A program made the translations under genes and the position numbers. Shown piece by piece: positions 1-64,000 of a stretch of DNA of 64,000 bases. The DNA comes from Desulfovibrio mangrovi (GTDB lineage: Bacteria > Desulfobacterota > Desulfovibrionia > Desulfovibrionales > Desulfovibrionaceae), in assembly GCF_026230175.1 (NCBI RefSeq), contig NZ_CP104208.1, positions 310,001 through 374,000 on the forward strand. Reading direction: 5' to 3'. Position 1 is the first letter of the stretch, and each line of letters starts with the position of its first letter. The notes under the pieces were generated by a model. The model did no database searches. It saw nothing but the letters and a program-made list of their open reading frames with translations, and had not been told where the DNA came from.

Positions 1-1
1 G

Positions 2-580
2 TGGATGCTAAACCTTTTGAGAGATCATAATATTAGTCTTGCAGAGATCGCTGAGGCCCTGCTGATTAAAGGGACCTCTTTGCTTCATAAGTTTATTTCC
101 TTGAAACGCCTTCCTGAGTCTGTGGTGCCTTTGATTACGTTTGGAAGTGGTGTGGGAGTGATTTCGTTTTCAGCAGCTGTTGAGATTGCAAAATTGACAA
201 ACGTCGATGAAATGGAGGTGTTGGCGAGAGATGTTGTCACTAATTCTAGAACAAAAGGAGAAGTTGTTGCAATAGTTCAAAGATGTAGAAAGGGTGGCGT
301 GCCGTTGGAGGTGGCCATAGAAGAGATAGATCATATGCGTCCGGTTGTTGAAACTTACCATGTTTTCGTAGGACGCCTTGCTGAGGGAGATTGGGGTAAG
401 GAGAAGGATGTTTTGAGAAAGCAGCTTGCGGGTTTGTTTGGTGCAAAGAATGTCATTAGCGTGAGTATTGTTGGATGTCAGTTTTCTTTTGTTTTGGCTG
501 AGGAGGCTGCGAAGAGTCCAAGTGCAAAATATCTAAGATCTGAGTGTTTGGAAGGGTTTGTGTCCGGTCTGATTTCTTAG
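2..580 (+). CDS. ParB-like protein, 5' end outside the window
   Basis: The open frame runs in from the left edge, so the start and the N-terminal part, where a ParB/sulfiredoxin-type domain would sit, are not visible. The visible part begins with a helix-turn-helix like that of ParB/KorB proteins (ISLAEIAEALLIKGTSLLHK, then LPESVVPLI and the ALARDVV-like stretch LARDVVTNS), followed by about 90 residues I do not recognise. ParB-family proteins bind DNA and some are CTPases or nucleases; which applies here cannot be seen. It is the first visible gene of a tight plus-strand cluster with the metallo-beta-lactamase gene (11-base gap) and a small gene. Its base composition is more AT-rich than the neighbouring dnd genes. 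The family assignment is fairly firm, the function is open. Confidence 0.7.
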   Translation, partial: WMLNLLRDHNISLAEIAEALLIKGTSLLHKFISLKRLPESVVPLITFGSGVGVISFSAAVEIAKLTNVDEMEVLARDVVTNSRTKGEVVAIVQRCRKGGVPLEVAIEEIDHMRPVVETYHVFVGRLAEGDWGKEKDVLRKQLAGLFGAKNVISVSIVGCQFSFVLAEEAAKSPSAKYLRSECLEGFVSGLIS

Positions 581-591
581 TTGAGGAGTCT

Positions 592-1623
592 ATGTTGTTA
601 AACGTTGGTGTTGATGTAGACGGGTGTATTAATCTGGGAGACCGAGTCTGTTGTGATGGTTTTAATGCAGATTCATCTATTCGTATTCAGACGCATGCGC
701 ATTTAGATCACATGCATAATTTTGAAAAAAGCAAGGCTTTTCAAAAGATAATAATGTCAGCTGCAACCTATGAAATGCTTCTACCTGATCATCCTGATTT
801 GGAGTTTCGTAGGTCTCAAGTTGTCTGTTGTTCTACGAACGGCGCTATGAATAATGTTGACGGTGTAGCTGTATCGCTATTTTCTACTGGCCACATGTTG
901 GGAGGGGTGATGCCCCTGGTTAACTATGATGGTTCGTTTCTTCTCTACTCCTCAGACTTTTCATGGCCATTGCCGGGAGTGTCTCTGCCCAGAGTTGATT
1001 ATCTGATTGTTGATGCAACTTACGGTGAGCCAGGTAAAAATTTTCGTTTCTCTCATGAGGAGGTTGTTGAAAGCTTTTCTTCATTGATAAAAAGGTTGTC
1101 ACGAAAGGGAAATGTGTTGGTTGTTGGGCATAGGGGGAGAGTGGAATATGCTGTTTCAGTAATTTCTAAGAATTATACTATTCCGATAGTTTGTTCAAAA
1201 AGGATTTGCAAAACCCTTCATGTGTATAGGAAGTATCTTAACTTCTCCGGTAGGGTATATGAAATGGGGAGCGTGGAGGCTACCGAAGTGCTGTCTTCAG
1301 GAGGGGCTGTCGTATTTTGTACATCCAGAGAAAGGCTTGATGAGTATTGTGTAGATTTTAAGGATAAGGTTGAGTTGTCTTTATTCCATGGAAGTAAAAA
1401 AGAGTGTGTTACTTCAAATGGATCACAGCACTATGTGTCTTTTACGGATCATGCTGATTTTCAAGGGACTGTGTCTTTAATTGAATCTGTTTCACCAAAG
1501 GTTGTCATTGTTGACAGCTCGAGAGGCGATAAGACATCTGCTGCTAAGTTGTCTGAATATATTAGCCGAACTATGAATATTAAATCTGAGTTTATGCTTG
1601 GAGGTAAGCGTGTCGTTGTTTAG
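592..1623 (+). CDS. beta-CASP metallo-beta-lactamase fold nuclease-like protein
   Basis: This 343-residue protein has the metal-binding HxHxDH motif (THAHLDHMH), a GHMLGG motif, YSSDFSW and VDATYGEP. Near the C-terminus it has the SFTDHADFQG motif that marks the beta-CASP branch (CPSF73, Artemis/SNM1, RNase J relatives). Such enzymes cut DNA or RNA with two metal ions, and all the expected metal ligands appear present, so activity is plausible. The ATG at 592 was chosen because GAGG lies five bases before it; an upstream in-frame start at 544 would overlap the previous gene. The downstream small gene overlaps its last 14 bases, suggesting translational coupling. It converges on dndE. The DNA or RNA substrate is unknown. 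Confidence 0.82.
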   Translation: MLLNVGVDVDGCINLGDRVCCDGFNADSSIRIQTHAHLDHMHNFEKSKAFQKIIMSAATYEMLLPDHPDLEFRRSQVVCCSTNGAMNNVDGVAVSLFSTGHMLGGVMPLVNYDGSFLLYSSDFSWPLPGVSLPRVDYLIVDATYGEPGKNFRFSHEEVVESFSSLIKRLSRKGNVLVVGHRGRVEYAVSVISKNYTIPIVCSKRICKTLHVYRKYLNFSGRVYEMGSVEATEVLSSGGAVVFCTSRERLDEYCVDFKDKVELSLFHGSKKECVTSNGSQHYVSFTDHADFQGTVSLIESVSPKVVIVDSSRGDKTSAAKLSEYISRTMNIKSEFMLGGKRVVV

Positions 1624-1870
1624 TGATTTTCCTATTTCAGATTATTATAAAGGGTTTATTCGCGAGGCAAGGACTGTTAAAAATAGCGGAAGGTGGTGGA
1701 CAGCACTTTTGTTGATTCAAGATCCTAAGACGAACGAGAATTTTGTGGGCCTTTATAAATGGCAATTTGATGGTCATGTTTGGAAAACCCGAAAAAAGTT
1801 TGAAATTCGTGGAAGTAGCGATTTGAGGACAGTTATTGAAGTTTTAGAGGAGTATGAAAAGTTTATTTAA
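1610..1870 (+). CDS. small protein of unknown function coupled to the beta-CASP gene
   Basis: An 86-residue protein starting at GTG 1610, with GGAGG five bases upstream inside the end of the metallo-beta-lactamase gene. It is rich in aromatic residues (GRWWTALLLIQD, GLYKWQFDG, VWKTRKKFEIRG) and looks like a small beta-rich domain ending in an acidic helix. I do not recognise the family. The overlap with the upstream gene argues that it works with the beta-CASP and ParB-like proteins. Its stop overlaps the convergent dndE stop by eight bases. Confidence 0.6.
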   Translation: MSLFSDFPISDYYKGFIREARTVKNSGRWWTALLLIQDPKTNENFVGLYKWQFDGHVWKTRKKFEIRGSSDLRTVIEVLEEYEKFI

Positions 1871-2204
1871 ATAGGTGTATTGATTGTGCTATTGAGGTGG
1901 CTCCCCTGTTCATATGACGAATTAAAAGTTCGTCAAGCGAGCAGGTGGAGCCTTTCTTTTTTTTCCAAATGGCGAGCATAGCCAAAAAGCATGATTCATA
2001 TTCCCCAAACAGAGTGAATCTATTGATCTCGCGGCCTTTCTCTGCCTCTGAGACATCATTAGGTTCGGTGGGAAGTTCCAGAGACATGCAGAAGCCAATA
2101 CGGCAAAGAATGTTCGGGGTAATCCCTGTCCTGGCTTTCAGTGAGCGCAGTTTGTTGTCTGCATCTTTTGTGAAGGGTATGCGCTGAATGGTGAGCTCTT
2201 CCAT
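1863..2204 (-). CDS. dndE: DndE, DNA phosphorothioation protein
   Basis: A 113-residue protein starting at the ATG that overlaps the dndD stop by one base (TAATG). It carries the DndE-like segment RIPFTKDADNKLRSLKARTG near the N-terminus and is about the usual length for the family. DndE is one of the core proteins that place sulfur in the DNA backbone and is reported to bind nicked DNA. It is the last gene of dndBCDE here, as in many systems. No dndFGH restriction genes follow; the next genes are the convergent plus-strand ParB/beta-CASP module. Confidence 0.85.
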   Translation of the reverse strand: MEELTIQRIPFTKDADNKLRSLKARTGITPNILCRIGFCMSLELPTEPNDVSEAEKGREINRFTLFGEYESCFLAMLAIWKKKKGSTCSLDELLIRHMNRGATSIAQSIHLFK

Positions 2205-4207
2205 TATCCTCTCCAGAAATATTCGTTGGACACTTGAGTCCGGTTCTCGTCTGCGTTGTACCGAAGATGGTAGCTATGGGATACATTGGGGCTTAATTCC
2301 GCATACCATTCTTTATCAATCTCTGTATCAGTAGAGAGGATGATTACCTGCTCCGCTGCGCACGGGAAGTAGCTATGAATGAGCTTCCCCCGGTGTTCGC
2401 TGTCCAAGCGACCAAGTGGAGTGTCGATGATGATTGGCAATGAGCGGCCAGAAGTGATGGAAAGGCCCCATAGCATGGCCACAGCGTACATCTGTTTTTC
2501 CCCGGCGCTCAGATCCTCCTTGGGGAGTACATTTCCGTAGCGGTCTGCCAATGTCACTGCATATGTCACAGGATCGATATCAATATTGCGGATGAGGTCG
2601 CCCTTACGACTCAAGGCATTAAAGCGGTCAGCCACTGTTGTTCGCAGTTGTGCAATCTTTGCCGTGGTAAGACGATCCGCGTAGTCCTTCATAGCTTCTT
2701 GTATGCGATTCGCAAGAAGTATGCGCCTTTTTTCATCGGCCTTGCTATCGCTTTCTTCTAGGGCTCTCTTTAATTTTCGTTGCTCCAGAGTTAGGCGGTA
2801 TTCTAATGAGCGGAGCTCTTCTTCTTTCTTCTTTTGTTCCTGAAGGACCATACCAAGCCGTTGGTTATATGATCCCACTGCTTCTATCAGTGGCTGAATG
2901 GCTGCTTCTTCTGGGGCGCGAAGCAAATCTTGCTCCACGCGCTGAAGGCGGCGGGTCAGTTCTTCTTGCTTGTCGGACAACTCCGCAACCTTGGGACGCG
3001 ATTGGTTATTCGCAAGCTCAATCCAATGCAGAATCTGACTGGTAGCGGTGTCGGAAAAGCCAAAGAGCTCTTCAATATTGGGTTCAGGGGCAACCTCTAT
3101 TATGCGGTTATTAAATGCATTCTTAATTGATTCGAAGAGAGGAGTGCTTGTGAGCTCGCTTTGAGAAGATGCGAGCGTATCAAGAATTGTCTGACGCATG
3201 GATACAAGCTCATCTTTGAGGATGGTGCCCTTGCGGCTTTTTTGCTCCTCAACAAGCTGCTCTTTCAACTCTGCCGTGATGGTGGGACAGAAAGAAAAAG
3301 GGTAGAGCCCTTCACACTCTTCACGGACTGCTCGACGGATGGATTCAATTTGCTGCGCGAGTTTGATCTTCTCATCGAGCAGCGCATCACGCTGTTGGGA
3401 GAATATGTGGCCTTCGCGTTTAAGTCTCAACTCAAGGGCAGCGATTTCTGCCCGAATGCCATCCTGTTCAGTTCGGTTAGTAGCTAACTCTTCTCGTGTG
3501 ATGGTAATCTGTTGCTCTAACTCCGAGATTTTGACTTCTGCTTTACTAATGTCCTGTTGTAAATCCTTGCTGGCATTTTTGAGTGTCTCCCTCGATTTGT
3601 AGATGCTGAGGTCCGAAGAGAGACGTTCAACAATATCTAGTCCCAGCAGCGTCTTGACTGACTCTGCCAGTGCGGCGTTGCCATGGATATCATCCGCAAT
3701 ACTTTTGATTTTCTCGCCGTCAAAAAAGAACAGCGAAGAGAGACGCTCAGGGATGATCTCTTCAACGAATCCTTGCCAGTAATCAGGATTGACGCCACGT
3801 AGTTGGGTTCCGTTTTTTGTGATGGAAAGGCGTTCTATGACGCCTTTTCCGTTGCCGGGCATCCACTGGCGCGTGGCAATATAAGTGTTCTTTTCCCCAA
3901 GTGAAGTGTGTTCGAATTCAAGGGAAATAGATGCACTTTGAGGCTGGAGCAGTCCTTGGGGGGATCTGTGAATACGGTTCTTTAAAAAGGACTTGTATTC
4001 GGCTTCCGTAACCCGGTCGCCGAGAGCGGATTTGCCGTAGAGTACAACTCTGAAGGCATCAAAGAGGGTTGTTTTACCCGCACCATTGTTGCCTCCGAAG
4101 AGAACAACAGGTCGGAGCTTGCCATACTTCTCGCGAGGGTACAGGTCAAAGGATACCGTTCCGTTGTAAAGACCGTAATTATCCAGCGTTATTCTTTTCA
4201 GCAGCAT
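2204..4207 (-). CDS. dndD: DndD, SMC/Rad50-like ATPase of DNA phosphorothioation
   Basis: A 667-residue ATPase. Walker A is GGNNGAGKTT at residues 38-47. A long coiled-coil central region is rich in Glu, Leu, Gln and Arg. The ABC-type signature LSAGEKQM and Walker B LPIIIDTPLGRLDSEHR lie near the C-terminus. The layout is that of SMC/Rad50 proteins and DndD, which supplies ATPase activity, possibly linked to DNA nicking, for sulfur insertion. The start at 4207 lies 29 bases inside dndC, so the operon is translationally coupled. Confidence 0.92.
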   Translation of the reverse strand: MLLKRITLDNYGLYNGTVSFDLYPREKYGKLRPVVLFGGNNGAGKTTLFDAFRVVLYGKSALGDRVTEAEYKSFLKNRIHRSPQGLLQPQSASISLEFEHTSLGEKNTYIATRQWMPGNGKGVIERLSITKNGTQLRGVNPDYWQGFVEEIIPERLSSLFFFDGEKIKSIADDIHGNAALAESVKTLLGLDIVERLSSDLSIYKSRETLKNASKDLQQDISKAEVKISELEQQITITREELATNRTEQDGIRAEIAALELRLKREGHIFSQQRDALLDEKIKLAQQIESIRRAVREECEGLYPFSFCPTITAELKEQLVEEQKSRKGTILKDELVSMRQTILDTLASSQSELTSTPLFESIKNAFNNRIIEVAPEPNIEELFGFSDTATSQILHWIELANNQSRPKVAELSDKQEELTRRLQRVEQDLLRAPEEAAIQPLIEAVGSYNQRLGMVLQEQKKKEEELRSLEYRLTLEQRKLKRALEESDSKADEKRRILLANRIQEAMKDYADRLTTAKIAQLRTTVADRFNALSRKGDLIRNIDIDPVTYAVTLADRYGNVLPKEDLSAGEKQMYAVAMLWGLSITSGRSLPIIIDTPLGRLDSEHRGKLIHSYFPCAAEQVIILSTDTEIDKEWYAELSPNVSHSYHLRYNADENRTQVSNEYFWRG

Positions 4208-5681
4208 GCAGTATGTCTCCTACTCCGGTGTTCTCAAGTGAAGCTTCAAAGCCGATATCCTGGAATACTTCTTCACGGGTTCTCCAATCTTTGGAGAATA
4301 CGGAGTGGATATTATTGAAAATTTGGGAGCGCCTGCTCATGCCGTTATGGCGTTTTTCGACATCGAAAAGGTCTGTCAGCAAACCAAGGGGCAACTGATG
4401 CTCTTCGCAAACTTCTTTGAGAAGCTCCAATTCCGTTTTGCCCATGCCAGACCAATCATCGCGTGGAGCGTTGAAAGGTTCCCCTGTCTCAGTTTCAAAA
4501 ATTACTGGTAAGGAGTCGGCCCAGTCTGCCTCTTCGGTCCGCCATAACTGACGAATGCGAAGCAGTTCTTCTCGTTTAACCAATTCCAGTCTGCTATCGT
4601 TCTTCAGTTGGCGGACTTCCTGCTGGGTGCGCAATAGCTTCGTAAGAAGCTTCTTTCGGTACTCAAGAGTAAAGGGGCCCCAGACAAGAATCGTGTTGCC
4701 GTCTTTTCCTTCCTTGGTCAGTACTTGTCCTGTTCGGCGCCGGTGTTCTCGGTGCTGGAGCTTAAAGTCTCTTTCAAAGGTTATCATCAGATCGTCTCTG
4801 AACTTTAAAAGAGGAGCTAGCCACTTTTCGCCTTTTTCAATGAACGCTTCCATAGAGAGGTCGCGTTGGACAACTGTACATGTCCAGCAGCCGAATCGGC
4901 TGTTGCCAAATGTCTGTTCTGCTAATTCATCTTCGCCGTCGTCATCAGCTTTCTGGGCGTTGCGATAAAGTACTTCAAGTTGCGAATGATCGCCGCCCCA
5001 TGGGGGGGGGCAGTTGCGTAAGAAATCCCAGACATCTTCAGTGGACCATTCTTCAATGGGGGAGAAGACAAGAGCACTTGGTAGGTCCTTATGTTGGGAT
5101 AGATATTTTCCTACCATTTTACGTCCGACCCGTTTGCCGGTGTCGGTTACGCGCTCTTCTTGCATGCTGCCAGCTCGAGCTGAGCTTTCAGATTTTCTTA
5201 CCCCTAGCACAACCACCACTTCGCCATGTGAGGCGATTTGCTCTTTTATGAACCGGCTGGTTGGTTTGATCTTCATGCGATCGGTGCACCACCTGAAAGT
5301 GCGATACGGTGCGGGATAGCCCCTACCAATCATGTTTACCCAAAATGTCTCGTCGATGTCAGGGCAAACTGGGATGGCTTGAATCGGTAGCTCTTCAAGC
5401 TTTGCTGCTTGATTTAGTTGGTGAATTTTTTTGTGTAGGTACTCTTCGATGAGTGGCATTTCCACGAAAGTGTCAGAAGAAATGCTGTAGACCTTCTTGG
5501 TCCTTTGGTCTGGAGGAATTTGTGAGAGCGCAGTCCAAACCAGTTGAAGTACGCATGTGGAATCTTTCCCACCGCTAAAGCCGATAATCCACGGGCGGCC
5601 GTCAGCTAGGTATGTTTCTTTTATAAGTTCAATGAGATTTGCGTGGTCTTTGGGGGACGGATTACATTCTGCCTGCGACAT
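4179..5681 (-). CDS. dndC: DndC, PAPS-reductase-like sulfur transfer protein
   Basis: A 500-residue protein with the ATP-pyrophosphatase P-loop SGGKDS at residues 36-41, RTFRWCTDRMK, and a CxxC in RFGCWTCTVV. These cysteines would hold the iron-sulfur cluster known from DndC. The protein activates or transfers sulfur delivered by a cysteine desulfurase; no dndA is present, so a housekeeping IscS probably serves. It overlaps dndB by 20 bases and dndD by 29. A run of nine identical bases lies inside the coding region at 5002-5010 and could let the reading frame switch by slippage. Confidence 0.93.
   Translation of the reverse strand: MSQAECNPSPKDHANLIELIKETYLADGRPWIIGFSGGKDSTCVLQLVWTALSQIPPDQRTKKVYSISSDTFVEMPLIEEYLHKKIHQLNQAAKLEELPIQAIPVCPDIDETFWVNMIGRGYPAPYRTFRWCTDRMKIKPTSRFIKEQIASHGEVVVVLGVRKSESSARAGSMQEERVTDTGKRVGRKMVGKYLSQHKDLPSALVFSPIEEWSTEDVWDFLRNCPPPWGGDHSQLEVLYRNAQKADDDGEDELAEQTFGNSRFGCWTCTVVQRDLSMEAFIEKGEKWLAPLLKFRDDLMITFERDFKLQHREHRRRTGQVLTKEGKDGNTILVWGPFTLEYRKKLLTKLLRTQQEVRQLKNDSRLELVKREELLRIRQLWRTEEADWADSLPVIFETETGEPFNAPRDDWSGMGKTELELLKEVCEEHQLPLGLLTDLFDVEKRHNGMSRRSQIFNNIHSVFSKDWRTREEVFQDIGFEASLENTGVGDILHAAEKNNAG
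5002..5010. repeat. nine-base homopolymer inside dndC
   Basis: Nine G on the plus strand (nine C in the dndC coding strand) encode part of NCPPPWGG. The reading frame is intact in this sequence. Gain or loss of one base would truncate DndC and stop phosphorothioation. Confidence 0.9.
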
Positions 5682-6768
5682 AGCTATCTTCTACTTCTTG
5701 TTCTTTAGGGTCGAGCGGGAGGTTTAGGTGGCGCTTGATAGCATTTGCCGTAAGCACAACATTATTTTTGGCCTTACTGAGTCTGCCGCCAATAAGAGCA
5801 CGGCCTTCCCAATAGCTGAGATTGCGACGGGACCAGTCCACATCTCTAAGCTTCGTCATTTCTTTTTGCCATGAGTCTGGGTACCGTGTGATCAAGCTGG
5901 AGCCAGCAATCGCAAGAGCTTGCAAAGCGATACCGTGGGCATGGATGAATTCAGCGCGAAGTTCGTGGGCTGAGACTTTGCTTTGCTTGCATAACAGCCA
6001 GTCTGGGATGCAGTGAGACACTTCTTTCCAAAATTCATGGGCAAGTTGCTCTTCTTTTCTGGAAACATTGTCATTTTTCCCTTTTTGAAGAAGCTGCTTG
6101 GTAGCCTGGTATATACTGCTAAGGGTAAACAGTTTTCGCGAGCGGTTGGAGATAGTCGTTTTCTCTTTTTCTGTCATCCCAATAAATACGGGAACGTTGT
6201 CGGCGAGTTTTTTGGCAAGTCGAGAAATGGGTTCTCGATGATCATACAGAATGCCTAAGGAACGAGTTGTGCGAACGGCATATCTGTTGAGGTCGGCAAA
6301 CATTTGCTGGCTCCGCTCCAACCCGGCATCGACAAAGAAAACAACAGAAATACTTTCTTCGCCGAGTTCTGGGTATTCCTGAATAGCCTCTTCGATTGCA
6401 GCTCTTCGGTGCTGGCCGTCGTTGATGAGAAAACGTGCTTCCATGGGGATGCTTAACACCCCAAGTTTTCGACCAATGTTATCTTCCCCATTGGATGTGA
6501 AGAAAACTTCTCCGTCAATCGATACTGTTAGCGAGGAAAATGCATAGGAATTTTTGTTTTCAATAATATATCGGGCAAGGGCAGGAATTCTTTGCTTGTT
6601 GATACTCCGTTGCGCCCTAAGCTCTGGAGGAAGGTCGTCTTCAACGAATTTGAACAGTCGAGGAACAAGTTTCAGGGGGCACATTGTGACATAGTATTCA
6701 CGCCCAGCTTGGATGCCTCGGATCGCCGGAAACGAGTATGTGAATTCGGTGGAAGGAGTTTTCTTCAT
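5662..6768 (-). CDS. dndB: DndB, DGQHR-domain regulator of the dnd operon
   Basis: Starting at ATG 6768 the protein has 368 residues. The DGQHRRAAIEEA motif at about residues 117-128 defines the DGQHR/DndB family. DndB is known to repress or tune dnd transcription and modification level rather than catalyse sulfur insertion. A TTG start at 6831 is possible, but that stretch carries three copies of a repeated motif and a promoter-like sequence, so I place the start downstream. First gene of dndBCDE; its stop overlaps dndC by 20 bases. Confidence 0.9.
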   Translation of the reverse strand: MKKTPSTEFTYSFPAIRGIQAGREYYVTMCPLKLVPRLFKFVEDDLPPELRAQRSINKQRIPALARYIIENKNSYAFSSLTVSIDGEVFFTSNGEDNIGRKLGVLSIPMEARFLINDGQHRRAAIEEAIQEYPELGEESISVVFFVDAGLERSQQMFADLNRYAVRTTRSLGILYDHREPISRLAKKLADNVPVFIGMTEKEKTTISNRSRKLFTLSSIYQATKQLLQKGKNDNVSRKEEQLAHEFWKEVSHCIPDWLLCKQSKVSAHELRAEFIHAHGIALQALAIAGSSLITRYPDSWQKEMTKLRDVDWSRRNLSYWEGRALIGGRLSKAKNNVVLTANAIKRHLNLPLDPKEQEVEDSYVAGRM

Positions 6769-6792
6769 GAACGGAAGATGATTAAATTGAAG

Positions 6793-6831
6793 GTGGAAGT
6801 CAATATAATTCACTTCCAAATTCACTTCCAA
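6793..6831 (-). promoter_or_regulatory. putative dnd promoter with tandem and inverted operator repeats
   Basis: Two exact 12-base copies of ATTCACTTCCAA stand head to tail at 6808-6819 and 6820-6831. A third, inverted copy with one mismatch follows (GGAAGTCAAT, about 6795-6804), giving a near-palindrome across 6795-6817. On the minus strand TTGGAA, an 18-base spacer and TATATT could be the -35 and -10 boxes, lying inside the repeats. It sits just upstream of dndB and is a good candidate for autoregulation by DndB. Confidence 0.6.
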
Positions 6832-6841
6832 TTGGCGATTG

Positions 6842-7204
6842 CTAATGATTCTCTCTTGGTAGATTTTTTAGAACCTTCTCCCCCAACACCCTCTTCCCCA
6901 ACTCTGTCAGCACATATCTGTGCTGCCGTGGCCCGAGCTCCACGATCTTGATGTAGCCCTTGGCGCGGAGCGATTCGCATGAGCGGTAGGGCATGCCTGG
7001 TGGAACATCCAGCTGCAGGCGGATGAGGTTGCGGTACTGGTCCAGAAGCTGAACAGCCCGCTGGATCTTGGCGGGAGGCCATGGGCGGGTGCGCTCGAAC
7101 TCAAGCATGAATTCGGGCTCGCCGTGGCCTTGAAGGCCTTTGCGGATGGAGATGCCGTGCCGTTGCAGGTGCCGGACCGGATCCCAGAAGACAGAGTCGC
7201 GCAT
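6842..7204 (-). CDS. winged-helix-like protein at the prophage A boundary
   Basis: A 120-residue protein whose C-terminal half looks like a winged helix (PYRSCESLRAKGYIKIVE, then RQHRYVLTELGKRVL). No catalytic motif is seen. It lies between the strong terminator that ends prophage A late transcription and the dnd promoter, so it may be the last gene of the prophage side or belong to the defence locus; its stop is only 11 bases from the dnd repeats. A regulatory role is possible but unproven. Confidence 0.55.
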   Translation of the reverse strand: MRDSVFWDPVRHLQRHGISIRKGLQGHGEPEFMLEFERTRPWPPAKIQRAVQLLDQYRNLIRLQLDVPPGMPYRSCESLRAKGYIKIVELGPRQHRYVLTELGKRVLGEKVLKNLPRENH

Positions 7205-7221
7205 TGACCCAATCTAGCAGA

Positions 7222-7271
7222 AAAAGGCTATAGCGCATCTCAACGCGAGTTGAGGTCCGCTATAGCCTTTT
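7222..7271. terminator. bidirectional terminator at the end of prophage A late operon
   Basis: A 14-base perfect stem (AAAAGGCTATAGCG at 7222-7235 pairing with 7258-7271) encloses a second hairpin of CTCAAC and GTTGAG with a GCGA tetraloop. The A/T-rich stem bases give a T run on either strand, so it should stop transcription both ways. Confidence 0.85.
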
Positions 7272-7294
7272 GTGTTGTCGGGAACTGGCTGTTG

Positions 7295-7549
7295 CTAATC
7301 CGGTGTGCCCCAATGGGAACCGCCACAGAGGCGCACGGCACACCAGTATAGCCATGCTCGAACAGAATAGCCCTTGGCCTGCATGCAATCGCGCAGAAGC
7401 GCATCAGCCCATGCCCTCCATTCGGGCGGGCCGCCTTGCTCATAGGCCAGATCATGCTCGGTGCAGCAGTCCTCCCACGGGGGAAGCCGCCCGAACACCT
7501 TTTTCCAGAATTTGCTGATTGTTCCGGCTCCGCCACATCCGTTAGGCAT
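7295..7549 (-). CDS. phospholipase A2-like small phage protein
   Basis: An 84-residue protein starting at ATG 7549, overlapping the upstream gene by eight bases. It holds CCTEHDLAYEQGG at about residues 28-40. The His-Asp pair with following Ala-Tyr is the HDxAY form of the phospholipase A2 active site, and an acidic residue follows in RAWADALLRDC. Six cysteines are scattered through the chain. It is the last gene of the late tail operon, after the tail fibre chaperone. It may act on host membranes during entry or exit; this is inference from one motif, and calcium-loop residues are not clear. Confidence 0.6.
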   Translation of the reverse strand: MPNGCGGAGTISKFWKKVFGRLPPWEDCCTEHDLAYEQGGPPEWRAWADALLRDCMQAKGYSVRAWLYWCAVRLCGGSHWGTPD

Positions 7550-8129
7550 TGTTGACCTCCGGTAGTGCATAGATGGGGTTGATGGCCTGAATGGCAGCAA
7601 CAGCCTCGGCATCGTCCACGATAGCGGCAGTGGACTCCAGCGCGTCCTGATAGGCAAGGCGCTGGCCAACTACATGACCGGATATTGTCACCCATGCTTC
7701 GCGGTTTGCAATGATTCGCTGGGCCAGCATTTCGGGAGCCATGCCACGGGCTCCCGCGATGGCCCTGATCAGTGGAGCTGGGGCTGCGGGGTCTGCGGAA
7801 AGGGCTGTGGCCTCTTGCCACTGCTGGTCCCATGATGCGATCTCGGTGGGGCCATACTCACTGCGCAAAGGGCTAAGAACGGCCTCAGCCCTGTCTCGAA
7901 TTTCTGTCTGCATTGCGGTAAAAATCACTGCCCTATCAGGAGGAGGTGGGGGAGGCGGCTCAACAGCAATGGGACGGCCCTTAGTATCCAGTTTGATCAA
8001 CTGCCCACTGTCACGCGCTGCCTGCAGATGCAGTTGCTCTTCCAGCGTAATCTCAACGGCATCTGCGGGGATCGGATGTATACCCTCCAGAAGAAAAACT
8101 GCTGTACCAACACAAAAATAGCGTCGCAT
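7542..8129 (-). CDS. tail fibre assembly protein (DUF4376-like)
   Basis: A 195-residue protein starting at ATG 8129. A poly-proline stretch (PPPPPPP) separates an N-terminal part from a region with AMQTEIRDRAEAVLSPLR and SWDQQWQEA, which resembles DUF4376-type chaperones found directly behind phage tail fibre genes. It would help the fibre upstream to fold or trimerise. A longer start at 8276 would run deep into the fibre gene and was not chosen. Confidence 0.7.
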   Translation of the reverse strand: MRRYFCVGTAVFLLEGIHPIPADAVEITLEEQLHLQAARDSGQLIKLDTKGRPIAVEPPPPPPPDRAVIFTAMQTEIRDRAEAVLSPLRSEYGPTEIASWDQQWQEATALSADPAAPAPLIRAIAGARGMAPEMLAQRIIANREAWVTISGHVVGQRLAYQDALESTAAIVDDAEAVAAIQAINPIYALPEVNNA

Positions 8130-8131
8130 CG

Positions 8132-9664
8132 TTACCTCCCAAATGCGTAATAGTGCGCTTGCACAGTGATAGACTGCGCAGTGTCTTTGTCCGCAACGAG
8201 GGTCATGCCCGACAATCCGACATCGCGAACATTTGTGCCGATAACGGACGACAACGAGGCATCCCATATGTGCCACTCGCCATGTAGCGTCTTATTCGGA
8301 AATGGGATGGGGAAGATAATCGCAAGAGAGCTGTCCCCGCTGGTCGGGAATGAAACAGTCCCAATTTGCTCAATGATACCATCCGGGCGTTGCCACGCCC
8401 TGTCAGGAACCAGTGTCACCCATTCGCTCCTGTCCACCTTGTTCCCGTTGATCTCAGCGACCAGAGCAGCCAGCGCCAGCATGTCCACTTCTGCGGCATT
8501 CGTCGGCACATCGGCCACCTTGATGCAGGGCAGCAGATAGGAGGTCTTGGGGCGGTTTTCGTCTGCGGTGGGGACAACGCGGGAAGCGTCGAAGCTAAAG
8601 CCCCTGCTCGGACCTGTTACACCAGCAGCTTCTTGCCCCGAGATGTAGGACGCTCGTATAGCCCCCAAACCTTCGGGGGGGTTGAGTCCTGTAGCGGCTG
8701 CGCCTTCCCATTCACCGGTGATATTGCGGATCGCATCTCCGGCCCAGTCCCCAGCGGCCTTGCCCTCAATACCAGCCTGTGCAGCAGCCCAATAGTGCCG
8801 ATAGCACGGCAGAATGATGTGGGTGTCTGTCAGAGCATAGCGACCGCAGGAGCCTTCATTCGCTGCTGCTGCAGCATCCCAAGCTTCTTCGGTCGCAAGA
8901 TAGCCGCCATCGTTCAGCACTCGCGCCACGAGCTGCGGGTAAACGGTGCGCAAAAACTTCTGCTTCACGTTCACGGCCACCGAGCCGGGATCCGGCTTGC
9001 CGGTACTCGGGAAGTGCAGGGTGCCCACGGGCATTCCGCCCACACTGCCCCACGCAAGGGAGCCGTCCTGTTGCCTGATGAGCACCTGCCCCGGTTCGCC
9101 GCCTGCAGGTATCGTCTGGTGCGGGTCGTCCGTATCCTCAATGTGGTTTGCAAGAGCCTGAAAGGCTGCACCGTGAGCGGTGGGGCTATCGTTATGCGTT
9201 TCCATGGCCCGATCCACGAACTCTCGCGTGGCTGTGACAACGGACGGATCGATGGACAGCTTGATGGTGGAAGCGTTGCTGATCGTCAGTACGGCGCGAA
9301 TGCACAGCTCCTTGCCCACGCCGCTGTCCAGCAGGGGTTTGTAGGTGGCAGGGTAGCCACCGATGGCGAAAAGGTCGCCATCGGCATCATACATGCCAAT
9401 CTCGCGCACGGTGAAGCCGCCCACGTCCTGTGGCACAACCACTTCCACCACGGTCCAGCTGGGGTTCTGGGCATGGATGTAAATGGAATTCACAGGGCGC
9501 TTGTGCACCTCATGCACCAGCGCTGTCATGGCCTCGCTGGGCACAATGTCGCTGCCGTTGCCGTCGCCCAGCGCGAACTCGGCAATCTGCACAGGCGTGC
9601 CGTTCTGTGCCGCGGCAAGCTTGGCTTTCCCTTTCTCAGTCAGAATGGTGTAGTAATTGGGCAC
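8132..9664 (-). CDS. tail fibre protein, P2 gpH-like
   Basis: A 510-residue protein starting at a GTG with GGAGG upstream. The N-terminal 150 residues (NYYTILTEKGKAKLAAAQ, then FTVREIGMYDADGDLFAIGG) match the baseplate-attachment domain of P2-like tail fibres. The rest contains a tail-collar-like segment (VGTLHFPSTGKPDPG) and a variable C-terminus, which should be the receptor-binding end. It follows gpI, as in P2, and is followed by its assembly protein. Confidence 0.88.
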   Translation of the reverse strand: MPNYYTILTEKGKAKLAAAQNGTPVQIAEFALGDGNGSDIVPSEAMTALVHEVHKRPVNSIYIHAQNPSWTVVEVVVPQDVGGFTVREIGMYDADGDLFAIGGYPATYKPLLDSGVGKELCIRAVLTISNASTIKLSIDPSVVTATREFVDRAMETHNDSPTAHGAAFQALANHIEDTDDPHQTIPAGGEPGQVLIRQQDGSLAWGSVGGMPVGTLHFPSTGKPDPGSVAVNVKQKFLRTVYPQLVARVLNDGGYLATEEAWDAAAAANEGSCGRYALTDTHIILPCYRHYWAAAQAGIEGKAAGDWAGDAIRNITGEWEGAAATGLNPPEGLGAIRASYISGQEAAGVTGPSRGFSFDASRVVPTADENRPKTSYLLPCIKVADVPTNAAEVDMLALAALVAEINGNKVDRSEWVTLVPDRAWQRPDGIIEQIGTVSFPTSGDSSLAIIFPIPFPNKTLHGEWHIWDASLSSVIGTNVRDVGLSGMTLVADKDTAQSITVQAHYYAFGR

Positions 9665-9678
9665 GGGTTCCTCCGTGG

Positions 9679-10332
9679 CTACAAGGGGTTAATGTAGGAA
9701 ATTTCTGCGCTCTGATAGCCGACGCCAAAGCGGATGTCGGCAGGGGGGGCATCCGGCGCTACAGGCTCCCACGGGTACACGGTCACAAGCTCGCCGCCGG
9801 AGATCTGCGCACCCGCGTATGGGGAGCCGAATCCGGTCAGGAACACGGTTATGCCGTCCGGATGCTGGCTGTGGCGTTTGGTGGCCGCCACAACCGTGTC
9901 GATCTGATCATAGAGCGGCTGGTCGAGCCCCTGATCCGTCACCTCCACTTCTACGCGGAAGGTGCCGGGCGCACCGCCGTATTCAAACCACTGGCGCACC
10001 GTGCCATTGCCGTAGAGCGTGGCAAGCGCATCTTCCACGCAATAGACGGTGCCGTGGTGCATGCGCCAGATCAGCGCCTTGCGGATGAGATCGCGCTTCT
10101 TGGCAACAGGCAGAGTGTCCGTCCAGAACAGGACGCGGAATTGCTTTGCCAGCAGCGAGAGCATAGGCTCCTGCAGCACGTCCACGCGGGAGAGGATGGC
10201 AGGCACGGGAATGTCTGCAATGATGCGGACGCATTCCATGTCGACGGCTTCTGCACATGCGAGCAGTGTGGGATCCTTGTCGATGGAATCCGGCAGCAGC
10301 TGGACAAGGCGTATTTCGCGGACATTTGCCAT
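9679..10332 (-). CDS. baseplate/tail protein I (P2 gpI-like)
   Basis: A 217-residue protein. RLVQLLPDSIDKDPTLLACAEA at the N-terminus and KRDLIRKALIWRMHHGTVYCVED in the middle are characteristic of P2 gpI. It forms part of the baseplate wedge between gpJ and the fibre. Its start overlaps the baseplate J gene by one base, in the P2 order W-J-I-H. Confidence 0.9.
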   Translation of the reverse strand: MANVREIRLVQLLPDSIDKDPTLLACAEAVDMECVRIIADIPVPAILSRVDVLQEPMLSLLAKQFRVLFWTDTLPVAKKRDLIRKALIWRMHHGTVYCVEDALATLYGNGTVRQWFEYGGAPGTFRVEVEVTDQGLDQPLYDQIDTVVAATKRHSQHPDGITVFLTGFGSPYAGAQISGGELVTVYPWEPVAPDAPPADIRFGVGYQSAEISYINPL

Positions 10333-11429
10333 TATGCTGCCTCCAGTCCGCCAAAGGCGATAACCGGCGCTCCGTCAGGAACAGCCAGCGCCTGCTCGGA
10401 CACCACGGCAAAAACGGGTTGGGTCAGCTCCACGCGCTTGGCTCCGGCGGCGCGGATGCGGTAGATGAGCTCGCTGGGATTCACGTCCCGCCCCAGCTTG
10501 GCGCGCTGCCATGCAATGAAGTCATCAACGGCCTTGGCAACGGCTTCTTCCGTCTGGGCCTGTGTGACAGGATCGTCCGCGTACCAGACAACAGAGATGG
10601 TATAGGGCTGTTCCACAGGCGCGGCCACCGTTACGCGGTCGCCCATGGGGCGGTGCTTCCTGTCGGTGAGAATGGTCTCTACAAGCGTCAGCACCTCGGC
10701 ACCCGGCAGCAGGCCTCCGCGCATGAGCGGGTAGACCTCGATCTCGCAGGGTGCAGGGGAGAGCACCGCCACATCGAGGATGTCCCTGTGTGCTGTCATG
10801 GCCCAATACCTGTATGCATCGGCAGGACCGGCAGAGGAAAAGCGGCCCGGTGCCAGCAGAATGCGCTCGCGCAGATGCTCGTCATCTTCCGCGTCTGCTC
10901 CGCCCATGCTGGTGGTTGTATTGCTCACGCCCGTTACGCCGGATATCGGATCGGTCAGCCGGGCAATCTGGCCTGCCGTGAAGCCGTTGCCCTTGGTGCC
11001 GGTAACGGTGCAGGTTGCGGCCACGTCCATGCTGGTTGTTCCGGCAGGCACGGCGGCATCCGCATCGGTGGCAAAGAGCAGCGTGCCGTCCGGTGTAGCG
11101 CGGGTTCCGGCGGGGATGACAATGCCGCCTGCATCGGGATCCACGGCAAAGCGCAGGGTAACCCCTGCTGCTTCCGGAGGCAGGCGGTGCGTATCCACAA
11201 AGGCACCGAGGCCTTCCAAATAGGGGCCTTCCGCATACTGCACCAGATTCATGCGGGCAGAGTGGTCCTGCTCCTGCCGCAACAGGGCGTGCTCCATGGC
11301 GACGGATTCCATGAACAGGCGCTCCGGCGCTCCGGGATAGAGCTTGGTGCCGGTAATGGCCTCGTAGTTGCCAATTATCCGTGCTTCAATGGCTGTGGGG
11401 TCGGTTTCAACAAATTGAAGCTTTGTCAT
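10332..11429 (-). CDS. baseplate assembly protein J
   Basis: A 365-residue gpJ family protein. It begins LQFVETDPTAIEARIIGNYE and carries the typical GVSNTTTSMGGADAEDDEHLRERI segment in two parts around residues 190-215. It is a baseplate wedge component that links the tail hub to the fibres. Length, order and overlaps match P2-type contractile tails. Confidence 0.92.
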   Translation of the reverse strand: MTKLQFVETDPTAIEARIIGNYEAITGTKLYPGAPERLFMESVAMEHALLRQEQDHSARMNLVQYAEGPYLEGLGAFVDTHRLPPEAAGVTLRFAVDPDAGGIVIPAGTRATPDGTLLFATDADAAVPAGTTSMDVAATCTVTGTKGNGFTAGQIARLTDPISGVTGVSNTTTSMGGADAEDDEHLRERILLAPGRFSSAGPADAYRYWAMTAHRDILDVAVLSPAPCEIEVYPLMRGGLLPGAEVLTLVETILTDRKHRPMGDRVTVAAPVEQPYTISVVWYADDPVTQAQTEEAVAKAVDDFIAWQRAKLGRDVNPSELIYRIRAAGAKRVELTQPVFAVVSEQALAVPDGAPVIAFGGLEAA

Positions 11430-11432
11430 AAG

Positions 11433-11753
11433 CTAGGCTCCCTGAATGCTGATGGTCACAAGGGGATACAAGCGTCCTTCCACGGCATCGTCCGGCTTGT
11501 CGGCAAAGGATACGGATACCACCTGCAGGCGGGGTTCCTGTGCCTGCAGCTCGGCGATGATCTCGCCGGTGTATTCGGCCATGGCCTCCGGCAGGGGCCT
11601 GTCCAGAAAGCGCATGCGCACGCCGAAGGTGCGGTCAAGCGGCACGGTGCCCTTGGTTGTGCCAAGGATGTTGCGGGCGTTCTGCAGAATTTCCGCAACG
11701 CCGGTGGCTCCTATGATCTGGCGGGTGGTTTTGCGCATATCGATGAGGAACAT
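11433..11753 (-). CDS. baseplate protein W (gp25-like)
   Basis: A 106-residue protein of the gpW/gp25 family (TFGVRMRFLDRPLPEAM). ATG 11753 overlaps the upstream stop as TGATG, which decides the start over an upstream TTG. It is a small wedge protein that triggers sheath assembly. Confidence 0.87.
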   Translation of the reverse strand: MFLIDMRKTTRQIIGATGVAEILQNARNILGTTKGTVPLDRTFGVRMRFLDRPLPEAMAEYTGEIIAELQAQEPRLQVVSVSFADKPDDAVEGRLYPLVTISIQGA

Positions 11754-12637
11754 CAGCAATACTCCTTCAGGCTTACGGACAGGTCTGCCGCCATGAGAAC
11801 ACCCTTGGGGCCGTGTGTCCGTTCGGCGACATCCACATCAACCAGTACAAAGGTGCCGAGGTTGCGCCCGCCGATAACAAGCGGATAGGCCTTGCCGGAT
11901 TCCTGCACGGACTCCATCGCTGCAATACGCTGGGCAGGGGCGGAGAACGCGGACACAAGGCGGATGCGAAAGCTCACTTCCCACAGCGACACGCCTTGGA
12001 ACTGCAGCTTGGGCTTGGCGTTCTGCACCGCATGCTCGGCAAAGCGGGCGCTGCGCTTGCGGGAAAGGTCGTGCAGGGTATGCACCGTCTCGCGGGAAAC
12101 GGTGAAGGCGACAGGACCGAAGCTGCCGATGTTCCCGCCCGTGGCCTTGGGGGTATCCTCCGTGGTGCGGGTGGGCCCCTCCGGAACAGGCAGCGCGGGC
12201 GGCGTTGTCTGTGTCGTGTTGTCCTCCAGCACGTCGGTCATGTCTTCGGCAATGGCCGTTTCGGTCTTGTCCGCAGCAATGCCGCGTGCAATGCAGTCTG
12301 CCAGCACGCCGCGCAACTCATCATCCTGCCAGAGCGACCAGCCAGCAGGGCCTATGCCGTCGGCATACCGGCTCCTCAGTGCGAGCTGCACTGCCCGTTC
12401 CGCAGTTGTGCCGCTGCCCGGCGCAGCCGCCTTCAGCAGTCCGGCCACCTCGGAGGCATCGCCGGAAAGGGCGCTATATTCGCGGTCCATCATGCGTGCG
12501 AAGGCGTCCAGCCCAACCGCCTGCAGGGAGGTGTTCTTCTCGCTGGCAATGGACTCGCACACGCTGAGAACGCCGGAGCGGCATCGCCCGTTCGCAAATA
12601 GTTCGTTGATCATTCTGGAGCGCAATATGCTGCTCAT
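11753..12637 (-). CDS. tail protein with C-terminal gpU-like domain
   Basis: A 294-residue protein starting at ATG 12637, which overlaps the upstream stop as ATGA. The C-terminal 130 residues (FGPVAFTVSRETVHTLHDL, KRSARFAEHAVQNAKPKLQF, VSLWEVSFRIRL) look like P2 tail protein U. The N-terminal 160 residues carry no recognised domain and are joined by a Thr/Pro-rich linker. P2 gpU itself is only about the length of the C-terminal part, so this seems to be a fusion. A role in tail completion is likely. Confidence 0.65.
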   Translation of the reverse strand: MSSILRSRMINELFANGRCRSGVLSVCESIASEKNTSLQAVGLDAFARMMDREYSALSGDASEVAGLLKAAAPGSGTTAERAVQLALRSRYADGIGPAGWSLWQDDELRGVLADCIARGIAADKTETAIAEDMTDVLEDNTTQTTPPALPVPEGPTRTTEDTPKATGGNIGSFGPVAFTVSRETVHTLHDLSRKRSARFAEHAVQNAKPKLQFQGVSLWEVSFRIRLVSAFSAPAQRIAAMESVQESGKAYPLVIGGRNLGTFVLVDVDVAERTHGPKGVLMAADLSVSLKEYC

Positions 12638-13308
12638 TTCGGTTTCCCCGTCTCGCCGCAGGTCGGGCAAACATGGGTGTGGTTCACCAGCGAAATGCCG
12701 CTGGCCACAACATCATTCTGCGGGTTGGTGTAGTTGCCGGCCTTATGTTCCATGTCTCCGTTCAGCTGCCATGTGTTGGGCGCATCCGCGCTGCCTGCAG
12801 TCATGGGGCCGAGGTAATTGATCTGCCCACCCTGCACGGTAACCACCGGCGCTTGCAGACGCACATGGGTTCCGGAACTGGCAGAAATGTCTCCCGTGGC
12901 CGTTATCTCCACAGCCCCCTTCACCGAGGCGGTGAGCTTGTGGAGCTTGCGGTCATATTCGATCACGGTGCCGTCTGCGAAGGTCCAGTGCGCCTTGTCA
13001 CGGGTGCCGACCGGGGGCAGATCCGTGGCGGAATAGAACGACCCCAGCACAAAGCCCTGCTCCTGCCCGTATGGCAGGAACAGACAGAGCACATGCTCGC
13101 CCACATCGGGCAGCACGGAGTTCTTGTCCTTGTGCGTCTTGCGCTGGATCACGCGCAGGTCATAGGTCTGCATGTTGTCGGCATCGGGCAGAGTTACGCG
13201 GCAGGTGCCTGCCGCATCGTTCACGCTGGCAACCGTGCCCACGCGCACCAGCTGGCGAAGTATGGCCTCCAGTCCGCCGAGCCGTTCCAGATATTCCTGC
13301 AGCATCAT
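12634..13308 (-). CDS. baseplate spike protein V
   Basis: A 224-residue protein of the P2 gpV/gp45 type. An OB-like N-terminal domain (VGTVASVNDAAGTCRVTLP) is followed by beta-helical repeats such as ASSGTHVRLQAPVVTVQGG. The C-terminus ends with a Cys pair (HVCPTCGETG), which could bind a metal at the spike tip. It should be the membrane-piercing spike of the contractile tail. Confidence 0.85.
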   Translation of the reverse strand: MMLQEYLERLGGLEAILRQLVRVGTVASVNDAAGTCRVTLPDADNMQTYDLRVIQRKTHKDKNSVLPDVGEHVLCLFLPYGQEQGFVLGSFYSATDLPPVGTRDKAHWTFADGTVIEYDRKLHKLTASVKGAVEITATGDISASSGTHVRLQAPVVTVQGGQINYLGPMTAGSADAPNTWQLNGDMEHKAGNYTNPQNDVVASGISLVNHTHVCPTCGETGKPK

Positions 13309-13314
13309 TCCCCC

Positions 13315-14337
13315 TTACCAGTCCATGGTCCGGCGAACGGAAAGCGCGGTGGAGTAGCCGCTGTCGTCCACGGTGTGCCGCGACTGCTCTATGAAATATT
13401 TCCCATCCAGCCAGCCGAAGCCGGAAAGGCCGCAGACAGACCCGCCGATGAAGCGAGGGTTGCCCATGGTTTCGATATCGCCGCTCGTCTCCAGCTTGTT
13501 CTTGCGGCGCAGCTCGGTCTTTGCGCGTGCTTCAGCCGCGGCAAGGCTCTCCACGCGGTCGGAGATCTTGAGGGTTTGTCCGGACTCCGGCGCATCGGGC
13601 GGCGTGTAGGTGTATTCCCGCGTCACGTTGGCGGCGGCATCATGATAGGTGACCGTGCAGGCGCTGTAGATGTCCGCAAGGCTGTCGCGCAGGCGCAGGC
13701 GCTTCAGCTCACCGCCGGTGCGCGAGATAGTCCCGGCTGCAGGTTTGGCGTCCTGCGTCTTTTCATCCATCATCACCAGCTGACCGGAGTAGACCTTGAA
13801 GGCCTTGCCGTGTGACTTGGCAAGCCGCGTAAGCAGGGCCGCGTCCGACTCTTCACGCTGATCCAGACGGGCGAGGGAAACATCGTTGCCGCCAAAGCGG
13901 TGATTGAAGCCCTGTGCACCGGCAATCTCCGAAAGCACACGGGAAAGGGTGGTGGCCTCCCATGCCTTGGTTTTCTTCTCGCGGCGCAGGGAACTGCTCA
14001 CCATGCTGGAGATGCCCTTGAGGGAGAGCTTGTCGCCGCCTTCGCCATATTCATATTCCAGCTCGTCGACTTCGAAGGTGCCGCAACGCAGCCGGGTGTT
14101 GTCGCCTTCCCGCTGCCAATTCTCCACAATGAGCGTGGCCTCCAGCTTGTCGCCTTTGTTCAACTTCCACGAACCACGAAACAGGCCGTCCCTGTCCTCA
14201 AGGCGTAGCTCTATGCTGTCCGCCTGTGAGGATTGCGCATTGTCTTCCCACGTGGCGGATTCGAGATAGGGCGCAAGGGCGGCGCTCACGTTCTTTCCCC
14301 GGCAGAGGATCTCGAATCGGGCGGTGCGGGTGCGCAT
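13315..14337 (-). CDS. tail hub protein, P2 gpD-like late control D family
   Basis: A 340-residue protein starting at ATG 14337 with GGAGG upstream. LRCGTFEVDELEYEY, KAWEATTLSRVLSEIAGAQG and the C-terminal GWLDGKYFIEQSRHTV fit the gpD family, which forms the baseplate hub that holds spike V. It lies directly between gpX and gpV genes, as expected. Confidence 0.88.
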   Translation of the reverse strand: MRTRTARFEILCRGKNVSAALAPYLESATWEDNAQSSQADSIELRLEDRDGLFRGSWKLNKGDKLEATLIVENWQREGDNTRLRCGTFEVDELEYEYGEGGDKLSLKGISSMVSSSLRREKKTKAWEATTLSRVLSEIAGAQGFNHRFGGNDVSLARLDQREESDAALLTRLAKSHGKAFKVYSGQLVMMDEKTQDAKPAAGTISRTGGELKRLRLRDSLADIYSACTVTYHDAAANVTREYTYTPPDAPESGQTLKISDRVESLAAAEARAKTELRRKNKLETSGDIETMGNPRFIGGSVCGLSGFGWLDGKYFIEQSRHTVDDSGYSTALSVRRTMDW

Positions 14338-14339
14338 GC

Positions 14340-14543
14340 CTAGTCCTCCCACGGTGCTTTGACCGTTGTGGTAACAGCGGGCAGATCCGGCACGGTGAGC
14401 CGCTCGCCGCCCTCAAAGAATGCCGTGCCGCGATACTGCGGGTTGGCGTCCGTCAGGCGCTCGAACAGGCGCTCATCTCCCCAGAGGGTACGGGCAATGG
14501 AATCCAGCGATTCACCGGACTGGCAGATATAGGTGCTAGGCAA
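14340..14543 (-). CDS. tail protein X (LysM-like)
   Basis: A 67-residue protein starting at TTG 14543, eight bases inside the tape measure gene. YICQSGESLDSIARTLWGDE is the LysM-like core of P2 gpX proteins, which link tape measure and hub. Small but in the right place. Confidence 0.85.
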   Translation of the reverse strand: MPSTYICQSGESLDSIARTLWGDERLFERLTDANPQYRGTAFFEGGERLTVPDLPAVTTTVKAPWED

Positions 14544-16851
14544 GAGACACTCTCCGCTGTTTTCTGAAGTAGTTGTCGATAAGGCGCTCCACGGTGGCCT
14601 CCAGCTCCCGTTTGCCGGAATCCAACGCGGCCTTCACGGTTCCTGCGTCGCCGCTGGCAATGGTGAACTCCTGCTGGATGGAGATGGTGACAGGCGCGTT
14701 GGCGGAAAGGGCGGTGGGCGCCTGGTTTATGGCAGCCTCCATGCCGGGCATGGGGTCAAGCTCCGGCACATCCGGCAGGGAATCTCCCATGCGCGGGGCG
14801 GCAACCTTGGCTGAAGGCGCAGCCGTTTTGCCATCGCCGGAGAAGAACCCGATCACGTCGCCGATGACGGGCATACCCTTGATGTAATCGCCCACCTTCC
14901 CGAGGCCTTCCCATATCCAGTCGATAAGCTTGCGGAACGGTTCCCAGCTCTCGTACAGCGCGGAGCCAAGCTCCCACAGCGTCATGATGGCCATGATCGC
15001 CGCGCCGATGGGGTTTGCCATAAAGGCCCCCTTGATGGCCGCGCCTACCATACGGATCCCGCCGGAAAGGAGGGTGGACCCCATGGCCGCATTGCGCTGG
15101 GCGGAGCCCATGATGCGGGAGGTGATCGCCGCCCGGCGCTGGGCAAAACTGAGCGCGGTCGTGCTGACCGTTGCGGACCTCTGGCGCATGCCCAGCACCA
15201 TGGTGGCGCGGTTTGCCATCTGGATCCCGTCGCCAAAGAAAGTGGCCGCATAGCGTCCTGCAAAGCTGGCAACCTTGAAGGCCATCATGCCCATGACAAC
15301 GGAGCCGATGACTGCTGTCAGGGTTTCATGCTCTGCCACAAAGTCCGCAAGCGGGATAAGGGTGGCATTAAGCAACTGGACACCTTGGTTGAGCACCGGC
15401 AGCAGCGTTGATCCCACAGTGGAGCCAAGTATGGTGAGGTTGTTTGTCAGGGATTTCCACTGTGTGGAGGAGGCCTTGAGGTGGCGGTCCATACGGGCAT
15501 CCATGATCCCGCGAGAATTGTCCCGCACATCCTTGAGGGCTGCGGGCAGGTCCTTGAGTGATTCCAGCAGGGGAGCGATGCCCTTGCGGCCTTCATCGCC
15601 AAAGACCTCCTGCAGGGCCTGCGCACGGGCATCCGTATCCATGCCGCCCAGCGCTTCATCCACCTGCTTCAGGGTGGCAAGCATGTCGAGTTCGCCGTTC
15701 TTGGTCCGGACGATCTCAATGCCCCACTTCTGCTGGGCCTTTCCCAACTGGCGAAGCACAGCGTTAAAGGCGGTACCGGCGCTGCTGCCCTTCACCCCTG
15801 CGGTGTTGAGCTGACCAAGCAGAGTAAGACCCTGCTCAAGGTTCACCTTGTAGGAGGCGAAGCCGGATGCGGCTTCATTCAGAGACTCACCCAACTGGCT
15901 GAAGTCACGAAACTGAAATTTGAGCTGGGTCTTTGTGAGCAGGTCGCCAATGCGCTGCATATTCTCATCTGCGGTGCCGCCCAGCGACTTGCCAAGGTTG
16001 TTGTATGCGGTGGCAATGACTTCGCCCACGCCCTCGGCGCTGCCATTGGTGATCTTGGCTACCTTGGCAACAACGGTGGAGCCGATGCGGGCGGTGGACG
16101 CATCCAGCCCTGCAGAGTTCAGGGCATACTGAATATCGTACGCACCCGTCAGGTCGACAATGCCGGTGCGGGCAAGGCCGCGAGCGTGCTTCTGTGCCTC
16201 CATCATGGCGGCCTGTTTGTTGTCCGCGTTCAGGGCGTCCTCAAGGCGGATCTGGGAGTCCTCTTCCCGCGATCCAAGGACCATGGGGGCTGCCATGGTT
16301 GCACCCATGGCGGCCACATCCATGACGCCGCCACGCAGCTCTGCCCGCTTGTCAGCATACCCTTTGCTTTTTGCCATGCTGGCGGCAAATCGATCATACT
16401 TGGCGCGGGACTTGTCGAGAGCATCACCAAGCCTGCCATACTCGCTACGCAGGCTTTTGACGGAGAAGCCCTGCCGGTCCATTTCGACAAGGTTGCTGCG
16501 GAAGGCGCGACGGTTCCTGTCCACATCCCGTGACAGGGAACCGATGCGCTTTTCCGTGGAGGCAATCCGGTGGGCAAGAAAACCGTGAACACCGCCGGAG
16601 CGTTCCGCCTCCGCATTCAGGCTTTCCAGCTCGCGTTCTGCGGCAGACAGGGCCTTGCGCGAATTGACAAGCTTGCCGCGCATGGTTTCAAAGGACTGCC
16701 CGAGCTTCAGCGGAGCCTGACTTTCGAGCTTGGCAACCGTATTGCCCATGCGCTTGAGTCCGCGCTCTGCTCGGGTAAGGTTGCTATCAAAGCCGCCCAT
16801 AAGGGTGGTTCCGATAGCAAAGGAAAGTCCTATGGTTTTAATGTCTGCCAT
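14536..16851 (-). CDS. tape measure protein of the contractile tail
   Basis: A 771-residue protein with an N-terminal coiled coil (about residues 20-150), a TP901-type core (NSAGLDASTARIGSTVVAKV, SGFASYKVNLEQGLTLLGQL) and hydrophobic segments at about 500-680. Its length would set the tail length. It sits downstream of the gpE/E' frameshift pair, with a plus-strand gene between them. Confidence 0.92.
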   Translation of the reverse strand: MADIKTIGLSFAIGTTLMGGFDSNLTRAERGLKRMGNTVAKLESQAPLKLGQSFETMRGKLVNSRKALSAAERELESLNAEAERSGGVHGFLAHRIASTEKRIGSLSRDVDRNRRAFRSNLVEMDRQGFSVKSLRSEYGRLGDALDKSRAKYDRFAASMAKSKGYADKRAELRGGVMDVAAMGATMAAPMVLGSREEDSQIRLEDALNADNKQAAMMEAQKHARGLARTGIVDLTGAYDIQYALNSAGLDASTARIGSTVVAKVAKITNGSAEGVGEVIATAYNNLGKSLGGTADENMQRIGDLLTKTQLKFQFRDFSQLGESLNEAASGFASYKVNLEQGLTLLGQLNTAGVKGSSAGTAFNAVLRQLGKAQQKWGIEIVRTKNGELDMLATLKQVDEALGGMDTDARAQALQEVFGDEGRKGIAPLLESLKDLPAALKDVRDNSRGIMDARMDRHLKASSTQWKSLTNNLTILGSTVGSTLLPVLNQGVQLLNATLIPLADFVAEHETLTAVIGSVVMGMMAFKVASFAGRYAATFFGDGIQMANRATMVLGMRQRSATVSTTALSFAQRRAAITSRIMGSAQRNAAMGSTLLSGGIRMVGAAIKGAFMANPIGAAIMAIMTLWELGSALYESWEPFRKLIDWIWEGLGKVGDYIKGMPVIGDVIGFFSGDGKTAAPSAKVAAPRMGDSLPDVPELDPMPGMEAAINQAPTALSANAPVTISIQQEFTIASGDAGTVKAALDSGKRELEATVERLIDNYFRKQRRVSLA

Positions 16852-16870
16852 ATTGCCTCTATTGACTGTA

Positions 16871-16925
16871 CCTGCATGGCGACCTACTGTAATAGCGTAT
16901 CAACTATTGGAGATCGCCATGCAGG
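16871..16925. repeat. 15-base inverted repeat over a start codon
   Basis: Arms 16871-16885 (CCTGCATGGCGACCT) and 16911-16925 (AGATCGCCATGCAGG) are complementary with one mismatch and a 25-base spacer. The right arm contains the start codon of the plus-strand gene at 16919 and ends close to the tape measure start on the other strand. In RNA it could hide the start codon; in DNA it could be an operator. Confidence 0.85.
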
Positions 16926-17161
16926 ACGAGCCGCTTCACGCGTTCATCAAGTTTGTGTTCAAGATCAGCCTGACCGCATGTATCGGGCTTGAGATCCTTG
17001 GTGGCCGTTTGTCGGATGCAGAGGGATCGCCCGTGGCAATCGGGCTAGTCTTCGGCATGCTGCTGGGCTATCCCATCTTCCGGTTTATCGCCTCCCCGCT
17101 GGTGGAATGCGTTGACCGTCTTCCGGACCGGTTCCGTAGCTGGATCAATCAGACCCCCTGA
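16919..17161 (+). CDS. small two-TM membrane protein on the opposite strand of the tail operon
   Basis: An 80-residue protein starting at ATG 16919 with GGAG six bases upstream. Two hydrophobic segments are visible, about residues 9-29 (FIKFVFKISLTACIGLEILG) and 43-62 (PVAIGLVFGMLLGYPIFRFI), with an acidic/basic C-terminal tail. It is the only plus-strand gene inside the minus-strand tail operon and fills the gap between gpE' and the tape measure. Such reverse-strand cargo is often expressed from the prophage, for example to exclude other phages. The function is not recognised. Confidence 0.6.
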   Translation: MQDEPLHAFIKFVFKISLTACIGLEILGGRLSDAEGSPVAIGLVFGMLLGYPIFRFIASPLVECVDRLPDRFRSWINQTP

Positions 17162-17552
17162 TCCGGCGGCAGGGCTTCCAGCCACGCACTGAACTCCCGC
17201 GCCTTCAGGCTCCCTATTTCTTTCCGCCCCCATCCGGAGCGCTTTCCGAAGACAAGCACTGCTTTTCGCAGGTCTCTTCCTCGTGAGGGGCGGAACGCGC
17301 CAAAAAACGGTATGCCTCCTGCAACTTGGTGTAGTCAGCATGTCGCATGTGCATAAGGTCGGCCAAGGGCACATCGCACAGGTGGCCTAAGGTGCAGACT
17401 TCCAGCCGGGCTGCAGTGGACATGTCTCCTGCAAGCTCTGCGGCATCCAGCATATCCTCCACCAGCGGCTCACGCATGGTGAGCTCGAGCACTTCCTTTT
17501 CCTTCACCACGAGCGGCGAACCCAGAATGATGACCTTGGTACGTACTTCCAT
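17149..17552 (-). CDS. tail chaperone E' by -1 frameshift
   Basis: The gpE frame ends in AAG AAA TAG. A -1 slip at A_AAG (17220-17223) reads through into 23 further residues (EIGSLKAREFSAWLEALPPD and three more) and stops at 17149, giving about 134 residues. The extension looks like real protein, and P2 makes E' from E by a -1 frameshift at the same place in the operon. The extension ends 13 bases inside the plus-strand membrane gene. The exact slip codon is inferred. Confidence 0.65.
17214..17552 (-). CDS. tail assembly chaperone E (P2 gpE-like)
   Basis: A 112-residue protein of phage tail assembly chaperone type (LVVKEKEVLELTMREPLVED, LCDVPLADLMHMRHADYTKL). It lies between tail tube and tape measure genes, as in P2, where E and its frameshifted form E' coat the tape measure during assembly. 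The C-terminus is Gly/Lys-rich and runs into the A_AAG slip site. Confidence 0.83.
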   Translation of the reverse strand: MEVRTKVIILGSPLVVKEKEVLELTMREPLVEDMLDAAELAGDMSTAARLEVCTLGHLCDVPLADLMHMRHADYTKLQEAYRFLARSAPHEEETCEKQCLSSESAPDGGGKK

Positions 17553-17555
17553 CTG

Positions 17556-18080
17556 CTAGCCCTCCATGCCGATGTCGGAGCGGACAGCGGCGAGATAGTC
17601 GGTTCCGTTTACCTTGAAGACCATGGCGAACTTGTCCACTTCCAGAATGTCTTCTCCGTCCAGCGTCAGCTTCAGGTAATCCGCGTCCAGTTCCACTTCG
17701 CAATCCTGTGCCTTGGCGGTTTCCAGCTTGCCGAGGCTGTGCTTTTTGACCATGCCGCCGATGACAATTTTCTGCGGAGCGGTGACAAGGTCGCCGCCCT
17801 TGTCCATGGCGCGGGACTGCACCGAGGCGCGGAGATCCAGCTGCTGCCGAACGGGAGCGAGCAGGGAAGCGGTCTGACGGGTAACAGAGCGGAATTTCAG
17901 CTTTACGCCGAGAGCCTTGGTGTGGCCGATAACCGGGGATTCCAGCTCACCGGCAATGCCAGCGCCGGAGATGGTGTCCGTCATGAACTCCACGCTGGGC
18001 AGCTCCACGTCGACAATCCCGAGGCAGACCTTGCTGGCACTGTAGACACTGAAGGCAATGACTTTTTCAGGAGTATTCAT
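17556..18080 (-). CDS. major tail tube protein FII
   Basis: A 174-residue protein starting at ATG 18080, two bases after the sheath stop. VELPSVEFMTDTISGAGIAG and the C-terminal DILEVDKFAMVFKVNGTDYL are typical of P2 FII tubes. It stacks in rings to form the inner tube of the contractile tail. Confidence 0.92.
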   Translation of the reverse strand: MNTPEKVIAFSVYSASKVCLGIVDVELPSVEFMTDTISGAGIAGELESPVIGHTKALGVKLKFRSVTRQTASLLAPVRQQLDLRASVQSRAMDKGGDLVTAPQKIVIGGMVKKHSLGKLETAKAQDCEVELDADYLKLTLDGEDILEVDKFAMVFKVNGTDYLAAVRSDIGMEG

Positions 18081-18082
18081 GC

Positions 18083-19342
18083 CTAGCCTCCGAACAGGGT
18101 ACTGAAGTTGTTGGGATCGAACTCGAGAATATTCTCGATCTGCCGTGCCGGTACGGGCGGGGTCATCCACGTGTGGAAGCGCACGATGCCGTCCATGAGG
18201 TCGGTGACGGGGTTCTCATCCTGCAGGAACTTCATCTCACCGCCGAGGATGATCTCCATCTGCCGGAATCCGTTCAGGCGGATGTTCTCGCTGTCCACGA
18301 TGGTTTCAATGAACCTGCGGGTGACAGGGCCATCCAGCTTCTGGAAGTAGGTGAGCACAAAGGTGTTGCCGTGCCAGTTGAAGAACCGGCGCACGGGGAT
18401 GAAGGCATCCTTGGGATCGGTATTGGAAGGGTAACAGCCCGTGCGGTTGCCGAAGGCCTTCCAGCCGCCGTCAAAGTTCAGCGGCACAATCACGCCCTGT
18501 CCGTTCAGATACTCCGCCTGGTCGAGGCCAAGACGGACCGGCTTGCCGTTGGCCACGGCGGAATCGATCATGAGCCTGCGGTTGGAGGGCGAGACATAGG
18601 GAATGTCGCCATACTCGGCATCGGTCTGGGCGATGAGTCCGGCCACGTGCGTGGACATGTGGTACACATCGTCGCCAAGCTTCACCTTGGGCCAGCACAC
18701 GATCATGTGCTCGTCGGTGTAGTTGTTGGTTTCCTTCCAGCTGGGTACGTCCGTGTACTTGGTGCACGTGGTGTCCGGCACGTCCACCACGGCCATGCAC
18801 TTGAACAGGCCGTTGATGCTTGCAGCCTTGGCAGCCATCACCACGCCCACGGCGGGATCGTGAGAGAAGCCCGGTGCGCAGATCAGGCCGGGGATAATGC
18901 GGAAGGTGGGGAAGATGTCGGCAATGAGCTCAAGGCCGGTGCGGGCGTTGGTGGCAACATCGATGCCGCCCACAATATCCTCGCTGGTAACCTTGGTCAC
19001 ATCCGGAGTCTCGTCCACGGCCTTGTGCGTGGCCGGGTCGAACACGTTGATGAAGACCACCGGGGCCATGTTGTAGAGCCCGTAGTGGCTCTTGGCGAAC
19101 TCGCACAGGGAGAAGCTGCCGAGGGCCTCAAGTGCTGTCTGCGCGGCCTCGTCGGTTCCGGCGAAGGCGGCAGCAAACTCGCCATAAGTATAGCAGAGCA
19201 CGGGCTCATTGATGGGCTTTGCTCCCGACATGGTGTGCACCGGAGCCGTGCCGATAACCACAGGAATGCCTGCGGAGATACGGCGCGGCGGCACAATGCC
19301 GGTGGGCTTTTCGCTGTAGGAAACGCGGTGTCTGTAAGACAT
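18083..19342 (-). CDS. tail sheath protein FI
   Basis: A 419-residue contractile sheath protein (PPRRISAGIPVVIGTAPVH at the N-terminus, GWKAFGNRTGCYP and RFIETIVDSENIRLNGF further on). Length and order match the P2 FI family. It contracts to drive the tube through the envelope. Confidence 0.94.
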   Translation of the reverse strand: MSYRHRVSYSEKPTGIVPPRRISAGIPVVIGTAPVHTMSGAKPINEPVLCYTYGEFAAAFAGTDEAAQTALEALGSFSLCEFAKSHYGLYNMAPVVFINVFDPATHKAVDETPDVTKVTSEDIVGGIDVATNARTGLELIADIFPTFRIIPGLICAPGFSHDPAVGVVMAAKAASINGLFKCMAVVDVPDTTCTKYTDVPSWKETNNYTDEHMIVCWPKVKLGDDVYHMSTHVAGLIAQTDAEYGDIPYVSPSNRRLMIDSAVANGKPVRLGLDQAEYLNGQGVIVPLNFDGGWKAFGNRTGCYPSNTDPKDAFIPVRRFFNWHGNTFVLTYFQKLDGPVTRRFIETIVDSENIRLNGFRQMEIILGGEMKFLQDENPVTDLMDGIVRFHTWMTPPVPARQIENILEFDPNNFSTLFGG

Positions 19343-19345
19343 GGC

Positions 19346-19603
19346 TTACCCCTTTTCAGCAACGCGGCGGGCGCAGTGTGCCAGCGCGGAGGTTGCGTTT
19401 TTCAGTTCCTTGCGGGCGGCACCTACATCTGCGGCAGGCACGAACAATGCCGCATAGTCAGGATCCGCAGTCAGTTCCTTTTCCAGATGGCGGGGCACGC
19501 CGCCTTTAAAGATAGTCCCGTGCACAACATGGCGGGCTCCCCGCAGGGTCGGACCGATGTACATTACAGGGCCGCTTGCGGTCGGGGTTTTATCCTTTGC
19601 CAT
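19346..19603 (-). CDS. small phage protein upstream of the sheath gene
   Basis: An 85-residue protein with VMYIGPTLRGARHVVHGTIF, then a C-terminal amphipathic helix. Its position directly before the sheath matches the small DUF2635-like proteins of Mu/P2-type tails, but the sequence is not clearly that family. No other clue to its role. Confidence 0.65.
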   Translation of the reverse strand: MAKDKTPTASGPVMYIGPTLRGARHVVHGTIFKGGVPRHLEKELTADPDYAALFVPAADVGAARKELKNATSALAHCARRVAEKG

Positions 19604-20065
19604 TTAAGCCTCCATAACGGGGTCAGAGGGTAGGGTTCTTCGCCACTGAGTGCTGATGGTGGCGAGGTGGTAACGTTCCTGCTGGCGCTCAGGATCGGGC
19701 TTTGCCGAGGCAAGCGGCAGAACCATCTCCCACTTGCTCAAGCGACGCTGTTCCAGAAGCAGGCGGCGCAGCCTGCCCACGAGCACGGCAATCCATGTCT
19801 CTGCGCTCTCAAGCCCTTCCGGACAGAATACGCCGAGCAAAATGTCCACGGTTTCGGTGCTGCCGTCTTCGGCGTCTTCGCCTTTCTGCCAGCGCAGCAC
19901 GGCGCAGGGGAAAGCCTTGCGGTCCTCGGTCGTGCGCGGGATGGCCCCGAGAAAAATGCGGGCCGGAGCCAGTTCGCCTGCCACGCTTTCAGGCGAGGGC
20001 AGCGGCACGGTTGCCAGCGCCTGTTGCAGAAAGACTTCCAGTTCACTGAGTAGTTCCAGAATCAT
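19604..20065 (-). CDS. probable tail terminator or tail completion protein
   Basis: A 153-residue protein (PCAVLRWQKGEDAEDGSTET, VDILLGVFCPEGLESAETW) with the alpha/beta make-up of tail terminator proteins. It lies between the gpZ-like gene and the sheath gene, where P2 gpR/gpS-like completion proteins sit. The assignment rests on position and fold pattern. Confidence 0.6.
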   Translation of the reverse strand: MILELLSELEVFLQQALATVPLPSPESVAGELAPARIFLGAIPRTTEDRKAFPCAVLRWQKGEDAEDGSTETVDILLGVFCPEGLESAETWIAVLVGRLRRLLLEQRRLSKWEMVLPLASAKPDPERQQERYHLATISTQWRRTLPSDPVMEA

Positions 20066-20694
20066 CGCAAGCCCGCCTTTTCGATGAGGTATCGAGCTTC
20101 ATGCTCTATGGCCTTGCCGAAGCGTTTCATGGCCTGCTCCTGAAGTTCGTGGACATTGTCATCTTGGCGCAGGGCGGCAAGGTGTCCGGGGCCGTAGAGC
20201 AGGCAGATGGGATAGCGTTGATCAGCATGTACCCGACGCACGACTTCAGCGTTTCCCGTGGAGGGGGAGTTGAGCACAAACGCGTGCCGCACTCCCTTGC
20301 GCCCGCCATCGTTACGCACCTTGACGGTCACGCCCTTATGGCGCTTGCCCTTGGGGCCCTTGGGGGCGCTGATGAAGGGAGCACGGGGGTACGCGCCATA
20401 ACGCATGAGCGGTACGGAGATCGGTCCCTTTGCGGTGAGCGAGCCGCGTAAATAGCTTTTTGACGCCTTGATGATGGCAAGCTTGTCGCGCAGATCTCGC
20501 GCCGGAACGGCATAGGTGGAGCGGATCAGCCGCACCACATCCGTGCGCATGCCATCCAACGTCTTGTTCACGGCCCGCATGGCCACGGTCTTATAGCCGT
20601 CCTTGATGTGCTTGAGGGTCTGTTCAACAACACGCATCTGGCGGTCGATACGGTCTCTGTCGATCAGCACAAGCGTCTGGCTGGTCTTGCTCAT
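20062..20694 (-). CDS. minor tail protein Z-like tail completion protein
   Basis: A 210-residue basic protein (AMRAVNKTLDGMRTDVVRLI, RSTYAVPARDLRDKLAIIK) of the prophage minor tail protein Z type. It joins finished tails to heads. It overlaps both neighbours by four bases. Confidence 0.75.
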   Translation of the reverse strand: MSKTSQTLVLIDRDRIDRQMRVVEQTLKHIKDGYKTVAMRAVNKTLDGMRTDVVRLIRSTYAVPARDLRDKLAIIKASKSYLRGSLTAKGPISVPLMRYGAYPRAPFISAPKGPKGKRHKGVTVKVRNDGGRKGVRHAFVLNSPSTGNAEVVRRVHADQRYPICLLYGPGHLAALRQDDNVHELQEQAMKRFGKAIEHEARYLIEKAGLR

Positions 20695-20996
20695 GCCAGA
20701 TCCCTCCAGAGGCGCAGAACGAGCAGGCCGTCCTCTTCGTCGGTCGGGCCCATGATCCAGTCCTCGCCGTTGAACTCCACCTGACGGCCTACGGGCGGCA
20801 GCGCCACAGCCCCTTCCGCAAAGCGCAGGGTGGCGGTCTCAACAAACACGGCTTGCCGGTCGTCGTAGCTGCCCGATTCTTTGGAGACATCCACGATGGC
20901 AATGATGGAAGCACCGCAGAGGGTGATCTCTTCGCCGAACTCGTCGGTGCTCGTCATCATGGCAAGGTCGGCCTGCATCTGGTCACGGAGAGACAT
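20691..20996 (-). CDS. head-tail joining protein, lambda FII-like
   Basis: A 101-residue protein starting at ATG 20996, six bases after GGAGG; a GTG just upstream is too close to that site. FVETATLRFAEGAVALPPVG and QVEFNGEDWIMGP match small head-tail joining proteins. It lies between the lysis cassette and the tail genes. Confidence 0.68.
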   Translation of the reverse strand: MSLRDQMQADLAMMTSTDEFGEEITLCGASIIAIVDVSKESGSYDDRQAVFVETATLRFAEGAVALPPVGRQVEFNGEDWIMGPTDEEDGLLVLRLWRDLA

Positions 20997-21559
20997 CACA
21001 TGCCTCCCGTTTTTCCTGCGTTACGCCCGGTACCCGACATCTGCTCAATGGCGCTGTTCTTCCGGTAGCTGCCGAGGGAGGATCCGAGGTAGTAATTGAG
21101 CACTGCAGCAAATCCAGAAGACAGAGCTCCCAGCAAGAGAAGAGCAGCCTCGCTTACTTCTTCCTTTTTCATACCCAGCACAACGTACAGCATGATGAAA
21201 AATCCTACTGTCACAACAAGACTTACAAGCGCTGGTGGAACTGATCCCATCCAGCTACCTGCCTGAGTCATCAGCACTTCGCGGCTTCGGGCGTCCTTGG
21301 TGTTCTCCAGTTCAGCCTGCAGCTGCACGCGCTGCCATTCGATCAGAACGGTCTGGTGCTGCAGCTCCAGCTCCTTCAGTTTGATGACTGCCTGCGGGTC
21401 TGCCTTGATGGCGGCGGCAACAGAATCCTCATCAGCCTCGCAGCCAAAGGCTTCAGCAATGAGTGACAGCCCCTTGCCGACAATGCCGCCGACAGGTCCG
21501 CCGACGACGGTGCCGAGGATAGGGGCGGCGCTTGCGATAGTTTTGAGCCAGTCCATCAC
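20996..21559 (-). CDS. holin of the 3TM type
   Basis: A 187-residue protein. The N-terminal hydrophobic stretch is Gly-rich (ILGTVVGGPVGGIVGKGLSL), a central charged helix follows (LKELELQHQTVLIEWQRVQL), then two TM segments at about residues 108-128 and 138-158. This is the layout of the 3-TM holin family seen next to GH108 muramidases. It overlaps the endolysin gene by four bases. Confidence 0.78.
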   Translation of the reverse strand: MMDWLKTIASAAPILGTVVGGPVGGIVGKGLSLIAEAFGCEADEDSVAAAIKADPQAVIKLKELELQHQTVLIEWQRVQLQAELENTKDARSREVLMTQAGSWMGSVPPALVSLVVTVGFFIMLYVVLGMKKEEVSEAALLLLGALSSGFAAVLNYYLGSSLGSYRKNSAIEQMSGTGRNAGKTGGM

Positions 21560-22143
21560 ATCCTCCAGATTTCTTCGGTCAGGGCATGTACGCGGTTCGT
21601 CCAGCCGGGCAGAAACGTCTGCATGGGCTGGCGACCGGCTTCGTTCTTGCGCTGGGCCAGCGAGGTCATGAGCTTTATCCGCGCCCAGTTGATGCCGTTG
21701 ACCAGCAGCAGGGGGCCCTGCGGGGGCAATGCATGACGGTACAGTTCCGCACGGGAGGCGGGACCGAAGATGCCGTCCTCTTCAAGCGTGGAACCGCACA
21801 GGTTGAGAGCACGTTGCAGGAAGCGAAAGGCAGGGCGCGGACCGGAATTGACTGCGGCGTCAAACACGGCAATGGAAACGGCAGGCGGGAAATCATCGAG
21901 CGAGAGCCCATTCCAGAAGCGGTCCGCAAACAGATCGCGGGCCTGTTCCATGGTGAGCGCCCTAATGTCGGCGGCATCCACATCTCCGTCTCCGTCGATG
22001 TCCGCGATAGAGATCTCAAGCCCCTTCAGCCAGCGCAGGCTGACACCATGATTGGTGGCCCCGCCGGGGTCTTCGGGGTGATCCACGAACCCGCCTTCCC
22101 AGCGGAGCGTGAAATCAAGAGCCAGTTTCAATGCGGGTGTCAT
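21556..22143 (-). CDS. endolysin, glycosyl hydrolase 108 muramidase
   Basis: A 195-residue lysozyme. The catalytic Glu is in LRWEGGFVDHPEDPGGATN (Glu16), followed by DRFWNGLSLDDFPPAVSIAV and a peptidoglycan-binding-like C-terminal helix bundle. A DIDGDGDVD calcium-binding-like loop is inserted after residue 45. No signal peptide is seen, so release depends on the adjacent holin. Confidence 0.88.
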   Translation of the reverse strand: MTPALKLALDFTLRWEGGFVDHPEDPGGATNHGVSLRWLKGLEISIADIDGDGDVDAADIRALTMEQARDLFADRFWNGLSLDDFPPAVSIAVFDAAVNSGPRPAFRFLQRALNLCGSTLEEDGIFGPASRAELYRHALPPQGPLLLVNGINWARIKLMTSLAQRKNEAGRQPMQTFLPGWTNRVHALTEEIWRM

Positions 22144-22442
22144 CGGGCATATCCTCCTCGGGCATTCAGGATTTCTGCCTGCTTTTCTTTATCTATGGGC
22201 AGGAAGATGATGATCTGTCTGAGCATCTCGAACTGTATCGAGGCTTTCTTTTCGAGGTCTTCGATCTTCTGACCGAGCATGCGGTCGCATACGGTGTCGG
22301 TCTGGTGACGCTGGCCGCATTCGGAATGGCGAACAAACTGGCGGTTGTTGTTGATGGTCATCACCACAACGGTAACGACAATGGACAACAGGGAGATCAG
22401 CCCTCCCAGCAAAGACAGCTCCAGCCCCGTGTACTCGTGCAT
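22140..22442 (-). CDS. membrane-anchored coiled-coil protein of the lysis cassette
   Basis: A 100-residue protein with one N-terminal TM segment (LLGGLISLLSIVVTVVVMTI) and a charged helical remainder (QKIEDLEKKASIQFEMLRQI). It overlaps the endolysin gene by four bases. The shape fits an inner-membrane spanin or an XhlA-like helper; no outer-membrane partner with a lipobox is visible. Confidence 0.6.
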   Translation of the reverse strand: MHEYTGLELSLLGGLISLLSIVVTVVVMTINNNRQFVRHSECGQRHQTDTVCDRMLGQKIEDLEKKASIQFEMLRQIIIFLPIDKEKQAEILNARGGYAR

Positions 22443-22475
22443 GCGTTTCTCCTAGCGCCGCCTGTTTGAGATGGC

Positions 22476-22495
22476 GGGGTCGGTTTCCCGACCCC
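22476..22495. repeat. GNRA-capped hairpin between capsid accessory and lysis genes
   Basis: On the minus strand GGGGTCGG-GAAA-CCGACCCC is a perfect eight-pair stem with a GAAA tetraloop. No T run follows, so it looks more like an mRNA-stabilising or attenuating structure than a simple terminator. Confidence 0.75.
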
Positions 22496-22500
22496 GTCGG

Positions 22501-22854
22501 TTACTTTCCGGTGCCGGTCAGATCGGCAATGTCCACGCCTGCGGCCTTGCAGCGCTCTTCCAGTGCGGATGCATAGGCCTTTGCCTGGTCGAGCTTGGCT
22601 GTGCAGTCTTCCTGCAACGCAGCCAGCTCACCGCGTAGGTCCGCCACGGTCTGTTCCAGCTGGGCAATCTGACCAGCTGCACCGCTATCAGCAGGAGCGG
22701 TCACGAGAGGCTCAACAGCGAGCCCGTCCCTGATAAGGATAAGGGCCGTATCTTCAGGCATGGAGACAATATCTCCCGGCTTGCCATCCTTGCCGCCACG
22801 GCCAAGGGAGCACTTGAGCTGCACATCCATTTTGACGATTTTCTTAGCTGCCAT
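22501..22854 (-). CDS. capsid-region protein with coiled coil, unknown function
   Basis: A 117-residue protein. The N-terminal 50 residues (VQLKCSLGRGGKDGKPGDIV) form a small beta domain like those in short phage structural proteins, and the rest is a coiled coil (AQLEQTVADLRGELAALQED). It follows the major capsid gene, so a role as head-tail or capsid accessory protein is likely. Confidence 0.6.
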   Translation of the reverse strand: MAAKKIVKMDVQLKCSLGRGGKDGKPGDIVSMPEDTALILIRDGLAVEPLVTAPADSGAAGQIAQLEQTVADLRGELAALQEDCTAKLDQAKAYASALEERCKAAGVDIADLTGTGK

Positions 22855-22864
22855 GATGTGCCTC

Positions 22865-23896
22865 CTAAATGACCTTGGCGAAGAAGAAGTAGCTCATGTC
22901 GGCCACGGGCAGGGGGCGGCTTTCCTCGATGACGGCGAGCTGGCTCGGATCCTCTTCGATGACCGTTTTCACGAACTTCTCCACGGGGCCGATATTGCGA
23001 AGGTCTGCAGGCAGGCCGAACTCGACGGAGCAGGGAGCGCCGGTGCAGCCCATGAGGATGTAGTCGGGCGGGAAGAGTTCACGGGTGTTGCCGTGCACGT
23101 CTTCAAAACTGCCGCCGTAGACATAGTGGTCCACGTTGCCGACGTTCCCCTTGTAGAGCTTGCCGATGGCGTTGTGCATGGTGCCGCTTTCAATGCGGCG
23201 GTTGTCCAGTTCGTCTTTTACGGTGGGATTCTTGCGGTAATGCTTGTAGGCATTGGTGCCATGTACAACCACATCGGGACGCATGCCGCAGGCGTTCTGC
23301 ACGATGGTGGAGAACTCCTCGAGCTGCTCGTTGGGATCGGAAGTAAGATCCGTCCAGAGATCTGCGCCCGTGAGGACGGTCACATGGTCGGCAGGCATGC
23401 CGAAGTCCACTTCGTAGTCCACGCCGTCATCATCGTGCGCAACGACCTTGCCGGTGCGGGCGACTTCGGAGCACATGAACTCGATGGTGAGCTCGAGGGA
23501 GTCGCCGAGAATATCAATATCGCTGACGATGGCGGACTTAACACGGCCTTCCACATCGCCCATGCCCTGCTTAAGCTCCACGGGTTCGCCGGGGGCAGTC
23601 ACATACAGCAGGTCATTGGCTCCGGAGGGACGCTTTGCGCGGAACCGGGCAGAGGGAACAATCTTCAGTGCACGCTTGGTGCCTTCGATGGTAACGGCAC
23701 CGGCACGTTCGCCCACCATGGGCAGCACCTTGAGAGGATAGCTCACGTTGCGCAGGTCGATATCACGCGTCAGGTGGGTGTTACGCTTGCCGAAGAACAG
23801 CGTCTGCAGCAGACGCGGAACAGGCTTGCGCTTGATGGCGATTGCAGTCAGCGTGCGAGGGCTGAACAGCAGGTCGAGTGCATTGATGTCAGGCAT
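22865..23896 (-). CDS. major capsid protein, lambda gpE family
   Basis: A 343-residue protein starting at ATG 23896 (MPDINALDLLFSPRTLTAI). It has the lambda E features RLLQTLFFGKRNTHLTRDID, an Asp-rich loop and a C-terminal CSVEFGLPADLRNIG-like stretch. Length agrees with the family. It forms the icosahedral shell with the decoration protein encoded next to it. Confidence 0.92.
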   Translation of the reverse strand: MPDINALDLLFSPRTLTAIAIKRKPVPRLLQTLFFGKRNTHLTRDIDLRNVSYPLKVLPMVGERAGAVTIEGTKRALKIVPSARFRAKRPSGANDLLYVTAPGEPVELKQGMGDVEGRVKSAIVSDIDILGDSLELTIEFMCSEVARTGKVVAHDDDGVDYEVDFGMPADHVTVLTGADLWTDLTSDPNEQLEEFSTIVQNACGMRPDVVVHGTNAYKHYRKNPTVKDELDNRRIESGTMHNAIGKLYKGNVGNVDHYVYGGSFEDVHGNTRELFPPDYILMGCTGAPCSVEFGLPADLRNIGPVEKFVKTVIEEDPSQLAVIEESRPLPVADMSYFFFAKVI

Positions 23897-23907
23897 ACGA
23901 TTCTCCC

Positions 23908-24264
23908 TTAACGGACGTAGATGCCACGACCGGCCATGGCCCAGACAGCATCGCTGATCTGGTCGGCGGTTGCGGCACCCCACGGAATGGCGTTTTTATG
24001 GAACTCGCCGTGCACGTAACCGTCGCTCTTGGCATCGCCAGCAGCGAGCACGGTCTTGGTTTCGGCGAGCAGGGCTGCAATGACTTCGCTGCCGTCACTG
24101 GCTGCGGGATCCCATGCCTTGAACTTGCGGGTGGCGGTAACGCGCCCGAGAGGCGTTCCGCGCTGCAGCGTGACTTCCGCGCCGGTGGACGCAAGCGTCA
24201 CCTGATAGGTGATCACGTCATGCCCGGCCAGAAGTGTGGAGCTGGTGATTTCTGCGGTAACCAT
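23908..24264 (-). CDS. head decoration protein, lambda gpD-like
   Basis: A 118-residue protein (EVTLQRGTPLGRVTATRKFK, DQISDAVWAMAGRGIYVR) of the lambda D family. It would trimerise on the expanded capsid. It lies between the protease/scaffold and capsid genes as in lambda. Confidence 0.85.
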   Translation of the reverse strand: MVTAEITSSTLLAGHDVITYQVTLASTGAEVTLQRGTPLGRVTATRKFKAWDPAASDGSEVIAALLAETKTVLAAGDAKSDGYVHGEFHKNAIPWGAATADQISDAVWAMAGRGIYVR

Positions 24265-24267
24265 GAG

Positions 24268-24759
24268 CTACACCTCCATTGCGGCCAGCTCGGACACCAG
24301 AGCGGCTTCAAGCTGTGCGGGGGTAAGGGCCTTGTGCGAGGCTTGGGTGCTAACAGGCTTCATGCTTTCCGAGCTGGTCAGAGCAGAAAGCAGGCGCTTG
24401 CTCATATCGGGATCATCCTTGCCGTTCTTCTCTTCGGCGGTACCGGCAGCCCCTGCTGCGGATGCCAGCATGGGAGCAACGGTGATGATCTGCTCGCAGC
24501 TGAGGTTGGCAGCCTTGAGCTTGCGCATGCTTTCTACCTGCTGGGTGAAACCGGCGGCTTCCAGCATGGCGCAGGCGGCGTTGAAGGCGGCGTCCTGCGT
24601 TTCGGGGGAGGGAGCGGGGCCAGCAGGCGCGGAGAGCTCAGTGCCCTTGCCGCCCCCCGGCTTGTCCTGTGCCGTGCCTCCTGCCTGAGCGAGAAGCTGG
24701 GCGTGGAGCTCGGGGTGCTCCGTCTTCAGCTTCTCCAGAGTGAGGTCTTTCAGGTCCAT
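24268..24759 (-). CDS. nested scaffold protein (lambda Nu3-like internal start)
   Basis: Inside the protease gene, ATG 24759 (MDLKDLTLEKLKTEHPEL) is preceded by GGAGAACACC, a good ribosome binding site. It would give a 163-residue helical protein identical to the C-terminal third of the protease. Lambda makes its scaffold Nu3 by an internal start in gene C in the same way. Expression is inferred from the site only. Confidence 0.55.
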   Translation of the reverse strand: MDLKDLTLEKLKTEHPELHAQLLAQAGGTAQDKPGGGKGTELSAPAGPAPSPETQDAAFNAACAMLEAAGFTQQVESMRKLKAANLSCEQIITVAPMLASAAGAAGTAEEKNGKDDPDMSKRLLSALTSSESMKPVSTQASHKALTPAQLEAALVSELAAMEV

Positions 24760-25584
24760 GGTGTTCTCCGTGAAGGCCATTGTGGCCGTAGAGGAAAGTT
24801 GTGCGAGGACATGCGCAAGCGCATTGTCCCGGTCTCTGACAATGGTGGAGACAAGGCCGAGGGAATGGGCTTTGTCGCCGTGGAATATCTGACCGTCCGC
24901 CCACTCGGTGGCGCGAGCCGGGTCAAGGCCCATGCAGCGTTCGCAAATAGAAAGGAACGCCGCGTAGCCCTGATTAATGCGGGATTGGAAATAGTTGCGG
25001 TCCCTATCACTGAGGGGATTGTCGGGATTTCCGGCCACCTTGAATGAACCGGCGTGCAGATAGGTGTAGTTGCAGCCTTCTTTCTCGTTCCATTTGCTCC
25101 AGTCGGTGTGCACCCACAGCACCCCCACACTGCCCAGACTTGCCATGCGGGGCGCAAGGATGCTGCCCGTGGCACTGGCAATGCAGTAGGCGGCGCTGCA
25201 CATGAGGCCGTCTGCATAGGCGTGCATGGGCTTTTGCCCCTGAACGGAATGCAGCCAGTCCGTCAGCTCAAAGAGGCCGGACTCGGTTCCTCCGGGCGAA
25301 TTCACGTCCAGCAAGATTGCCTTGACCGATCTGTCCGCGAGAGCTGCACGCACTTTCTCACGGATCTGCTCGTAGCCGGTGGTCCACCAGCCGCCATATT
25401 GCGTGAGCGCACCACGGATGCGGATGAGCGCAACGCCGTCCTGCACGTCGTAAGGAGGCTTGCTCGGCTCTTCGCGCTGACCAAAGAGAAACATGCCGGA
25501 AGAAGGCTGGCGCATGTCGGCCACGAGCTGCGGCAGAAAATCGGGGGCGAGGTAAAGCAGTTTACTGGCGAGCAGTTCATGCAT
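24268..25584 (-). CDS. S49 family head maturation protease with scaffold domain
   Basis: A 438-residue SppA/ClpP-type protease, lambda gpC-like. VKAILLDVNSPGGTESGLF precedes the nucleophile Ser in ADGLMCSAAYCIASATG, and the probable Lys is in GSFKVAGNPDNPLS. Residues after about 275 are Ala/Lys/Glu-rich and helical, as in scaffold domains. It overlaps the portal gene by eight bases. It should process the prohead and itself. Confidence 0.9.
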   Translation of the reverse strand: MHELLASKLLYLAPDFLPQLVADMRQPSSGMFLFGQREEPSKPPYDVQDGVALIRIRGALTQYGGWWTTGYEQIREKVRAALADRSVKAILLDVNSPGGTESGLFELTDWLHSVQGQKPMHAYADGLMCSAAYCIASATGSILAPRMASLGSVGVLWVHTDWSKWNEKEGCNYTYLHAGSFKVAGNPDNPLSDRDRNYFQSRINQGYAAFLSICERCMGLDPARATEWADGQIFHGDKAHSLGLVSTIVRDRDNALAHVLAQLSSTATMAFTENTMDLKDLTLEKLKTEHPELHAQLLAQAGGTAQDKPGGGKGTELSAPAGPAPSPETQDAAFNAACAMLEAAGFTQQVESMRKLKAANLSCEQIITVAPMLASAAGAAGTAEEKNGKDDPDMSKRLLSALTSSESMKPVSTQASHKALTPAQLEAALVSELAAMEV

Positions 25585-27058
25585 TGGCGTTTGCTCCTTG
25601 TGGGCTTTGGGCGGCGGTCTTCAGCAATAGGGAATCTTCCAGTTCGCGCTGGGCCCAGACATCTTCCCAATCCTCGCCGCGTTCCGCGATGGCATCGGCA
25701 TGCGTGGTCAGGCGGTTTTCCAGTGCCTTGGCAACGCCGAGCACTTCCTTCACCGGATCCACGTATCCGCGAGCGGGGCCGAGCCATTTGGAGTTGGTCC
25801 ATGCGTGGTAGGCTTCATAGAATCCGGGGGCATGCTTGGGCAGGCGTACATAGCCGCGCAGAACAGCTTCCTCCTGCACCATGGCCCATATGATGCGGCA
25901 CAGGTGGTTCACCATCCACGTGCGGTAGAGCATAAACACGCGCCACGCTTCGAGCAGGGCGGCGCGGGTGGAGGAGTAGTTGCTTTTGGAAAAGTCCTTG
26001 GCGAGCACCTCGTAAGGCATGCCCATGGAGGCTGCAGCGGCACGGAGCACCAGCTCGGTAAAGGGCACGAAGTTGTTGCCGGGGCGGCTCGGTTCGAGGA
26101 TGTGAGGACGTTCGCCGGGGTTGCCGTACATGATCTGTCCGGGGCGAATCTGCTGATGGTAGATATCGTCGCGGGACTGTGCATTTTGTCGGATGATTCC
26201 CTGCGCGTCCTCGGTTTCGATGAACACAGGAATGCTGGCGGTGATGATCTGCGCCATGAGTTCGTAATCAAGGGAGTCGTCCAGATGGCGGAACAGCTTC
26301 ATGCCTGCAGCAAGGGGCGATATGCCCCGAACCTGCTCCACCTCTTCAACGCGGAAGAGGTGGAGCACACAGGGGCGGTGGGCGACGAAGGCGGGCTTGC
26401 AGACAAAATGTGCGGAGCTGAGATGATCCGTGCCGTGCGTCCAGTCCTGCAACAGTCCTGCAGGCGGATCAGCTATCCAGTAACGCGAGGGAGCACCCCA
26501 TTCGTTGAACTCGATGCCCTCGCGGATCCGGTGATCGGATTCACGATCCAGAGGGGTACGTAGACGACCGGGGTGCGTATCCTGAATTGCCAGCGAGAAC
26601 TTGCGCCCCTCATCGGGGAGCATGACGGGCAGGTACAGCAATTCGCCGTGGATGAGCACACAGCGAAGGCCGAGGAAGCACAGATCGTCAAAGGAGAGCT
26701 TCCCGCTGGGGTGCGCTTCCATCTGCCACATCTGCCACGCGAATTCCTGCTGGCGGGCGACTTCGCGGGCTTCTTCCGCAGAGATGCCCAGCCGTTCGGC
26801 TAAGGGCTTGGCCTGTGGCTTGAGGCCGGTACCGACCACGTTCACAGTCATGGAGTCGATGACGGAACGCGGAGCCCAGTCGTTTGCAGCGAGATCTTCA
26901 GCGCGGAGCTGGATGGTATCCCGTTCGTAACGGGAAGAAGATGCAGGCGTGCGGTGGGTGTGCCAGCCGCCGAGGCGACCGGAATGCGAACCAGCCATGC
27001 GGCGCACATGGGGATGGCGGCGGTTTACACCACGCTGAGTGCGCAAGATGCTAGCCAC
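25577..27058 (-). CDS. portal protein, lambda gpB family
   Basis: A 493-residue protein starting at GTG 27058, which overlaps the gpW stop. The N-terminus is Arg/His-rich, followed by AANDWAPRSVIDSMTVNVVG and the gpB features GIEFNEWGAPSRYWI and ISPLAAGMKLFRHLDDSLDY. Its dodecamer is the DNA gate of the capsid. Confidence 0.92.
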   Translation of the reverse strand: MASILRTQRGVNRRHPHVRRMAGSHSGRLGGWHTHRTPASSSRYERDTIQLRAEDLAANDWAPRSVIDSMTVNVVGTGLKPQAKPLAERLGISAEEAREVARQQEFAWQMWQMEAHPSGKLSFDDLCFLGLRCVLIHGELLYLPVMLPDEGRKFSLAIQDTHPGRLRTPLDRESDHRIREGIEFNEWGAPSRYWIADPPAGLLQDWTHGTDHLSSAHFVCKPAFVAHRPCVLHLFRVEEVEQVRGISPLAAGMKLFRHLDDSLDYELMAQIITASIPVFIETEDAQGIIRQNAQSRDDIYHQQIRPGQIMYGNPGERPHILEPSRPGNNFVPFTELVLRAAAASMGMPYEVLAKDFSKSNYSSTRAALLEAWRVFMLYRTWMVNHLCRIIWAMVQEEAVLRGYVRLPKHAPGFYEAYHAWTNSKWLGPARGYVDPVKEVLGVAKALENRLTTHADAIAERGEDWEDVWAQRELEDSLLLKTAAQSPQGANANA

Positions 27059-27278
27059 GGCGGGTAACCCCCTGCACAAAAACAGGGCCGACAGGGGTGC
27101 CGTCGATCTTGTTGAGCTCGCGCTCCAGATAGGAAAGCGTCTTCCGGATGTCAGCTACATCGGAACGAGTGGGGGTTCTGCCCGCTATGCTGTACGACTT
27201 GCCGGAAGCACAGATGAGAAGAGCGGCTTTCCATTCTCGAAGCTGTGCTGTCAGTTCGTCTCGTGTCCAAATAGTCAT
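27051..27278 (-). CDS. head-tail joining protein W, lambda gpW-like
   Basis: A 75-residue protein (ELTAQLREWKAALLICASGK, then SYSIAGRTPTRSDVADIRKT) of the gpW family, which closes the filled head. Its start codon is part of a 30-base palindrome, and an AT-rich foreign-looking gene separates it from the terminase block. Confidence 0.85.
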   Translation of the reverse strand: MTIWTRDELTAQLREWKAALLICASGKSYSIAGRTPTRSDVADIRKTLSYLERELNKIDGTPVGPVFVQGVTRRG

Positions 27279-27306
27279 GCCCCGAAGGGTATACCCTACG
27301 GGGCAT
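27277..27306. repeat. 30-base near-perfect palindrome over the gpW start codon
   Basis: ATGCCCCGAAGGGTA followed by TACCCTACGGGGCAT: the 15-base halves are complementary except for one mismatched pair. On the minus strand it ends with the gpW ATG, so the mRNA hairpin would cover the start region. It also marks the junction between the inserted channel-like gene and the phage head operon. Confidence 0.9.
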
Positions 27307-27380
27307 TATGTCGTGGACGTGGTGGAGACTAAAGACACTCATATTGATGATTTCTTGAGTTCAACTCTGTCACGATATGT

Positions 27381-28268
27381 CTATGTTTTTGAATATTCTT
27401 GGATGGTTTTGACGTTTTTTATTCTATAAAGATTGCAGTTATTAAACTCACATTCCTCACATTTTATTGATGGAGGGTGAATTGTATAGTATTCATTTTC
27501 GTTCTTTACAATTTGGTCTTGAAAGTTTTGTGTTGTTATTGGTTTGATTTCTCCACATAGCATTTTCATATTTTCAATTTCTTGCTGTGTGAAGTGGATT
27601 TGATTTCCGTATTGAATATGACTTCCTTTTACTGATACAACGATGGTGCTGTTTCTGTTGATTATTTGAGGTGAGATGGAGGCTGTTCCAGTTTTTGTAT
27701 TGTTCTCCGGTAGCATGTTGTTGAATTTAATTACACCTGTTTCTTTTTGTAAACATTTTGTTCTATATTTTTGATTTAACACTATTTTATGAGATACTGT
27801 GTGTTGTAGTTTGCTGTCTTTGGTTGGCTTGTTTACTAAAAAACATCTGTATTCAATATCTAAAAGCATTGATTGTGAGTAGTTTTTATATCGTATGTAC
27901 CATCGTTTTGTTTGTGGATTATAAACAATAGTGTTTAGTATTGATATTGAATTTCCGCTCCACATTAGCTTTACAAGTATAGAACCAAATATTAAAGAGT
28001 TAGATGCTGTTCCGATTATGGAGTGTATCGCTATTAGGGTTTTTCCTAGAGCGCCATTTGGTTGAATTTCTCCAAAATAAAGCGTGTTGTATATTGAAAT
28101 TGAAAAAATAAAAGCATCTAAGAAATCGCTCGTAGATAGTAAGCTAAGTGATTTGTATATTAATGCAAGTGTTATATTGAATAGTGCTATCGACAATATG
28201 TATATACATATTATTTTACTTAGAGAGTTGTTTCCAATAGTGTTTGAAATTGAATCATTGTTTGTCAT
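27381..28268 (-). CDS. two-TM ion-channel-like protein with altered selectivity filter
   Basis: A 295-residue, strongly AT-rich gene. Residues 17-39 and 74-102 are hydrophobic; between them SISIYNTLYFGEIQP aligns in shape with the potassium channel pore loop (SFVTLTTIGYGDIVP type), but the TxGYG filter reads TLYFG at 62-66. The 190-residue remainder is soluble and beta-rich, like the cytoplasmic domain of Kir-type channels, and ends with CEECEFNNC. It lies as cargo between the HTH/terminase genes and gpW. A membrane-acting phage defence or exclusion role is plausible but inferred. Confidence 0.6.
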   Translation of the reverse strand: MTNNDSISNTIGNNSLSKIICIYILSIALFNITLALIYKSLSLLSTSDFLDAFIFSISIYNTLYFGEIQPNGALGKTLIAIHSIIGTASNSLIFGSILVKLMWSGNSISILNTIVYNPQTKRWYIRYKNYSQSMLLDIEYRCFLVNKPTKDSKLQHTVSHKIVLNQKYRTKCLQKETGVIKFNNMLPENNTKTGTASISPQIINRNSTIVVSVKGSHIQYGNQIHFTQQEIENMKMLCGEIKPITTQNFQDQIVKNENEYYTIHPPSIKCEECEFNNCNLYRIKNVKTIQEYSKT

Positions 28269-28431
28269 AGATGCCTCGTGTGCTTCGGTTGGCGTTGTGT
28301 GATATATGAATATAGTGCTGTTGGCAATAGCTTTACTTATATTTGTATGAGTGGTGTGATTGGTATATATGTCTTTGTTGGGAATGGTTTTGTTTATTTT
28401 TGTTTATATGCTGGTGTCTAGTGATCTTTTG

Positions 28432-28644
28432 CTATTTTCCTTGAATGATTATAGATATATCCTTCTCCCACACCCACACCCCTCTGACCTTCCCATACCT
28501 CACCGCAGGCAACTTCCCTTCATTGATCAAATTATAGAAATGGCTCTTTGAGCAGCCCAACATTTCGCAAGCCTGCTTCCAATTCAAGCGACGGCCTTTG
28601 TTGCCTTTGGGGTCACGGTATTCTTTCGTAGCTGTGGCTTCCAT
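28432..28644 (-). CDS. small helix-turn-helix protein (AlpA/excisionase type)
   Basis: A 70-residue protein starting at ATG 28644 (an upstream ATG 28686 has no better site). RRLNWKQACEMLGCSKSHFY, NLINEGKLPAVRYGKVRGVW is the winged-helix pattern of MerR/excisionase-like proteins. It overlaps nothing and sits directly behind the large terminase gene. It may be a late regulator or excisionase of prophage A. Confidence 0.75.
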   Translation of the reverse strand: MEATATKEYRDPKGNKGRRLNWKQACEMLGCSKSHFYNLINEGKLPAVRYGKVRGVWVWEKDISIIIQGK

Positions 28645-28678
28645 GGCTCTCTCCTTATGATTCCTCTCTGAACATTTC

Positions 28679-30748
28679 CTATCCAAACCAAGCAGGGCGG
28701 CTTCCCATCCCTGCTTGGGGCATTGGGGTGGGGCGAGGGGCCGCGCTAATGCCGCCCTGATTCATGTTTGCAAAACGGGACTGCAGCTTCTTTCCGTTAT
28801 TCTTCGGTTTGCTGCGCCTCGCAATATCCAGCTCCCATGCGGCAGCGAGGCAGAGCACCTCGCAATCCCAGAAGTGGTTCGCTTTGCCTGATGGGCAGAG
28901 CCACGCCTTGGCATCATTATCCCAATACTCCGTAGTCATTTCATCAAAGTATGCTTTGGGCATGGCTTTTTCCGCGTGCAGCCAGAAGGTGCCGGGGTCT
29001 CCGGGCTGCACTTCCAGTTTGGCGGCAAGGGTGTCCTTGAATACGTTGGTATCCAAGCGTCCAAGCTTGAGGCCACCGGGGATTGGCTTCTTGGATTGGG
29101 GGAAGTAGTCGATCTGTGAGTAGGCAACGGGCGCTGCCTGATGCTGCTTGCCCTGCGTTGCCAGCACGCGAGCTCGATGCTTGCGGGCGAAGTTGTAGAC
29201 CTCTGTGGTGCGGTGCCCCATGGCGTCGATCAGGAGGCGTTCAACAGCGTACTCGTTGTCTTGACCATCTCTGAAAGTTTGATGGAGCAGAAGTTTCTCC
29301 ACCGCTTCCAGCGAGGGCAGGCTGCCACACTGCACAAGCCAGCTTTCCTGTTCGGTGCCCCAGCCGAATGCCCGGACCACATAGCGGAAGTATCCCTTCT
29401 GGGTGTCCACGCCCGCAAGCAGGGTGGCGACTCGTGATATGCCGTCTTCCAACGGGCTCGGAACTGCCCCGCGTGGTCGATCATCGCAATGCTGGCGCAG
29501 GCCTGCTTCGGTGCGCTGTTCTTCGTAGTCGTACCATGGTTCGGCCTTTCGTTTGTTCATGAAGTCCTTCATCTTGGACTTCCATTCCGGCTTACCAAGC
29601 GCTTTGGCCTGCATGAACTCCACAAAGTCCGCGGCGATTTCCGACATCCCCACAAAACGCGATATCCATGCCGGAACATGAAAGCCGACAGAGCGCGGTC
29701 TATGTGTTTTCAGATGGGCAAAGAGCTCAAGGCCGGTGCCTCGAGCCTTCCAGTATCCACGTTTCACCGCCTCATTGCGGGTTTGATCGGTCCAGCAACT
29801 GCCGCAATGCTCGCAGACATAGGTGGCCTGATTGCGGGCTTTTAGCTCTTCGGGATTGGCTCTTGTGCCGCCTTCCCAGTGGATGCGGTCGAATTGCATG
29901 AGCTGTTCGCCGCCGCAATCCGGACAGCGCACCCAATAGTCGAACTTGGCCTGCGCTTTCTGGAAGTTTCTCCAGATGGGGCTTTCCGCATCAGACGGCG
30001 ACGATATTTTCCAGATTTTCCGGCGGCGGGCAAAGGTGGTGGTGCGGGCCTCGGCAAGGTCTTCTGAGCTGGCTTCCTTTTTGGGATTCTGGAACTTGTC
30101 CAGCTCATCAAGCACGAGATAGCAGATAGGTTTGTTGGCAAGCCGTGTCGCAGATCCTGACCACGCCATGTAGACCGGCATGTTGGAGAGATTGACGCGA
30201 ATGGCGCTGCGATCTTCTCCCTTGCCCGTGAAGAGCTCACGCAGGCGCGGCGATTCTTCGAACATGGGGATGATGCGGTCGGTGCAGTTTTCGCGGGCGG
30301 TCGTTTCGTCGGGGAAGACATAGAGCGTGGGGCCGGGCCGACGGTCTGCCGCGTAGCCTATGCAGTTGTGCACGGCTTCCGATCCGCCGGACTGTGGCAC
30401 CTTGCATTGCACTATCTCTTCAACGCCAGGGAAGAAGCTCGCATCCATGATGCCTGTCAGGTAGGGCGTAATGTCGTTGTGCCAGCGACCCGGAATGGCG
30501 CTCATGTGCAGAATGCGATGCCGGGCCGACCATTCGCTGACTGGTACGGGTTTCCGGTGTCGCAGTGCGGCACGCTCGCCACGAGAGAAGCGGAAGGAAT
30601 AGGCAAGCCGCCCGCCCGCCTTGCTGGCGTGCCGGAGAAGGCGAAGGCGGACCTTCTCCGGCAGCCAGTGTGGCAGGGCAGAAGTGATACGAAGGCGGCT
30701 AGGCTTCCGCTCCGTCTTCTGCGTTCGGGATGTCGGGTTCTTCAGCAT
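28679..30748 (-). CDS. terminase large subunit, GpA family
   Basis: A 689-residue lambda gpA-type packaging ATPase/nuclease. Features are SEWSARHRILHMSAIPGRW, the P-loop-like VPQSGGSEA, the DE box CYLVLDELDKF, a zinc-finger-like CPDCGGEQ with CEHCGSCW, and an acidic nuclease region (AGVDTQKGYFRYVVRAFGWG). The start overlaps the small subunit gene by 50 bases. Confidence 0.93.
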   Translation of the reverse strand: MLKNPTSRTQKTERKPSRLRITSALPHWLPEKVRLRLLRHASKAGGRLAYSFRFSRGERAALRHRKPVPVSEWSARHRILHMSAIPGRWHNDITPYLTGIMDASFFPGVEEIVQCKVPQSGGSEAVHNCIGYAADRRPGPTLYVFPDETTARENCTDRIIPMFEESPRLRELFTGKGEDRSAIRVNLSNMPVYMAWSGSATRLANKPICYLVLDELDKFQNPKKEASSEDLAEARTTTFARRRKIWKISSPSDAESPIWRNFQKAQAKFDYWVRCPDCGGEQLMQFDRIHWEGGTRANPEELKARNQATYVCEHCGSCWTDQTRNEAVKRGYWKARGTGLELFAHLKTHRPRSVGFHVPAWISRFVGMSEIAADFVEFMQAKALGKPEWKSKMKDFMNKRKAEPWYDYEEQRTEAGLRQHCDDRPRGAVPSPLEDGISRVATLLAGVDTQKGYFRYVVRAFGWGTEQESWLVQCGSLPSLEAVEKLLLHQTFRDGQDNEYAVERLLIDAMGHRTTEVYNFARKHRARVLATQGKQHQAAPVAYSQIDYFPQSKKPIPGGLKLGRLDTNVFKDTLAAKLEVQPGDPGTFWLHAEKAMPKAYFDEMTTEYWDNDAKAWLCPSGKANHFWDCEVLCLAAAWELDIARRSKPKNNGKKLQSRFANMNQGGISAAPRPTPMPQAGMGSRPAWFG

Positions 30749-31286
30749 CGTTTATGAATTCCACTTCGATTTCCATCTCCCGCGAGTATTCATGCAGGGC
30801 GGTATCGATAATCGATTCAAGCATGTTGATCAGCGTGTGTGAGTGGTTGGGATTTCCTTCCACGACGTTGATCAGTTCCAGTACTTGTACTTCGATAGCG
30901 GATTTCAAGCCTGTTTCAAGAGCCACGCCGCGTGTGGACAGTTCCATTTCCACATCCTCTCGCGGGATGAGCTTGCCTTCTTCGCGCAGACGCTTGATCT
31001 GCTCGCGCTTTGCCTGCTCTTCAATGCGTTTGATCTCGGCCTCCTGCTTACGTCGAGCGAGGTCTTCTGCACTGTTGGCCTGCTTATCCGGTGTGGTGAT
31101 GAAGGGCAGCGTGCGGGCGTAGGCGTCCACGTCTGATTGCAAAAAGCCGTTCTCCCGTTTGCGCAGCCTGCCGGACTTTATGTCCGCATAGAGTTTGCTC
31201 TTGGCGATTTTGCGTTGCTGAGAAGTCAGGTGCTCTATGACCTGGGCGGTGCTGGAGAAGGTTGTAGTATTCTGTTGCTGTGCCAT
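30699..31286 (-). CDS. terminase small subunit, Nu1-like
   Basis: A 195-residue protein starting at ATG 31286 behind GGGAGG. The N-terminal HTH (VIEHLTSQQRKIAKSKLYAD, then SDVDAYARTL) and the long charged helix in the middle fit Nu1-type DNA-recognition subunits. It would bind the packaging site. Confidence 0.82.
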   Translation of the reverse strand: MAQQQNTTTFSSTAQVIEHLTSQQRKIAKSKLYADIKSGRLRKRENGFLQSDVDAYARTLPFITTPDKQANSAEDLARRKQEAEIKRIEEQAKREQIKRLREEGKLIPREDVEMELSTRGVALETGLKSAIEVQVLELINVVEGNPNHSHTLINMLESIIDTALHEYSREMEIEVEFINDAEEPDIPNAEDGAEA

Positions 31287-31319
31287 GCGGCCTCCCGTTT
31301 GGGAGGAGGATACAAAATA

Positions 31320-31349
31320 GCCCCTGCGCGACAAGAGGCACGCAGGGGC
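31320..31349 (-). terminator. hairpin between terminase and upstream small gene
   Basis: GCCCCTGCG at 31320-31328 pairs with CGCAGGGGC at 31341-31349. On the minus strand the sequence after it is CTATTTTG, a weak T run, so it could be a leaky terminator or attenuator ahead of the packaging genes. Confidence 0.6.
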
Positions 31350-31359
31350 AGGATTGGTG

Positions 31360-31644
31360 TTATTGCTCTTTGGGGCACGGATAGATCTTGATGATGCGAC
31401 AATGTTCTCCATCCAGCCGGAGGTCCAATCGTGGGTTATTGTATTCTTCTGCAATGACCTTGAAGAGTGAATCAAGGATGAAGCTCATCTCTTCCGCAAA
31501 GATGCGCGTTACGCGATCGTCTTTCTTGTGGAACTCTGTGGCTAGGTAGCGTGCCAGTCCGGCAAGGTTTGCGCCGAGTTCTGAGAGGGGGACAGTTGAT
31601 TCGCCGGGTGCGATTGCGAAAAGGGGGGATGAATTGCGTTCCAT
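31360..31644 (-). CDS. small hypothetical phage protein
   Basis: A 94-residue protein with GGAGG before its ATG. It has FAEEMSFILDSLFKVIAEEY in a helical middle and a short C-terminal beta part. No family recognised. It lies alone between two hairpin-containing gaps upstream of the terminase genes. Confidence 0.6.
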   Translation of the reverse strand: MERNSSPLFAIAPGESTVPLSELGANLAGLARYLATEFHKKDDRVTRIFAEEMSFILDSLFKVIAEEYNNPRLDLRLDGEHCRIIKIYPCPKEQ

Positions 31645-31939
31645 GGTGGAACCTCCTACTTGAAGATGTTGAATTTCCTCCTTTGAAAATAAAGGAGGCC
31701 GGGAGCTTCAACACCGCCAAGTAGAGCGGCCCATACACCTTCCCCTTGCGGGTCTTGTATAATGGATGGACTCCCGGCCAGATATGGCTGAATGGAATGC
31801 CGCTGCCGGAAAAAGGATAGGCCTGTGGCAGGGCGCAAAAAATCCACGACTATCGGGCGCGGTTATCCGCTACTTGTTCGGCTGTTGAAGGCCGTGCTGA
31901 TAACTCGCCACAAAAGTATGGGGATGTCAAGGGAGGGTG
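31645..31939. other. gap with a long-range inverted repeat, no confident gene
   Basis: Nine-base arms GGCCGGGAG (31697-31705) and CTCCCGGCC (31771-31779) enclose 65 bases. Short frames exist on the minus strand but none has a convincing start or protein character. The gap separates the AT-rich darTG cargo from GC-rich phage genes and could hold a small RNA. Confidence 0.5.
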
Positions 31940-32908
31940 TTAGACGAGGGTTGAGTTTGAGAATGTCGTTTGGAGTGCAAGGGTGTCGTCTAGATATAGT
32001 TGGACAAGGAAACTATCATAATTTTCAGGAATTAAAATGTTAATAACTTCTCGTGAATGTACTTGCTTTTGGATGAGTACTGCCTCGAGATTGGATGGTG
32101 TGATAACGACATTGCAGTTTATATTGTTTTGAAATTGAGCGTTGGGATTGAGCTGTATGGAGAGTGTGTTGTTGTTTAGCGTTGCGGATTCAACAAACAT
32201 CCAAGACTTATAGTAGAACGAGCTGTCAGTAATGTATATAAGGTGTTTGAGTTTGTTGTATATTTCAGGGCCTATTAAGCTGCATAGTGTATTGAACTCA
32301 GGTAGAGATCTACAGCCAATCCATTGTAGGCCGCTGGAAAAGCTTAACTCGTTAGGAACAAGAACCTCGGCATGCCTATGGAATATGATAGAAGCTTTCT
32401 CTGTCGGGTCTTGAGGCAGGTAGCCTCGGTGAAATACTTTGTCAAAGGGGATTTTGTCAAAGTCGACTTCATTGGGGCCGTAGGAAACAGTGGCGGTTGC
32501 CATATTGCCATTCGAAAAGGAGGTGTTGTCTAAAGACATCACGCTCATTGAGTCAAATGCAAAAAAAATAGGGATCGGACAGTGTGGTTCGTGATGTTTG
32601 TCCTGTGGTTTTATCCCTTCGTTGTTATACTGAGTAGGGGTTAAGGGCGCGTGGTATAGTCTTACAAAATTTTTATGCGTAGCGCATGTGTTTTGTATTA
32701 CATTAGCATTTGCGTTTTCATTTTCCATCAAGCCCAATTCAGTGGATTTATTTCTTGAGAATATTGTCTCATATCTCAAAATGTTCGCTGCATTGTGAAT
32801 GTCAGTGAAATGATATATGTATCTCGGCCAATGTCGATAGCCGTGGGGTAGGTTCTGGGTCCAGTGTGTGATGTGGTTCTGAAGTTTGGCGCTCCATTCT
32901 TTTACCAT
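31940..32908 (-). CDS. darT: DarT-like DNA ADP-ribosyltransferase toxin
   Basis: A 322-residue protein of the DUF4433/DarT family. YIYHFTDIHNAANILRYETI at about residues 30-49 is the NAD-binding start, FVRLYHAPLTPTQYNNEGI follows, and Glu181 in FHRHAEVLVPNEL is the likely catalytic residue. DarT attaches ADP-ribose to DNA bases and blocks replication, including that of infecting phages. A C-terminal extension of about 100 residues is not recognised. Its start overlaps darG by seven bases. The gene is far more AT-rich than the surrounding phage genes. Confidence 0.82.
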   Translation of the reverse strand: MVKEWSAKLQNHITHWTQNLPHGYRHWPRYIYHFTDIHNAANILRYETIFSRNKSTELGLMENENANANVIQNTCATHKNFVRLYHAPLTPTQYNNEGIKPQDKHHEPHCPIPIFFAFDSMSVMSLDNTSFSNGNMATATVSYGPNEVDFDKIPFDKVFHRGYLPQDPTEKASIIFHRHAEVLVPNELSFSSGLQWIGCRSLPEFNTLCSLIGPEIYNKLKHLIYITDSSFYYKSWMFVESATLNNNTLSIQLNPNAQFQNNINCNVVITPSNLEAVLIQKQVHSREVINILIPENYDSFLVQLYLDDTLALQTTFSNSTLV

Positions 32909-33771
32909 GGCAATTTTCCTTGAGATATTATTTTGGTAGGCTGAGATATTGCTATGGTTTTTGTTGGGTGTGAATGAAGAAACCTTTCTTCCTTAGAAAT
33001 TTCAAATATGGTTATGTATGGAATTTTACTAAAAATTGAGTATATATATTCTGCTCTTGTTTTTTCAGGGCTGTCACAAAGTGCGTTTGTTAGAATTTTT
33101 TTTGTGTTAAGATCGTTCCATATGGACTTTACGTATTCCAAATCAATTGAAAAAGTTTCTTTGTTTGACGATATCTCAAACTTTTCATTCGATATACTTT
33201 CAATTGTAAATGATGAGTTGCTGTAAATTGAAAGAAGTATTTTCCCTACAAGTTTGTCTATGTCGGTCAATATTTCATCGAATGGTATGGCTTCATTAAG
33301 TGGCTTTAAGTGTTCAGGGGTTGTTTGTTTCCCGGAGACAATGTGTATATAAACAGGGATTGGAAGAGGTTTGAGATATTTTTCCATCATGGGCCTAACA
33401 ACTTTGTCCCAGTTTAAACCGCCATTCCCAGTGCCAAGTTGAGGGAAAGAAATGCTCGTGATTCCAAGTTGATGATAGTTATCTACAAATTTAATTAGCC
33501 CGCTTTCAATATAATCAGGTTTCGAAGGTGCTCGCCAATGTTTCTTCGTTGGGAAATTTAACACATATCTATTCTCAGATTTGTAGAGCCAGAGCTTGCC
33601 AACATCCAACAATTTCTTGTCACAAATTTCTTTGTACTTTTTGTACATGTCAGGAAATTGTTTTTTATATTGAAGCGCTATCCCCTTACCCATTACTCCA
33701 ACCGTGTTAACCGTGTTGACAATGGTTTGCGCAGGGGAAGCCCATATGCTGCTGGAAACGTACGTAAGCAT
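32902..33771 (-). CDS. darG: DarG-like macrodomain antitoxin
   Basis: A 289-residue protein. The N-terminal macrodomain has IVNTVNTVGVMGKGIALQYK and FPQLGTGNGGLNWDKV, the ligand-binding loops of enzymes that remove ADP-ribose. The C-terminal 130 residues should bind and neutralise DarT. Antitoxin first and toxin second, with overlap, is the usual DarTG order. A promoter-like sequence lies 20 bases upstream and AGGTGA precedes the ATG. Confidence 0.87.
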   Translation of the reverse strand: MLTYVSSSIWASPAQTIVNTVNTVGVMGKGIALQYKKQFPDMYKKYKEICDKKLLDVGKLWLYKSENRYVLNFPTKKHWRAPSKPDYIESGLIKFVDNYHQLGITSISFPQLGTGNGGLNWDKVVRPMMEKYLKPLPIPVYIHIVSGKQTTPEHLKPLNEAIPFDEILTDIDKLVGKILLSIYSNSSFTIESISNEKFEISSNKETFSIDLEYVKSIWNDLNTKKILTNALCDSPEKTRAEYIYSIFSKIPYITIFEISKEERFLHSHPTKTIAISQPTKIISQGKLPW

Positions 33772-33792
33772 CTCTAATCACCTCTTCAGAAT

Positions 33793-33821
33793 CTTATAGG
33801 GGCTAAGTATTACCGAGTAAA
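33793..33821 (-). promoter_or_regulatory. promoter of darGT
   Basis: On the minus strand TTTACT (33816-33821) and TATAAG (33793-33798) are spaced by 17 bases, a good sigma70-type match. An inverted repeat, GGGCTAAG with its partner around 33800-33825, overlaps it and could be an operator. It gives the cargo its own expression in the lysogen. Confidence 0.6.
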
Positions 33822-33841
33822 GCCCTTCATTGGGGGGAAAA

Positions 33842-35269
33842 CTACTGATTCAGCAGATTCCGGCAGTCGATGATGGCCGCTCCATGCGCTACCACCCAGT
33901 CAAAGGCGTCAGTGCGGAAGACAAGGTGTGATAGTTCCTTGCAGAGGGTTGCGTTCTCCGGCTTTGTCAGCCGCCATTGCCAATCCCATTTGATGCCGAG
34001 AGATGTAGTGGCATCATCTTTCTCAATCCACATGGGGCCGGAGCGCAGCAGCTCGTTCAGCTGCAGTACGCTGGTCGGGATGGCTTTCGGGGTAGGGGCG
34101 GGTTCGGCAATGCTTGGCGCTTCCCCTGCGTCGGCAGCCTCGCGGCGACAGTCCTTCCCAGAGGGAAAGGGTGGCAGGGTGAACGCTGGCGGAAGTCCGG
34201 CGAGGATCCACATGGCGAGATCGACACCATGTGCGACGGCTTCACCGGGATCTTTGCCTGCAGGAACAGGCCACCGTTCCGCTTGAGGGTATGTGAGCTG
34301 CCACCAGTCACGCTGCCTTGCCTGCAAGGCCTCTGTGCGCTCGGCCTTCTTGCGGGCTTCTTCCGTGTTGTTCTCAGGTTCAACGCGTTCCACATCCAAG
34401 GCATTCAGAATGCACAGGCACTTTGTTAGAATGCCATGCAGCCATTCATCAGGCTTGCCGCCGAGTGTTCCCATTCCCAGCGCTCCGATATCTTGCCGAC
34501 CTGATGCGGCTGTCGCATCCCAGCAGGCAATGGCGTCCAGCTCGGCCTCGACCACCACGAAGGCACGGGCTTCCGGATTCAGGCACATAGGAACTGAGCT
34601 GGAGCCCGGCACCATGTAGTAGCGAGGGCCAAACTCGAAGTCGTTGTCTTGACGGATCTTGATGCGCTGAAGCTGTCTTTCACGCCAGTAGGGGATGACA
34701 ATGCCCTTGGGCAGCCACAGGCGTTTGGTTTTGCCGTTCTCTGATGTTTCTTCTGTAAGACCCCATGCGGTGCGGGAGCGGTATTCCGGCTTGGGGTTGT
34801 ATCCAAGGCGGCATCGCTTGGCGGCTTCAAGAGAAACGCCGCGCGAGGCGAGATAGGCGAGCATCGGCGGGTTTGCGAGCAGGCGCTGGTGGCATGTGGT
34901 GACAAATGACCTGGCTTTTTCCTGCCATAGTATTGCGGGATCATCGTGCGTTTTGTACGAGTATTCCCCCCGCGTCTTTCCTTTGCGGCGAGGTGCGGCC
35001 AACGGGCGATAGCCGCTTGCAGCTTCCACACCTGCAAAAGTACAGGCTTCGCGGTATGCCATGCTTCGGAAATCCCGAAGGTACTGGATGATGTCACCGC
35101 CACGGTTTTCAGCCCTGCACCAGTAAGTGCCGCCCTTGCCCTGGTCGGGAAAGGTGCGGAAGCGGTCCTTCCCGCCGCAGGCAGGGCAGGGGGATGCCCA
35201 TTCACCGCTCGTTTGCTTTACGACCGTGCTATCCCCGACGTCTTCACGAACCAGATCAAGAATGTTCAT
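33842..35269 (-). CDS. phage primase, zinc ribbon and TOPRIM
   Basis: A 475-residue protein. The N-terminal zinc ribbon is CPACGGKDRFRTFPDQGK with a later WCRAEN, as in P4 alpha and gp4-type primases. AFVVVEAELDAIACWDA is the TOPRIM core. The C-terminal third has no clear domain. It makes primers for phage replication and is separated from the helicase gene by a repeat-rich gap. Confidence 0.87.
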   Translation of the reverse strand: MNILDLVREDVGDSTVVKQTSGEWASPCPACGGKDRFRTFPDQGKGGTYWCRAENRGGDIIQYLRDFRSMAYREACTFAGVEAASGYRPLAAPRRKGKTRGEYSYKTHDDPAILWQEKARSFVTTCHQRLLANPPMLAYLASRGVSLEAAKRCRLGYNPKPEYRSRTAWGLTEETSENGKTKRLWLPKGIVIPYWRERQLQRIKIRQDNDFEFGPRYYMVPGSSSVPMCLNPEARAFVVVEAELDAIACWDATAASGRQDIGALGMGTLGGKPDEWLHGILTKCLCILNALDVERVEPENNTEEARKKAERTEALQARQRDWWQLTYPQAERWPVPAGKDPGEAVAHGVDLAMWILAGLPPAFTLPPFPSGKDCRREAADAGEAPSIAEPAPTPKAIPTSVLQLNELLRSGPMWIEKDDATTSLGIKWDWQWRLTKPENATLCKELSHLVFRTDAFDWVVAHGAAIIDCRNLLNQ

Positions 35270-35544
35270 GAGCTACCTCCAGAAAAGGACTATTGAACGA
35301 TCACAAAACATGGTCCCGACAATCGTCCTTTGTTCCAACGTCCCTTTATTCTTTTCTTTTTCTTAAAAAGGGACGATGAGCGGATAGGTATAGTAAACAA
35401 CATGCTCGAAAGCGTATTAAAGAGCCCCGCTGGAATATGGGGCACAATCGTTCTATCGTTCACGCACCTATCCTTGCCCTATCATTTCAGCAGGATAACA
35501 ATTGGACTAACGTGTCTGCTGAAGGACCTTGATCGTGTTTTGCG
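35270..35544. other. candidate replication origin with iterons
   Basis: This gap between primase and helicase genes holds five copies of ATCGTYC in both directions: 35295-35301, 35322-35328, 35371-35377, 35447-35453 and 35455-35461. CGTCCCTTT and AAAGGGACG form an inverted repeat around a T-rich tract at about 35340-35376. P4-type alpha proteins bind short iterons at their origin, so an origin or promoter-operator region is likely. Confidence 0.5.
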
Positions 35545-37197
35545 CTATCCGTTGCCATAGAGCGTGAGTGCCCTCGGGTTTATGCGAATGCCGTAGTAAC
35601 CTTTCACGTTGCCTTCACGCGGGATGCGTTCGCTGGGGAATCCCTGTTTACGCATGCGATCTCCCATGCCTTTCATTTTGGGCACGTTCTTGGCGCTGAC
35701 GTTCTTGATCCACCAGCGCTCGAACACGGGGTAGAGCGTGGCCGAAAGCACATAGCTGTCTTTGATGACTCCGTCGGATATGAGGCAGTCTTCGAAGAAG
35801 TCCGCCATCACATCCTCGTCCTTCCGGTATTCCGAGGTGGCATCAAGAACTTTGCGCGGCGGGTTGAGCCCCTGCTGCTGATAGTCGAGGCATCCGCGTA
35901 CCAGGCGGGCAAGGATGCCCGGATATTCCTTTTGAAGCTTATCCTTGAGGAATGGGTCACGCTGCAGCTCGTTGTCAGCGGAGGGGCTGTTCACAAAACG
36001 GCGGGTAAATTCCACAAGATGCATGCGGTCCCAGAAGGCGAAGTCATTGGCAGGAGCATGCGGGCGAACGTTGGTGAGCAGAACCAGCTGATGGGTGGGC
36101 TTGAAGCGCACCATGCGCTTGTCGTGTGGGTAGCGTCCGGTGAGGGTGTCACCGCCGGAATACCATTTAACCTTGCCCGCGCTGAACCGGGTTCCGTCGT
36201 CTGGTTCCGAAGCAAAGGCAATACGCCGCCCACGCAGTTCCATGATGTCGGCTGAAGGCCCCTGTGAGGAGCGTGCTTGCTTTTGCGCCAGCAGCATTTC
36301 AGCGGGAATGGGACCGGCAAGGTCATCGAGGATCTCGCCAATGGTTTCAACGAGCAGGCCCTTACCGTTCCGGCCTTCGCCTTCCATTACCAGAAAGGTG
36401 TGCTCGTTGGTGAGGCCGGTGATGGCATAGCCGAAAATGCGGTGCAGATAGGCGACCATCTCTTCGTCGCCTGCCATGATTTCCAGCATGAATTTGTCCC
36501 AGGCTGCAGCCTCGGCATCCATTCCCCGCCATTCAACACAGCTTGCTCGATGGAGAAATTCCCCCGGCACCCCCTTTCTGAGCTTACCAGTCCGAAGGTC
36601 CAACACGCCGTTGGCCACGGGCAGTAGCCAAGGCTCCTGATCCAGCTCATCACCACGGATGGCAATGGGATCGTCGATCATGCAGGCAGCCTTCAGGCAA
36701 TTGTTGATGCCGCCGATGGAGCGCAGGTAGTCCGCTTGATCCGCCAGCACTTTGCACTGCCGGTTCAGTCGTGACGCACCTTCCTTGTCGCCGTCGTCTT
36801 CTGCCTGTTGTTTGAGCTTGTAGAGCTCCATGCGTGTCGAGAGGTAGCAATCAACCACGCGGGCAACAGCGATAGCAGCTTCCTTGGTAATGTCGAAATC
36901 CCAGTGGCTGCCACGCCAGACCATCCACTCGGCAGCCTGGTGATTGAAGGTGAACTTGTTCCGATGGAGCTGGGCGAAGAGCAGGCCGTTGCCGATGTCA
37001 TTGGCCTTGGCGCATTGCACCACAAAGTGACGATCCGGCGCGGGATCGGCTTCTTCAATGGGGGCCTTGGGCTCTTCAGCCCGGCGTTTGGCTACCTGTT
37101 CACGGATGGCTGCCAGCTCGTCGACAGTGGGAGCCGGTGATCTATCAGAATTATCAATAGGTTCTGAATTGTGAGGCGTGAAATCGCTGTCGCTCAT
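35545..37197 (-). CDS. phage replicative helicase, P4 alpha/D5 C-terminal family
   Basis: A 550-residue protein. The D5 N-terminal region (KANDIGNGLLFAQLHRNKFT) is followed by Walker A EGEGRNGKGLLVE and a superfamily 3 helicase core (PTHQLVLLTNVRPHAPANDF), then a C-terminal winged-helix-like end. Together with the separate primase it equals a split P4 alpha protein. Confidence 0.9.
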   Translation of the reverse strand: MSDSDFTPHNSEPIDNSDRSPAPTVDELAAIREQVAKRRAEEPKAPIEEADPAPDRHFVVQCAKANDIGNGLLFAQLHRNKFTFNHQAAEWMVWRGSHWDFDITKEAAIAVARVVDCYLSTRMELYKLKQQAEDDGDKEGASRLNRQCKVLADQADYLRSIGGINNCLKAACMIDDPIAIRGDELDQEPWLLPVANGVLDLRTGKLRKGVPGEFLHRASCVEWRGMDAEAAAWDKFMLEIMAGDEEMVAYLHRIFGYAITGLTNEHTFLVMEGEGRNGKGLLVETIGEILDDLAGPIPAEMLLAQKQARSSQGPSADIMELRGRRIAFASEPDDGTRFSAGKVKWYSGGDTLTGRYPHDKRMVRFKPTHQLVLLTNVRPHAPANDFAFWDRMHLVEFTRRFVNSPSADNELQRDPFLKDKLQKEYPGILARLVRGCLDYQQQGLNPPRKVLDATSEYRKDEDVMADFFEDCLISDGVIKDSYVLSATLYPVFERWWIKNVSAKNVPKMKGMGDRMRKQGFPSERIPREGNVKGYYGIRINPRALTLYGNG

Positions 37198-37289
37198 GCG
37201 TGCCTCCGCGTGTTACGAATCTCGCAACCGGTGCACCAGAAGCGTGTCGGCTTTAATAACCTTCCATTTTTCCACGCATATTTTTCCAT
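37194..37289 (-). CDS. 31-residue protein with CxxC, coupled to the helicase gene
   Basis: The short frame starting at ATG 37289 (MEKYAWKNGRLLKPTRFW) ends CTGCEIRNTRRHA and overlaps the helicase start as ATGA, with GGAGG inside it serving the helicase. It may be a leader peptide that couples translation, or a tiny zinc-binding protein. Only position and coupling support it. Confidence 0.4.
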   Translation of the reverse strand: MEKYAWKNGRLLKPTRFWCTGCEIRNTRRHA

Positions 37290-37551
37290 CAGTCGCGCCC
37301 AAACTCTGAGCCTCGCAGCACCCGTAGAGCCGCTTGACGCAGAAGGACCCGCAAGCAGGCAGAGCCTCGGGCCTCGCCAAGGGACGATTTGGTCGGAAGA
37401 TTTGAAAGGGAGGGGAGAGGGCGCGGCGCGGCGAGCCCCCTCTGAAGGATGCCGCCGCATGCGCGTCGGCGTCAGAATCGGATGCAGACCAGAGGGGAAG
37501 AAGCGGGTACTGGTGCAAAAACCGGGAATATACCGGGAACAAACCCCGAAA
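37290..37551. other. intergenic region upstream of prophage A operon, no gene seen
   Basis: No convincing coding frame on either strand. It is GC-rich with several short direct and inverted repeats and should contain the promoter of the prophage A replication operon and the junction between prophage A and chromosomal DNA, neither of which I can place. Confidence 0.5.
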
Positions 37552-37603
37552 ACGCAAAAACGGGAAGTTTCAGAGCGCATCATTTTGCGCCTGTAACTTC
37601 CCG
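37552..37603 (-). terminator. terminator of the tRNA-Leu fragment
   Basis: On the minus strand, CGGGAAGTT (37595-37603) pairs with AACTTCCCG (37561-37569) around an inner GCGC hairpin, followed by TTTTTGCG. It lies nine bases past the CCA end of the tRNA fragment, so it is probably the original terminator of the host tRNA gene. Confidence 0.8.
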
Positions 37604-37612
37604 AATTTATTC

Positions 37613-37680
37613 TGGTACCGAGGGCGAGACTCGAACTCGCAAGGGATTGCTCCCGGCGGATTTTGAGTCCTTTCCGGCGC
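37613..37680 (-). other. left attachment site of prophage B: 3' part of tRNA-Leu(CAA)
   Basis: On the minus strand the sequence holds the anticodon loop CTCAAAA (anticodon CAA, 37663-37665), a variable arm, the T arm GCGAG-TTCGAGT-CTCGC, acceptor strand CCTCGGT and ACCA ending at 37613. Upstream of the anticodon the stem no longer pairs and no D arm or 5' acceptor strand is present, so it is not a full tRNA. This is the host 3' end displaced by integration; the complete tRNA gene should lie at the right end of prophage B. Confidence 0.8.
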
Positions 37681-37700
37681 GGTGGTGGCGATTCCCTTGA

Positions 37701-37795
37701 TTGCCCTGAGTGTTTGATGATAGGCGGTTAGCCACATTCTTTTTCCCTGCGTTGCCCTGCGCTACTGCGAAACGGGGCACAGATGGGGCACAGAT
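37701..37795. repeat. repeats between attachment site and integrase, possible arm sites
   Basis: TTGCCCTG occurs at 37701-37708 and 37752-37759. An exact 11-base tandem repeat GGGGCACAGAT stands at 37774-37784 and 37785-37795. Short repeats here are where integrases bind their arm sites; overlap with the integrase promoter would allow autoregulation. Confidence 0.55.
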
Positions 37796-37816
37796 GGAGA
37801 AGGGGAGGGCACTGCC

Positions 37817-39121
37817 ATGGCAGACAAGTATTACAACGTGGAAGGGGTCAAGGGGCTGCGTTACCGCGAACACCCCACCCGCATGCACAAGCGCAAGCCT
37901 GACCGCTACTTCGTTGTCAGATACTACCGCAACGGCGTCAGGCATAGCGAGGCCATCGGCTGGGCAAGCGAGGGCTGGAACATCGAGAAGTGCACAGACC
38001 TTGTCAACGCGCTGCGCACCAACTACCGGCAGGGCAGCGGGCCTGATACCATCGCGGGCATGCGCGAGGAATACCAGCAGCAGCAGGCAGAGGCCGCGCG
38101 GCAGCGCGCCATGGATGAAGCGCGGGCCATCACCTTTGCCGACTTCTTCCGCAGCATCTACCTGCCCAAGGCGCAGAAAACAAAGCGCAGTTGGCGTGAC
38201 GATGAGATACGCGCGGAGAAGCGCATCATACCGGAGATGGGCGGCATCCCGCTGGAATCCATCACGCCGGAAATTGTGGAGTCCTTCAAGGATGGACTGC
38301 ACGAGGACGGCCTTGCCGATGCCACCGTGCTGCAATACATCGCCGTGATCAGGCGCGTATTCAACGTGGCCAGCATGACCAGCGTGGACGGCGTGCCGCT
38401 GTTCCGTGGGGAATCGCCCGTGCGCGGCGTGAGCAAACCCAGACCGGAGAACGAGCGCTCCCGCTTCCTCACCCGCGATGAGGCGAGGCAGTTGCTGGAA
38501 CGCTGTCTGGAGCACGTTGCCAGCCCGCAGCGCGTCAATCATGCCCGCTATTGGATGGACCTGCACGACGCCATGCTGCTCGGCCTGTACGCTGGCTTGC
38601 GCCTGGGCGAGATACAACGCCTTGAATGGGCTGACGTGAACCTCTTTTCCGGTCACATCACCATACGCAAAGAGAGCGACCGCAAGCCCGGCGGTGCTGT
38701 TCCGGCCAATGCCGACCTTGTGGACATGCTGCGCCGCAGACTGCAGGACCGCAACAAGGGGGATGCCCTTGTTTTCGTGCCTGTGAACGGCGGTAAGCAA
38801 CGAGAGAATATATCGCATCTGTTTACCCAACTTGTTGATGAACTTGGCCTGAATGCCGATGTGACCGACAAAAGGCACAAGGTTGTGTTTCATTCACTGC
38901 GGCATACCTTTGCATCGTGGATGGCCATCGATGGGGTGGATATCTACCGCATCAAGGAACTCATGCGTCACAAGACCATTGCCATGACCATGCGCTATGC
39001 CAAGCTCAGCCCGGACGCGAACCGCAGCGCAGTGGAAGGGCTTTCCCTACGCAACGCGCCCAAAGCCGGGAAGCTGCTCAAACTCGCGGACGCCAAAGCG
39101 GCGAACTCCCCACTCAATTAG
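37817..39121 (+). CDS. int: tyrosine recombinase integrase of prophage B
   Basis: A 434-residue phage integrase. The catalytic set is complete: Arg262 (AGLRLGEIQRLEW), His359 and Arg362 (HSLRHTFASW), His385 (LMRHKTI) and Tyr394 (MRYAKLSP), the last two at the usual nine-residue spacing. The N-terminal part contains an arm-binding-like and a core-binding domain. It begins about 200 bases from the tRNA-Leu attachment site and points into prophage B. Its last 75 bases overlap the convergent excisionase-like gene. Confidence 0.95.
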   Translation: MADKYYNVEGVKGLRYREHPTRMHKRKPDRYFVVRYYRNGVRHSEAIGWASEGWNIEKCTDLVNALRTNYRQGSGPDTIAGMREEYQQQQAEAARQRAMDEARAITFADFFRSIYLPKAQKTKRSWRDDEIRAEKRIIPEMGGIPLESITPEIVESFKDGLHEDGLADATVLQYIAVIRRVFNVASMTSVDGVPLFRGESPVRGVSKPRPENERSRFLTRDEARQLLERCLEHVASPQRVNHARYWMDLHDAMLLGLYAGLRLGEIQRLEWADVNLFSGHITIRKESDRKPGGAVPANADLVDMLRRRLQDRNKGDALVFVPVNGGKQRENISHLFTQLVDELGLNADVTDKRHKVVFHSLRHTFASWMAIDGVDIYRIKELMRHKTIAMTMRYAKLSPDANRSAVEGLSLRNAPKAGKLLKLADAKAANSPLN

Positions 39122-39352
39122 ATCGCGCGTGCGGTAGAGCACTTTCTGACCGGACTTGAGCGCCCCTCTGGGGCCACGCCCTTTGCTGTCCGCATTGGCC
39201 AGCGTCTTGCCGTTGAACCAGCCGCCGGTGAATACCTCCACCTTTTCGCGCGCGATAATCGGCGGCAGGCCCTGCACGCAAGACTCTATGAACGCCTTTT
39301 CTGCTTCGGTCAGCGGGACCTTCCAATCAATGATGCTCGGTTCAGATGCCAT
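39047..39352 (-). CDS. excisionase-like DNA-binding protein
   Basis: A 101-residue protein starting at ATG 39352. IAREKVEVFTGGWFNGKTLA, then KVLYRTRDLIEWGVRRFG is a winged-helix pattern of Xis-like proteins. It is the last gene of the leftward early operon and overlaps the end of int on the other strand, so expressing one could dampen the other. Role inferred from fold and place. Confidence 0.65.
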   Translation of the reverse strand: MASEPSIIDWKVPLTEAEKAFIESCVQGLPPIIAREKVEVFTGGWFNGKTLANADSKGRGPRGALKSGQKVLYRTRDLIEWGVRRFGVREFEQLPGFGRVA

Positions 39353-39363
39353 CACCGCCACCC

Positions 39364-39915
39364 CTATGCAGCCGCAGCCATCGAACCGGCGGCGGGTTGA
39401 TCGTTACCGAAGATAATGGGCTGCACAGCTTCGTATACGGCGTTGCCACGCTCTTCATATTCCGTTGAATGGGCGAAGTGTTCGGCGCTGTTCAGCAGGC
39501 TGGAAACAAGGCGCGAAAGCGTCATGTCCAGATAGCGCCACTGGCGCGAGCGCTGCGCGTACAGGCTGCGGCAATCCCACACCAGAGAAGCGGACATGAG
39601 GATGAAGGTGACCAGCTCCAAAGAATCAAGCCGCCCTTCGCTGTCGGCCTGCAGCATGCTGTCACGCACGGCAATGACCTTGTTCATGCCGTCGACGAAC
39701 TCACGCCTGTAGGCAGCAGACCAGCAGTTGATTACCTGAGCACTGAATACTTCCTTGCACCAGCGGCGAACCTTGATCACCTGTGCTACCCCTTGGGGCG
39801 TAAGAGTTCCGGACCGTTCTATAAGATCAAGCCCTTCGAGCAGGGATTCAATACACATCTGAATGCGGCGAGTAGTCCGCATCTGCTCGATTCTGGATTG
39901 CTTATCTTTTGACAT
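39364..39915 (-). CDS. hypothetical early phage protein, helical
   Basis: A 183-residue protein starting at ATG 39915, three bases after the PAPS-reductase-like gene. It is mostly helical (RTTRRIQMCIESLLEGLDLI, VTFILMSASLVWDCRSLYAQ) with no recognised motif and an Ala-rich end. Part of the leftward early operon. Confidence 0.65.
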   Translation of the reverse strand: MSKDKQSRIEQMRTTRRIQMCIESLLEGLDLIERSGTLTPQGVAQVIKVRRWCKEVFSAQVINCWSAAYRREFVDGMNKVIAVRDSMLQADSEGRLDSLELVTFILMSASLVWDCRSLYAQRSRQWRYLDMTLSRLVSSLLNSAEHFAHSTEYEERGNAVYEAVQPIIFGNDQPAAGSMAAAA

Positions 39916-39917
39916 GG

Positions 39918-41030
39918 CTAAGCCACCTCCAACAGGTTGCATTGTTCCATTACCGGCTCAGGCTCCCACACTAGGCGGGCGGCAAGGCTAGGGTTTGCGG
40001 CGTCCTTGCAGTAGCGCAGCACATCGCGCAGGCCCAGACGGTTCATGCAGTAGTCATACAGGCGCGGGTGCGTGAGCGCGAGGCGCTGGAAGCGGTTCTG
40101 CGGGCCGTCAAGGTGGTCAAGGTGCAGGCCGAAGCAGCAGAACACGCAGCCGGTGCGACGCACGCCCGTGGTGAAGAGCCTGCCGTCACGGTTCTCCATG
40201 ATGCGCCCGTAAACTGCGGGAATGGGGATGTTGAACAAACGTATGGCCTGCAGCACATCCTGTTCCGTCCAGAACGAAAGCGGGGCGCTGCGCGGATGCA
40301 CGGCGTCATAGGCATTGCAGCCCGTCTTCAGGTAAGTACGCTGCCGCGCCTTGGAATCAGAGGCCAGCGTACCCACAAACGGCTTGCGGCCCGTGGCCTT
40401 CTCAAAGGCCGCGCTGGGGTCCTTCTTCATGATCTTGCAGCACACATCCGACACCTCGAACGGGGCCTGCGTGAGAAAGCGCCACTGCTTGGGAACCTTG
40501 AACCCGTGCACCTCTCGGCCATGCCGGTTGATGCCCTGATCATAGAGCCGCCAGATGTTCTGGTTCTTCTCTGTGGGGTGGCGCAGAATGTTCACCCCGC
40601 GGGCGATCTTCTTGGACGCAAGCGGCCATCCATAATCACGCACCACCTGCCAGAAAGGGATTTTGGGACGTAGCACCACATGGTTGGGCGTTGCCTTCAC
40701 CAGCCGCGCTATTTCGGGATATTCCAGCCCCGTGTTGCAGAACACGGCAGGCACGTCGGGATATTGCTGGCGAACCAGATGCAGCAGCACGGACGAATCC
40801 TTGCCGCCGGAGAAGGAAACGCTCACAAGCCCGTCCCAAGCCTCGTACCAGTCGGATATGACCTTGTGGGTCAGATCGATCTTTTCCGGCAACGACAGGG
40901 CCTGCTTACGCAGAAGTTCGTCAAAGGCGGCCTGCACCGCACCGGACCGCACGTTCTCGGCCCATTGGGCTTCATGCGCGGTAAGGGGCTTCGGCACGTT
41001 GCCAGCCGCGTCGAGGGTGGCAACGTGCAT
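39918..41030 (-). CDS. PAPS-reductase/sulfurtransferase family protein of the early operon
   Basis: A 370-residue protein starting at ATG 41030, overlapping the upstream stop (TGATG). The ATP-pyrophosphatase P-loop is VSVSFSGGKDSSVLLHLV; cysteines at DVCCKIMKK and RRTGCVFCCFGLHLDH could bind a cluster. It belongs to the same superfamily as DndC. Phages often carry such genes, presumably for nucleic acid or nucleotide sulfur chemistry. The substrate is unknown. Confidence 0.83.
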   Translation of the reverse strand: MHVATLDAAGNVPKPLTAHEAQWAENVRSGAVQAAFDELLRKQALSLPEKIDLTHKVISDWYEAWDGLVSVSFSGGKDSSVLLHLVRQQYPDVPAVFCNTGLEYPEIARLVKATPNHVVLRPKIPFWQVVRDYGWPLASKKIARGVNILRHPTEKNQNIWRLYDQGINRHGREVHGFKVPKQWRFLTQAPFEVSDVCCKIMKKDPSAAFEKATGRKPFVGTLASDSKARQRTYLKTGCNAYDAVHPRSAPLSFWTEQDVLQAIRLFNIPIPAVYGRIMENRDGRLFTTGVRRTGCVFCCFGLHLDHLDGPQNRFQRLALTHPRLYDYCMNRLGLRDVLRYCKDAANPSLAARLVWEPEPVMEQCNLLEVA

Positions 41031-41473
41031 CACATCCCCCCCCCAACCGGCATCAGACCGCACCACCCTTTGACGGCATCACGATCACGCTGCAGGGCGT
41101 CTTCTTTGCTTTCGCGCCAACCACACCAAAATTCCCACGGCTCTTCAGGGTCAAAACAGTATTCCCAAATACAATTTTCGGGGACGTATGAGGGGCGTTC
41201 AGGCTCCATTGTGAACCTGCTGGCATACTCAATGGCAAACGCTTCTGCCTGCTCTTCGTTGAGTTCTCCGCTCGCGGCCTCAAGTTTTCTGATCTCATCG
41301 TTCAGAGAATTCTCACCCGCTACAGTGTGGCTATGCCGCATACATTCAACTGCCCGTTCCCTGCACCACATGGCGCAGCCGGAACCAAGGCAATGCACCT
41401 CATGTTCAAAGGTGCTCATCTGGGGGCAGATCAGGGCCTTAGCTTCGGTTTCGGTCTTCATGAAATCAGCCAT
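41030..41473 (-). CDS. hypothetical cysteine-containing phage protein
   Basis: A 147-residue protein with seven cysteines (HCLGSGCAMWCRERAVECMR) and Trp-rich GWRESKEDALQRDRDAV near the end, possibly metal-binding. Its frame ends after a run of nine G with PVGGGM; a one-base gain or -1 slip there would join it to the PAPS-reductase-like gene. Confidence 0.65.
   Translation of the reverse strand: MADFMKTETEAKALICPQMSTFEHEVHCLGSGCAMWCRERAVECMRHSHTVAGENSLNDEIRKLEAASGELNEEQAEAFAIEYASRFTMEPERPSYVPENCIWEYCFDPEEPWEFWCGWRESKEDALQRDRDAVKGWCGLMPVGGGM
41036..41044. repeat. nine-base homopolymer at a gene junction
   Basis: Nine C on the plus strand (nine G on the coding strand) directly before the stop of the cysteine-containing protein and the start of the PAPS-reductase-like gene. 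Slippage would fuse the two frames. Confidence 0.9.
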
Positions 41474-42470
41474 GCTTCACCTCCGGCACCTGCCGCCATT
41501 CCTGCCTGTCGAGCATGTGACCGGCGGCTTTCTTGCCGACACGCTTCATGGTGAAATTGCACGATGGCGTCAGTTCTTCTCGGCTATGAGCAACTTCGTG
41601 ATTCCAGTTAAAGGTGATATGGTTGCTGTCAAACGAAGTGCCAGCATGCACCCAACCGTCCTCTGCCCACTCCCCCCACTGCTTGAAGAAATACGGCACA
41701 CCGGCTTCCTTGCATTGATCGCGCAGGCCACGGAACCAGTCAGGATGAGACGGGCGGGCACTAGGGCCGGACTCACCGCCGCAGATAACCCAGTCGAGGC
41801 CCCACTGTGTACCGAACACCGGGAGAGCTTCGTCTGCTCCGTGGCGTATGGTGGTCAAATCAACCGGCCCAAGCATCGGCTCAATGGACACAAACCGCTT
41901 TGCCGCAGGGGTATCGAGCAGTGCAGGAATGCGCTTGTCTGCCTGCTCCTGATTCTCGGTGGTTACGCCCAGCCAGACATTCGGGAGAGCGAAGCCGCCA
42001 CGACACATAGTGTATTCCCATACTGCGCTTGATGAAAACTTCTTGGCAGCCCTTGATGGACCGTCAACAGACCGATGCTTACCGATGCCAGCTACATACT
42101 GGTGCATCCGTTCCGCCCTTTTTGTCAGCACCATGAAGGTGTGCTGCTGGTTCAGGCCCATGACTGCAAACAGCATATCCAGCCATTCAGTCGGCACATT
42201 CGGGTGGAACACGTCTGTCATGCTGCCCACGAAAATGCGCTTGGGCTTCTTCCACTCAAAAGGCTTTGCCCACACGCTATCAAAGGCGGCGCAGATATTT
42301 CCGTTCCATTTACCGTCGGCGATGGTTCCGGCGTAGTAGGGAGTTGCAGGATTGCCTGCCAGCCGCCGTGCCATGACTTCCGCATAGCAGTTGTCGCAGG
42401 CAGGGCTTACCTTGCTGCAGCCCACAAACGGGTTCCATGTTTCGTCGGTCCACTCGATGTTGCTAGACAT
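41466..42470 (-). CDS. DUF5131 (phage Gp37/Gp68) family protein
   Basis: A 334-residue protein. It starts SSNIEWTDETWNPFVGCSKV, followed by SPACDNCYAE; the three-cysteine pattern C-x6-C-x2-C resembles radical-SAM-like cluster motifs. LPNVWLGVTTENQEQADKRI and WVICGGESGPSARPSHPDW are family hallmarks. Found widely in phages, function unknown. It lies in one operon with PAPS-reductase-like and ASCH-like genes. Confidence 0.85.
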   Translation of the reverse strand: MSSNIEWTDETWNPFVGCSKVSPACDNCYAEVMARRLAGNPATPYYAGTIADGKWNGNICAAFDSVWAKPFEWKKPKRIFVGSMTDVFHPNVPTEWLDMLFAVMGLNQQHTFMVLTKRAERMHQYVAGIGKHRSVDGPSRAAKKFSSSAVWEYTMCRGGFALPNVWLGVTTENQEQADKRIPALLDTPAAKRFVSIEPMLGPVDLTTIRHGADEALPVFGTQWGLDWVICGGESGPSARPSHPDWFRGLRDQCKEAGVPYFFKQWGEWAEDGWVHAGTSFDSNHITFNWNHEVAHSREELTPSCNFTMKRVGKKAAGHMLDRQEWRQVPEVKHG

Positions 42471-43176
42471 GCTTCACCTCCGGCTTGTCCCACTCAATCA
42501 CCCACACATACGGATTCTCAGCCCAACCAATACCGCGCTTTGAATAGATGGAGTCCCAGAGGATTCTGAATTTTCTGCATGGTTCAAAACACGTTGAACA
42601 CGGCATCACAATGTCGCACCCAACACATTCATCACTGGGGAGAACCCCCTCATCAACAGCATCTGCCCCGCTGATCTCCCGCAGCCGCTCCACGCGGACG
42701 GACTTCACGGGCAACACGATGCGGGCGGCTTCCATGAATACGCCGTTGGGTATGCCCTGCTTTTGGGATACCCAGCGGGGAACGGGCCACTTGTCGCGGT
42801 ATTTCATTTCCCATTCATCAGAGAGGCGGGAAGGCACTTCAAGTGAACGGGTAACCTTGTCGGCTGCATACTCTATGGTCAGTTGCATGGGGTCTTCGCC
42901 GCCGAAGTCGCGCACGTCGACAACACGGGCAGACTCACGCACCCACAGGGCGCCACCTGCGGCGTAGGGTTCCTTCAATACGTAGCGCCGCTTGCCCTGC
43001 GGCTTGTCGTCACCGATGCGGAACACATCCGTGCCGAACACCGTATCAGGCCAAATACGGCAAGACTGGTCGAAGCCTTTAGGCAACGTCACAGGCCGCC
43101 GCGTCTGCGTCTTGGTGCCGTCCAGCACGGCGCGGGTCATATCGGTTGTCATGGGTATGGGCAGGCTACGCGGCAT
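42463..43176 (-). CDS. ASCH-like phage protein
   Basis: A 237-residue protein starting at ATG 43176. IPMTTDMTRAVLDGTKTQTR is the usual start of phage ASCH-related proteins (the DGTKTQTRRP motif), with YAAGGALWVRESARV and VERLREISGADAVDEGV following. ASCH domains bind RNA or modified nucleotides. A cysteine group (CVGCDIVMPCSTC) is inserted near the C-terminus. Confidence 0.78.
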   Translation of the reverse strand: MPRSLPIPMTTDMTRAVLDGTKTQTRRPVTLPKGFDQSCRIWPDTVFGTDVFRIGDDKPQGKRRYVLKEPYAAGGALWVRESARVVDVRDFGGEDPMQLTIEYAADKVTRSLEVPSRLSDEWEMKYRDKWPVPRWVSQKQGIPNGVFMEAARIVLPVKSVRVERLREISGADAVDEGVLPSDECVGCDIVMPCSTCFEPCRKFRILWDSIYSKRGIGWAENPYVWVIEWDKPEVKHV

Positions 43177-43945
43177 GACCCACCTCCGTATCATCCATGG
43201 AGGGCTTGGCCTCTGCAGACATTTCAACGCTGGGCGCAACAAGGGGGTCAGGGGTGGAAGCGTGGGGCTTGAGCCATGCGGGCGCGGCGCGCCTTTCCGT
43301 AGTCGTTGGCGCATCGCTCACTTCCATCAGGGGCATGATGACACCAAGAAACTCAGGCGCGCAGCCGAACCGCAGGAACACGGCGCTATCAAGGCTTTCA
43401 GAGGGGTAAACACAGACCTCTTTGAATTCATAGTTGTCAGCGCCATAGACAGTCATTGCGCTGATGAATTCACCAAGGCCCCTATAGGGGAGCAGGGGGA
43501 GAACTGTAGAAGGCTCTTTGCCAACACGGTTGTAATAGGCTGCGGCCATCCAATCCGGGTATTGCCAAGGTGCCAGCGGCTCACTGCCCAACTGTACATG
43601 CAGGGGATTTTCCCACCCGTCATACACTGCCAGCCTCGGCGCGCCGTCAAAGTCCACCAAACGCAGGGTTGCGGGCATCTGATGCTTATCTCTCTTCGGC
43701 GCACGTCGGGGCTTGATAATGTTCAGGGTCTGCTTGTCCACGCGCAGCACAAAGGGCTGGCTGGCCTCGCCGTTTTCGTCGTGGGCTATTCCAGCCATGT
43801 GCCCGTTCAGGGCAACGATATACACCCCTTTTTCAGGGTGCGGCTGCACGGCCACGCAGTTGATGGATTCCATATGAGGTTCAGAGCTGCGGAACTGTGC
43901 CGCCAGCCAGAACAGGCGGGAGTCGACTTTGAGAGTGGGGGTCAT
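43166..43945 (-). CDS. hypothetical protein with possible sliding-clamp-like fold
   Basis: A 259-residue protein. LKVDSRLFWLAAQFRSSEPH and GVYIVALNGHMAGIAHDENG resemble the repeating units of beta sliding clamps, but the match is weak and only part of the chain fits. The C-terminal 60 residues are disordered and Pro/Ala-rich. A role in phage DNA metabolism is possible. Confidence 0.5.
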   Translation of the reverse strand: MTPTLKVDSRLFWLAAQFRSSEPHMESINCVAVQPHPEKGVYIVALNGHMAGIAHDENGEASQPFVLRVDKQTLNIIKPRRAPKRDKHQMPATLRLVDFDGAPRLAVYDGWENPLHVQLGSEPLAPWQYPDWMAAAYYNRVGKEPSTVLPLLPYRGLGEFISAMTVYGADNYEFKEVCVYPSESLDSAVFLRFGCAPEFLGVIMPLMEVSDAPTTTERRAAPAWLKPHASTPDPLVAPSVEMSAEAKPSMDDTEVGHAA

Positions 43946-43947
43946 GG

Positions 43948-44457
43948 CTATGCTGCCTCCTTCGCCTTAGCCCGCTGCAGGCGGTCAATCTCGGCAGCGC
44001 ACAAGGCACCGGCCTTGATCAGGTCCTTGAGGTTCGGGAACGGGAAGCCGCCGCGCTTCATGTGAACGCTGTTCCACGTAGAGGGGAAAACCAGTTCCGA
44101 GTCGTGGCAATCATCGGCAATGCAGTAATAGGCTGCAGCCTGCGAAAGCTCGTAGTCGGTCTGCGCATCGTCATGCTCTGCTGTCCAGCCTTCTTCCATG
44201 ATCTGACGCTTGCGCTCGGCAGCGATAAGGCCAGCCCCGTCAACGTCAGGTGCAGGCGCGCCTTCAGGCTTGGTGCCGGTAATGTAGTATTCGTCAGAAC
44301 CTTCTCGGAGAACCTTGTAGCCCGGCTCGCATCCTTCGCCGATGTGTCCACAAGCAAACAGCTCGCTAAGGTCGCAGCCACATTCGCCCGCGCAATACAG
44401 TCCGTCATAGCCATGGGCTTCCAGCCCCTTGCGGATAAGGTCACGGATATCATGCAT
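43948..44457 (-). CDS. hypothetical phage protein with cysteine-rich N-terminus
   Basis: A 169-residue protein. The N-terminus has CAGECGCDLSELFACGH, a probable metal-binding module; the middle part (LIAAERKRQIMEEGWTAEHD) is a stretch common in phage hypothetical proteins. No function assigned. Confidence 0.65.
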   Translation of the reverse strand: MHDIRDLIRKGLEAHGYDGLYCAGECGCDLSELFACGHIGEGCEPGYKVLREGSDEYYITGTKPEGAPAPDVDGAGLIAAERKRQIMEEGWTAEHDDAQTDYELSQAAAYYCIADDCHDSELVFPSTWNSVHMKRGGFPFPNLKDLIKAGALCAAEIDRLQRAKAKEAA

Positions 44458-44459
44458 GG

Positions 44460-44687
44460 CTACGCCTCCCCCTTCATGGATTCCAGAAGGCGCTTCGCAT
44501 GATGAGCCTCATTCTGCGCTCTCAAAAGACACAGGCGCGCATTAATCGCGGGCTTGGCCAAGCTTTCGCTGACGCATCCCAGAAACGACTCAAGGTCGGT
44601 TGTGTGGTTCTTTATGGTCACCACAACCTTGTCCATGTAGCGGATAGTCTGGTCCAAGGCGTCACGGTCGATATAGTTCTCTTCCAT
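44460..44687 (-). CDS. small hypothetical helical protein
   Basis: A 75-residue protein starting at ATG 44687 behind GGAGG; a TTG upstream would place the site inside the frame. Mostly helical (RLCLLRAQNEAHHAKRLLES). Unknown function; early operon. Confidence 0.55.
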   Translation of the reverse strand: MEENYIDRDALDQTIRYMDKVVVTIKNHTTDLESFLGCVSESLAKPAINARLCLLRAQNEAHHAKRLLESMKGEA

Positions 44688-44719
44688 CTTCCAATCCTCC
44701 AACAGTTGAAGTTGCTTTC

Positions 44720-45193
44720 TTACGCCGCCAAGGTGGCAGCTGCGGGATATTCCGCAGCAGGCAGCGGGCTGTCATAAATACAATCTCGGTGACCGCATGG
44801 GCGGCCATCGCGGGGCAGGCCCACAATGAAATCTGGGCAGGTGGTACAGAGAATGTCGGGCGCGTGGTAGATCACGGGCAGGCCGATGCTGCGGGCAAGG
44901 TCAATCTCGGCCCGCACACCCGTGCTGTGGTCCCACAGCGGCAGGCAGAGCACGTGCAGTTCGTGCATGCGGGAAAGCGTGTCGCGGCACAGGGCGTTCC
45001 AGAACCGCCAGTCTGTGGGCAGCTCATGGCGCACAGCCGCTTCGTGGGTCAGGGTTATAGGCGAATACACACCCAGCCCCGCCTTCCACATCTCGGCGGC
45101 CTTTTGGGTCACGGCCAGAAAGCGGGCTTCGCGCACGCGGGCGTCCGTATGGGTATAGGGGGTGGCAAGGTAAACGTGGGTAAGCGGAATCAC
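44720..45193 (-). CDS. DUF1937-like (nucleoside deoxyribosyltransferase fold) protein
   Basis: A 157-residue protein starting at GTG 45193, which overlaps the upstream stop as GTGA behind GGAGG. HVYLATPYTHTDARVREARF and SPITLTHEAAVRHELP, then GVRAEIDLARSIGLPVIYH fit the DUF1937/DUF4406 group with a nucleoside deoxyribosyltransferase-like fold. Possibly nucleotide salvage during infection. Confidence 0.7.
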   Translation of the reverse strand: MIPLTHVYLATPYTHTDARVREARFLAVTQKAAEMWKAGLGVYSPITLTHEAAVRHELPTDWRFWNALCRDTLSRMHELHVLCLPLWDHSTGVRAEIDLARSIGLPVIYHAPDILCTTCPDFIVGLPRDGRPCGHRDCIYDSPLPAAEYPAAATLAA

Positions 45194-45447
45194 GCTGCCC
45201 CCTCCTGAATCGTGCACGCCTTGGCCTTGTGCTGGGCTTCCAGTTCCTCGGCGCGGGCGACAAACAGCAGGCTCAGCATCTCGCAGCTCTGGGCGTAGTT
45301 GCGCAGCCGGTGGGGAGAAAGGGCCGCAAGCCCTTCCTGCAGGGCGTGGTCCATGCCAGCGCCGAAGCTGCCAAGGTGCCGCGCGATTTCACGGCAGGTC
45401 TGGGGAACGTCCGCCGACTTGGGCGGGAGTTTGTGCAGGCTACCCAT
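45190..45447 (-). CDS. small hypothetical phage protein
   Basis: An 85-residue helical protein (CREIARHLGSFGAGMDHALQ, MLSLLFVARAEELEAQHKAK). No recognised family; overlaps both neighbours in the early operon. Confidence 0.55.
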   Translation of the reverse strand: MGSLHKLPPKSADVPQTCREIARHLGSFGAGMDHALQEGLAALSPHRLRNYAQSCEMLSLLFVARAEELEAQHKAKACTIQEGAA

Positions 45448-45598
45448 TGTGCTTACCTCTCGAACAGAGCGCCCCGAAGGCGCAGGCGATTGTGATTATT
45501 GCGGTAAAGATCAGGCACCCAATTATCCACGGGTCATGCAGCATCATCGCCAGTCCAATGGCGGGCTGCTCCAACGTCCGAAGCTGCTCTGGGTCCAT
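45440..45598 (-). CDS. small single-TM membrane protein
   Basis: A 52-residue protein starting at ATG 45598 with one TM segment (IIGCLIFTAIITIACAFGAL) and a short basic tail. It lies in the early operon and overlaps both neighbours. It could act in exclusion or lysis control; nothing specific is recognised. Confidence 0.5.
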   Translation of the reverse strand: MDPEQLRTLEQPAIGLAMMLHDPWIIGCLIFTAIITIACAFGALCSRGKHNG

Positions 45599-45908
45599 GG
45601 CTTCCTCCCTGCCCGCGCTGGCGGGCGTTACGGGTTGCAATGTCGCGTTCTGCGGGTGAGAGACAGTCCGCAGAGAACGCGGGCGGATACGCGCGCAGCT
45701 CGATTACGGGTGCAAACCCCAGAGCGACGCGGTGACGGCGGCTAACCCGTTCTATGGAGCGGGTTATCAGGGCAATGTCTTCTTCATCCTCCGGCATGCG
45801 TCCGCTCATCAGGTTGAGCCGCGCCACGCGGTCGCGCAGTTCGTCGCATATCTTCACAACTTTGGCTGAAGGATGCGGCGCGCTCTGGGCTGTCTGCTTC
45901 TGAAACAT
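45534..45908 (-). CDS. hypothetical protein
   Basis: A 124-residue protein. The first 90 residues look like real coding (KVVKICDELRDRVARLNLMS, ALITRSIERVSRRHRVALGF); the last 30 are low-complexity and overlap the next gene by 65 bases. Confidence 0.5.
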   Translation of the reverse strand: MFQKQTAQSAPHPSAKVVKICDELRDRVARLNLMSGRMPEDEEDIALITRSIERVSRRHRVALGFAPVIELRAYPPAFSADCLSPAERDIATRNARQRGQGGSHGPRAASDVGAARHWTGDDAA

Positions 45909-46178
45909 GGTTGCCTCCGGTGTCCTGTTCCGTGTGGTGAGAGGGGCGGCCCCCCGCGAAGGGGCGAAGGGCCGCTTGCCTCAGTTGATGCGGGTGGCGC
46001 AGCGTAGGTGTGCCGCGCGGCCGCATACAGCCATCAGCCGCAAATGGGCGGTGTTCCGGCTGTCCGTGATGGCGCGGGCGGGGTGCTGTCGCTGAAGAGT
46101 CGGGGGAAAGGAGGGAAACCCCGAATCACCAGCCCGTGGCGCGCCACCACGGAGGGCCGGAACGGCCCTCACAGAGGG
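45909..46178. other. gap with two strong hairpins, no confident gene
   Basis: GTGGCGCGCCAC at 46135-46146 is a perfect 12-base palindrome. GAGGGCCG (46152-46159) and CGGCCCTC (46163-46170) form a stem with a three-base loop. A 63-codon minus frame crosses the gap but lacks a convincing start. The hairpins may process or attenuate the early transcript. Confidence 0.45.
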
Positions 46179-46409
46179 TTAGGGAGGCGAGGCAGTAAAA
46201 TCGGGGTGCACCATCCGCGCACGGGCAAAGTCGTCGGAGAACTGCAGGCGGTAACCCTGCGGATACAGCTCGCCGTACACGCGATTGCCAAGCGCAGCGC
46301 GGCGCTCATCCATCAGGAAGTTGGCAATCAGCATCGTCTCAAACGGCGTCGGGGTGCGGTCGCCTATGGCGGCATGAATGGGGGGCATGGGGGGCATGGC
46401 GCTACGCAT
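46179..46409 (-). CDS. small hypothetical phage protein
   Basis: A 76-residue protein (FETMLIANFLMDERRAALGN, RVYGELYPQGYRLQFSDDFA). No family recognised; overlaps the upstream gene by eight bases. Confidence 0.55.
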   Translation of the reverse strand: MRSAMPPMPPIHAAIGDRTPTPFETMLIANFLMDERRAALGNRVYGELYPQGYRLQFSDDFARARMVHPDFTASPP

Positions 46410-46797
46410 CGGGCGACTCCTTCAGGCGGATGCCCGTATAGAACACGTAGTTGCTCTTGAACTTGCTCACGCGGTCGGAAACAGCCTCGCCGAACCGGCG
46501 CATGCCAAGGTGCTCATGTCCGTTGGCATCGCACCATTCCTTGAAGGCGGTGTACAAGGTGTTGTGCTGAATCTTCACGCGGTCGCCGCCAACCATCTCC
46601 ACGCAGTCGGTAAAGAACTGGTCAACCAGCGCATCAGCATGCCCGTTGCCGTTCAAGGGCAACGCCTCGCCGGAAGAAATGCGGCTCCACAGGGCGTCGT
46701 AGGTGGCAATCACGGCCTCTGCGCCTGCACCTTCACACATGCGCATGGCCATTTTCAGAACGCGCATACGGCTTTCAACAACGGTTTCAGCTTTCAT
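46402..46797 (-). CDS. stand-alone primase/D5-type winged-helix domain
   Basis: A 131-residue protein. Its second half (FFTDCVEMVGGDRVKIQHNT, LYTAFKEWCDANGHEHLGMR, KSNYVFYTGIRLKES) resembles the C-terminal winged-helix domain found at the end of phage D5/P4-type primase-helicases, but no ATPase part is present. It may bind DNA as a replication regulator. The assignment is by pattern. Confidence 0.6.
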   Translation of the reverse strand: MKAETVVESRMRVLKMAMRMCEGAGAEAVIATYDALWSRISSGEALPLNGNGHADALVDQFFTDCVEMVGGDRVKIQHNTLYTAFKEWCDANGHEHLGMRRFGEAVSDRVSKFKSNYVFYTGIRLKESPDA

Positions 46798-47303
46798 CGG
46801 GCAGACCCTCCATCTTCGCGCAGCGCGCTCATACCGGCGATGAGCTCTCCGAAGCGCACCAGCACGTCATAGCTCTGCCGGATGATCGTCCGCGCTTCGT
46901 GCGGCTGCACGCTGTGGTCAACCTTCAGCGCGTCTTCCACGGCCCTGTGCACGTCGCCCATTTCCTTGCAGATTTCGTTGATGAGGCGCAGCAGTGCCAG
47001 TTCATCCATGGGTTCGGCGACAAGCCCGCAGCCTTTGCGCTCCTCGTCGTAATGGGTAAGCAGCCAGTCTATGAGGTCGCGGTTGCGAAGCACCGCACAC
47101 AGGCGCGGAATGGCCTGCGGCTGGGGCCAGTAGTTGTCAGACGGATTGAAATAGCGGCTGGCATTCGAAGGCGACCACTTCATTAATTCCGCAACGTCTT
47201 CACGGGTCATGCCGCTGCGGCCAATTGCCAGATCAAGCGCCGCAGAAAACGACATGTGCTTGAAGTATTCGCGGTTAATGGGGGCGGGGGGTTGCTTGCT
47301 CAT
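46794..47303 (-). CDS. CII-like phage regulator with HTH
   Basis: A 169-residue protein starting at ATG 47303. The HTH is GMTREDVAELMKWSPSNASR, with YFNPSDNYWPQPQAIPRLCA after it, and a helical C-terminal half. This fits the phage regulatory CII-like family. It is the second gene of the leftward early operon, behind the Cro-like gene. Confidence 0.68.
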   Translation of the reverse strand: MSKQPPAPINREYFKHMSFSAALDLAIGRSGMTREDVAELMKWSPSNASRYFNPSDNYWPQPQAIPRLCAVLRNRDLIDWLLTHYDEERKGCGLVAEPMDELALLRLINEICKEMGDVHRAVEDALKVDHSVQPHEARTIIRQSYDVLVRFGELIAGMSALREDGGSAR

Positions 47304-47350
47304 GGTGTCATTTTTCCTTGTGTTCACACATTGCCAGCCCGCAGCGGGAC

Positions 47351-47400
47351 TGATTAAAAATCAAACATGGGTAGATGAAATTTCGACGAGAGTGATTAAA
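47351..47400. promoter_or_regulatory. paired TGATTAAA motifs upstream of the CII-like gene
   Basis: TGATTAAA occurs at 47351-47358 and 47393-47400, 42 bases or about four helical turns apart. This could be a regulator binding pair between the Cro-like and CII-like genes. Confidence 0.35.
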
Positions 47401-47416
47401 TTATGCCTAGGCAGCC

Positions 47417-47707
47417 CTAGGCGGCTAAGGCTACGGCGTCGTTCTCGTCTTCCAACTCGGTTGTCTGCGGCTTGGGTCCGGGGGTGATGTATTCGGGGCG
47501 GGGAAGCAGCTCAGGGGAAATCCCGAAGGCGGTGAGCTGATTATGACGATGCGGGGCAATGGTAGGTTGGCGCAGCATACGGCTGACGGCAGGTGCGGAG
47601 ACGCCCATATAAGCGGCGATGGCGGCAATCTTTACGCCAGCCCGCTCCAGAGCAACGCCAAGCTTTTCAAAGCGGGTTAAATTGGTTACGGGATTAATTT
47701 GTTGCAT
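47417..47707 (-). CDS. Cro-like small HTH repressor
   Basis: A 96-residue protein starting at ATG 47707 behind GGAGG. The HTH is GVKIAAIAAYMGVSAPAVSR, followed by a disordered acidic tail. It is the first gene of the leftward early operon and divergent from the large repressor gene, the classic place of Cro. Confidence 0.75.
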   Translation of the reverse strand: MQQINPVTNLTRFEKLGVALERAGVKIAAIAAYMGVSAPAVSRMLRQPTIAPHRHNQLTAFGISPELLPRPEYITPGPKPQTTELEDENDAVALAA

Positions 47708-47757
47708 GGTTTTTCCTCCGTGCATTGTTTTTGTTTCGTGCGTTAATTGTGGAATAG
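47708..47757. promoter_or_regulatory. divergent control region between Cro-like and CI-like genes
   Basis: The 50 bases between the two divergent starts hold the direct repeat CGTGCATT / CGTGCGTT at about 47719 and 47737 and are T-rich. They should contain both promoters and the operators for the lysogeny switch. I could not place the -35 and -10 boxes with confidence. Confidence 0.5.
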
Positions 47758-48825
47758 ATGAAAAACACTTCACTGGCAATACGAAAAATGAATCATGAAT
47801 CAAATATTGCCGCAAAGTGGCCTCATAGATTTGAAATAATTTGCAATAAAATTTTTCAAATTCTTGGTCCTGAAGCGAATTTAAGCCAGCGCGCCATTGC
47901 CGACTTCCTTGGCACGTACCAAAGCAAGGTGCGCCTATGGTCCGGTGGCCAGCTACCTAGTGCCGTGGATCTCGAAACCATCGCCCGCAAGTGCGGCATC
48001 TCCCCCACATGGCTGCTCACAGGCCAAGGCGAACCCGAAGGCCGCACCATTCCGGACGATGCCCCGCGCGCGGATTGGGCCGCGCAATATCCCGTGATCA
48101 TGCAGGCGTGGAAGAAGTACGCCGCAGAGAACAAGCTCCCCATGAGCGAACTGCAGTTCGCCAAGGAAGCAGGCATTACCCACGGCAAGCATCAGGCGTG
48201 GAAGAAGGGGCAGCGCCCCAGCAGCGACGATCTGGAAAAGCTGGCCAGCGTGTTCGGCTTACACCCCGATTGGCTCCTGCTCGGCATGGGCGACCCGCGC
48301 ACGGGCATGGATGGAAAGAAGGCCGCAAGGCCGCAGAAGATAGAGCTGCCGGAATCCGCGCAGCATCTCACCGCGTATCAACAGGAATTACCCCCGGTCC
48401 CGCCCCTGCAGGCTGCAATGGGTGCAGGCAAGCTGCCCGTGATGGGTCTTGCTCCTTGCAGCGTGCAGGGGTGGGAAACAGGCCGCCGCATGGCCGTGGA
48501 TGTGGAAAGGCTGGCAGGCTTGGGGCCAGATGCCTTTGCCGTGCTGCCGATTGGCGACAGCATGGAGCCGGAAGGAATACGGGAAGGAATGGTCTGCTAC
48601 TGCGACCCCGACCGCGCACCGGAAGAAGGCGATGCCGTGTATGTGGAAGCCGACGGGCGGGCGACAATCAAAATCTGGTCGGGCGATTCGCCGGAACGGG
48701 CGGGCATGATCAGGCTCACAGGCTGGCTGCCCAAGCGGAACGGGGGCAAGGTTTTTCATGTGGATGTGGCAAAGGAATCCATCACCATCATCGCGCCGTG
48801 TGTGTTCGTGAAGCGCAGGGCGTAA
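47758..48825 (+). CDS. LexA/CI-type repressor with two HTH domains
   Basis: A 355-residue protein. A first HTH (NLSQRAIADFLGTYQSKVRL, ending ISPTWLLTGQGEP) and a second (PMSELQFAKEAGITHGKHQA, ending LHPDWLLLGMGDP) precede an S24 peptidase domain. The Ser-Lys pair is Ser268 (PIGDSMEPEG) and Lys305 (RATIKIWSG), 37 residues apart as in LexA; Ala223-Gly224 (AAMGAGKLP) is a likely self-cleavage site. This is the probable prophage B repressor, inducible by DNA damage. The first 40 codons are AT-richer than the rest. Confidence 0.88.
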   Translation: MKNTSLAIRKMNHESNIAAKWPHRFEIICNKIFQILGPEANLSQRAIADFLGTYQSKVRLWSGGQLPSAVDLETIARKCGISPTWLLTGQGEPEGRTIPDDAPRADWAAQYPVIMQAWKKYAAENKLPMSELQFAKEAGITHGKHQAWKKGQRPSSDDLEKLASVFGLHPDWLLLGMGDPRTGMDGKKAARPQKIELPESAQHLTAYQQELPPVPPLQAAMGAGKLPVMGLAPCSVQGWETGRRMAVDVERLAGLGPDAFAVLPIGDSMEPEGIREGMVCYCDPDRAPEEGDAVYVEADGRATIKIWSGDSPERAGMIRLTGWLPKRNGGKVFHVDVAKESITIIAPCVFVKRRA

Positions 48826-48855
48826 AACATCACCAATCACTGAAAGGGGGCTGAC

Positions 48856-49401
48856 ATGAGAAAGGTGTTTTTGTTTTGCTGTATGCTTGTGTTGCTATCA
48901 ACGTCTGCGTTCGCTGGGATGCTGGATTATCAAATCGTTGAGCTGCAACGGTTTGATGCCACCAAGATAAATCGGCATCGCCTCCGTACTGACATTGTCA
49001 TCAAGGACGTCATTGCAAAGCCGATGAGCGATATTATCGAAACATCAAAATTTGCTGCGGCAGACGTGCTGAAGAAGAACAAGGCGCATGCTGTTACCGT
49101 CAGAGTGTATCCTTCTGAGCATTTTATTCGCGGCGGCACCCCCCTATGCATCACGGAATATTCCCCCGACGGGTATGGATGGTCAGGCACGGGCTCGGGC
49201 ATATGGGCTGTGCAAGCGGCAGGCACCATGCCAGATGCTAAAACGGTGCGGATAGCCGAAGAATGGGGGCGGCTCTATCCCAAATACCACAAGGGCCTCG
49301 ATACGGATGAGAAAGGCTTGCGTAAGGAAATCGCCAAGAACCTGAAAATCCCCTATGACGATGCGGCGCCCGCATTCATTTTTCTGGATAAAATGGAGTA
49401 G
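48856..49401 (+). CDS. exported protein of unknown function
   Basis: A 181-residue protein with a signal peptide (VFLFCCMLVLLSTSAFAG, cleavage after AFA). The mature part contains SKFAAADVLKKNKAHAVTVR and a Gly/Ser/Trp-rich loop (YGWSGTGSGIW); it resembles DUF4875-like exported phage-borne proteins, but this is uncertain. It follows the repressor by 30 bases, so it is probably made in the lysogen. Possible lysogenic conversion gene. Confidence 0.65.
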   Translation: MRKVFLFCCMLVLLSTSAFAGMLDYQIVELQRFDATKINRHRLRTDIVIKDVIAKPMSDIIETSKFAAADVLKKNKAHAVTVRVYPSEHFIRGGTPLCITEYSPDGYGWSGTGSGIWAVQAAGTMPDAKTVRIAEEWGRLYPKYHKGLDTDEKGLRKEIAKNLKIPYDDAAPAFIFLDKME

Positions 49402-49404
49402 GCA

Positions 49405-50025
49405 ATGAAGTATTCATCCCGTATCAATTACGTCCTACTGCTAACAACACTCCTGCTTACCGCGTGCGCCACGCTGGAACCAATCCCGCCAACGTACCAA
49501 AGCGCTGATTTTCCCAAGATAGGGGACGTCCAGACAATCGAAGTCGGTGAGCCCATGTGCGATCAAGGGACCCTTGCCGTTTATCATGGCATAGAGATTG
49601 TCGAGATACCGGCAGGCCATGCCACACAACTGGCTGTTGGCGACGTGTTCATTGAACGGTACATGGGCCGCTATGTCCTATGCAGGCAAGGCGTAATGCC
49701 TCCACATATGCAGGAAATAATTTTCGATAAGTCTGGGTTATTCGGCGCACTCGAAAAGATCGGGGCCAAAACCGTCACCAAGGATCTTGTGCTACAGTCA
49801 TCAAACTATCTTCGCCAGCAACTGCTCTATAATGGTCGCAGCAAAGACAGCGTTTACTTTTCATACAGGGAGTTTGCCAGCGACATGGCGCGCCCTAGCT
49901 ACAGCCAGGATCTGACCTTTGATATATCAAGTGATCAAGTCGTCGGGATAAAGGGCGCACGGTTTGAAATCATCAAGGCGTCAAACACAGAAGTCACATA
50001 CAAAATGCTAAAGCCCTTCAAGTAG
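49405..50025 (+). CDS. lipoprotein, probable lysogenic conversion gene
   Basis: A 206-residue protein with a signal sequence and lipobox LLTAC at about residues 17-21. The mature part is mixed alpha/beta with no recognised domain. It begins three bases after the exported protein gene and is followed by a hairpin terminator. Expression together with the repressor would put it on the host envelope in the lysogen; surface exclusion is one possibility. Confidence 0.68.
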   Translation: MKYSSRINYVLLLTTLLLTACATLEPIPPTYQSADFPKIGDVQTIEVGEPMCDQGTLAVYHGIEIVEIPAGHATQLAVGDVFIERYMGRYVLCRQGVMPPHMQEIIFDKSGLFGALEKIGAKTVTKDLVLQSSNYLRQQLLYNGRSKDSVYFSYREFASDMARPSYSQDLTFDISSDQVVGIKGARFEIIKASNTEVTYKMLKPFK

Positions 50026-50032
50026 CAACAGC

Positions 50033-50065
50033 AACGGCGGCCCGCTCACTAGCGCAGCCGCCGTT
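50033..50065 (+). terminator. hairpin after the lipoprotein gene
   Basis: AACGGCGGC (50033-50041) pairs with GCCGCCGTT (50057-50065), followed by CTCATTATCT. It probably ends the repressor-moron transcript. Confidence 0.7.
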
Positions 50066-50098
50066 CTCATTATCTCCCGCATCATCAAATCCTAACTA

Positions 50099-50317
50099 CT
50101 AGTTATCTCCCGCCAGCGGGCACCCTTTGCCCTTCACTGTTTTGCAGCGTGCACAGTCTCCCCCTATGCAGGCAGCCGCAAGCTGTTCAAGATGCCGCTG
50201 CACCAGCAATAGTGTGTGCCCCGCATCCTCTCCCACATGCTGCCGCACCAGCGATAGCACAGCAGAATCCCCCTGCAGCTCGGCTGCTAGGCAGCCTCCT
50301 CGCATTCCTTCTTCCAT
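50099..50317 (-). CDS. small cysteine-containing phage protein
   Basis: A 72-residue protein starting at ATG 50317 behind GGAGG. It has a helical part (VLSLVRQHVGEDAGHTLLLV) and a C-terminal cysteine group CIGGDCARCKTVKGKGCPLA, probably binding zinc. It is divergent from the PAS-HTH regulator and may share its control region. Confidence 0.6.
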   Translation of the reverse strand: MEEGMRGGCLAAELQGDSAVLSLVRQHVGEDAGHTLLLVQRHLEQLAAACIGGDCARCKTVKGKGCPLAGDN

Positions 50318-50382
50318 ATTGCCCTCCACGAATCAGGTTTTCACAGATAGGCACACCGCATAACACGATATGATATTGCATA

Positions 50383-50449
50383 GTCAACACAAACCCGCCC
50401 GAATGATATACAACGTGACTGTAGGTCAACTTATTTACTCTGGGTCAAC
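50383..50449. promoter_or_regulatory. control region with three GTCAAC motifs before the PAS-HTH gene
   Basis: GTCAAC stands at 50383-50388, 50425-50430 and 50444-50449, the last ending directly before the ATG. GTGACTGTAGGTCAAC is a loose palindrome. On the minus strand each gives TTGAC, so the motifs can serve as -35 boxes for the divergent gene or as operators for autoregulation. Confidence 0.45.
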
Positions 50450-50450
50450 A

Positions 50451-51368
50451 ATGAAGCAGCAGACTATTGCAACCGTACTCGCATCCCTCGTAGACGCAAT
50501 GCAGCGCCCTGCAACGCTGCGTGATGCAACGGGCACAGTGGAACATGCCAACACGGCTTTTCTCAGATTATGGGGCAACCCTCGTGAGAAAGGCTTGCCC
50601 GCGCACCTTGCGCCGGTAGACGACACCGCGCAGACCGTGGACGACACCGCGCTGGATACGCGCTGCAGCCGCGCGGCAGATGTGGTCATCACCGCAGGCG
50701 GCAGGCCGGTGCCGGTGCGCTGGGAAACAACCCCCGCATACACGCACGGTGAGCCGGAACAGCTGGCGGGCATCATTACCACCGTGCTGCCGCTGGCGCA
50801 GTACCTTAATCTGGAACTGCACTATGCGCGGCAGATCGCGGGCAGCCCCATGGATAATCTGTGGATACTCAACGAGGAACTGCGCATTCTCGCCGCGCAG
50901 GGCGACAGAGACAGCCTTGCCCGCACAAGCACCGGCGCGCTGGCAACGGACCTTGTGCACGGCGGAGAGGTGGAGATGCTGCGCGAACGCCTCGAGCAGG
51001 CAAGGGAAAGGCCGGGGCAGGTCATCATAGGCCAGATCACGGGGCAGAGGCGCACAGGCATGCGGCGGGTTATCGTGCGCATTGTCTATCGCATGGGCGA
51101 GGGCGGCACGGGCAGGTATTACGCAACAACAAGGCTGCTCGGCCCGCTGGGTGAGCAGATCATAGAACGGCTCATGCTGGCCTATGATGTGACAACCGGC
51201 GCGGCGCTGGCCAGAGCCATGGGAGTGAGCCCCACAATCATCAGCCGCAAGCGGCAGGCAGATGAGGTGCCTGCTAGCTGGATTGTTGATTGCTTCAACC
51301 GCACGGGCGCAAGCGCGGACTGGCTGCTCACGGGGCGCGGTGCCCCGAAGAGAGAGGATAGGGAGTAA
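50451..51368 (+). CDS. PAS-domain regulator with CI-type HTH
   Basis: A 305-residue protein starting at ATG 50451. The N-terminal part (RPATLRDATGTVEHANTAFL, RLWGNPREKGLP) is PAS-like, a second PAS-like segment follows around residues 130-220, and the C-terminus is a phage CI-type HTH (TGAALARAMGVSPTIISRKR, ending NRTGASADWLLTGRG). The same TGxSPDWLLTGxG ending occurs in the prophage B repressor. It may link a small-molecule or redox signal to lysogeny control. No cleavage domain is present. Confidence 0.75.
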   Translation: MKQQTIATVLASLVDAMQRPATLRDATGTVEHANTAFLRLWGNPREKGLPAHLAPVDDTAQTVDDTALDTRCSRAADVVITAGGRPVPVRWETTPAYTHGEPEQLAGIITTVLPLAQYLNLELHYARQIAGSPMDNLWILNEELRILAAQGDRDSLARTSTGALATDLVHGGEVEMLRERLEQARERPGQVIIGQITGQRRTGMRRVIVRIVYRMGEGGTGRYYATTRLLGPLGEQIIERLMLAYDVTTGAALARAMGVSPTIISRKRQADEVPASWIVDCFNRTGASADWLLTGRGAPKREDRE

Positions 51369-51372
51369 CAAA

Positions 51373-51404
51373 AAAGCCCCCGCTCCATCAGGAACGGGGG
51401 CTTT
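51373..51404. terminator. bidirectional terminator between PAS-HTH gene and late tail operon
   Basis: AAAGCCCCCG (51373-51382) pairs with CGGGGGCTTT (51395-51404), followed by GCATTTT on the plus strand. It separates the convergent regulator and tail operons. Confidence 0.88.
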
Positions 51405-51412
51405 GCATTTTC

Positions 51413-51709
51413 CTATGACTTCAACAACACATACCGCCCATCCTCCACCCGTAAATAACCGTGGCTGATCAGCCATTGCACAGAGCGGTAGCCGCCGCCT
51501 TCACCTGCCATGCTCAGCTGAAACATGATCAGGCTGTTGTAGCGAGCAAGCGTCTGCTGCACCCATCGTTCATGGGCCATGCGCTCCAACGCATGACGCT
51601 TTCGCCCGTCTTCAATGGATTGGACGATATGCCCACCGGATACCGCTGCAAGCCGGACGGTAACGCCACGCTTGTGGAGTTCTGCGACAGGGTCAAAGAG
51701 ACTGCTCAC
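51413..51709 (-). CDS. small winged-helix-like phage protein
   Basis: A 98-residue protein starting at GTG 51709, which overlaps the upstream stop as GTGA. YRSVQWLISHGYLRVEDGRY at the end is a winged-helix pattern. It is the last gene of the leftward tail operon. Function unknown. Confidence 0.6.
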   Translation of the reverse strand: MSSLFDPVAELHKRGVTVRLAAVSGGHIVQSIEDGRKRHALERMAHERWVQQTLARYNSLIMFQLSMAGEGGGYRSVQWLISHGYLRVEDGRYVLLKS

Positions 51710-51951
51710 GCCGCCAGCCCCTGCAGGCGCACTTGTTCCTGCGCCCACTCTTCCGCACATTCAAGGCACAGCCCGCAGGCGGGTGCTACCTTCAGCCGTT
51801 CAGCCGGAATCGGCTCGCCGCACTCAACGCATACTGCCTCACCGTTCTCATACTCCGGCGCAGGGTAGTTCAGATCAATCACGGCTTTGGATATGGCCGC
51901 GTCCCGTTCGCGGGTTTCCCGCTCGCTGGCGGCGTCTATGATGTCTGCCAT
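51706..51951 (-). CDS. TraR/DksA-type zinc-finger protein
   Basis: An 81-residue protein starting at ATG 51951. CVECGEPIPAERLKVAPACG with LCLECAEE gives the four-cysteine zinc finger of small TraR/DksA relatives, which bind RNA polymerase. Phages often carry one near the tail genes. It may tune host transcription. Confidence 0.82.
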   Translation of the reverse strand: MADIIDAASERETRERDAAISKAVIDLNYPAPEYENGEAVCVECGEPIPAERLKVAPACGLCLECAEEWAQEQVRLQGLAA

Positions 51952-51953
51952 GG

Positions 51954-52289
51954 CTATGCCTCCACCGCATCGGGCCGCGCAGGCCATTCCACATTGTTCG
52001 GGAATCCTGCCTGCAGGGTAATATCCCGCAGCGCCTGCCGATAAGCTGCCCATGCGGCCTTGGCCTCAGCAGAAAGGGGCGCATCAGTCAGCTGCGTAAA
52101 GTCACAGGCTGCAAGCAGGCTGTCGCGTTCTGCCCGCACGGCGGCGGGATCTGCTCCCCACGTCCCATCCGCCTGGGCGATTGCATCCGGCGAGGGGCTA
52201 GGGGATACCATCTCAATTGCACCTTCTGGCTTATTCCATGAATCCCCGACTATCTGGCGAGATTTTCCCTCAAATGCGTAGATAGGCAT
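51954..52289 (-). CDS. tail fibre assembly chaperone-like protein
   Basis: A 111-residue protein starting at ATG 52289. RDSLLAACDFTQLTDAPLSA and EAKAAWAAYRQALRDI are the signature of phage tail assembly chaperones (often DUF-like, gp31-type) found behind fibre genes. It should help fold the fibre encoded upstream. Confidence 0.8.
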   Translation of the reverse strand: MPIYAFEGKSRQIVGDSWNKPEGAIEMVSPSPSPDAIAQADGTWGADPAAVRAERDSLLAACDFTQLTDAPLSAEAKAAWAAYRQALRDITLQAGFPNNVEWPARPDAVEA

Positions 52290-52290
52290 A

Positions 52291-53334
52291 CTAATACCCC
52301 CTTTCCATCGTGATAGATATGTAGCCGGAATCATCGACCGTGGCCCCTCCCTGAGAGGTGGGAGCGGTTCGCGCATTGGCAAGGATGTTGGGAACACTAA
52401 GCACCCCCAAACCTCCTTTGACGCCGACAACGGCACCTACCGAAACAGATGAGCCTGTCATGTAATGGGTAACTACAGGATGAAACTGCCCATCAGAGAA
52501 CTTTACAGACGCATATCCCTTCGTTGCCTTTGTTGCCGGGAACGGTGTTGAAAACGCATAGTCAGTGTCATCAAAGCACAGTGCTCCTCCGTTAGCAGGA
52601 ATGGTGACTGAGGAACCTAGAGCAAAACAATGCAGGCTCGTAATCACGCCGCTCGCAACAATTGCCCACCCAAGATATACGCGCCTTATTGGTGCGTCAG
52701 ACCCGTTTACATGGGTCACTGCCGCAGGATTGTGCAAGTCAGCTCCGGCATTGATGCGCTCAAGCCCTACCTCCGGGGCGACTGCGGAATACGACGGTGC
52801 CCCAAAAGAGCCGTCAGCATTCACATTAACCGCGATATGATATTTCGCGTCAGGCTCGCCGGATAAATCAACATCCTGCGTTGCCGTTGATACTGCAGAC
52901 AGCAGCACAGCCCCCCCGCCTGCGCACGCAACCTGTAATCCTGCGGCTATCGTGACAATCCCGCCGCTGTAGGTCATGGACGCAACGGGTGGGTCACAAT
53001 CGCTCGCAGTCCATCCGGAAGGCCGAGAGCCAACAGCGGCCTTGACAATGCTCTGCTGCGCTTGCGGCTTGCTGACCATACTTTGTATCACGTTATTCGT
53101 CGGAACTTCGTTCATCCCTGAACCGATGCGCACACCGCTGAAAGCATGCCACACGGGAGAGCCTCCGCCCTCAACCAGCCGCCAGAAACTTCCGTCGTTC
53201 AGCTGCAACGCAATCTTGTGCACATGGGTTGCATCGAGCGAGATGTCAGACTCGCGGGCCGCTGCGTCCGCATACTCCTTGAAGTGTATAACATGCACCT
53301 GCTCGCCGCTTTGTTCTCTATGCAAAACACTCAT
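52291..53334 (-). CDS. tail fibre or tip protein, probable receptor-binding
   Basis: A 347-residue protein overlapping the J stop by one base. The N-terminus (VHVIHFKEYADAAARESDIS) is followed by a small domain ending SFWRLVEGGGSPVWHAFSG, then a beta-rich, Gly/Ser-rich body. Its place between J and the fibre chaperone makes it the likely receptor-binding fibre of prophage B. Confidence 0.72.
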   Translation of the reverse strand: MSVLHREQSGEQVHVIHFKEYADAAARESDISLDATHVHKIALQLNDGSFWRLVEGGGSPVWHAFSGVRIGSGMNEVPTNNVIQSMVSKPQAQQSIVKAAVGSRPSGWTASDCDPPVASMTYSGGIVTIAAGLQVACAGGGAVLLSAVSTATQDVDLSGEPDAKYHIAVNVNADGSFGAPSYSAVAPEVGLERINAGADLHNPAAVTHVNGSDAPIRRVYLGWAIVASGVITSLHCFALGSSVTIPANGGALCFDDTDYAFSTPFPATKATKGYASVKFSDGQFHPVVTHYMTGSSVSVGAVVGVKGGLGVLSVPNILANARTAPTSQGGATVDDSGYISITMERGY

Positions 53335-56132
53335 CAGAACGCCTCCATTATCTGGATGATTTCTCCGTCAATTTCCGTATACAGGGGCACTATCGAGCCG
53401 TCAGGCTGCGCCGAGTTAAGCGGGCGTATGGTGCCCATGGTCAGCAGATCGCTTGTAACATCTACATCCACCACGGCCCCGTCACCGGGAACCATGGTCT
53501 GGGTTACCGCAATACGCCATATATAGCCGTTGGCAAGGCCGCGCAGGGTGTATTCCGTCTCTTTGGTGGTGCCCAGCAGCCTCCATGCCGTTGTGCTGCC
53601 GCCCACGCGCCGCACAAATATGTTCCACACCACAGCGTTGCCGCGCCATGTGATGTGCGGCAGGGCCTTGGTCAGCCCGTCCTCTTCCATCTGCATGTAT
53701 GAAAGCTGCAGCCCCTTGGCCGTTGAAACAAAAGCGGGCTCATCAACGGCAGGCACTTCGCCTTCGTCTTCATAGACCTCCGGCGCGTATTCAAGGCATT
53801 CAATGGCGCGCCGCCCGTTGTGGCTGCGCCCAATGCGCGTAACGCGGAACCACGGCAGCCGCCTGTTTACAAGACCTATGGCGCAGACCACCCCTTCCAT
53901 GGGCGTGTGCTCCAGCGGGGCGGCAAGGGTCACCACTTCCGTTTCCACATCCGCGCCGGTCACCTGCAGGGCTACTTCCTCCACCAGTTCGCGGCCCGTG
54001 TCTGGGTGCACCACGTCGCCATGCCTGATCACCAGCTTGTGCGCGGCACCGCCCGTCAGCCGCACGGGTTTGGAAAGCCGCAGCTGCGTGGCGCTCACCA
54101 CGCGCAGCACGCGGCAAGACTGATCATAGGTCACGCTGTCCACAGGCACCTGCAGCACGTCACCGTGCCGCACGTGTATGGCGTCATGGCTGGCCGTGAG
54201 TTCCAGCGTCTGCATGATGTAGCGGTTGCAGTTCAGGCGGTAGCCTGCATACTTCCATGCCTGCTCAAAGCTGTTGCAGCAGGCAAGCGTTTCGCTTTTT
54301 GTGATGGGGGCGCGGGTGGTCATGGAGTGGTAGAAGGGGCTGCGCCGCGTGAGCACCTTGCGCCCCTGTTCGGGGTGGTACCATGTCACCTCTATGGCGT
54401 CTGCGCGGTCCTTCACGCTCATGGCCTTCACGCCAAGGCTGCCGGAAATGATATTGCCCTCACCGGCAATGAATCCCTGATCAGGCAACGCCGCTGGCCG
54501 GTCGCTGTAGCAGCCTATGCGCGTGCCGCGCGGCACAACAGAAAAGCGCCCGTAGGTTCCAAAGAGTTCCAGCGCCCCTTTAAGCGTCATGCGGCTGTCT
54601 ATGTAGAGTGAGCCGCTTATGCCCTTGGCATCGCACCACTCGGCAGCGCTCTCGAATTCCTCAAGCAACACACGCGAGGCAGGCACCCGCCCGCCGAAAC
54701 GCTTGTGCAGCAGCAGGAACAGCGCCGCCCATGCAGGGTTGGCAAGACTGCGCGAAACGGTAGTGCCGTCACTGGCTGGCAGCGGGGCCACAGGGCGGCT
54801 GACAGTGCATGTCACCTCCGGCGCCGCGCCGGAAAGCTGGTCCGTAGCCAGCGCCTTGATGGCCACCAGCACGGTGTTGGGATAACAGAAATCGTCCGGC
54901 ACAATCTCGTGGACATATTCCCACCACACGTCTGTGCTGTAGCGGCTGCCCGTGGGCGGCTCTGCGGTCAGGCGGGCGCGGTAGCGCCATTCTCCTGCGG
55001 CGCTGTCATGTTGCACATAACGGCGCACGGCGGTGCGCTGCGCGGCTGTAAGCGTCACGGTGCCAAGCGCAACCCAATCCTCCGTATCCACCGGGGCCCG
55101 TTCCATTTCAACGGTCACGCTCACCTTGCTGAGCCCGCCTTTTTCGTTGGCATACCACAGGCCGGAAGGGGCAGAGAGGCCGAACCCAACACCCTGAATG
55201 TTGTTGCCGTTGCCCTCCACCGTTGCCCACCGGCTGGCAGAAAGCTTTTGCGAAACCCCGCGCTCAAAAACGGCATCCGCAAAGGCCGGTATCACGTCCT
55301 GATCTGCCGTGCCGGGGCTTATGACCACCTGCACGCCTTCATAGTTCTCCGGCGGGTTGCCTTCAATCCGCACGTCAGAAACGGTTACCTCGCCTTCGTC
55401 GCCACCCTCGCTGCAGGCAAAGAGCATGTTGAGATACTGCTTATCGCCGTCCGTGGTGACGAACTGCGCCATCTTGAAGGGACGCACCAGCGTGCAGGTG
55501 CCCAGCGCCACGGCAACCGGCCTGCCGTTTGATGTGGGGTTTGCGGGGTTCCACCCATAGGTAGGCGATTCGTCCATTGCGGCGGCAGCGGAAGACACGC
55601 CCCCAAGCGCGGCAGCAGCGGGAATAACGGGGTTGCTCAGCATGCTCACAACCCCGCCGCCTATGCCGAGAATGAGCCCCGTGCCCAGCGTGCTGGCCAT
55701 AGCGTTTGTCAGAAACGGCGCACCCGTTGCAAGGGCGGAAGAGTTCCACATGGCTGCCAGCGGCCCGCCCAGCGCGGGGCCAAACGCCATGGCACCCACC
55801 ACAACGGCCAGCATGGCAACCGTGGCAATAGGGTTTTTCCCGCCGCCCCCGCCACCACCGCGCGGCACCACCGCCCATGTGACGGAATCGCACGGCAGCA
55901 GGGTTACGCACTCAGCTTCATGCAGGGTGAGCAGGCGGCCATTCAGCACGGGCACCACGTCCAGCTCCGCAGGCACGTTCAGCACCGGCGGCACGCAGGC
56001 GTGCAGGGTCATGCCCTGCCGCCATGGCAAATATTCCGTTACGCGGTCAAAGGGGTCCAGAAAATTGAGCGCGCTGGTAACAAGCACGCTGTTAATGCAA
56101 GGCGCGGGAATCATGCCGTTTACGCTGCCCAT
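53334..56132 (-). CDS. central tail tip protein J
   Basis: A 932-residue host specificity protein J-type protein starting at ATG 56132. An N-terminal 60-residue part is followed by a hydrophobic Gly/Ala-rich region (about residues 95-190), as in lambda I/J-type tip proteins. Then come the J core (GWNPANPTSNGRPVAVALGT, VTVSDVRIEGNPPENYEG) and C-terminal fibronectin-like domains. It forms the tail tip and starts tail assembly. Confidence 0.88.
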   Translation of the reverse strand: MGSVNGMIPAPCINSVLVTSALNFLDPFDRVTEYLPWRQGMTLHACVPPVLNVPAELDVVPVLNGRLLTLHEAECVTLLPCDSVTWAVVPRGGGGGGGKNPIATVAMLAVVVGAMAFGPALGGPLAAMWNSSALATGAPFLTNAMASTLGTGLILGIGGGVVSMLSNPVIPAAAALGGVSSAAAAMDESPTYGWNPANPTSNGRPVAVALGTCTLVRPFKMAQFVTTDGDKQYLNMLFACSEGGDEGEVTVSDVRIEGNPPENYEGVQVVISPGTADQDVIPAFADAVFERGVSQKLSASRWATVEGNGNNIQGVGFGLSAPSGLWYANEKGGLSKVSVTVEMERAPVDTEDWVALGTVTLTAAQRTAVRRYVQHDSAAGEWRYRARLTAEPPTGSRYSTDVWWEYVHEIVPDDFCYPNTVLVAIKALATDQLSGAAPEVTCTVSRPVAPLPASDGTTVSRSLANPAWAALFLLLHKRFGGRVPASRVLLEEFESAAEWCDAKGISGSLYIDSRMTLKGALELFGTYGRFSVVPRGTRIGCYSDRPAALPDQGFIAGEGNIISGSLGVKAMSVKDRADAIEVTWYHPEQGRKVLTRRSPFYHSMTTRAPITKSETLACCNSFEQAWKYAGYRLNCNRYIMQTLELTASHDAIHVRHGDVLQVPVDSVTYDQSCRVLRVVSATQLRLSKPVRLTGGAAHKLVIRHGDVVHPDTGRELVEEVALQVTGADVETEVVTLAAPLEHTPMEGVVCAIGLVNRRLPWFRVTRIGRSHNGRRAIECLEYAPEVYEDEGEVPAVDEPAFVSTAKGLQLSYMQMEEDGLTKALPHITWRGNAVVWNIFVRRVGGSTTAWRLLGTTKETEYTLRGLANGYIWRIAVTQTMVPGDGAVVDVDVTSDLLTMGTIRPLNSAQPDGSIVPLYTEIDGEIIQIMEAF

Positions 56133-56554
56133 GCCCAAAACCCCCTTATGCGCTTGGTCCACGGAAAGGACGTTACAGAGCACGTATGCACCCCCATGCC
56201 TCGGAAGATGTGCACAAACCTGCCGCCGCCCACATACACGCCAAAATGGTTCTTGGCCCGCGTCACCTGCGTTGTGGCCATGGCGACCACGCACGGGGCA
56301 ACGGGCTGCGCAAGCGGAACCCAGCGCCCGCTCTTTTCCTCTCGCGTAAAGGCTCTGTGGGCCGCGCGCAGGTTGTCCGCGTGAATGGCAAAGTCAGGAA
56401 CCACAAGGCCGTAACACTCAAACACGGCCATGCTCAGGCCCCAGCAGTCGAAAAGGCGCACGCCGTCCGCGTCCTGCTCACCGCGTCCGCCATCGGCAAA
56501 CCGGCTATGGAACAGCGGCCCAAGATCAGCCAGCAGCGGCAAAGGGCTACGCAT
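56120..56554 (-). CDS. tail protein K, NlpC/P60-type peptidase
   Basis: A 144-residue protein with the NlpC/P60 active-site Cys in FDCWGLSMAVF and His in KNHFGVYVGGGRFVH. Lambda K-like proteins cut peptidoglycan or work in tip assembly. Overlaps J by 13 bases and L by eight. Confidence 0.82.
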   Translation of the reverse strand: MRSPLPLLADLGPLFHSRFADGGRGEQDADGVRLFDCWGLSMAVFECYGLVVPDFAIHADNLRAAHRAFTREEKSGRWVPLAQPVAPCVVAMATTQVTRAKNHFGVYVGGGRFVHIFRGMGVHTCSVTSFPWTKRIRGFWAWAA

Positions 56555-57437
56555 TCACGCCCCCCTGTTCCACGGTGGGGAAGCCCCCAAAGTTGATGGA
56601 GTTGGTATAGGTCACGCGGCAGGCCGTGAGGGTGTGGTTGCACACGGCGTAGTGCGGGCAATCGTCCGCGCTGTCCCACTGGCAGAAATCGCGCGTGATG
56701 GAGCGGCGCGGCACGGGCCTGTCCCAAATGTTTTCAAGCCCAAGCTTGATTTCCACAGCCTGCATGGGGGGCGGGCACGATATTTCCTCATCCACGAACC
56801 AGTATTCCGCCTCCGGCTCCGGCTCATCGAGCAGGCCGGTGTTCACAACGCACAGCCGCACCTGTATGAGTTCCGGCCCGTGCAGCTTGCGCCAGTCCAT
56901 GAGTTGGCGCATGTAGTCATACATGGCCTGCGAGGCGTTGCCCACGCGCACGGTTACGCCGCGTGTCTCCACATTGCCGGATTCTTCCAGATCGTCAGGC
57001 AGAAAATCAAACGCCGTCCACACCGTGCCCTTGGGGGCAATAAGCGCATGGGGCGCGCCCTCGGTCAGGCTGCGCACGATCAGGCGATAGGTGCGGCCAG
57101 CAAGGCAGAGATATTCCCCGCCGGAAGGGCCGGTAAAGGCGGCAATCTCCGTCCAGTTGCCGCCTGCGCCATCGTCATGTTCCAGCGCAATCTCGCCGGA
57201 AAACTCGCCAGTCAGGGCAACCTCTATGCTGCCGGCCTCTGCGCACAGCACGGAAACGGATTCACCCGCAGCGGCCAGCACGCCGGAAACGCTGCCCGCG
57301 TTGGGCCATGCAATGCTTTCCGTATTGCGGGCAAGGCGCACCGTGGTGCCATCCGGCAGAATCATCTCGCACAGCATGATGTAGGCATGCTCACTGTGCG
57401 TGCGGTTGCGTTCTATGATCTGGGCAAGTGTGGGCAT
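56547..57437 (-). CDS. minor tail protein L with probable iron-sulfur cluster
   Basis: A 296-residue protein. The N-terminal part is gpL/DUF2163-like and carries a beta-sandwich insertion; the C-terminus DFCQWDSADDCPHYAVCNHT, then LTACRVTY provides four cysteines in the pattern that holds the [4Fe-4S] cluster of lambda gpL. It completes the tail tip with J and K. Confidence 0.82.
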   Translation of the reverse strand: MPTLAQIIERNRTHSEHAYIMLCEMILPDGTTVRLARNTESIAWPNAGSVSGVLAAAGESVSVLCAEAGSIEVALTGEFSGEIALEHDDGAGGNWTEIAAFTGPSGGEYLCLAGRTYRLIVRSLTEGAPHALIAPKGTVWTAFDFLPDDLEESGNVETRGVTVRVGNASQAMYDYMRQLMDWRKLHGPELIQVRLCVVNTGLLDEPEPEAEYWFVDEEISCPPPMQAVEIKLGLENIWDRPVPRRSITRDFCQWDSADDCPHYAVCNHTLTACRVTYTNSINFGGFPTVEQGGVNA

Positions 57438-57440
57438 GGG

Positions 57441-57800
57441 TTACGCCTCATAGGGCCGCACGGGCAGCAGGTTGATTATCACCTTGGCACGCCCCGGCGA
57501 CTTGGGCAGGGGCCGCCACGCAAGCGGAGATTCACCGGCAAAGCGCGTTTCGTACACCTCGCCGGTAAAAGGGTCTGTCCACAGAAAAAGCGTGGCCCTG
57601 TGCGCCGAACGAAAGGCCCGCAGCGTGGCAAGATCAGCCTTGAGCATGGCGTTCCATTCCACCTGCACGGCTTGCATGCGCGGGCGCGAAACCTGCGGGC
57701 GGGCGGCATCGTCGCCGCTCATGTAATCATCTTCTATAAGCGGGTCCTTCACGCCCATGGGGCAGGCGGAAGGCGGCGGAAGCGTGGGGAATGTGTCCAT
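57441..57800 (-). CDS. minor tail protein M-like
   Basis: A 119-residue protein between tape measure and L, the gpM position. RPRMQAVQVEWNAMLKADLA and FAGESPLAWRPLP with the closing KVIINLLPVRPYE fit small tip proteins of this group. Confidence 0.7.
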   Translation of the reverse strand: MDTFPTLPPPSACPMGVKDPLIEDDYMSGDDAARPQVSRPRMQAVQVEWNAMLKADLATLRAFRSAHRATLFLWTDPFTGEVYETRFAGESPLAWRPLPKSPGRAKVIINLLPVRPYEA

Positions 57801-57821
57801 TGCAGTCTCCTGTCGTTACCG

Positions 57822-60443
57822 TTACCGCATGCCCATGACAGCGCGCATGGCATCGCCCATGCCGTCGGTGTTGCTGGCAAGGTTCTCCACCACAATGCGG
57901 GTGACCATGCGCCCGCCGTCAAAGCTGGTCTGCTGGCTGGCAACACGGCTGCGCACGCCGGAATCGTTGTTGATGACAATCTCTATCTGCGGTGCGGCAG
58001 CAGCGCCGCCCACGGCCTGCACGCCAAGCGAACCGTCAGGGGTGCGCGTGAGCGGCATAATGGCCTCTGCCCCCGCTTCGCCCATGAGCCCGATGCCCTT
58101 GGCAAAGGGGAACACGGTGGGGCTGTCCACCACCTTGCCGCTGTACGCAGAGATGCCGGGGCCGGAATACACGCCGCCCAGCGCGTTGAAGCTGAACAGG
58201 CCGCCCAGCATGCCAAGGAAGCCGCCACCGCCTCCGCTCACGGCCCCGGAGATGCCGCCCAAAAGAGGATTAACAGCCAGCTGGTGCCACGCTGAATTCA
58301 GAATGGAATTCATGGCGCTGTCCCAGTCGAACTTCATGCCGTCCGTCGTCAGGGTCCACGCGCTGCTGATGGATTCAAACATGTTTGTTGCCAGCGCTTC
58401 GCCGTTTCGCGCGCTGTTGGTCCACTCATCTTCAATACTGCGCAGCCCACGGGTTACCCCGTCCTCCCAATTACGGGAAAGGCGCAGGCGTTCTTCCGCC
58501 GCCCACTGCTCCACAGCAACGGAATCGGCACCAGCGCGGCGGTAGGCTTCCGCCTGCTTTGCAATTTGTTCCAGCTTGAATTCCGTTTCACCCAGCACTA
58601 TTTCCCTGTGCTTCTCGGCAAACTCGGTCTGCAGCTGCAGATCCTCTTCGCGCTTGCTGGTGCGGGCGCGGGCAAAGGCTTCATCCATCTGCCTGTCACG
58701 GGCGGAAAAGTCGGGGAACTGGTTGTGCTGGCTGTAGCTGGCAAGGCTCGCCTCAAGCTCAAGCCGCTCGGAGGCAAGCAGGTTGTAGCGTGCAAGCGCG
58801 GGGTGCGCCGCGCCAAGGGCCTCGGCATAGTCGTTCATTTTGCCCGCAAGCTGATACTTGCTGTAGGCAAGGTCGCTCATGGTCAGCTTGGCAATCTCGT
58901 CGTTCACGCTCTTGAGGGCGGTGGCGGCTTTCTTGGCGGCGGCATCGTCCACAATGGGGTCAACATCGCCGGAGGCTGCAGGGGCAGCAGATGCCACAGG
59001 CGTGTGATATCCAGCAGCACGCTTCAACGCGGCAATCTCACGCATGGTGCCAAGTTCGGCTTCCAGCATCTGCTTTTCTTCATGCAGGGCCGCCCGCATC
59101 TTGGGCGAGGTGAAGCCGCTTGCAAGCTGGGCATTAATGGCGGCAAGGCGGTTGGCCGTGCCTTCGGTCGTGCCGTCCAGCCGCTTGATGGCTGCTTCAA
59201 GCTCTTCCCCGTTAGAGGTGGCAAACTCGCCGAAGCGCATGGAACCTTCGCTCACCATGGCAATGGCCTTGGCAATGTTGGGCAGGCGCGAGGCGGCTTC
59301 CGCCAGTTCCACAAGGCTTTCTTTGCCAAGGCGCATTGCCGGGGCAAACATGCTGCCCATTTTTTCAGAGGCCGCGTTCAGCCGGTTATCAAGCACCTGC
59401 ATCTGTTTAATGTAGGCTTCTGCGGCGGATGCTGCTTCGTTGTTCAGGGCGGAAGTCTTACGCAGTTCATCTTCCATGAGCTGCAGAGCGGTTGCCAGTT
59501 TGCCACTGTTGGCGGCAAGGGTGGGCAGGATTTTCAATATCTCTTCGCCGGAAAGACCGAATTGCCCAAGCGTCTTGGCGGCTGAGCCGCCGGAGGCGAC
59601 AACCTTGCCAAGCCCCTCTATGAATGCCTGAAAAACCTGCACGGGCTTGTCGCGGAATTTGGTGGCAATGTCTTCTGCCGCCATACCTGTGATCTTGGTG
59701 AGCCGCGCCATTTTATCACCGCCGGAAACCACTGCGTCTTCAATAACCCGGAAGGTCCGGCCCACGGCGGAACCCGAAGCCTCTGCCCGCATGCCCATGG
59801 CCCGCATGGCTGTGCCAAGGGCGGAAGCCTCGGCAGAGGATACGTTAAACGCTGCAGTTGCCTGCGCCACCTCCGTGGACATTTCCGCTATCTCCCGCTC
59901 CGTGGCGGCCATGTTGTTGCCCAGCCGAACGATCACGGAAGCCAGCTCATTCACATTACCCATGTCCTCGCCGGTTACGGTGAGAAGCCGCGCCAACGTG
60001 GTGGCAGCCTCTTCGCCCGCAAGGTCGGAAGCGTCACCCAGCTTGGCAACAGTCTCGGAGAATTTGAGCAGATTCTTGGAGCCGGTAACACCTAGCTGTC
60101 CGGCAGACTGCGCAATAGCCAGCAGCTCTTCGGACGTGTTGGGCATGCTGCGTGACATGTCCACGATCTGCTCACCGAACAGGCCAAGCTCACGGCCTGC
60201 AAGTCCGGTAGTCTTGCGCACGCCGATAAGCCCCTTATCGAACGCCGCGAACTGGTCAACGGCATGAGTTATACCCATGCCCAAGCTTGCGAGGGAAATA
60301 GCACCAAGGGCGCCTTGTGCCACTCCACCGAACCGGCTCACAGCACCGGCCAGCCCGCCCATGCTCTGTTCAGCACGGCGGATAACCGCGCTGGCATTGT
60401 CCTGCGCGTTAATCTCTATTCGGGTTGCTACCGCTCCGGCCAT
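57822..60443 (-). CDS. tape measure protein of prophage B
   Basis: An 873-residue protein. A TP901-type N-terminal part (AFDKGLIGVRKTTGLAGREL, FSETVAKLGDASDLAGEEA) is followed by long helical segments and a Gly-rich hydrophobic region near the C-terminus (GGISGAVSGGGGGFLGMLGG). It is longer than the tape measure of prophage A, implying a longer tail. It is overlapped at its start by the gpT part of the chaperone. Confidence 0.9.
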   Translation of the reverse strand: MAGAVATRIEINAQDNASAVIRRAEQSMGGLAGAVSRFGGVAQGALGAISLASLGMGITHAVDQFAAFDKGLIGVRKTTGLAGRELGLFGEQIVDMSRSMPNTSEELLAIAQSAGQLGVTGSKNLLKFSETVAKLGDASDLAGEEAATTLARLLTVTGEDMGNVNELASVIVRLGNNMAATEREIAEMSTEVAQATAAFNVSSAEASALGTAMRAMGMRAEASGSAVGRTFRVIEDAVVSGGDKMARLTKITGMAAEDIATKFRDKPVQVFQAFIEGLGKVVASGGSAAKTLGQFGLSGEEILKILPTLAANSGKLATALQLMEDELRKTSALNNEAASAAEAYIKQMQVLDNRLNAASEKMGSMFAPAMRLGKESLVELAEAASRLPNIAKAIAMVSEGSMRFGEFATSNGEELEAAIKRLDGTTEGTANRLAAINAQLASGFTSPKMRAALHEEKQMLEAELGTMREIAALKRAAGYHTPVASAAPAASGDVDPIVDDAAAKKAATALKSVNDEIAKLTMSDLAYSKYQLAGKMNDYAEALGAAHPALARYNLLASERLELEASLASYSQHNQFPDFSARDRQMDEAFARARTSKREEDLQLQTEFAEKHREIVLGETEFKLEQIAKQAEAYRRAGADSVAVEQWAAEERLRLSRNWEDGVTRGLRSIEDEWTNSARNGEALATNMFESISSAWTLTTDGMKFDWDSAMNSILNSAWHQLAVNPLLGGISGAVSGGGGGFLGMLGGLFSFNALGGVYSGPGISAYSGKVVDSPTVFPFAKGIGLMGEAGAEAIMPLTRTPDGSLGVQAVGGAAAAPQIEIVINNDSGVRSRVASQQTSFDGGRMVTRIVVENLASNTDGMGDAMRAVMGMR

Positions 60444-61119
60444 TAGCTGCTCCGTTGTTGTTTCAGCGCGTTATGCTGGGCGTTCAGTTCCAGCCGCTCA
60501 AGGTGCTGCAATTTGCGATACAGGCCCATGGTCCACTCAATGCCCAGAAACTGCACCCGCCAGTCCACTGCTTGCCAGTTCAGGCCGGTGCGCATGCTCC
60601 CGCCCATGCCTGCAGGTACATGGTTCCAGTCGGTCTGCACCTCTTTCCACAGGGCCAGCGCCAGCAGGTTGCAGGGCAAAGGCGCGGGGGCATCGGTCAC
60701 GTATTCGCATGTGGCGCAGGGCGGGGCACCATCTGCCGCCGCCCTGCAGGTTGCGCAATATTCTATGCGGCCTGGGTCTGTTCTCCATTCCCAGACCGAA
60801 TCCAGTTTTTTATCTCAGCCTCCGGCACGTTGAGGGAGTAATCCACGGTCATGGCAATGAGCGCCAGCACGTCACGGTTGGGCAGCGCCTCAAAGTCCAG
60901 ATCAGGATACAGCGCTGCAATCATGGCTTCCTTCTCATCGAGCAGGGCCTTGAGTTCTTCGGCTGCAGACTTTCTTTCTTCTTCCGTCACGCCGTCAGCC
61001 TTTGCTGCGGCAAGCTTCACAGCAATCTTGCTGTTGATCTCGCCAAGGCGCTTGGCATTGGTTCGGCTCAGGCTCTTCACATCCACTTCAGTACCGCTGG
61101 CGGGCAGTGTCACACGCAT
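60443..61119 (-). CDS. tail assembly chaperone GT by -1 frameshift
   Basis: The G frame contains the classic slippery heptamer A AAA AAC (60805-60811, in ATA AAA AAC). A -1 slip continues in an open frame to 60443, giving about 225 residues. The new part reads LDSVWEWRTDPGRIEYCATC, then PPCATCEYVTDAP, with two CxxC knuckles, and ends with a helical gpT-like region. Lambda makes gpGT in the same place by -1 frameshift. Zinc knuckles in the T part are notable. Confidence 0.8.
60763..61119 (-). CDS. tail assembly chaperone G
   Basis: A 118-residue protein starting at ATG 61119 behind GGAGG. MRVTLPASGTEVDVKSLSRT and the acidic helical middle (AEELKALLDEKEAMIAALYP) fit gpG-type chaperones. It lies between tail tube and tape measure genes. 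Confidence 0.82.
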   Translation of the reverse strand: MRVTLPASGTEVDVKSLSRTNAKRLGEINSKIAVKLAAAKADGVTEEERKSAAEELKALLDEKEAMIAALYPDLDFEALPNRDVLALIAMTVDYSLNVPEAEIKNWIRSGNGEQTQAA

Positions 61120-61151
61120 AGGGGCTTCCTCCACTGGGAATGGTTACGGGG

Positions 61152-62108
61152 TTACGCCAGCGCGTAGCTGGCCACATCGTTGGTCAGGGTCACAACAATG
61201 GCGCTGCCGTCTGCGGCGTCGTCCAGATAGCCTTGGAAATCGTAGGATTCACGCACACCCTGCGGTCCGCTGATTGCGGGAGATGAGCGGGAATACATGG
61301 TTTCAGGCAGCTTGAACGAAAGGGAGTGCGCACCGTTGGTGAAGGTGATTTCAAGGCTGGTTTCGGTTCCAGCGGCGGCCTTGTCGAACAATGTGGTATC
61401 TTTGAACAGCGCGGTAACGCTGCCGCTGATGCTGATGAGTCCTTCAGAGATGTCGCCGAGCGTTCCGCCGGTGTCTGCGGTATAGCCATCGGTATCCAGC
61501 CCCATGTCGAACTTCATCGATATTTCCGTGATTCTTCCGGACACAGCCGCGCCGCCTTCCTTGATGGAAGCAATGTGGCGTTTCTCCATCCGGTCGAAGG
61601 CGAACTGCGTGGGGGTTGCATCATACGGGGCCGCCTCCTTGGATTCGTCCTGACCAACAACGCCGATATTCACGACATGCTCACCGGAACCGCCCGCCGT
61701 AAACTCAAAGCTGCCAACCTTGCAGCCACGCCCACGCAGATACATGCCCACGTCAGGAAACGCGGGTTCAATGATCATGCTGGGCTGCGTGTCGCCAACC
61801 TTGAACACATGGGTATACGGTCCGGTTCCGGACGAAACCGGCGCGCCGAGCATGCCAGTGAGCCAAAGCCCGATTTCGCGTGCGTCAAGCGGCACAACGA
61901 TGTTGCGCGAAAGGGCGGTGTCTCCTGAGAACGGCTTGGCCGGGTTGCGCGTTCCGGTAATGGTGTCCGAAGTGCTCAGCGCACGGGTTGCGCCGCCGTC
62001 CACGGAATTGATATGAACCTGAAACCCGACGGGCGTTGCAGGGGCAACCCCGTAATCTTCCTCAAACCCGATAAGAAGCTTGCCTTTGTAACCGCGTGCC
62101 TGTCCCAT
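61152..62108 (-). CDS. major tail tube protein of prophage B
   Basis: A 318-residue protein. KGKLLIGFEEDYGVAPATPV at the start and repeated Gly/Thr-rich beta segments fit non-contractile tail tube proteins; the C-terminal part looks like an extra Ig-like or beta domain. It precedes G/GT and the tape measure gene, the lambda V position. Confidence 0.85.
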   Translation of the reverse strand: MGQARGYKGKLLIGFEEDYGVAPATPVGFQVHINSVDGGATRALSTSDTITGTRNPAKPFSGDTALSRNIVVPLDAREIGLWLTGMLGAPVSSGTGPYTHVFKVGDTQPSMIIEPAFPDVGMYLRGRGCKVGSFEFTAGGSGEHVVNIGVVGQDESKEAAPYDATPTQFAFDRMEKRHIASIKEGGAAVSGRITEISMKFDMGLDTDGYTADTGGTLGDISEGLISISGSVTALFKDTTLFDKAAAGTETSLEITFTNGAHSLSFKLPETMYSRSSPAISGPQGVRESYDFQGYLDDAADGSAIVVTLTNDVASYALA

Positions 62109-62151
62109 ATGGGCCTCCTGTGTTTGCTTTTATTCCGTGGTCCAGCCGCTA

Positions 62152-62613
62152 TCAGATCGTGAACGGCACGCGGACCGTGATTGCCATATCCCGCTCAAAG
62201 AAGTCGGCCTGCGCGGGGAAGGTTTCGCCCTGCACAGCGCACGGCGCAAAATCAGTTCCGGCAAAGGCTTCCAGCACAAGGCCGGAAAAATCCTTCTCTA
62301 TGGCGCTGAAGCCCTTGGGCTCCTTCCATGCAACGCCCTCCACATTGCCGTGCACTTCAAGGCCCAGATGCAGAAAGAGTTCAAACTCATGCTCATCTGC
62401 ATCCGTGCCGGACTTGTCGCCCAGCGGCATTATGGCCACATAGGGCGCGTCCTGCCTGCCCCATTCCCTGTCCTGACCGGAAGGCCACGCAACAAAAACG
62501 GAAAGCGGCTTGCCGAACTGCTCGCACCATGCCGCAAGCGCGGCATCCGTGGTCAGGGCTGCGGCCCATGCGCGGGCAATATCCGTCAGGGTGGTCATGA
62601 TAAAACCGCTCAT
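62152..62613 (-). CDS. tail terminator-like protein
   Basis: A 153-residue protein (TDIARAWAAALTTDAALAAW, DEHEFELFLHLGLEVHGNVE) with the alpha/beta profile of gpU/gp37-like tail completion proteins, in the right position upstream of the tube gene. ATG 62598 is an alternative start. Confidence 0.65.
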   Translation of the reverse strand: MSGFIMTTLTDIARAWAAALTTDAALAAWCEQFGKPLSVFVAWPSGQDREWGRQDAPYVAIMPLGDKSGTDADEHEFELFLHLGLEVHGNVEGVAWKEPKGFSAIEKDFSGLVLEAFAGTDFAPCAVQGETFPAQADFFERDMAITVRVPFTI

Positions 62614-62616
62614 GGG

Positions 62617-63330
62617 CTAGCCTCTCTGGGCGGCCCGCTTGGCCGCGTTGCTTGTGGTGCTGGCGAAGAAGGCTTCCTGCTTGCGCATGTAAACCTTCAG
62701 CTTGCTTTCCAACAGCGGGCGGATATTCCGCTGCTCCTGCGCATAGACAGGGGCGATAAGGTTACGCCCCGGAACCTTGATGGATTCAGCCGCCAACGGA
62801 TACACGCTGCCGCTGCGCACGCGGTCGTGCTTCTTGGTCCAACGGGCGGAAGCTGCAAACAGACGGCGCTGTTTCTGCGTTGGCGTGAGCGTGTAGCCGC
62901 GCTGCAGCTTTTCACCACGCTGCGAGGCCGCCAGCGACAGCCAGCCGATGGATACACGCAACGCGGGCAAAGGGTGGCGATAATAGCCAAGCGTGTTACC
63001 CAGCGCGCCGTAAAACCGTTGCCGCTGGGTCCGCCGTGCGCGGCGCAAGGAACCGTCCTTTCCGCGCACAATGCCGGATACATCCGGCCAATTTTCGCCA
63101 CGCGGCCCGCCATTCTTAACCACCTGCTTGAGCTGTTTGGACAAATGCCAGCCAAGGGACGAAAGGCCCTTGTGCAATTCGCGCGGCATGCTGCGCGCCA
63201 TCGCATTGAGGAACGGGGTGACATTGTCCTCAACCTGCGCGTCAATAACGCCGCCGTCACCAGCATGAAATTTGTAGGCGCGGTACTTGGTGGCACCCTT
63301 GCCGCGATATGCCAGATAGACGCGCTGCAT
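62617..63330 (-). CDS. minor tail/virion morphogenesis protein
   Basis: A 237-residue basic protein (MARSMPRELHKGLSSLGWHL, SKQLKQVVKNGGPRGENWPD) like Z/HK97 gp10-type tail completion proteins. It lies between head closure and tail terminator genes. Confidence 0.65.
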   Translation of the reverse strand: MQRVYLAYRGKGATKYRAYKFHAGDGGVIDAQVEDNVTPFLNAMARSMPRELHKGLSSLGWHLSKQLKQVVKNGGPRGENWPDVSGIVRGKDGSLRRARRTQRQRFYGALGNTLGYYRHPLPALRVSIGWLSLAASQRGEKLQRGYTLTPTQKQRRLFAASARWTKKHDRVRSGSVYPLAAESIKVPGRNLIAPVYAQEQRNIRPLLESKLKVYMRKQEAFFASTTSNAAKRAAQRG

Positions 63331-63333
63331 CGC

Positions 63334-63711
63334 TTACCGCCGCCCCCACTGGTCACCCACCGCATACAGCCGCAAAGCGGCCCCGCGCGGCCCGCAAGGC
63401 TGAATACAGCGAATATAGTGTTCGCGACCGTCAACAAGCACGGTGCTGTCCGTGGGCGGCACGTCCGGTACGCCGTCCACCTTGGGCAGATCATCCATCA
63501 ACAGACGCACAACAACCCAGCTTCCGGCGCGGCCTGCGTATTCACGTGGCAACTCGGCAGGGGCTGTCATGCCCTTGCGGCTGACAAGTGCGATATCCAC
63601 GGTAAACGCCTCGCCGCCCACAGGGGTGATGGTCACAGCCTCACCGGGGCCGCCCGTTGCGGGGTCCAGCGCTGCGCGGGTGTCTTTGATGTATTGGGTG
63701 ACCATATCCAT
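63334..63711 (-). CDS. head closure-like protein
   Basis: A 125-residue protein starting at ATG 63711, overlapping the upstream stop as TGATG. VSRKGMTAPAELPREYAGRA and VVVRLLMDDLPKVDGVPDVP suggest a small beta-barrel head closure protein. Position supports this. Confidence 0.6.
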   Translation of the reverse strand: MDMVTQYIKDTRAALDPATGGPGEAVTITPVGGEAFTVDIALVSRKGMTAPAELPREYAGRAGSWVVVRLLMDDLPKVDGVPDVPPTDSTVLVDGREHYIRCIQPCGPRGAALRLYAVGDQWGRR

Positions 63712-64000
63712 CACGCCCACCCCTCTTCCTTGAGTACGGGTTCAACAACCTCGTTGCCGTCTTCATCCTGCCCGGCAACCACGGTGCCGCCAAAGTCATC
63801 AGGATACGCCGCACGCACGGCGGCAAACGCGCCTTCGCCGACTGCCAAGTATTCGCAGTCCACGCGGTCTTTCAGGTAGCGCCATGTGGGGGGAAGCATA
63901 AGAACAGCCACCCGCTCTGCAGAGCGGCGCAGCTCCTTCATGGCGGGCAGGGCTTCGGTGTGGCCGTTGTCGTCGACAAGCGAGGCGAGACAATCCAGCC
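63711..64000 (-). CDS. head-tail adaptor-like protein, 5' end outside the window
   Basis: The frame stays open to the right edge: LDCLASLVDDNGHTEALPAM precedes the first internal Met at 63941, so the start lies beyond the window. The visible 95 residues end GNEVVEPVLKEEGWA. Position before the head closure gene suggests a connector. Confidence 0.6.
   Translation of the reverse strand, partial: LDCLASLVDDNGHTEALPAMKELRRSAERVAVLMLPPTWRYLKDRVDCEYLAVGEGAFAAVRAAYPDDFGGTVVAGQDEDGNEVVEPVLKEEGWA

What the first reader, a model, noticed from the sequence alone, without database searches (positions are those of the whole stretch)
2..2204. ParB-like / beta-CASP nuclease / small-protein module facing a dnd operon that lacks dndFGH
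Seen: three tightly packed plus-strand genes (ParB-type HTH, full beta-CASP metal site, small aromatic protein) converge on dndE with an eight-base overlap, and no dndFGH genes are in view. Known: phosphorothioation is usually paired with restriction genes such as DndFGH, SspE or PbeABCD. Inference: the module could read the phosphorothioate mark and cut unmodified DNA or RNA, a restriction partner I do not know as described. It could also be an unrelated neighbour in a defence island, and the left edge may hide further genes.
Basis: partly seen in the sequence, partly recalled or inferred. Interest (0 to 1): 0.8.

Follow-up and report, generated by a model that had tools for sequence, protein, structure and literature searches.

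The report
Prophage sulfur-DNA cassette with ParB–β-CASP partner
A virus dormant in a bacterial chromosome carries genes that put sulfur into the DNA backbone, set tail to tail with an otherwise unseen four-gene group that pairs a DNA-clamp-type protein with a predicted nuclease, in a slot where related viruses keep anti-virus systems, so the group is a plausible but untested new cutting partner for sulfur-marked DNA.

Summary
The genes are real, but there are four, not three. dndE, D, C and B are confirmed by family models. Queries for DndF, DndH, PbeA and the DndI/SspE N-terminal domain find nothing in the one-contig genome.

The set is cargo of a 45-kb prophage at tRNA-Leu(caa). A sister prophage (nine blocks, 80–97% identical) has the same 9.6-kb slot filled by PD-Lambda-1 and other genes. 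Two more distant family prophages carry dnd cores there with other companions (PbeA/PbeC; a DndE–FtsK fusion). So the module sits in a defence slot and, in one relative, exactly where a Pbe-type partner sits.

Against coupling: the pairing was seen once; no close relative of the four proteins turned up in 88 loci with DndB relatives, and the β-CASP is in 1 of 288 family genomes (this one). The small protein has relatives near Pbe or DpdA genes in two haloarchaeal plasmids. Verdict: likely a new effector variant; PT-dependence is inference.

The parts
1..580 (+). 3' part of gene 2 of the module (230 aa in all, ATG at window -109): ParB-HTH-like protein without a recognisable NTPase domain
   Evidence: ORF; no convincing family hit; weak ParB-profile match of residues 7-117
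592..1623 (+). gene 3: beta-CASP-type metallo-hydrolase, 343 aa (predicted nuclease)
   Evidence: TIGR04122 8e-10 (38 bits, cut-off 325), RMMBL 0.002 (18.4 bits, cut-off 21.6); CPSF73-type PDB sequences, best five E 2e-8 to 5e-7; metal motifs
1610..1870 (+). gene 4: small protein, 86 aa from GTG 1610 (90 aa from TTG 1598), overlapping gene 3
   Evidence: ORF; relatives in two haloarchaeal plasmids
1863..2204 (-). dndE, convergent with gene 4, 8-base overlap
   Evidence: TIGR03184 75.5 bits, Pfam DndE 4e-20
2204..4207 (-). dndD
   Evidence: TIGR03185 545 bits
4179..5681 (-). dndC
   Evidence: TIGR03183 478 bits
5662..6768 (-). dndB (from its ATG; the longest ORF begins at 6831)
   Evidence: TIGR03233 515 bits; alignment of relatives
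1..6874 (.). the part inside the window of the 9.6-kb variable slot (window -2712..6874) of prophage A
   Evidence: alignment with the sister prophage of G143, which has other genes here
6842..7204 (-). winged-helix-like gene (by eye), first backbone gene right of the slot
   Evidence: 98% identical protein in G143; PadR 0.003, below cut-off
37611..37668 (-). copy of the 3' end of tRNA-Leu(caa): border between prophage A and tandem prophage B
   Evidence: blastn of the fragments and ARAGORN

Best explanation
The 9.6-kb slot is a prophage-borne defence cassette. dndBCDE (with a host cysteine desulfurase, assumed) marks host and prophage DNA with phosphorothioate, and the four-gene operon on the other strand is its effector arm. 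Proposed working, inferred: the ParB-fold protein, an NTP-gated DNA clamp without a ParA, together with the ParB-HTH-like protein binds or slides on DNA; phosphorothioate changes its NTP cycle, as in SspE and DndI where a ParB-superfamily NTPase domain gates an HNH nuclease; on unmarked incoming DNA the clamp recruits or releases the beta-CASP hydrolase, which cuts; the small protein is an adaptor or brake. Shown: genes, order, slot, lack of the tested known partners. Inferred: nuclease activity, its substrate, PT sensing, coupling to dnd.
For: Slot equals defence slot: in G143's sister prophage it holds PD-Lambda-1 (8e-117) and no match to any of the dnd or module proteins; prophage A also carries a DarT/DarG pair elsewhere. 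Same architecture in G106's related prophage: repressor-like gene - PbeA (1105 bits)/PbeC-like (87 bits) on + converging on dndEDCB on - before the tail genes. A third prophage (G074) has DndC, Sp-DndD, a DndD-type ATPase and a DndE-FtsK fusion in the slot. Of 39 genome contigs dnd loci held with >= 20 kb, 27 have a DndFGH or PbeA match (E 1e-8; PbeA matches may include other helicases); over all 80 loci 38; none in 122 kb around this one, nor DndF, DndH, PbeA or GmrSD_N in the genome. The small protein's two plasmid relatives lie behind PbeA, PbeC and one more gene on the same strand, and about 5 kb from a DpdA gene. The module is orphan as a partition system: best ParA match in prophage A has E 0.39. 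ParB-superfamily NTPase plus nuclease is the design of DndI and SspE (PMC11662687, passages seen).
Against: Single instance: no relatives of the four proteins by tblastn beside any of 88 other DndB loci, profiles at best E 0.01. Module (36-44% GC) and dnd (45-49%) differ in composition, and both from seven backbone genes (59-61%; the repressor-like gene has 52%), so they may have come separately; in G106 partner and dnd are both low (34-44%). Separate strands, no shared operon. Two further cargo genes (232 and 163 aa) share the slot and could be the partner. dndBCDE without dndFGH is known (P. fluorescens pf0-1, PMC8569181 passage), and 12 of the 39 long loci showed neither DndFGH nor PbeA. 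Structure predictions were too poor to use.
Confidence: 0.42

Rival explanations
1. Independent neighbour: the four-gene module is a stand-alone defence or exclusion cassette of the prophage that happens to share the slot with dnd; it senses something other than phosphorothioate.
For: The slot is a hotspot with mixed cargo; GC content of module and dnd differ; opposite strands; no second co-occurrence.
Against: In G106 the same convergent place is filled by a Pbe-type partner, and dnd here would have none of the tested partners.
Confidence: 0.33
2. The dnd operon is solitary and serves the phage itself, for example by protecting phage DNA or changing repressor binding; the module serves prophage maintenance or lysogeny control (ParB-like DNA binding plus RNA processing by the beta-CASP enzyme).
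For: beta-CASP enzymes of the closest solved structures are RNA-processing factors by name; PT alters repressor binding of phage SW1 (PMC8569181 abstract passage); some ParB-fold fusion proteins are enriched in prophages (PMC12704722 passage).
Against: No ParA found in the prophage; the prophage is integrated at a tRNA gene, so needs no plasmid-type partition; the sister prophage lives without module and dnd.
Confidence: 0.15
3. The module is a toxin-antitoxin-like or abortive unit: the beta-CASP enzyme is a host-killing RNase or DNase held back by the ParB-like proteins or the small protein.
For: Standalone nucleases at the borders of dnd loci, sometimes on the other strand, have been proposed as suicide effectors (PMC10853773 section 17, read); prophage A holds another toxin pair (DarT/DarG).
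Against: No toxicity data; ParB-fold proteins are not known antitoxins (recalled).
Confidence: 0.1

Closest known systems
IscS-DndBCDE-DndI and SspABCD-SspE
   Same: dnd or ssp modification plus an effector that joins a ParB-superfamily NTPase domain to a nuclease (PMC11662687, abstract and passages).
   Different: There one protein, DUF262/GmrSD_N plus HNH; here separate genes, a canonical ParB_N domain and a beta-CASP hydrolase; no GmrSD_N match in the genome.
dndBCDE with a PbeA/PbeC (CxC ABC-ATPase, HKD-helicase) partner
   Same: Same slot, orientation and convergence on dndE in a related prophage; the small protein has a relative behind PbeA/PbeC genes in Natrinema.
   Different: No PbeA match in this genome.
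Other nucleases linked to Dnd (HKD, HNH, REase, URI, HEPN, PIN)
   Same: Nuclease genes at the border of a dnd locus, sometimes on the opposite strand (PMC10853773 section 17, read).
   Different: That section names no MBL/beta-CASP nuclease; 'beta-lactamase' and 'CASP' do not occur in the main text, and the 'mbl' hits in the 12 of 14 places shown are inside other words. Supplements not seen.
Ligase-associated DNA exonuclease TIGR04122 / CPSF73-like beta-CASP enzymes
   Same: MBL and beta-CASP motifs; best family match.
   Different: 38 bits against a cut-off of 325; motif C histidine missing; company of ParB-like proteins.
P2/P4-type prophage defence hotspots (PMC9122126, start of abstract in the search listing)
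   Same: Interchangeable defence cargo at a fixed place of a temperate phage.
   Different: Different phages; cargo here is dnd, which DefenseFinder found 'almost never' on prophages (PMC9090908, passage).

Membership tests
Dnd phosphorothioate modification system | DndB, DndC, DndD, DndE together | tested here: met
   All four over NCBIfam cut-offs
Dnd phosphorothioate modification system | DNA really phosphorothioated; DndA or IscS partner | not testable with these tools
   No dndA in the operon as read from the ORFs; a desulfurase elsewhere was not searched for
DndFGH restriction | DndF, DndG, DndH | tested here: not met
   DndH and DndF of the same-genus G160 find nothing in G000; neither DndF, G nor H in 122 kb around
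Pbe (CxC) partner | PbeA HKD-helicase | tested here: not met
   None in G000; found in G106, the query's own genome
DndI/SspE effectors | GmrSD_N (DUF262) domain | tested here: not met
   PF03235 not found in G000; 8 of 14 control genomes positive
ParABS partition | ParA gene and LG-R/K-GL motif | tested here: not met
   Four ParA queries (three partial), best E 0.39 in prophage A; no motif in the ParB-fold protein, but 6 of 7 plasmid ParBs compared also lack it
ParB-CTPase fold | Box I, II, III motifs | tested here: met
   ParB_N 1.2e-16; GLMHPI at 46, GQRR at 66, ENLLR at 102; nucleotide bound not testable
beta-CASP metallo-hydrolases | HxHxDH, H, D, motif A, motif B | tested here: met
RNA-type beta-CASP | histidine at motif C (motif lore recalled) | tested here: not met
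   PKVVIVDSSRG has no histidine where two relatives have one; exact column uncertain
TIGR04122 ligase-associated exonuclease | score over the curated cut-off | tested here: not met
   38 vs 325 bits
Conserved dnd-linked system | recurrence beside dnd in other genomes | tested here: not met
   0 of 88 loci by tblastn; loci of 3-21 kb, 39 of the 80 genome-contig loci with 20 kb or more

The most novel reading that the evidence does not exclude
A phage-borne phosphorothioate restriction system of a new type: a ParB-family NTP-gated clamp and an HTH partner read the sulfur mark and steer a beta-CASP nuclease to unmarked DNA of competing phages, carried in a temperate-phage slot in which dnd cores are combined with interchangeable effector arms.
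Probability: 0.33. Interest if true: 0.85.

Novelty: new variant of a known kind. Interest (0 to 1): 0.62.

Why it matters
Two things. If the module is the partner, phosphorothioate restriction gains a new reader-nuclease design (free ParB clamp plus beta-CASP enzyme), testable in a laboratory strain. Independently of that, three related prophages carry dnd cores in one slot with three different companions, whereas the literature says that Dnd is almost never found on prophages (PMC9090908, passage) and that dnd and prophages are negatively correlated (PMC8569181, passages). This makes it directly testable whether temperate phages use DNA sulfur marks to keep out competitors.

Tried and rejected
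Single-sequence scans of viral contigs with the beta-CASP, the 230-aa and the 90-aa protein and alignment scans with the small-protein and beta-CASP alignments gave no relatives; plasmid and phage tblastn of the beta-CASP gave none (E 1e-3), of the 230-aa protein none. Single-protein scans use exact 8-residue patterns and would miss relatives below high identity. L004 and L005, the two phylum hits, look like generic beta-CASP enzymes; no ParB was noticed by eye among their neighbours in stretches of under 4 kb. AlphaFold models: pLDDT 47 (window part of the 230-aa protein) and 34 (beta-CASP); no fold search was run on them. A plain partition system was rejected (no ParA found, integrated prophage). 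The 21-bp repeat first taken as the attachment site has only two copies; the tRNA-Leu 3' ends are the better borders. The resemblance of the 90-aa protein to a ~95-aa family seen in seven of the ten loci read (E 6e-6 to 0.004) was not followed further. Phage-collection hits of the 90-aa protein at E 0.6-1 (108 records) were taken as chance. PADLOC hits of the ParB-fold protein to MTase_II and PD-Lambda-5_A (E 1e-4 to 6e-3) cover only the ParB_N part and were not followed.
Full report
1. What is there. The window is 310001-374000 of an unnamed 3.95-Mb genome in one contig, G000. I fetched the 18 kb to its left (L002; window coordinate = L002 coordinate minus 18000). On the + strand four genes are tightly packed: a 277-aa protein with a full ParB_N domain (L002:17065-17898 = window -935..-102; Pfam 1.2e-16, TIGR00180 3e-23), a 230-aa protein (ATG at window -109, stop 580; its ATG overlaps the previous gene), a 343-aa beta-CASP-type protein (592-1623) and an 86-90-aa protein (1598/1610-1870) whose end overlaps that of dndE by 8 bases. 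dndE, dndD, dndC and dndB follow on the - strand, all over the curated cut-offs. So the finding's trio is a quartet whose first member was cut off. A consensus scan found no promoter-like site just before the ParB gene and no excess of sites (5 found, 6.1 expected).

2. The proteins. The ParB-fold protein has the three nucleotide boxes (GLMHPI, GQRR, ENLLR). Of eight annotated plasmid relatives, four follow a gene annotated ParA, three an 'AAA family ATPase', one another gene (two more records, have no annotation there); in prophage A four ParA queries gave at best E 0.39. The 230-aa protein has no convincing hit in four libraries. A profile of nine ParBs aligns to its residues 7-117 where ParB's helix-turn-helix region lies, P = 0.006, hhalign probability 6%; 0 of 200 shuffles (best 24.3 against 25.9) and none of ten other proteins of the locus reached its score, and it does not align to the neighbouring ParB by BLASTP. 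This is weak but in the expected register. The beta-CASP protein keeps HxHxDH, the third-motif H, the fourth-motif D, motif A D and motif B H; the motif C histidine of two bacterial relatives is not conserved. CPSF73-type enzymes are the closest solved structures by sequence; TIGR04122 scores 38 bits against a cut-off of 325. That a missing motif C histidine goes with DNA-acting members is recalled, and weak.

3. It is prophage cargo. The 3' end of tRNA-Leu(caa) occurs at genome 302319-302372, 347611-347668 and in the complete tRNA gene 389609-389695: two tandem prophages. Prophage A (window -7682..37668) holds an integrase, a repressor-like gene, the module, dnd, then tail, portal, terminase and primase genes; integrase, portal and terminase are borne out by annotated phage records, the other labels are mine by eye. 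In 285 family genomes 55 have its terminase at E 1e-60. G143, same genus, has a sister prophage, at the same tRNA, collinear in nine blocks (80.4-97.1% identity) that jumps from window -2713 to 6875. The 9.6-kb slot there holds other genes, among the five scanned PD-Lambda-1 (8e-117), a GH3-like protein and an SDH-type protease; none of the dnd, module or two further cargo proteins matches there at E 0.01, while integrase, repressor-like and winged-helix genes are 97-98% identical. Smaller stretches also fail to align (for example 7283-8735, 27327-28471, 31263-33830). The last holds a DarT/DarG pair.

4. Relatives of the slot. G106 (other genus) has a related prophage (terminase 53%, portal 58%, primase-like 41% identity; integrase beside tRNA-Arg(tct)) with a repressor-like gene, PbeA and a PbeC-like ATPase on + and dndEDCB on -, then tail genes. 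G074 (genus of G106) has DndC, Sp-DndD, a DndD-type ATPase and a DndE-FtsK fusion in the slot; the DndC ORF is short (385 aa) and Sp-DndD a separate ORF. Of six relatives examined, the other five (G691, G120, G170, G056, G092; G170 and G056 only in part) showed no dnd match. So dnd cores were seen in 3 of 4 dissected slots, each with another companion; G000 and G106 were chosen because they have dnd, G143 and G074 by likeness of the terminase, so this is no frequency.

5. Is it the restriction partner? For: position; no DndF, DndH, PbeA or GmrSD_N in the genome; 27 of 39 long dnd loci have a DndFGH or PbeA match, this one has none. The small protein's plasmid relatives (one record at E 0.003, pairwise 2e-10; a second record found through the first) lie on the same strand behind PbeA, PbeC and one more gene in Natrinema and about 5 kb from DpdA and 11 kb from QueC in Natronosalvus, both DNA-modification settings. 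Against: no second copy of the pairing. tblastn of eight slot and flank proteins against 88 loci with a DndB relative (80 from genome contigs, the best of 148; 7 from relatives, one of them, L020, below the DndB cut-off; 1 viral contig, L021, which repeats part of the G106 prophage) at E 0.05 found only the repressor-like gene in L015. 85 of the 88 also hold DndC, D or E. Profiles of the small protein, beta-CASP and ParB found nothing convincing in the same loci (best ParB-profile match E 0.01 in L089). The beta-CASP was found only in G000 itself among 247 order and 288 family genomes; in 395 phylum genomes two more, generic, relatives appeared; these samples overlap. Module and dnd differ in GC (36-44 vs 45-49%) and both from seven backbone genes (59-61%).

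6. Mechanism. Best supported: dnd marks, the module is an effector arm. The inference that a ParB-fold NTPase senses the mark rests on DndI and SspE, where a ParB-superfamily domain does so (PMC11662687, passages).

7. Known or new. The Dnd survey PMC10853773 (abstract, sections 17 and 24 read, term search) names in section 17 HKD, HNH, REase, URI, HEPN and PIN nucleases, no beta-CASP; its supplements were not seen. Paper searches with ParB/MBL/beta-CASP and defence or modification terms showed no such system among the papers listed (7 of 7, 1 of 1, 15 of 62, 12 of 32), judged by title and start of abstract. Dnd is called almost never found on prophages (PMC9090908 passage) and negatively correlated with prophages (PMC8569181 passages); searches for dnd on prophages led to a lone DndC-like gene in a Sinorhizobium prophage (PMC12429752 passages). 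Filed as a new variant of a known kind.

Noticed in passing
window 31940-33771: DarT (PF14487 2e-20) and macro-domain DarG (PADLOC 5e-58) pair in prophage A, in a stretch that does not align with the sister prophage of G143.
   Followed up: partly
L165:12745-17715 (G074): Prophage operon DndC - Sp-DndD - DndD-type ATPase - DndE fused to an FtsK/SpoIIIE ATPase, no DndB ORF seen; the last protein matches SspH by its FtsK part.
   Followed up: partly
L106:14977-15606 and L102:11698-12381: Haloarchaeal plasmid proteins with two tandem copies of the small protein's domain, one behind PbeA/PbeC genes, the other between DpdA and QueC genes.
   Followed up: partly
G000:C1:775133-775345 (L117) and L108-L111, L114, L115: A ~95-aa family, one copy in this genome, weakly like the small protein (E 6e-6 to 0.004).
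   Followed up: no
G143:C13:273914-283483 (L162, L163): The slot of the sister prophage: PD-Lambda-1, an 803-aa GH3-like protein, an SDH-type protease and unknowns.
   Followed up: partly
L002:15370-16851: Two further cargo genes of the slot, 232 aa (phrog_3989 1e-27) and 163 aa (phrog_31886 2e-13), of unknown function; either could belong to the cassette.
   Followed up: no
window 37668-64000 and on to genome 389663: Second, tandem prophage B at the same tRNA-Leu(caa), integrase about 50% identical to that of prophage A.
   Followed up: partly
window 27381-28268: 295-aa protein with a borderline ion-channel match (PF07885 1e-4, 22.3 bits, cut-off 22.5) between portal and terminase genes, in a stretch that does not align with G143.
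   Followed up: no
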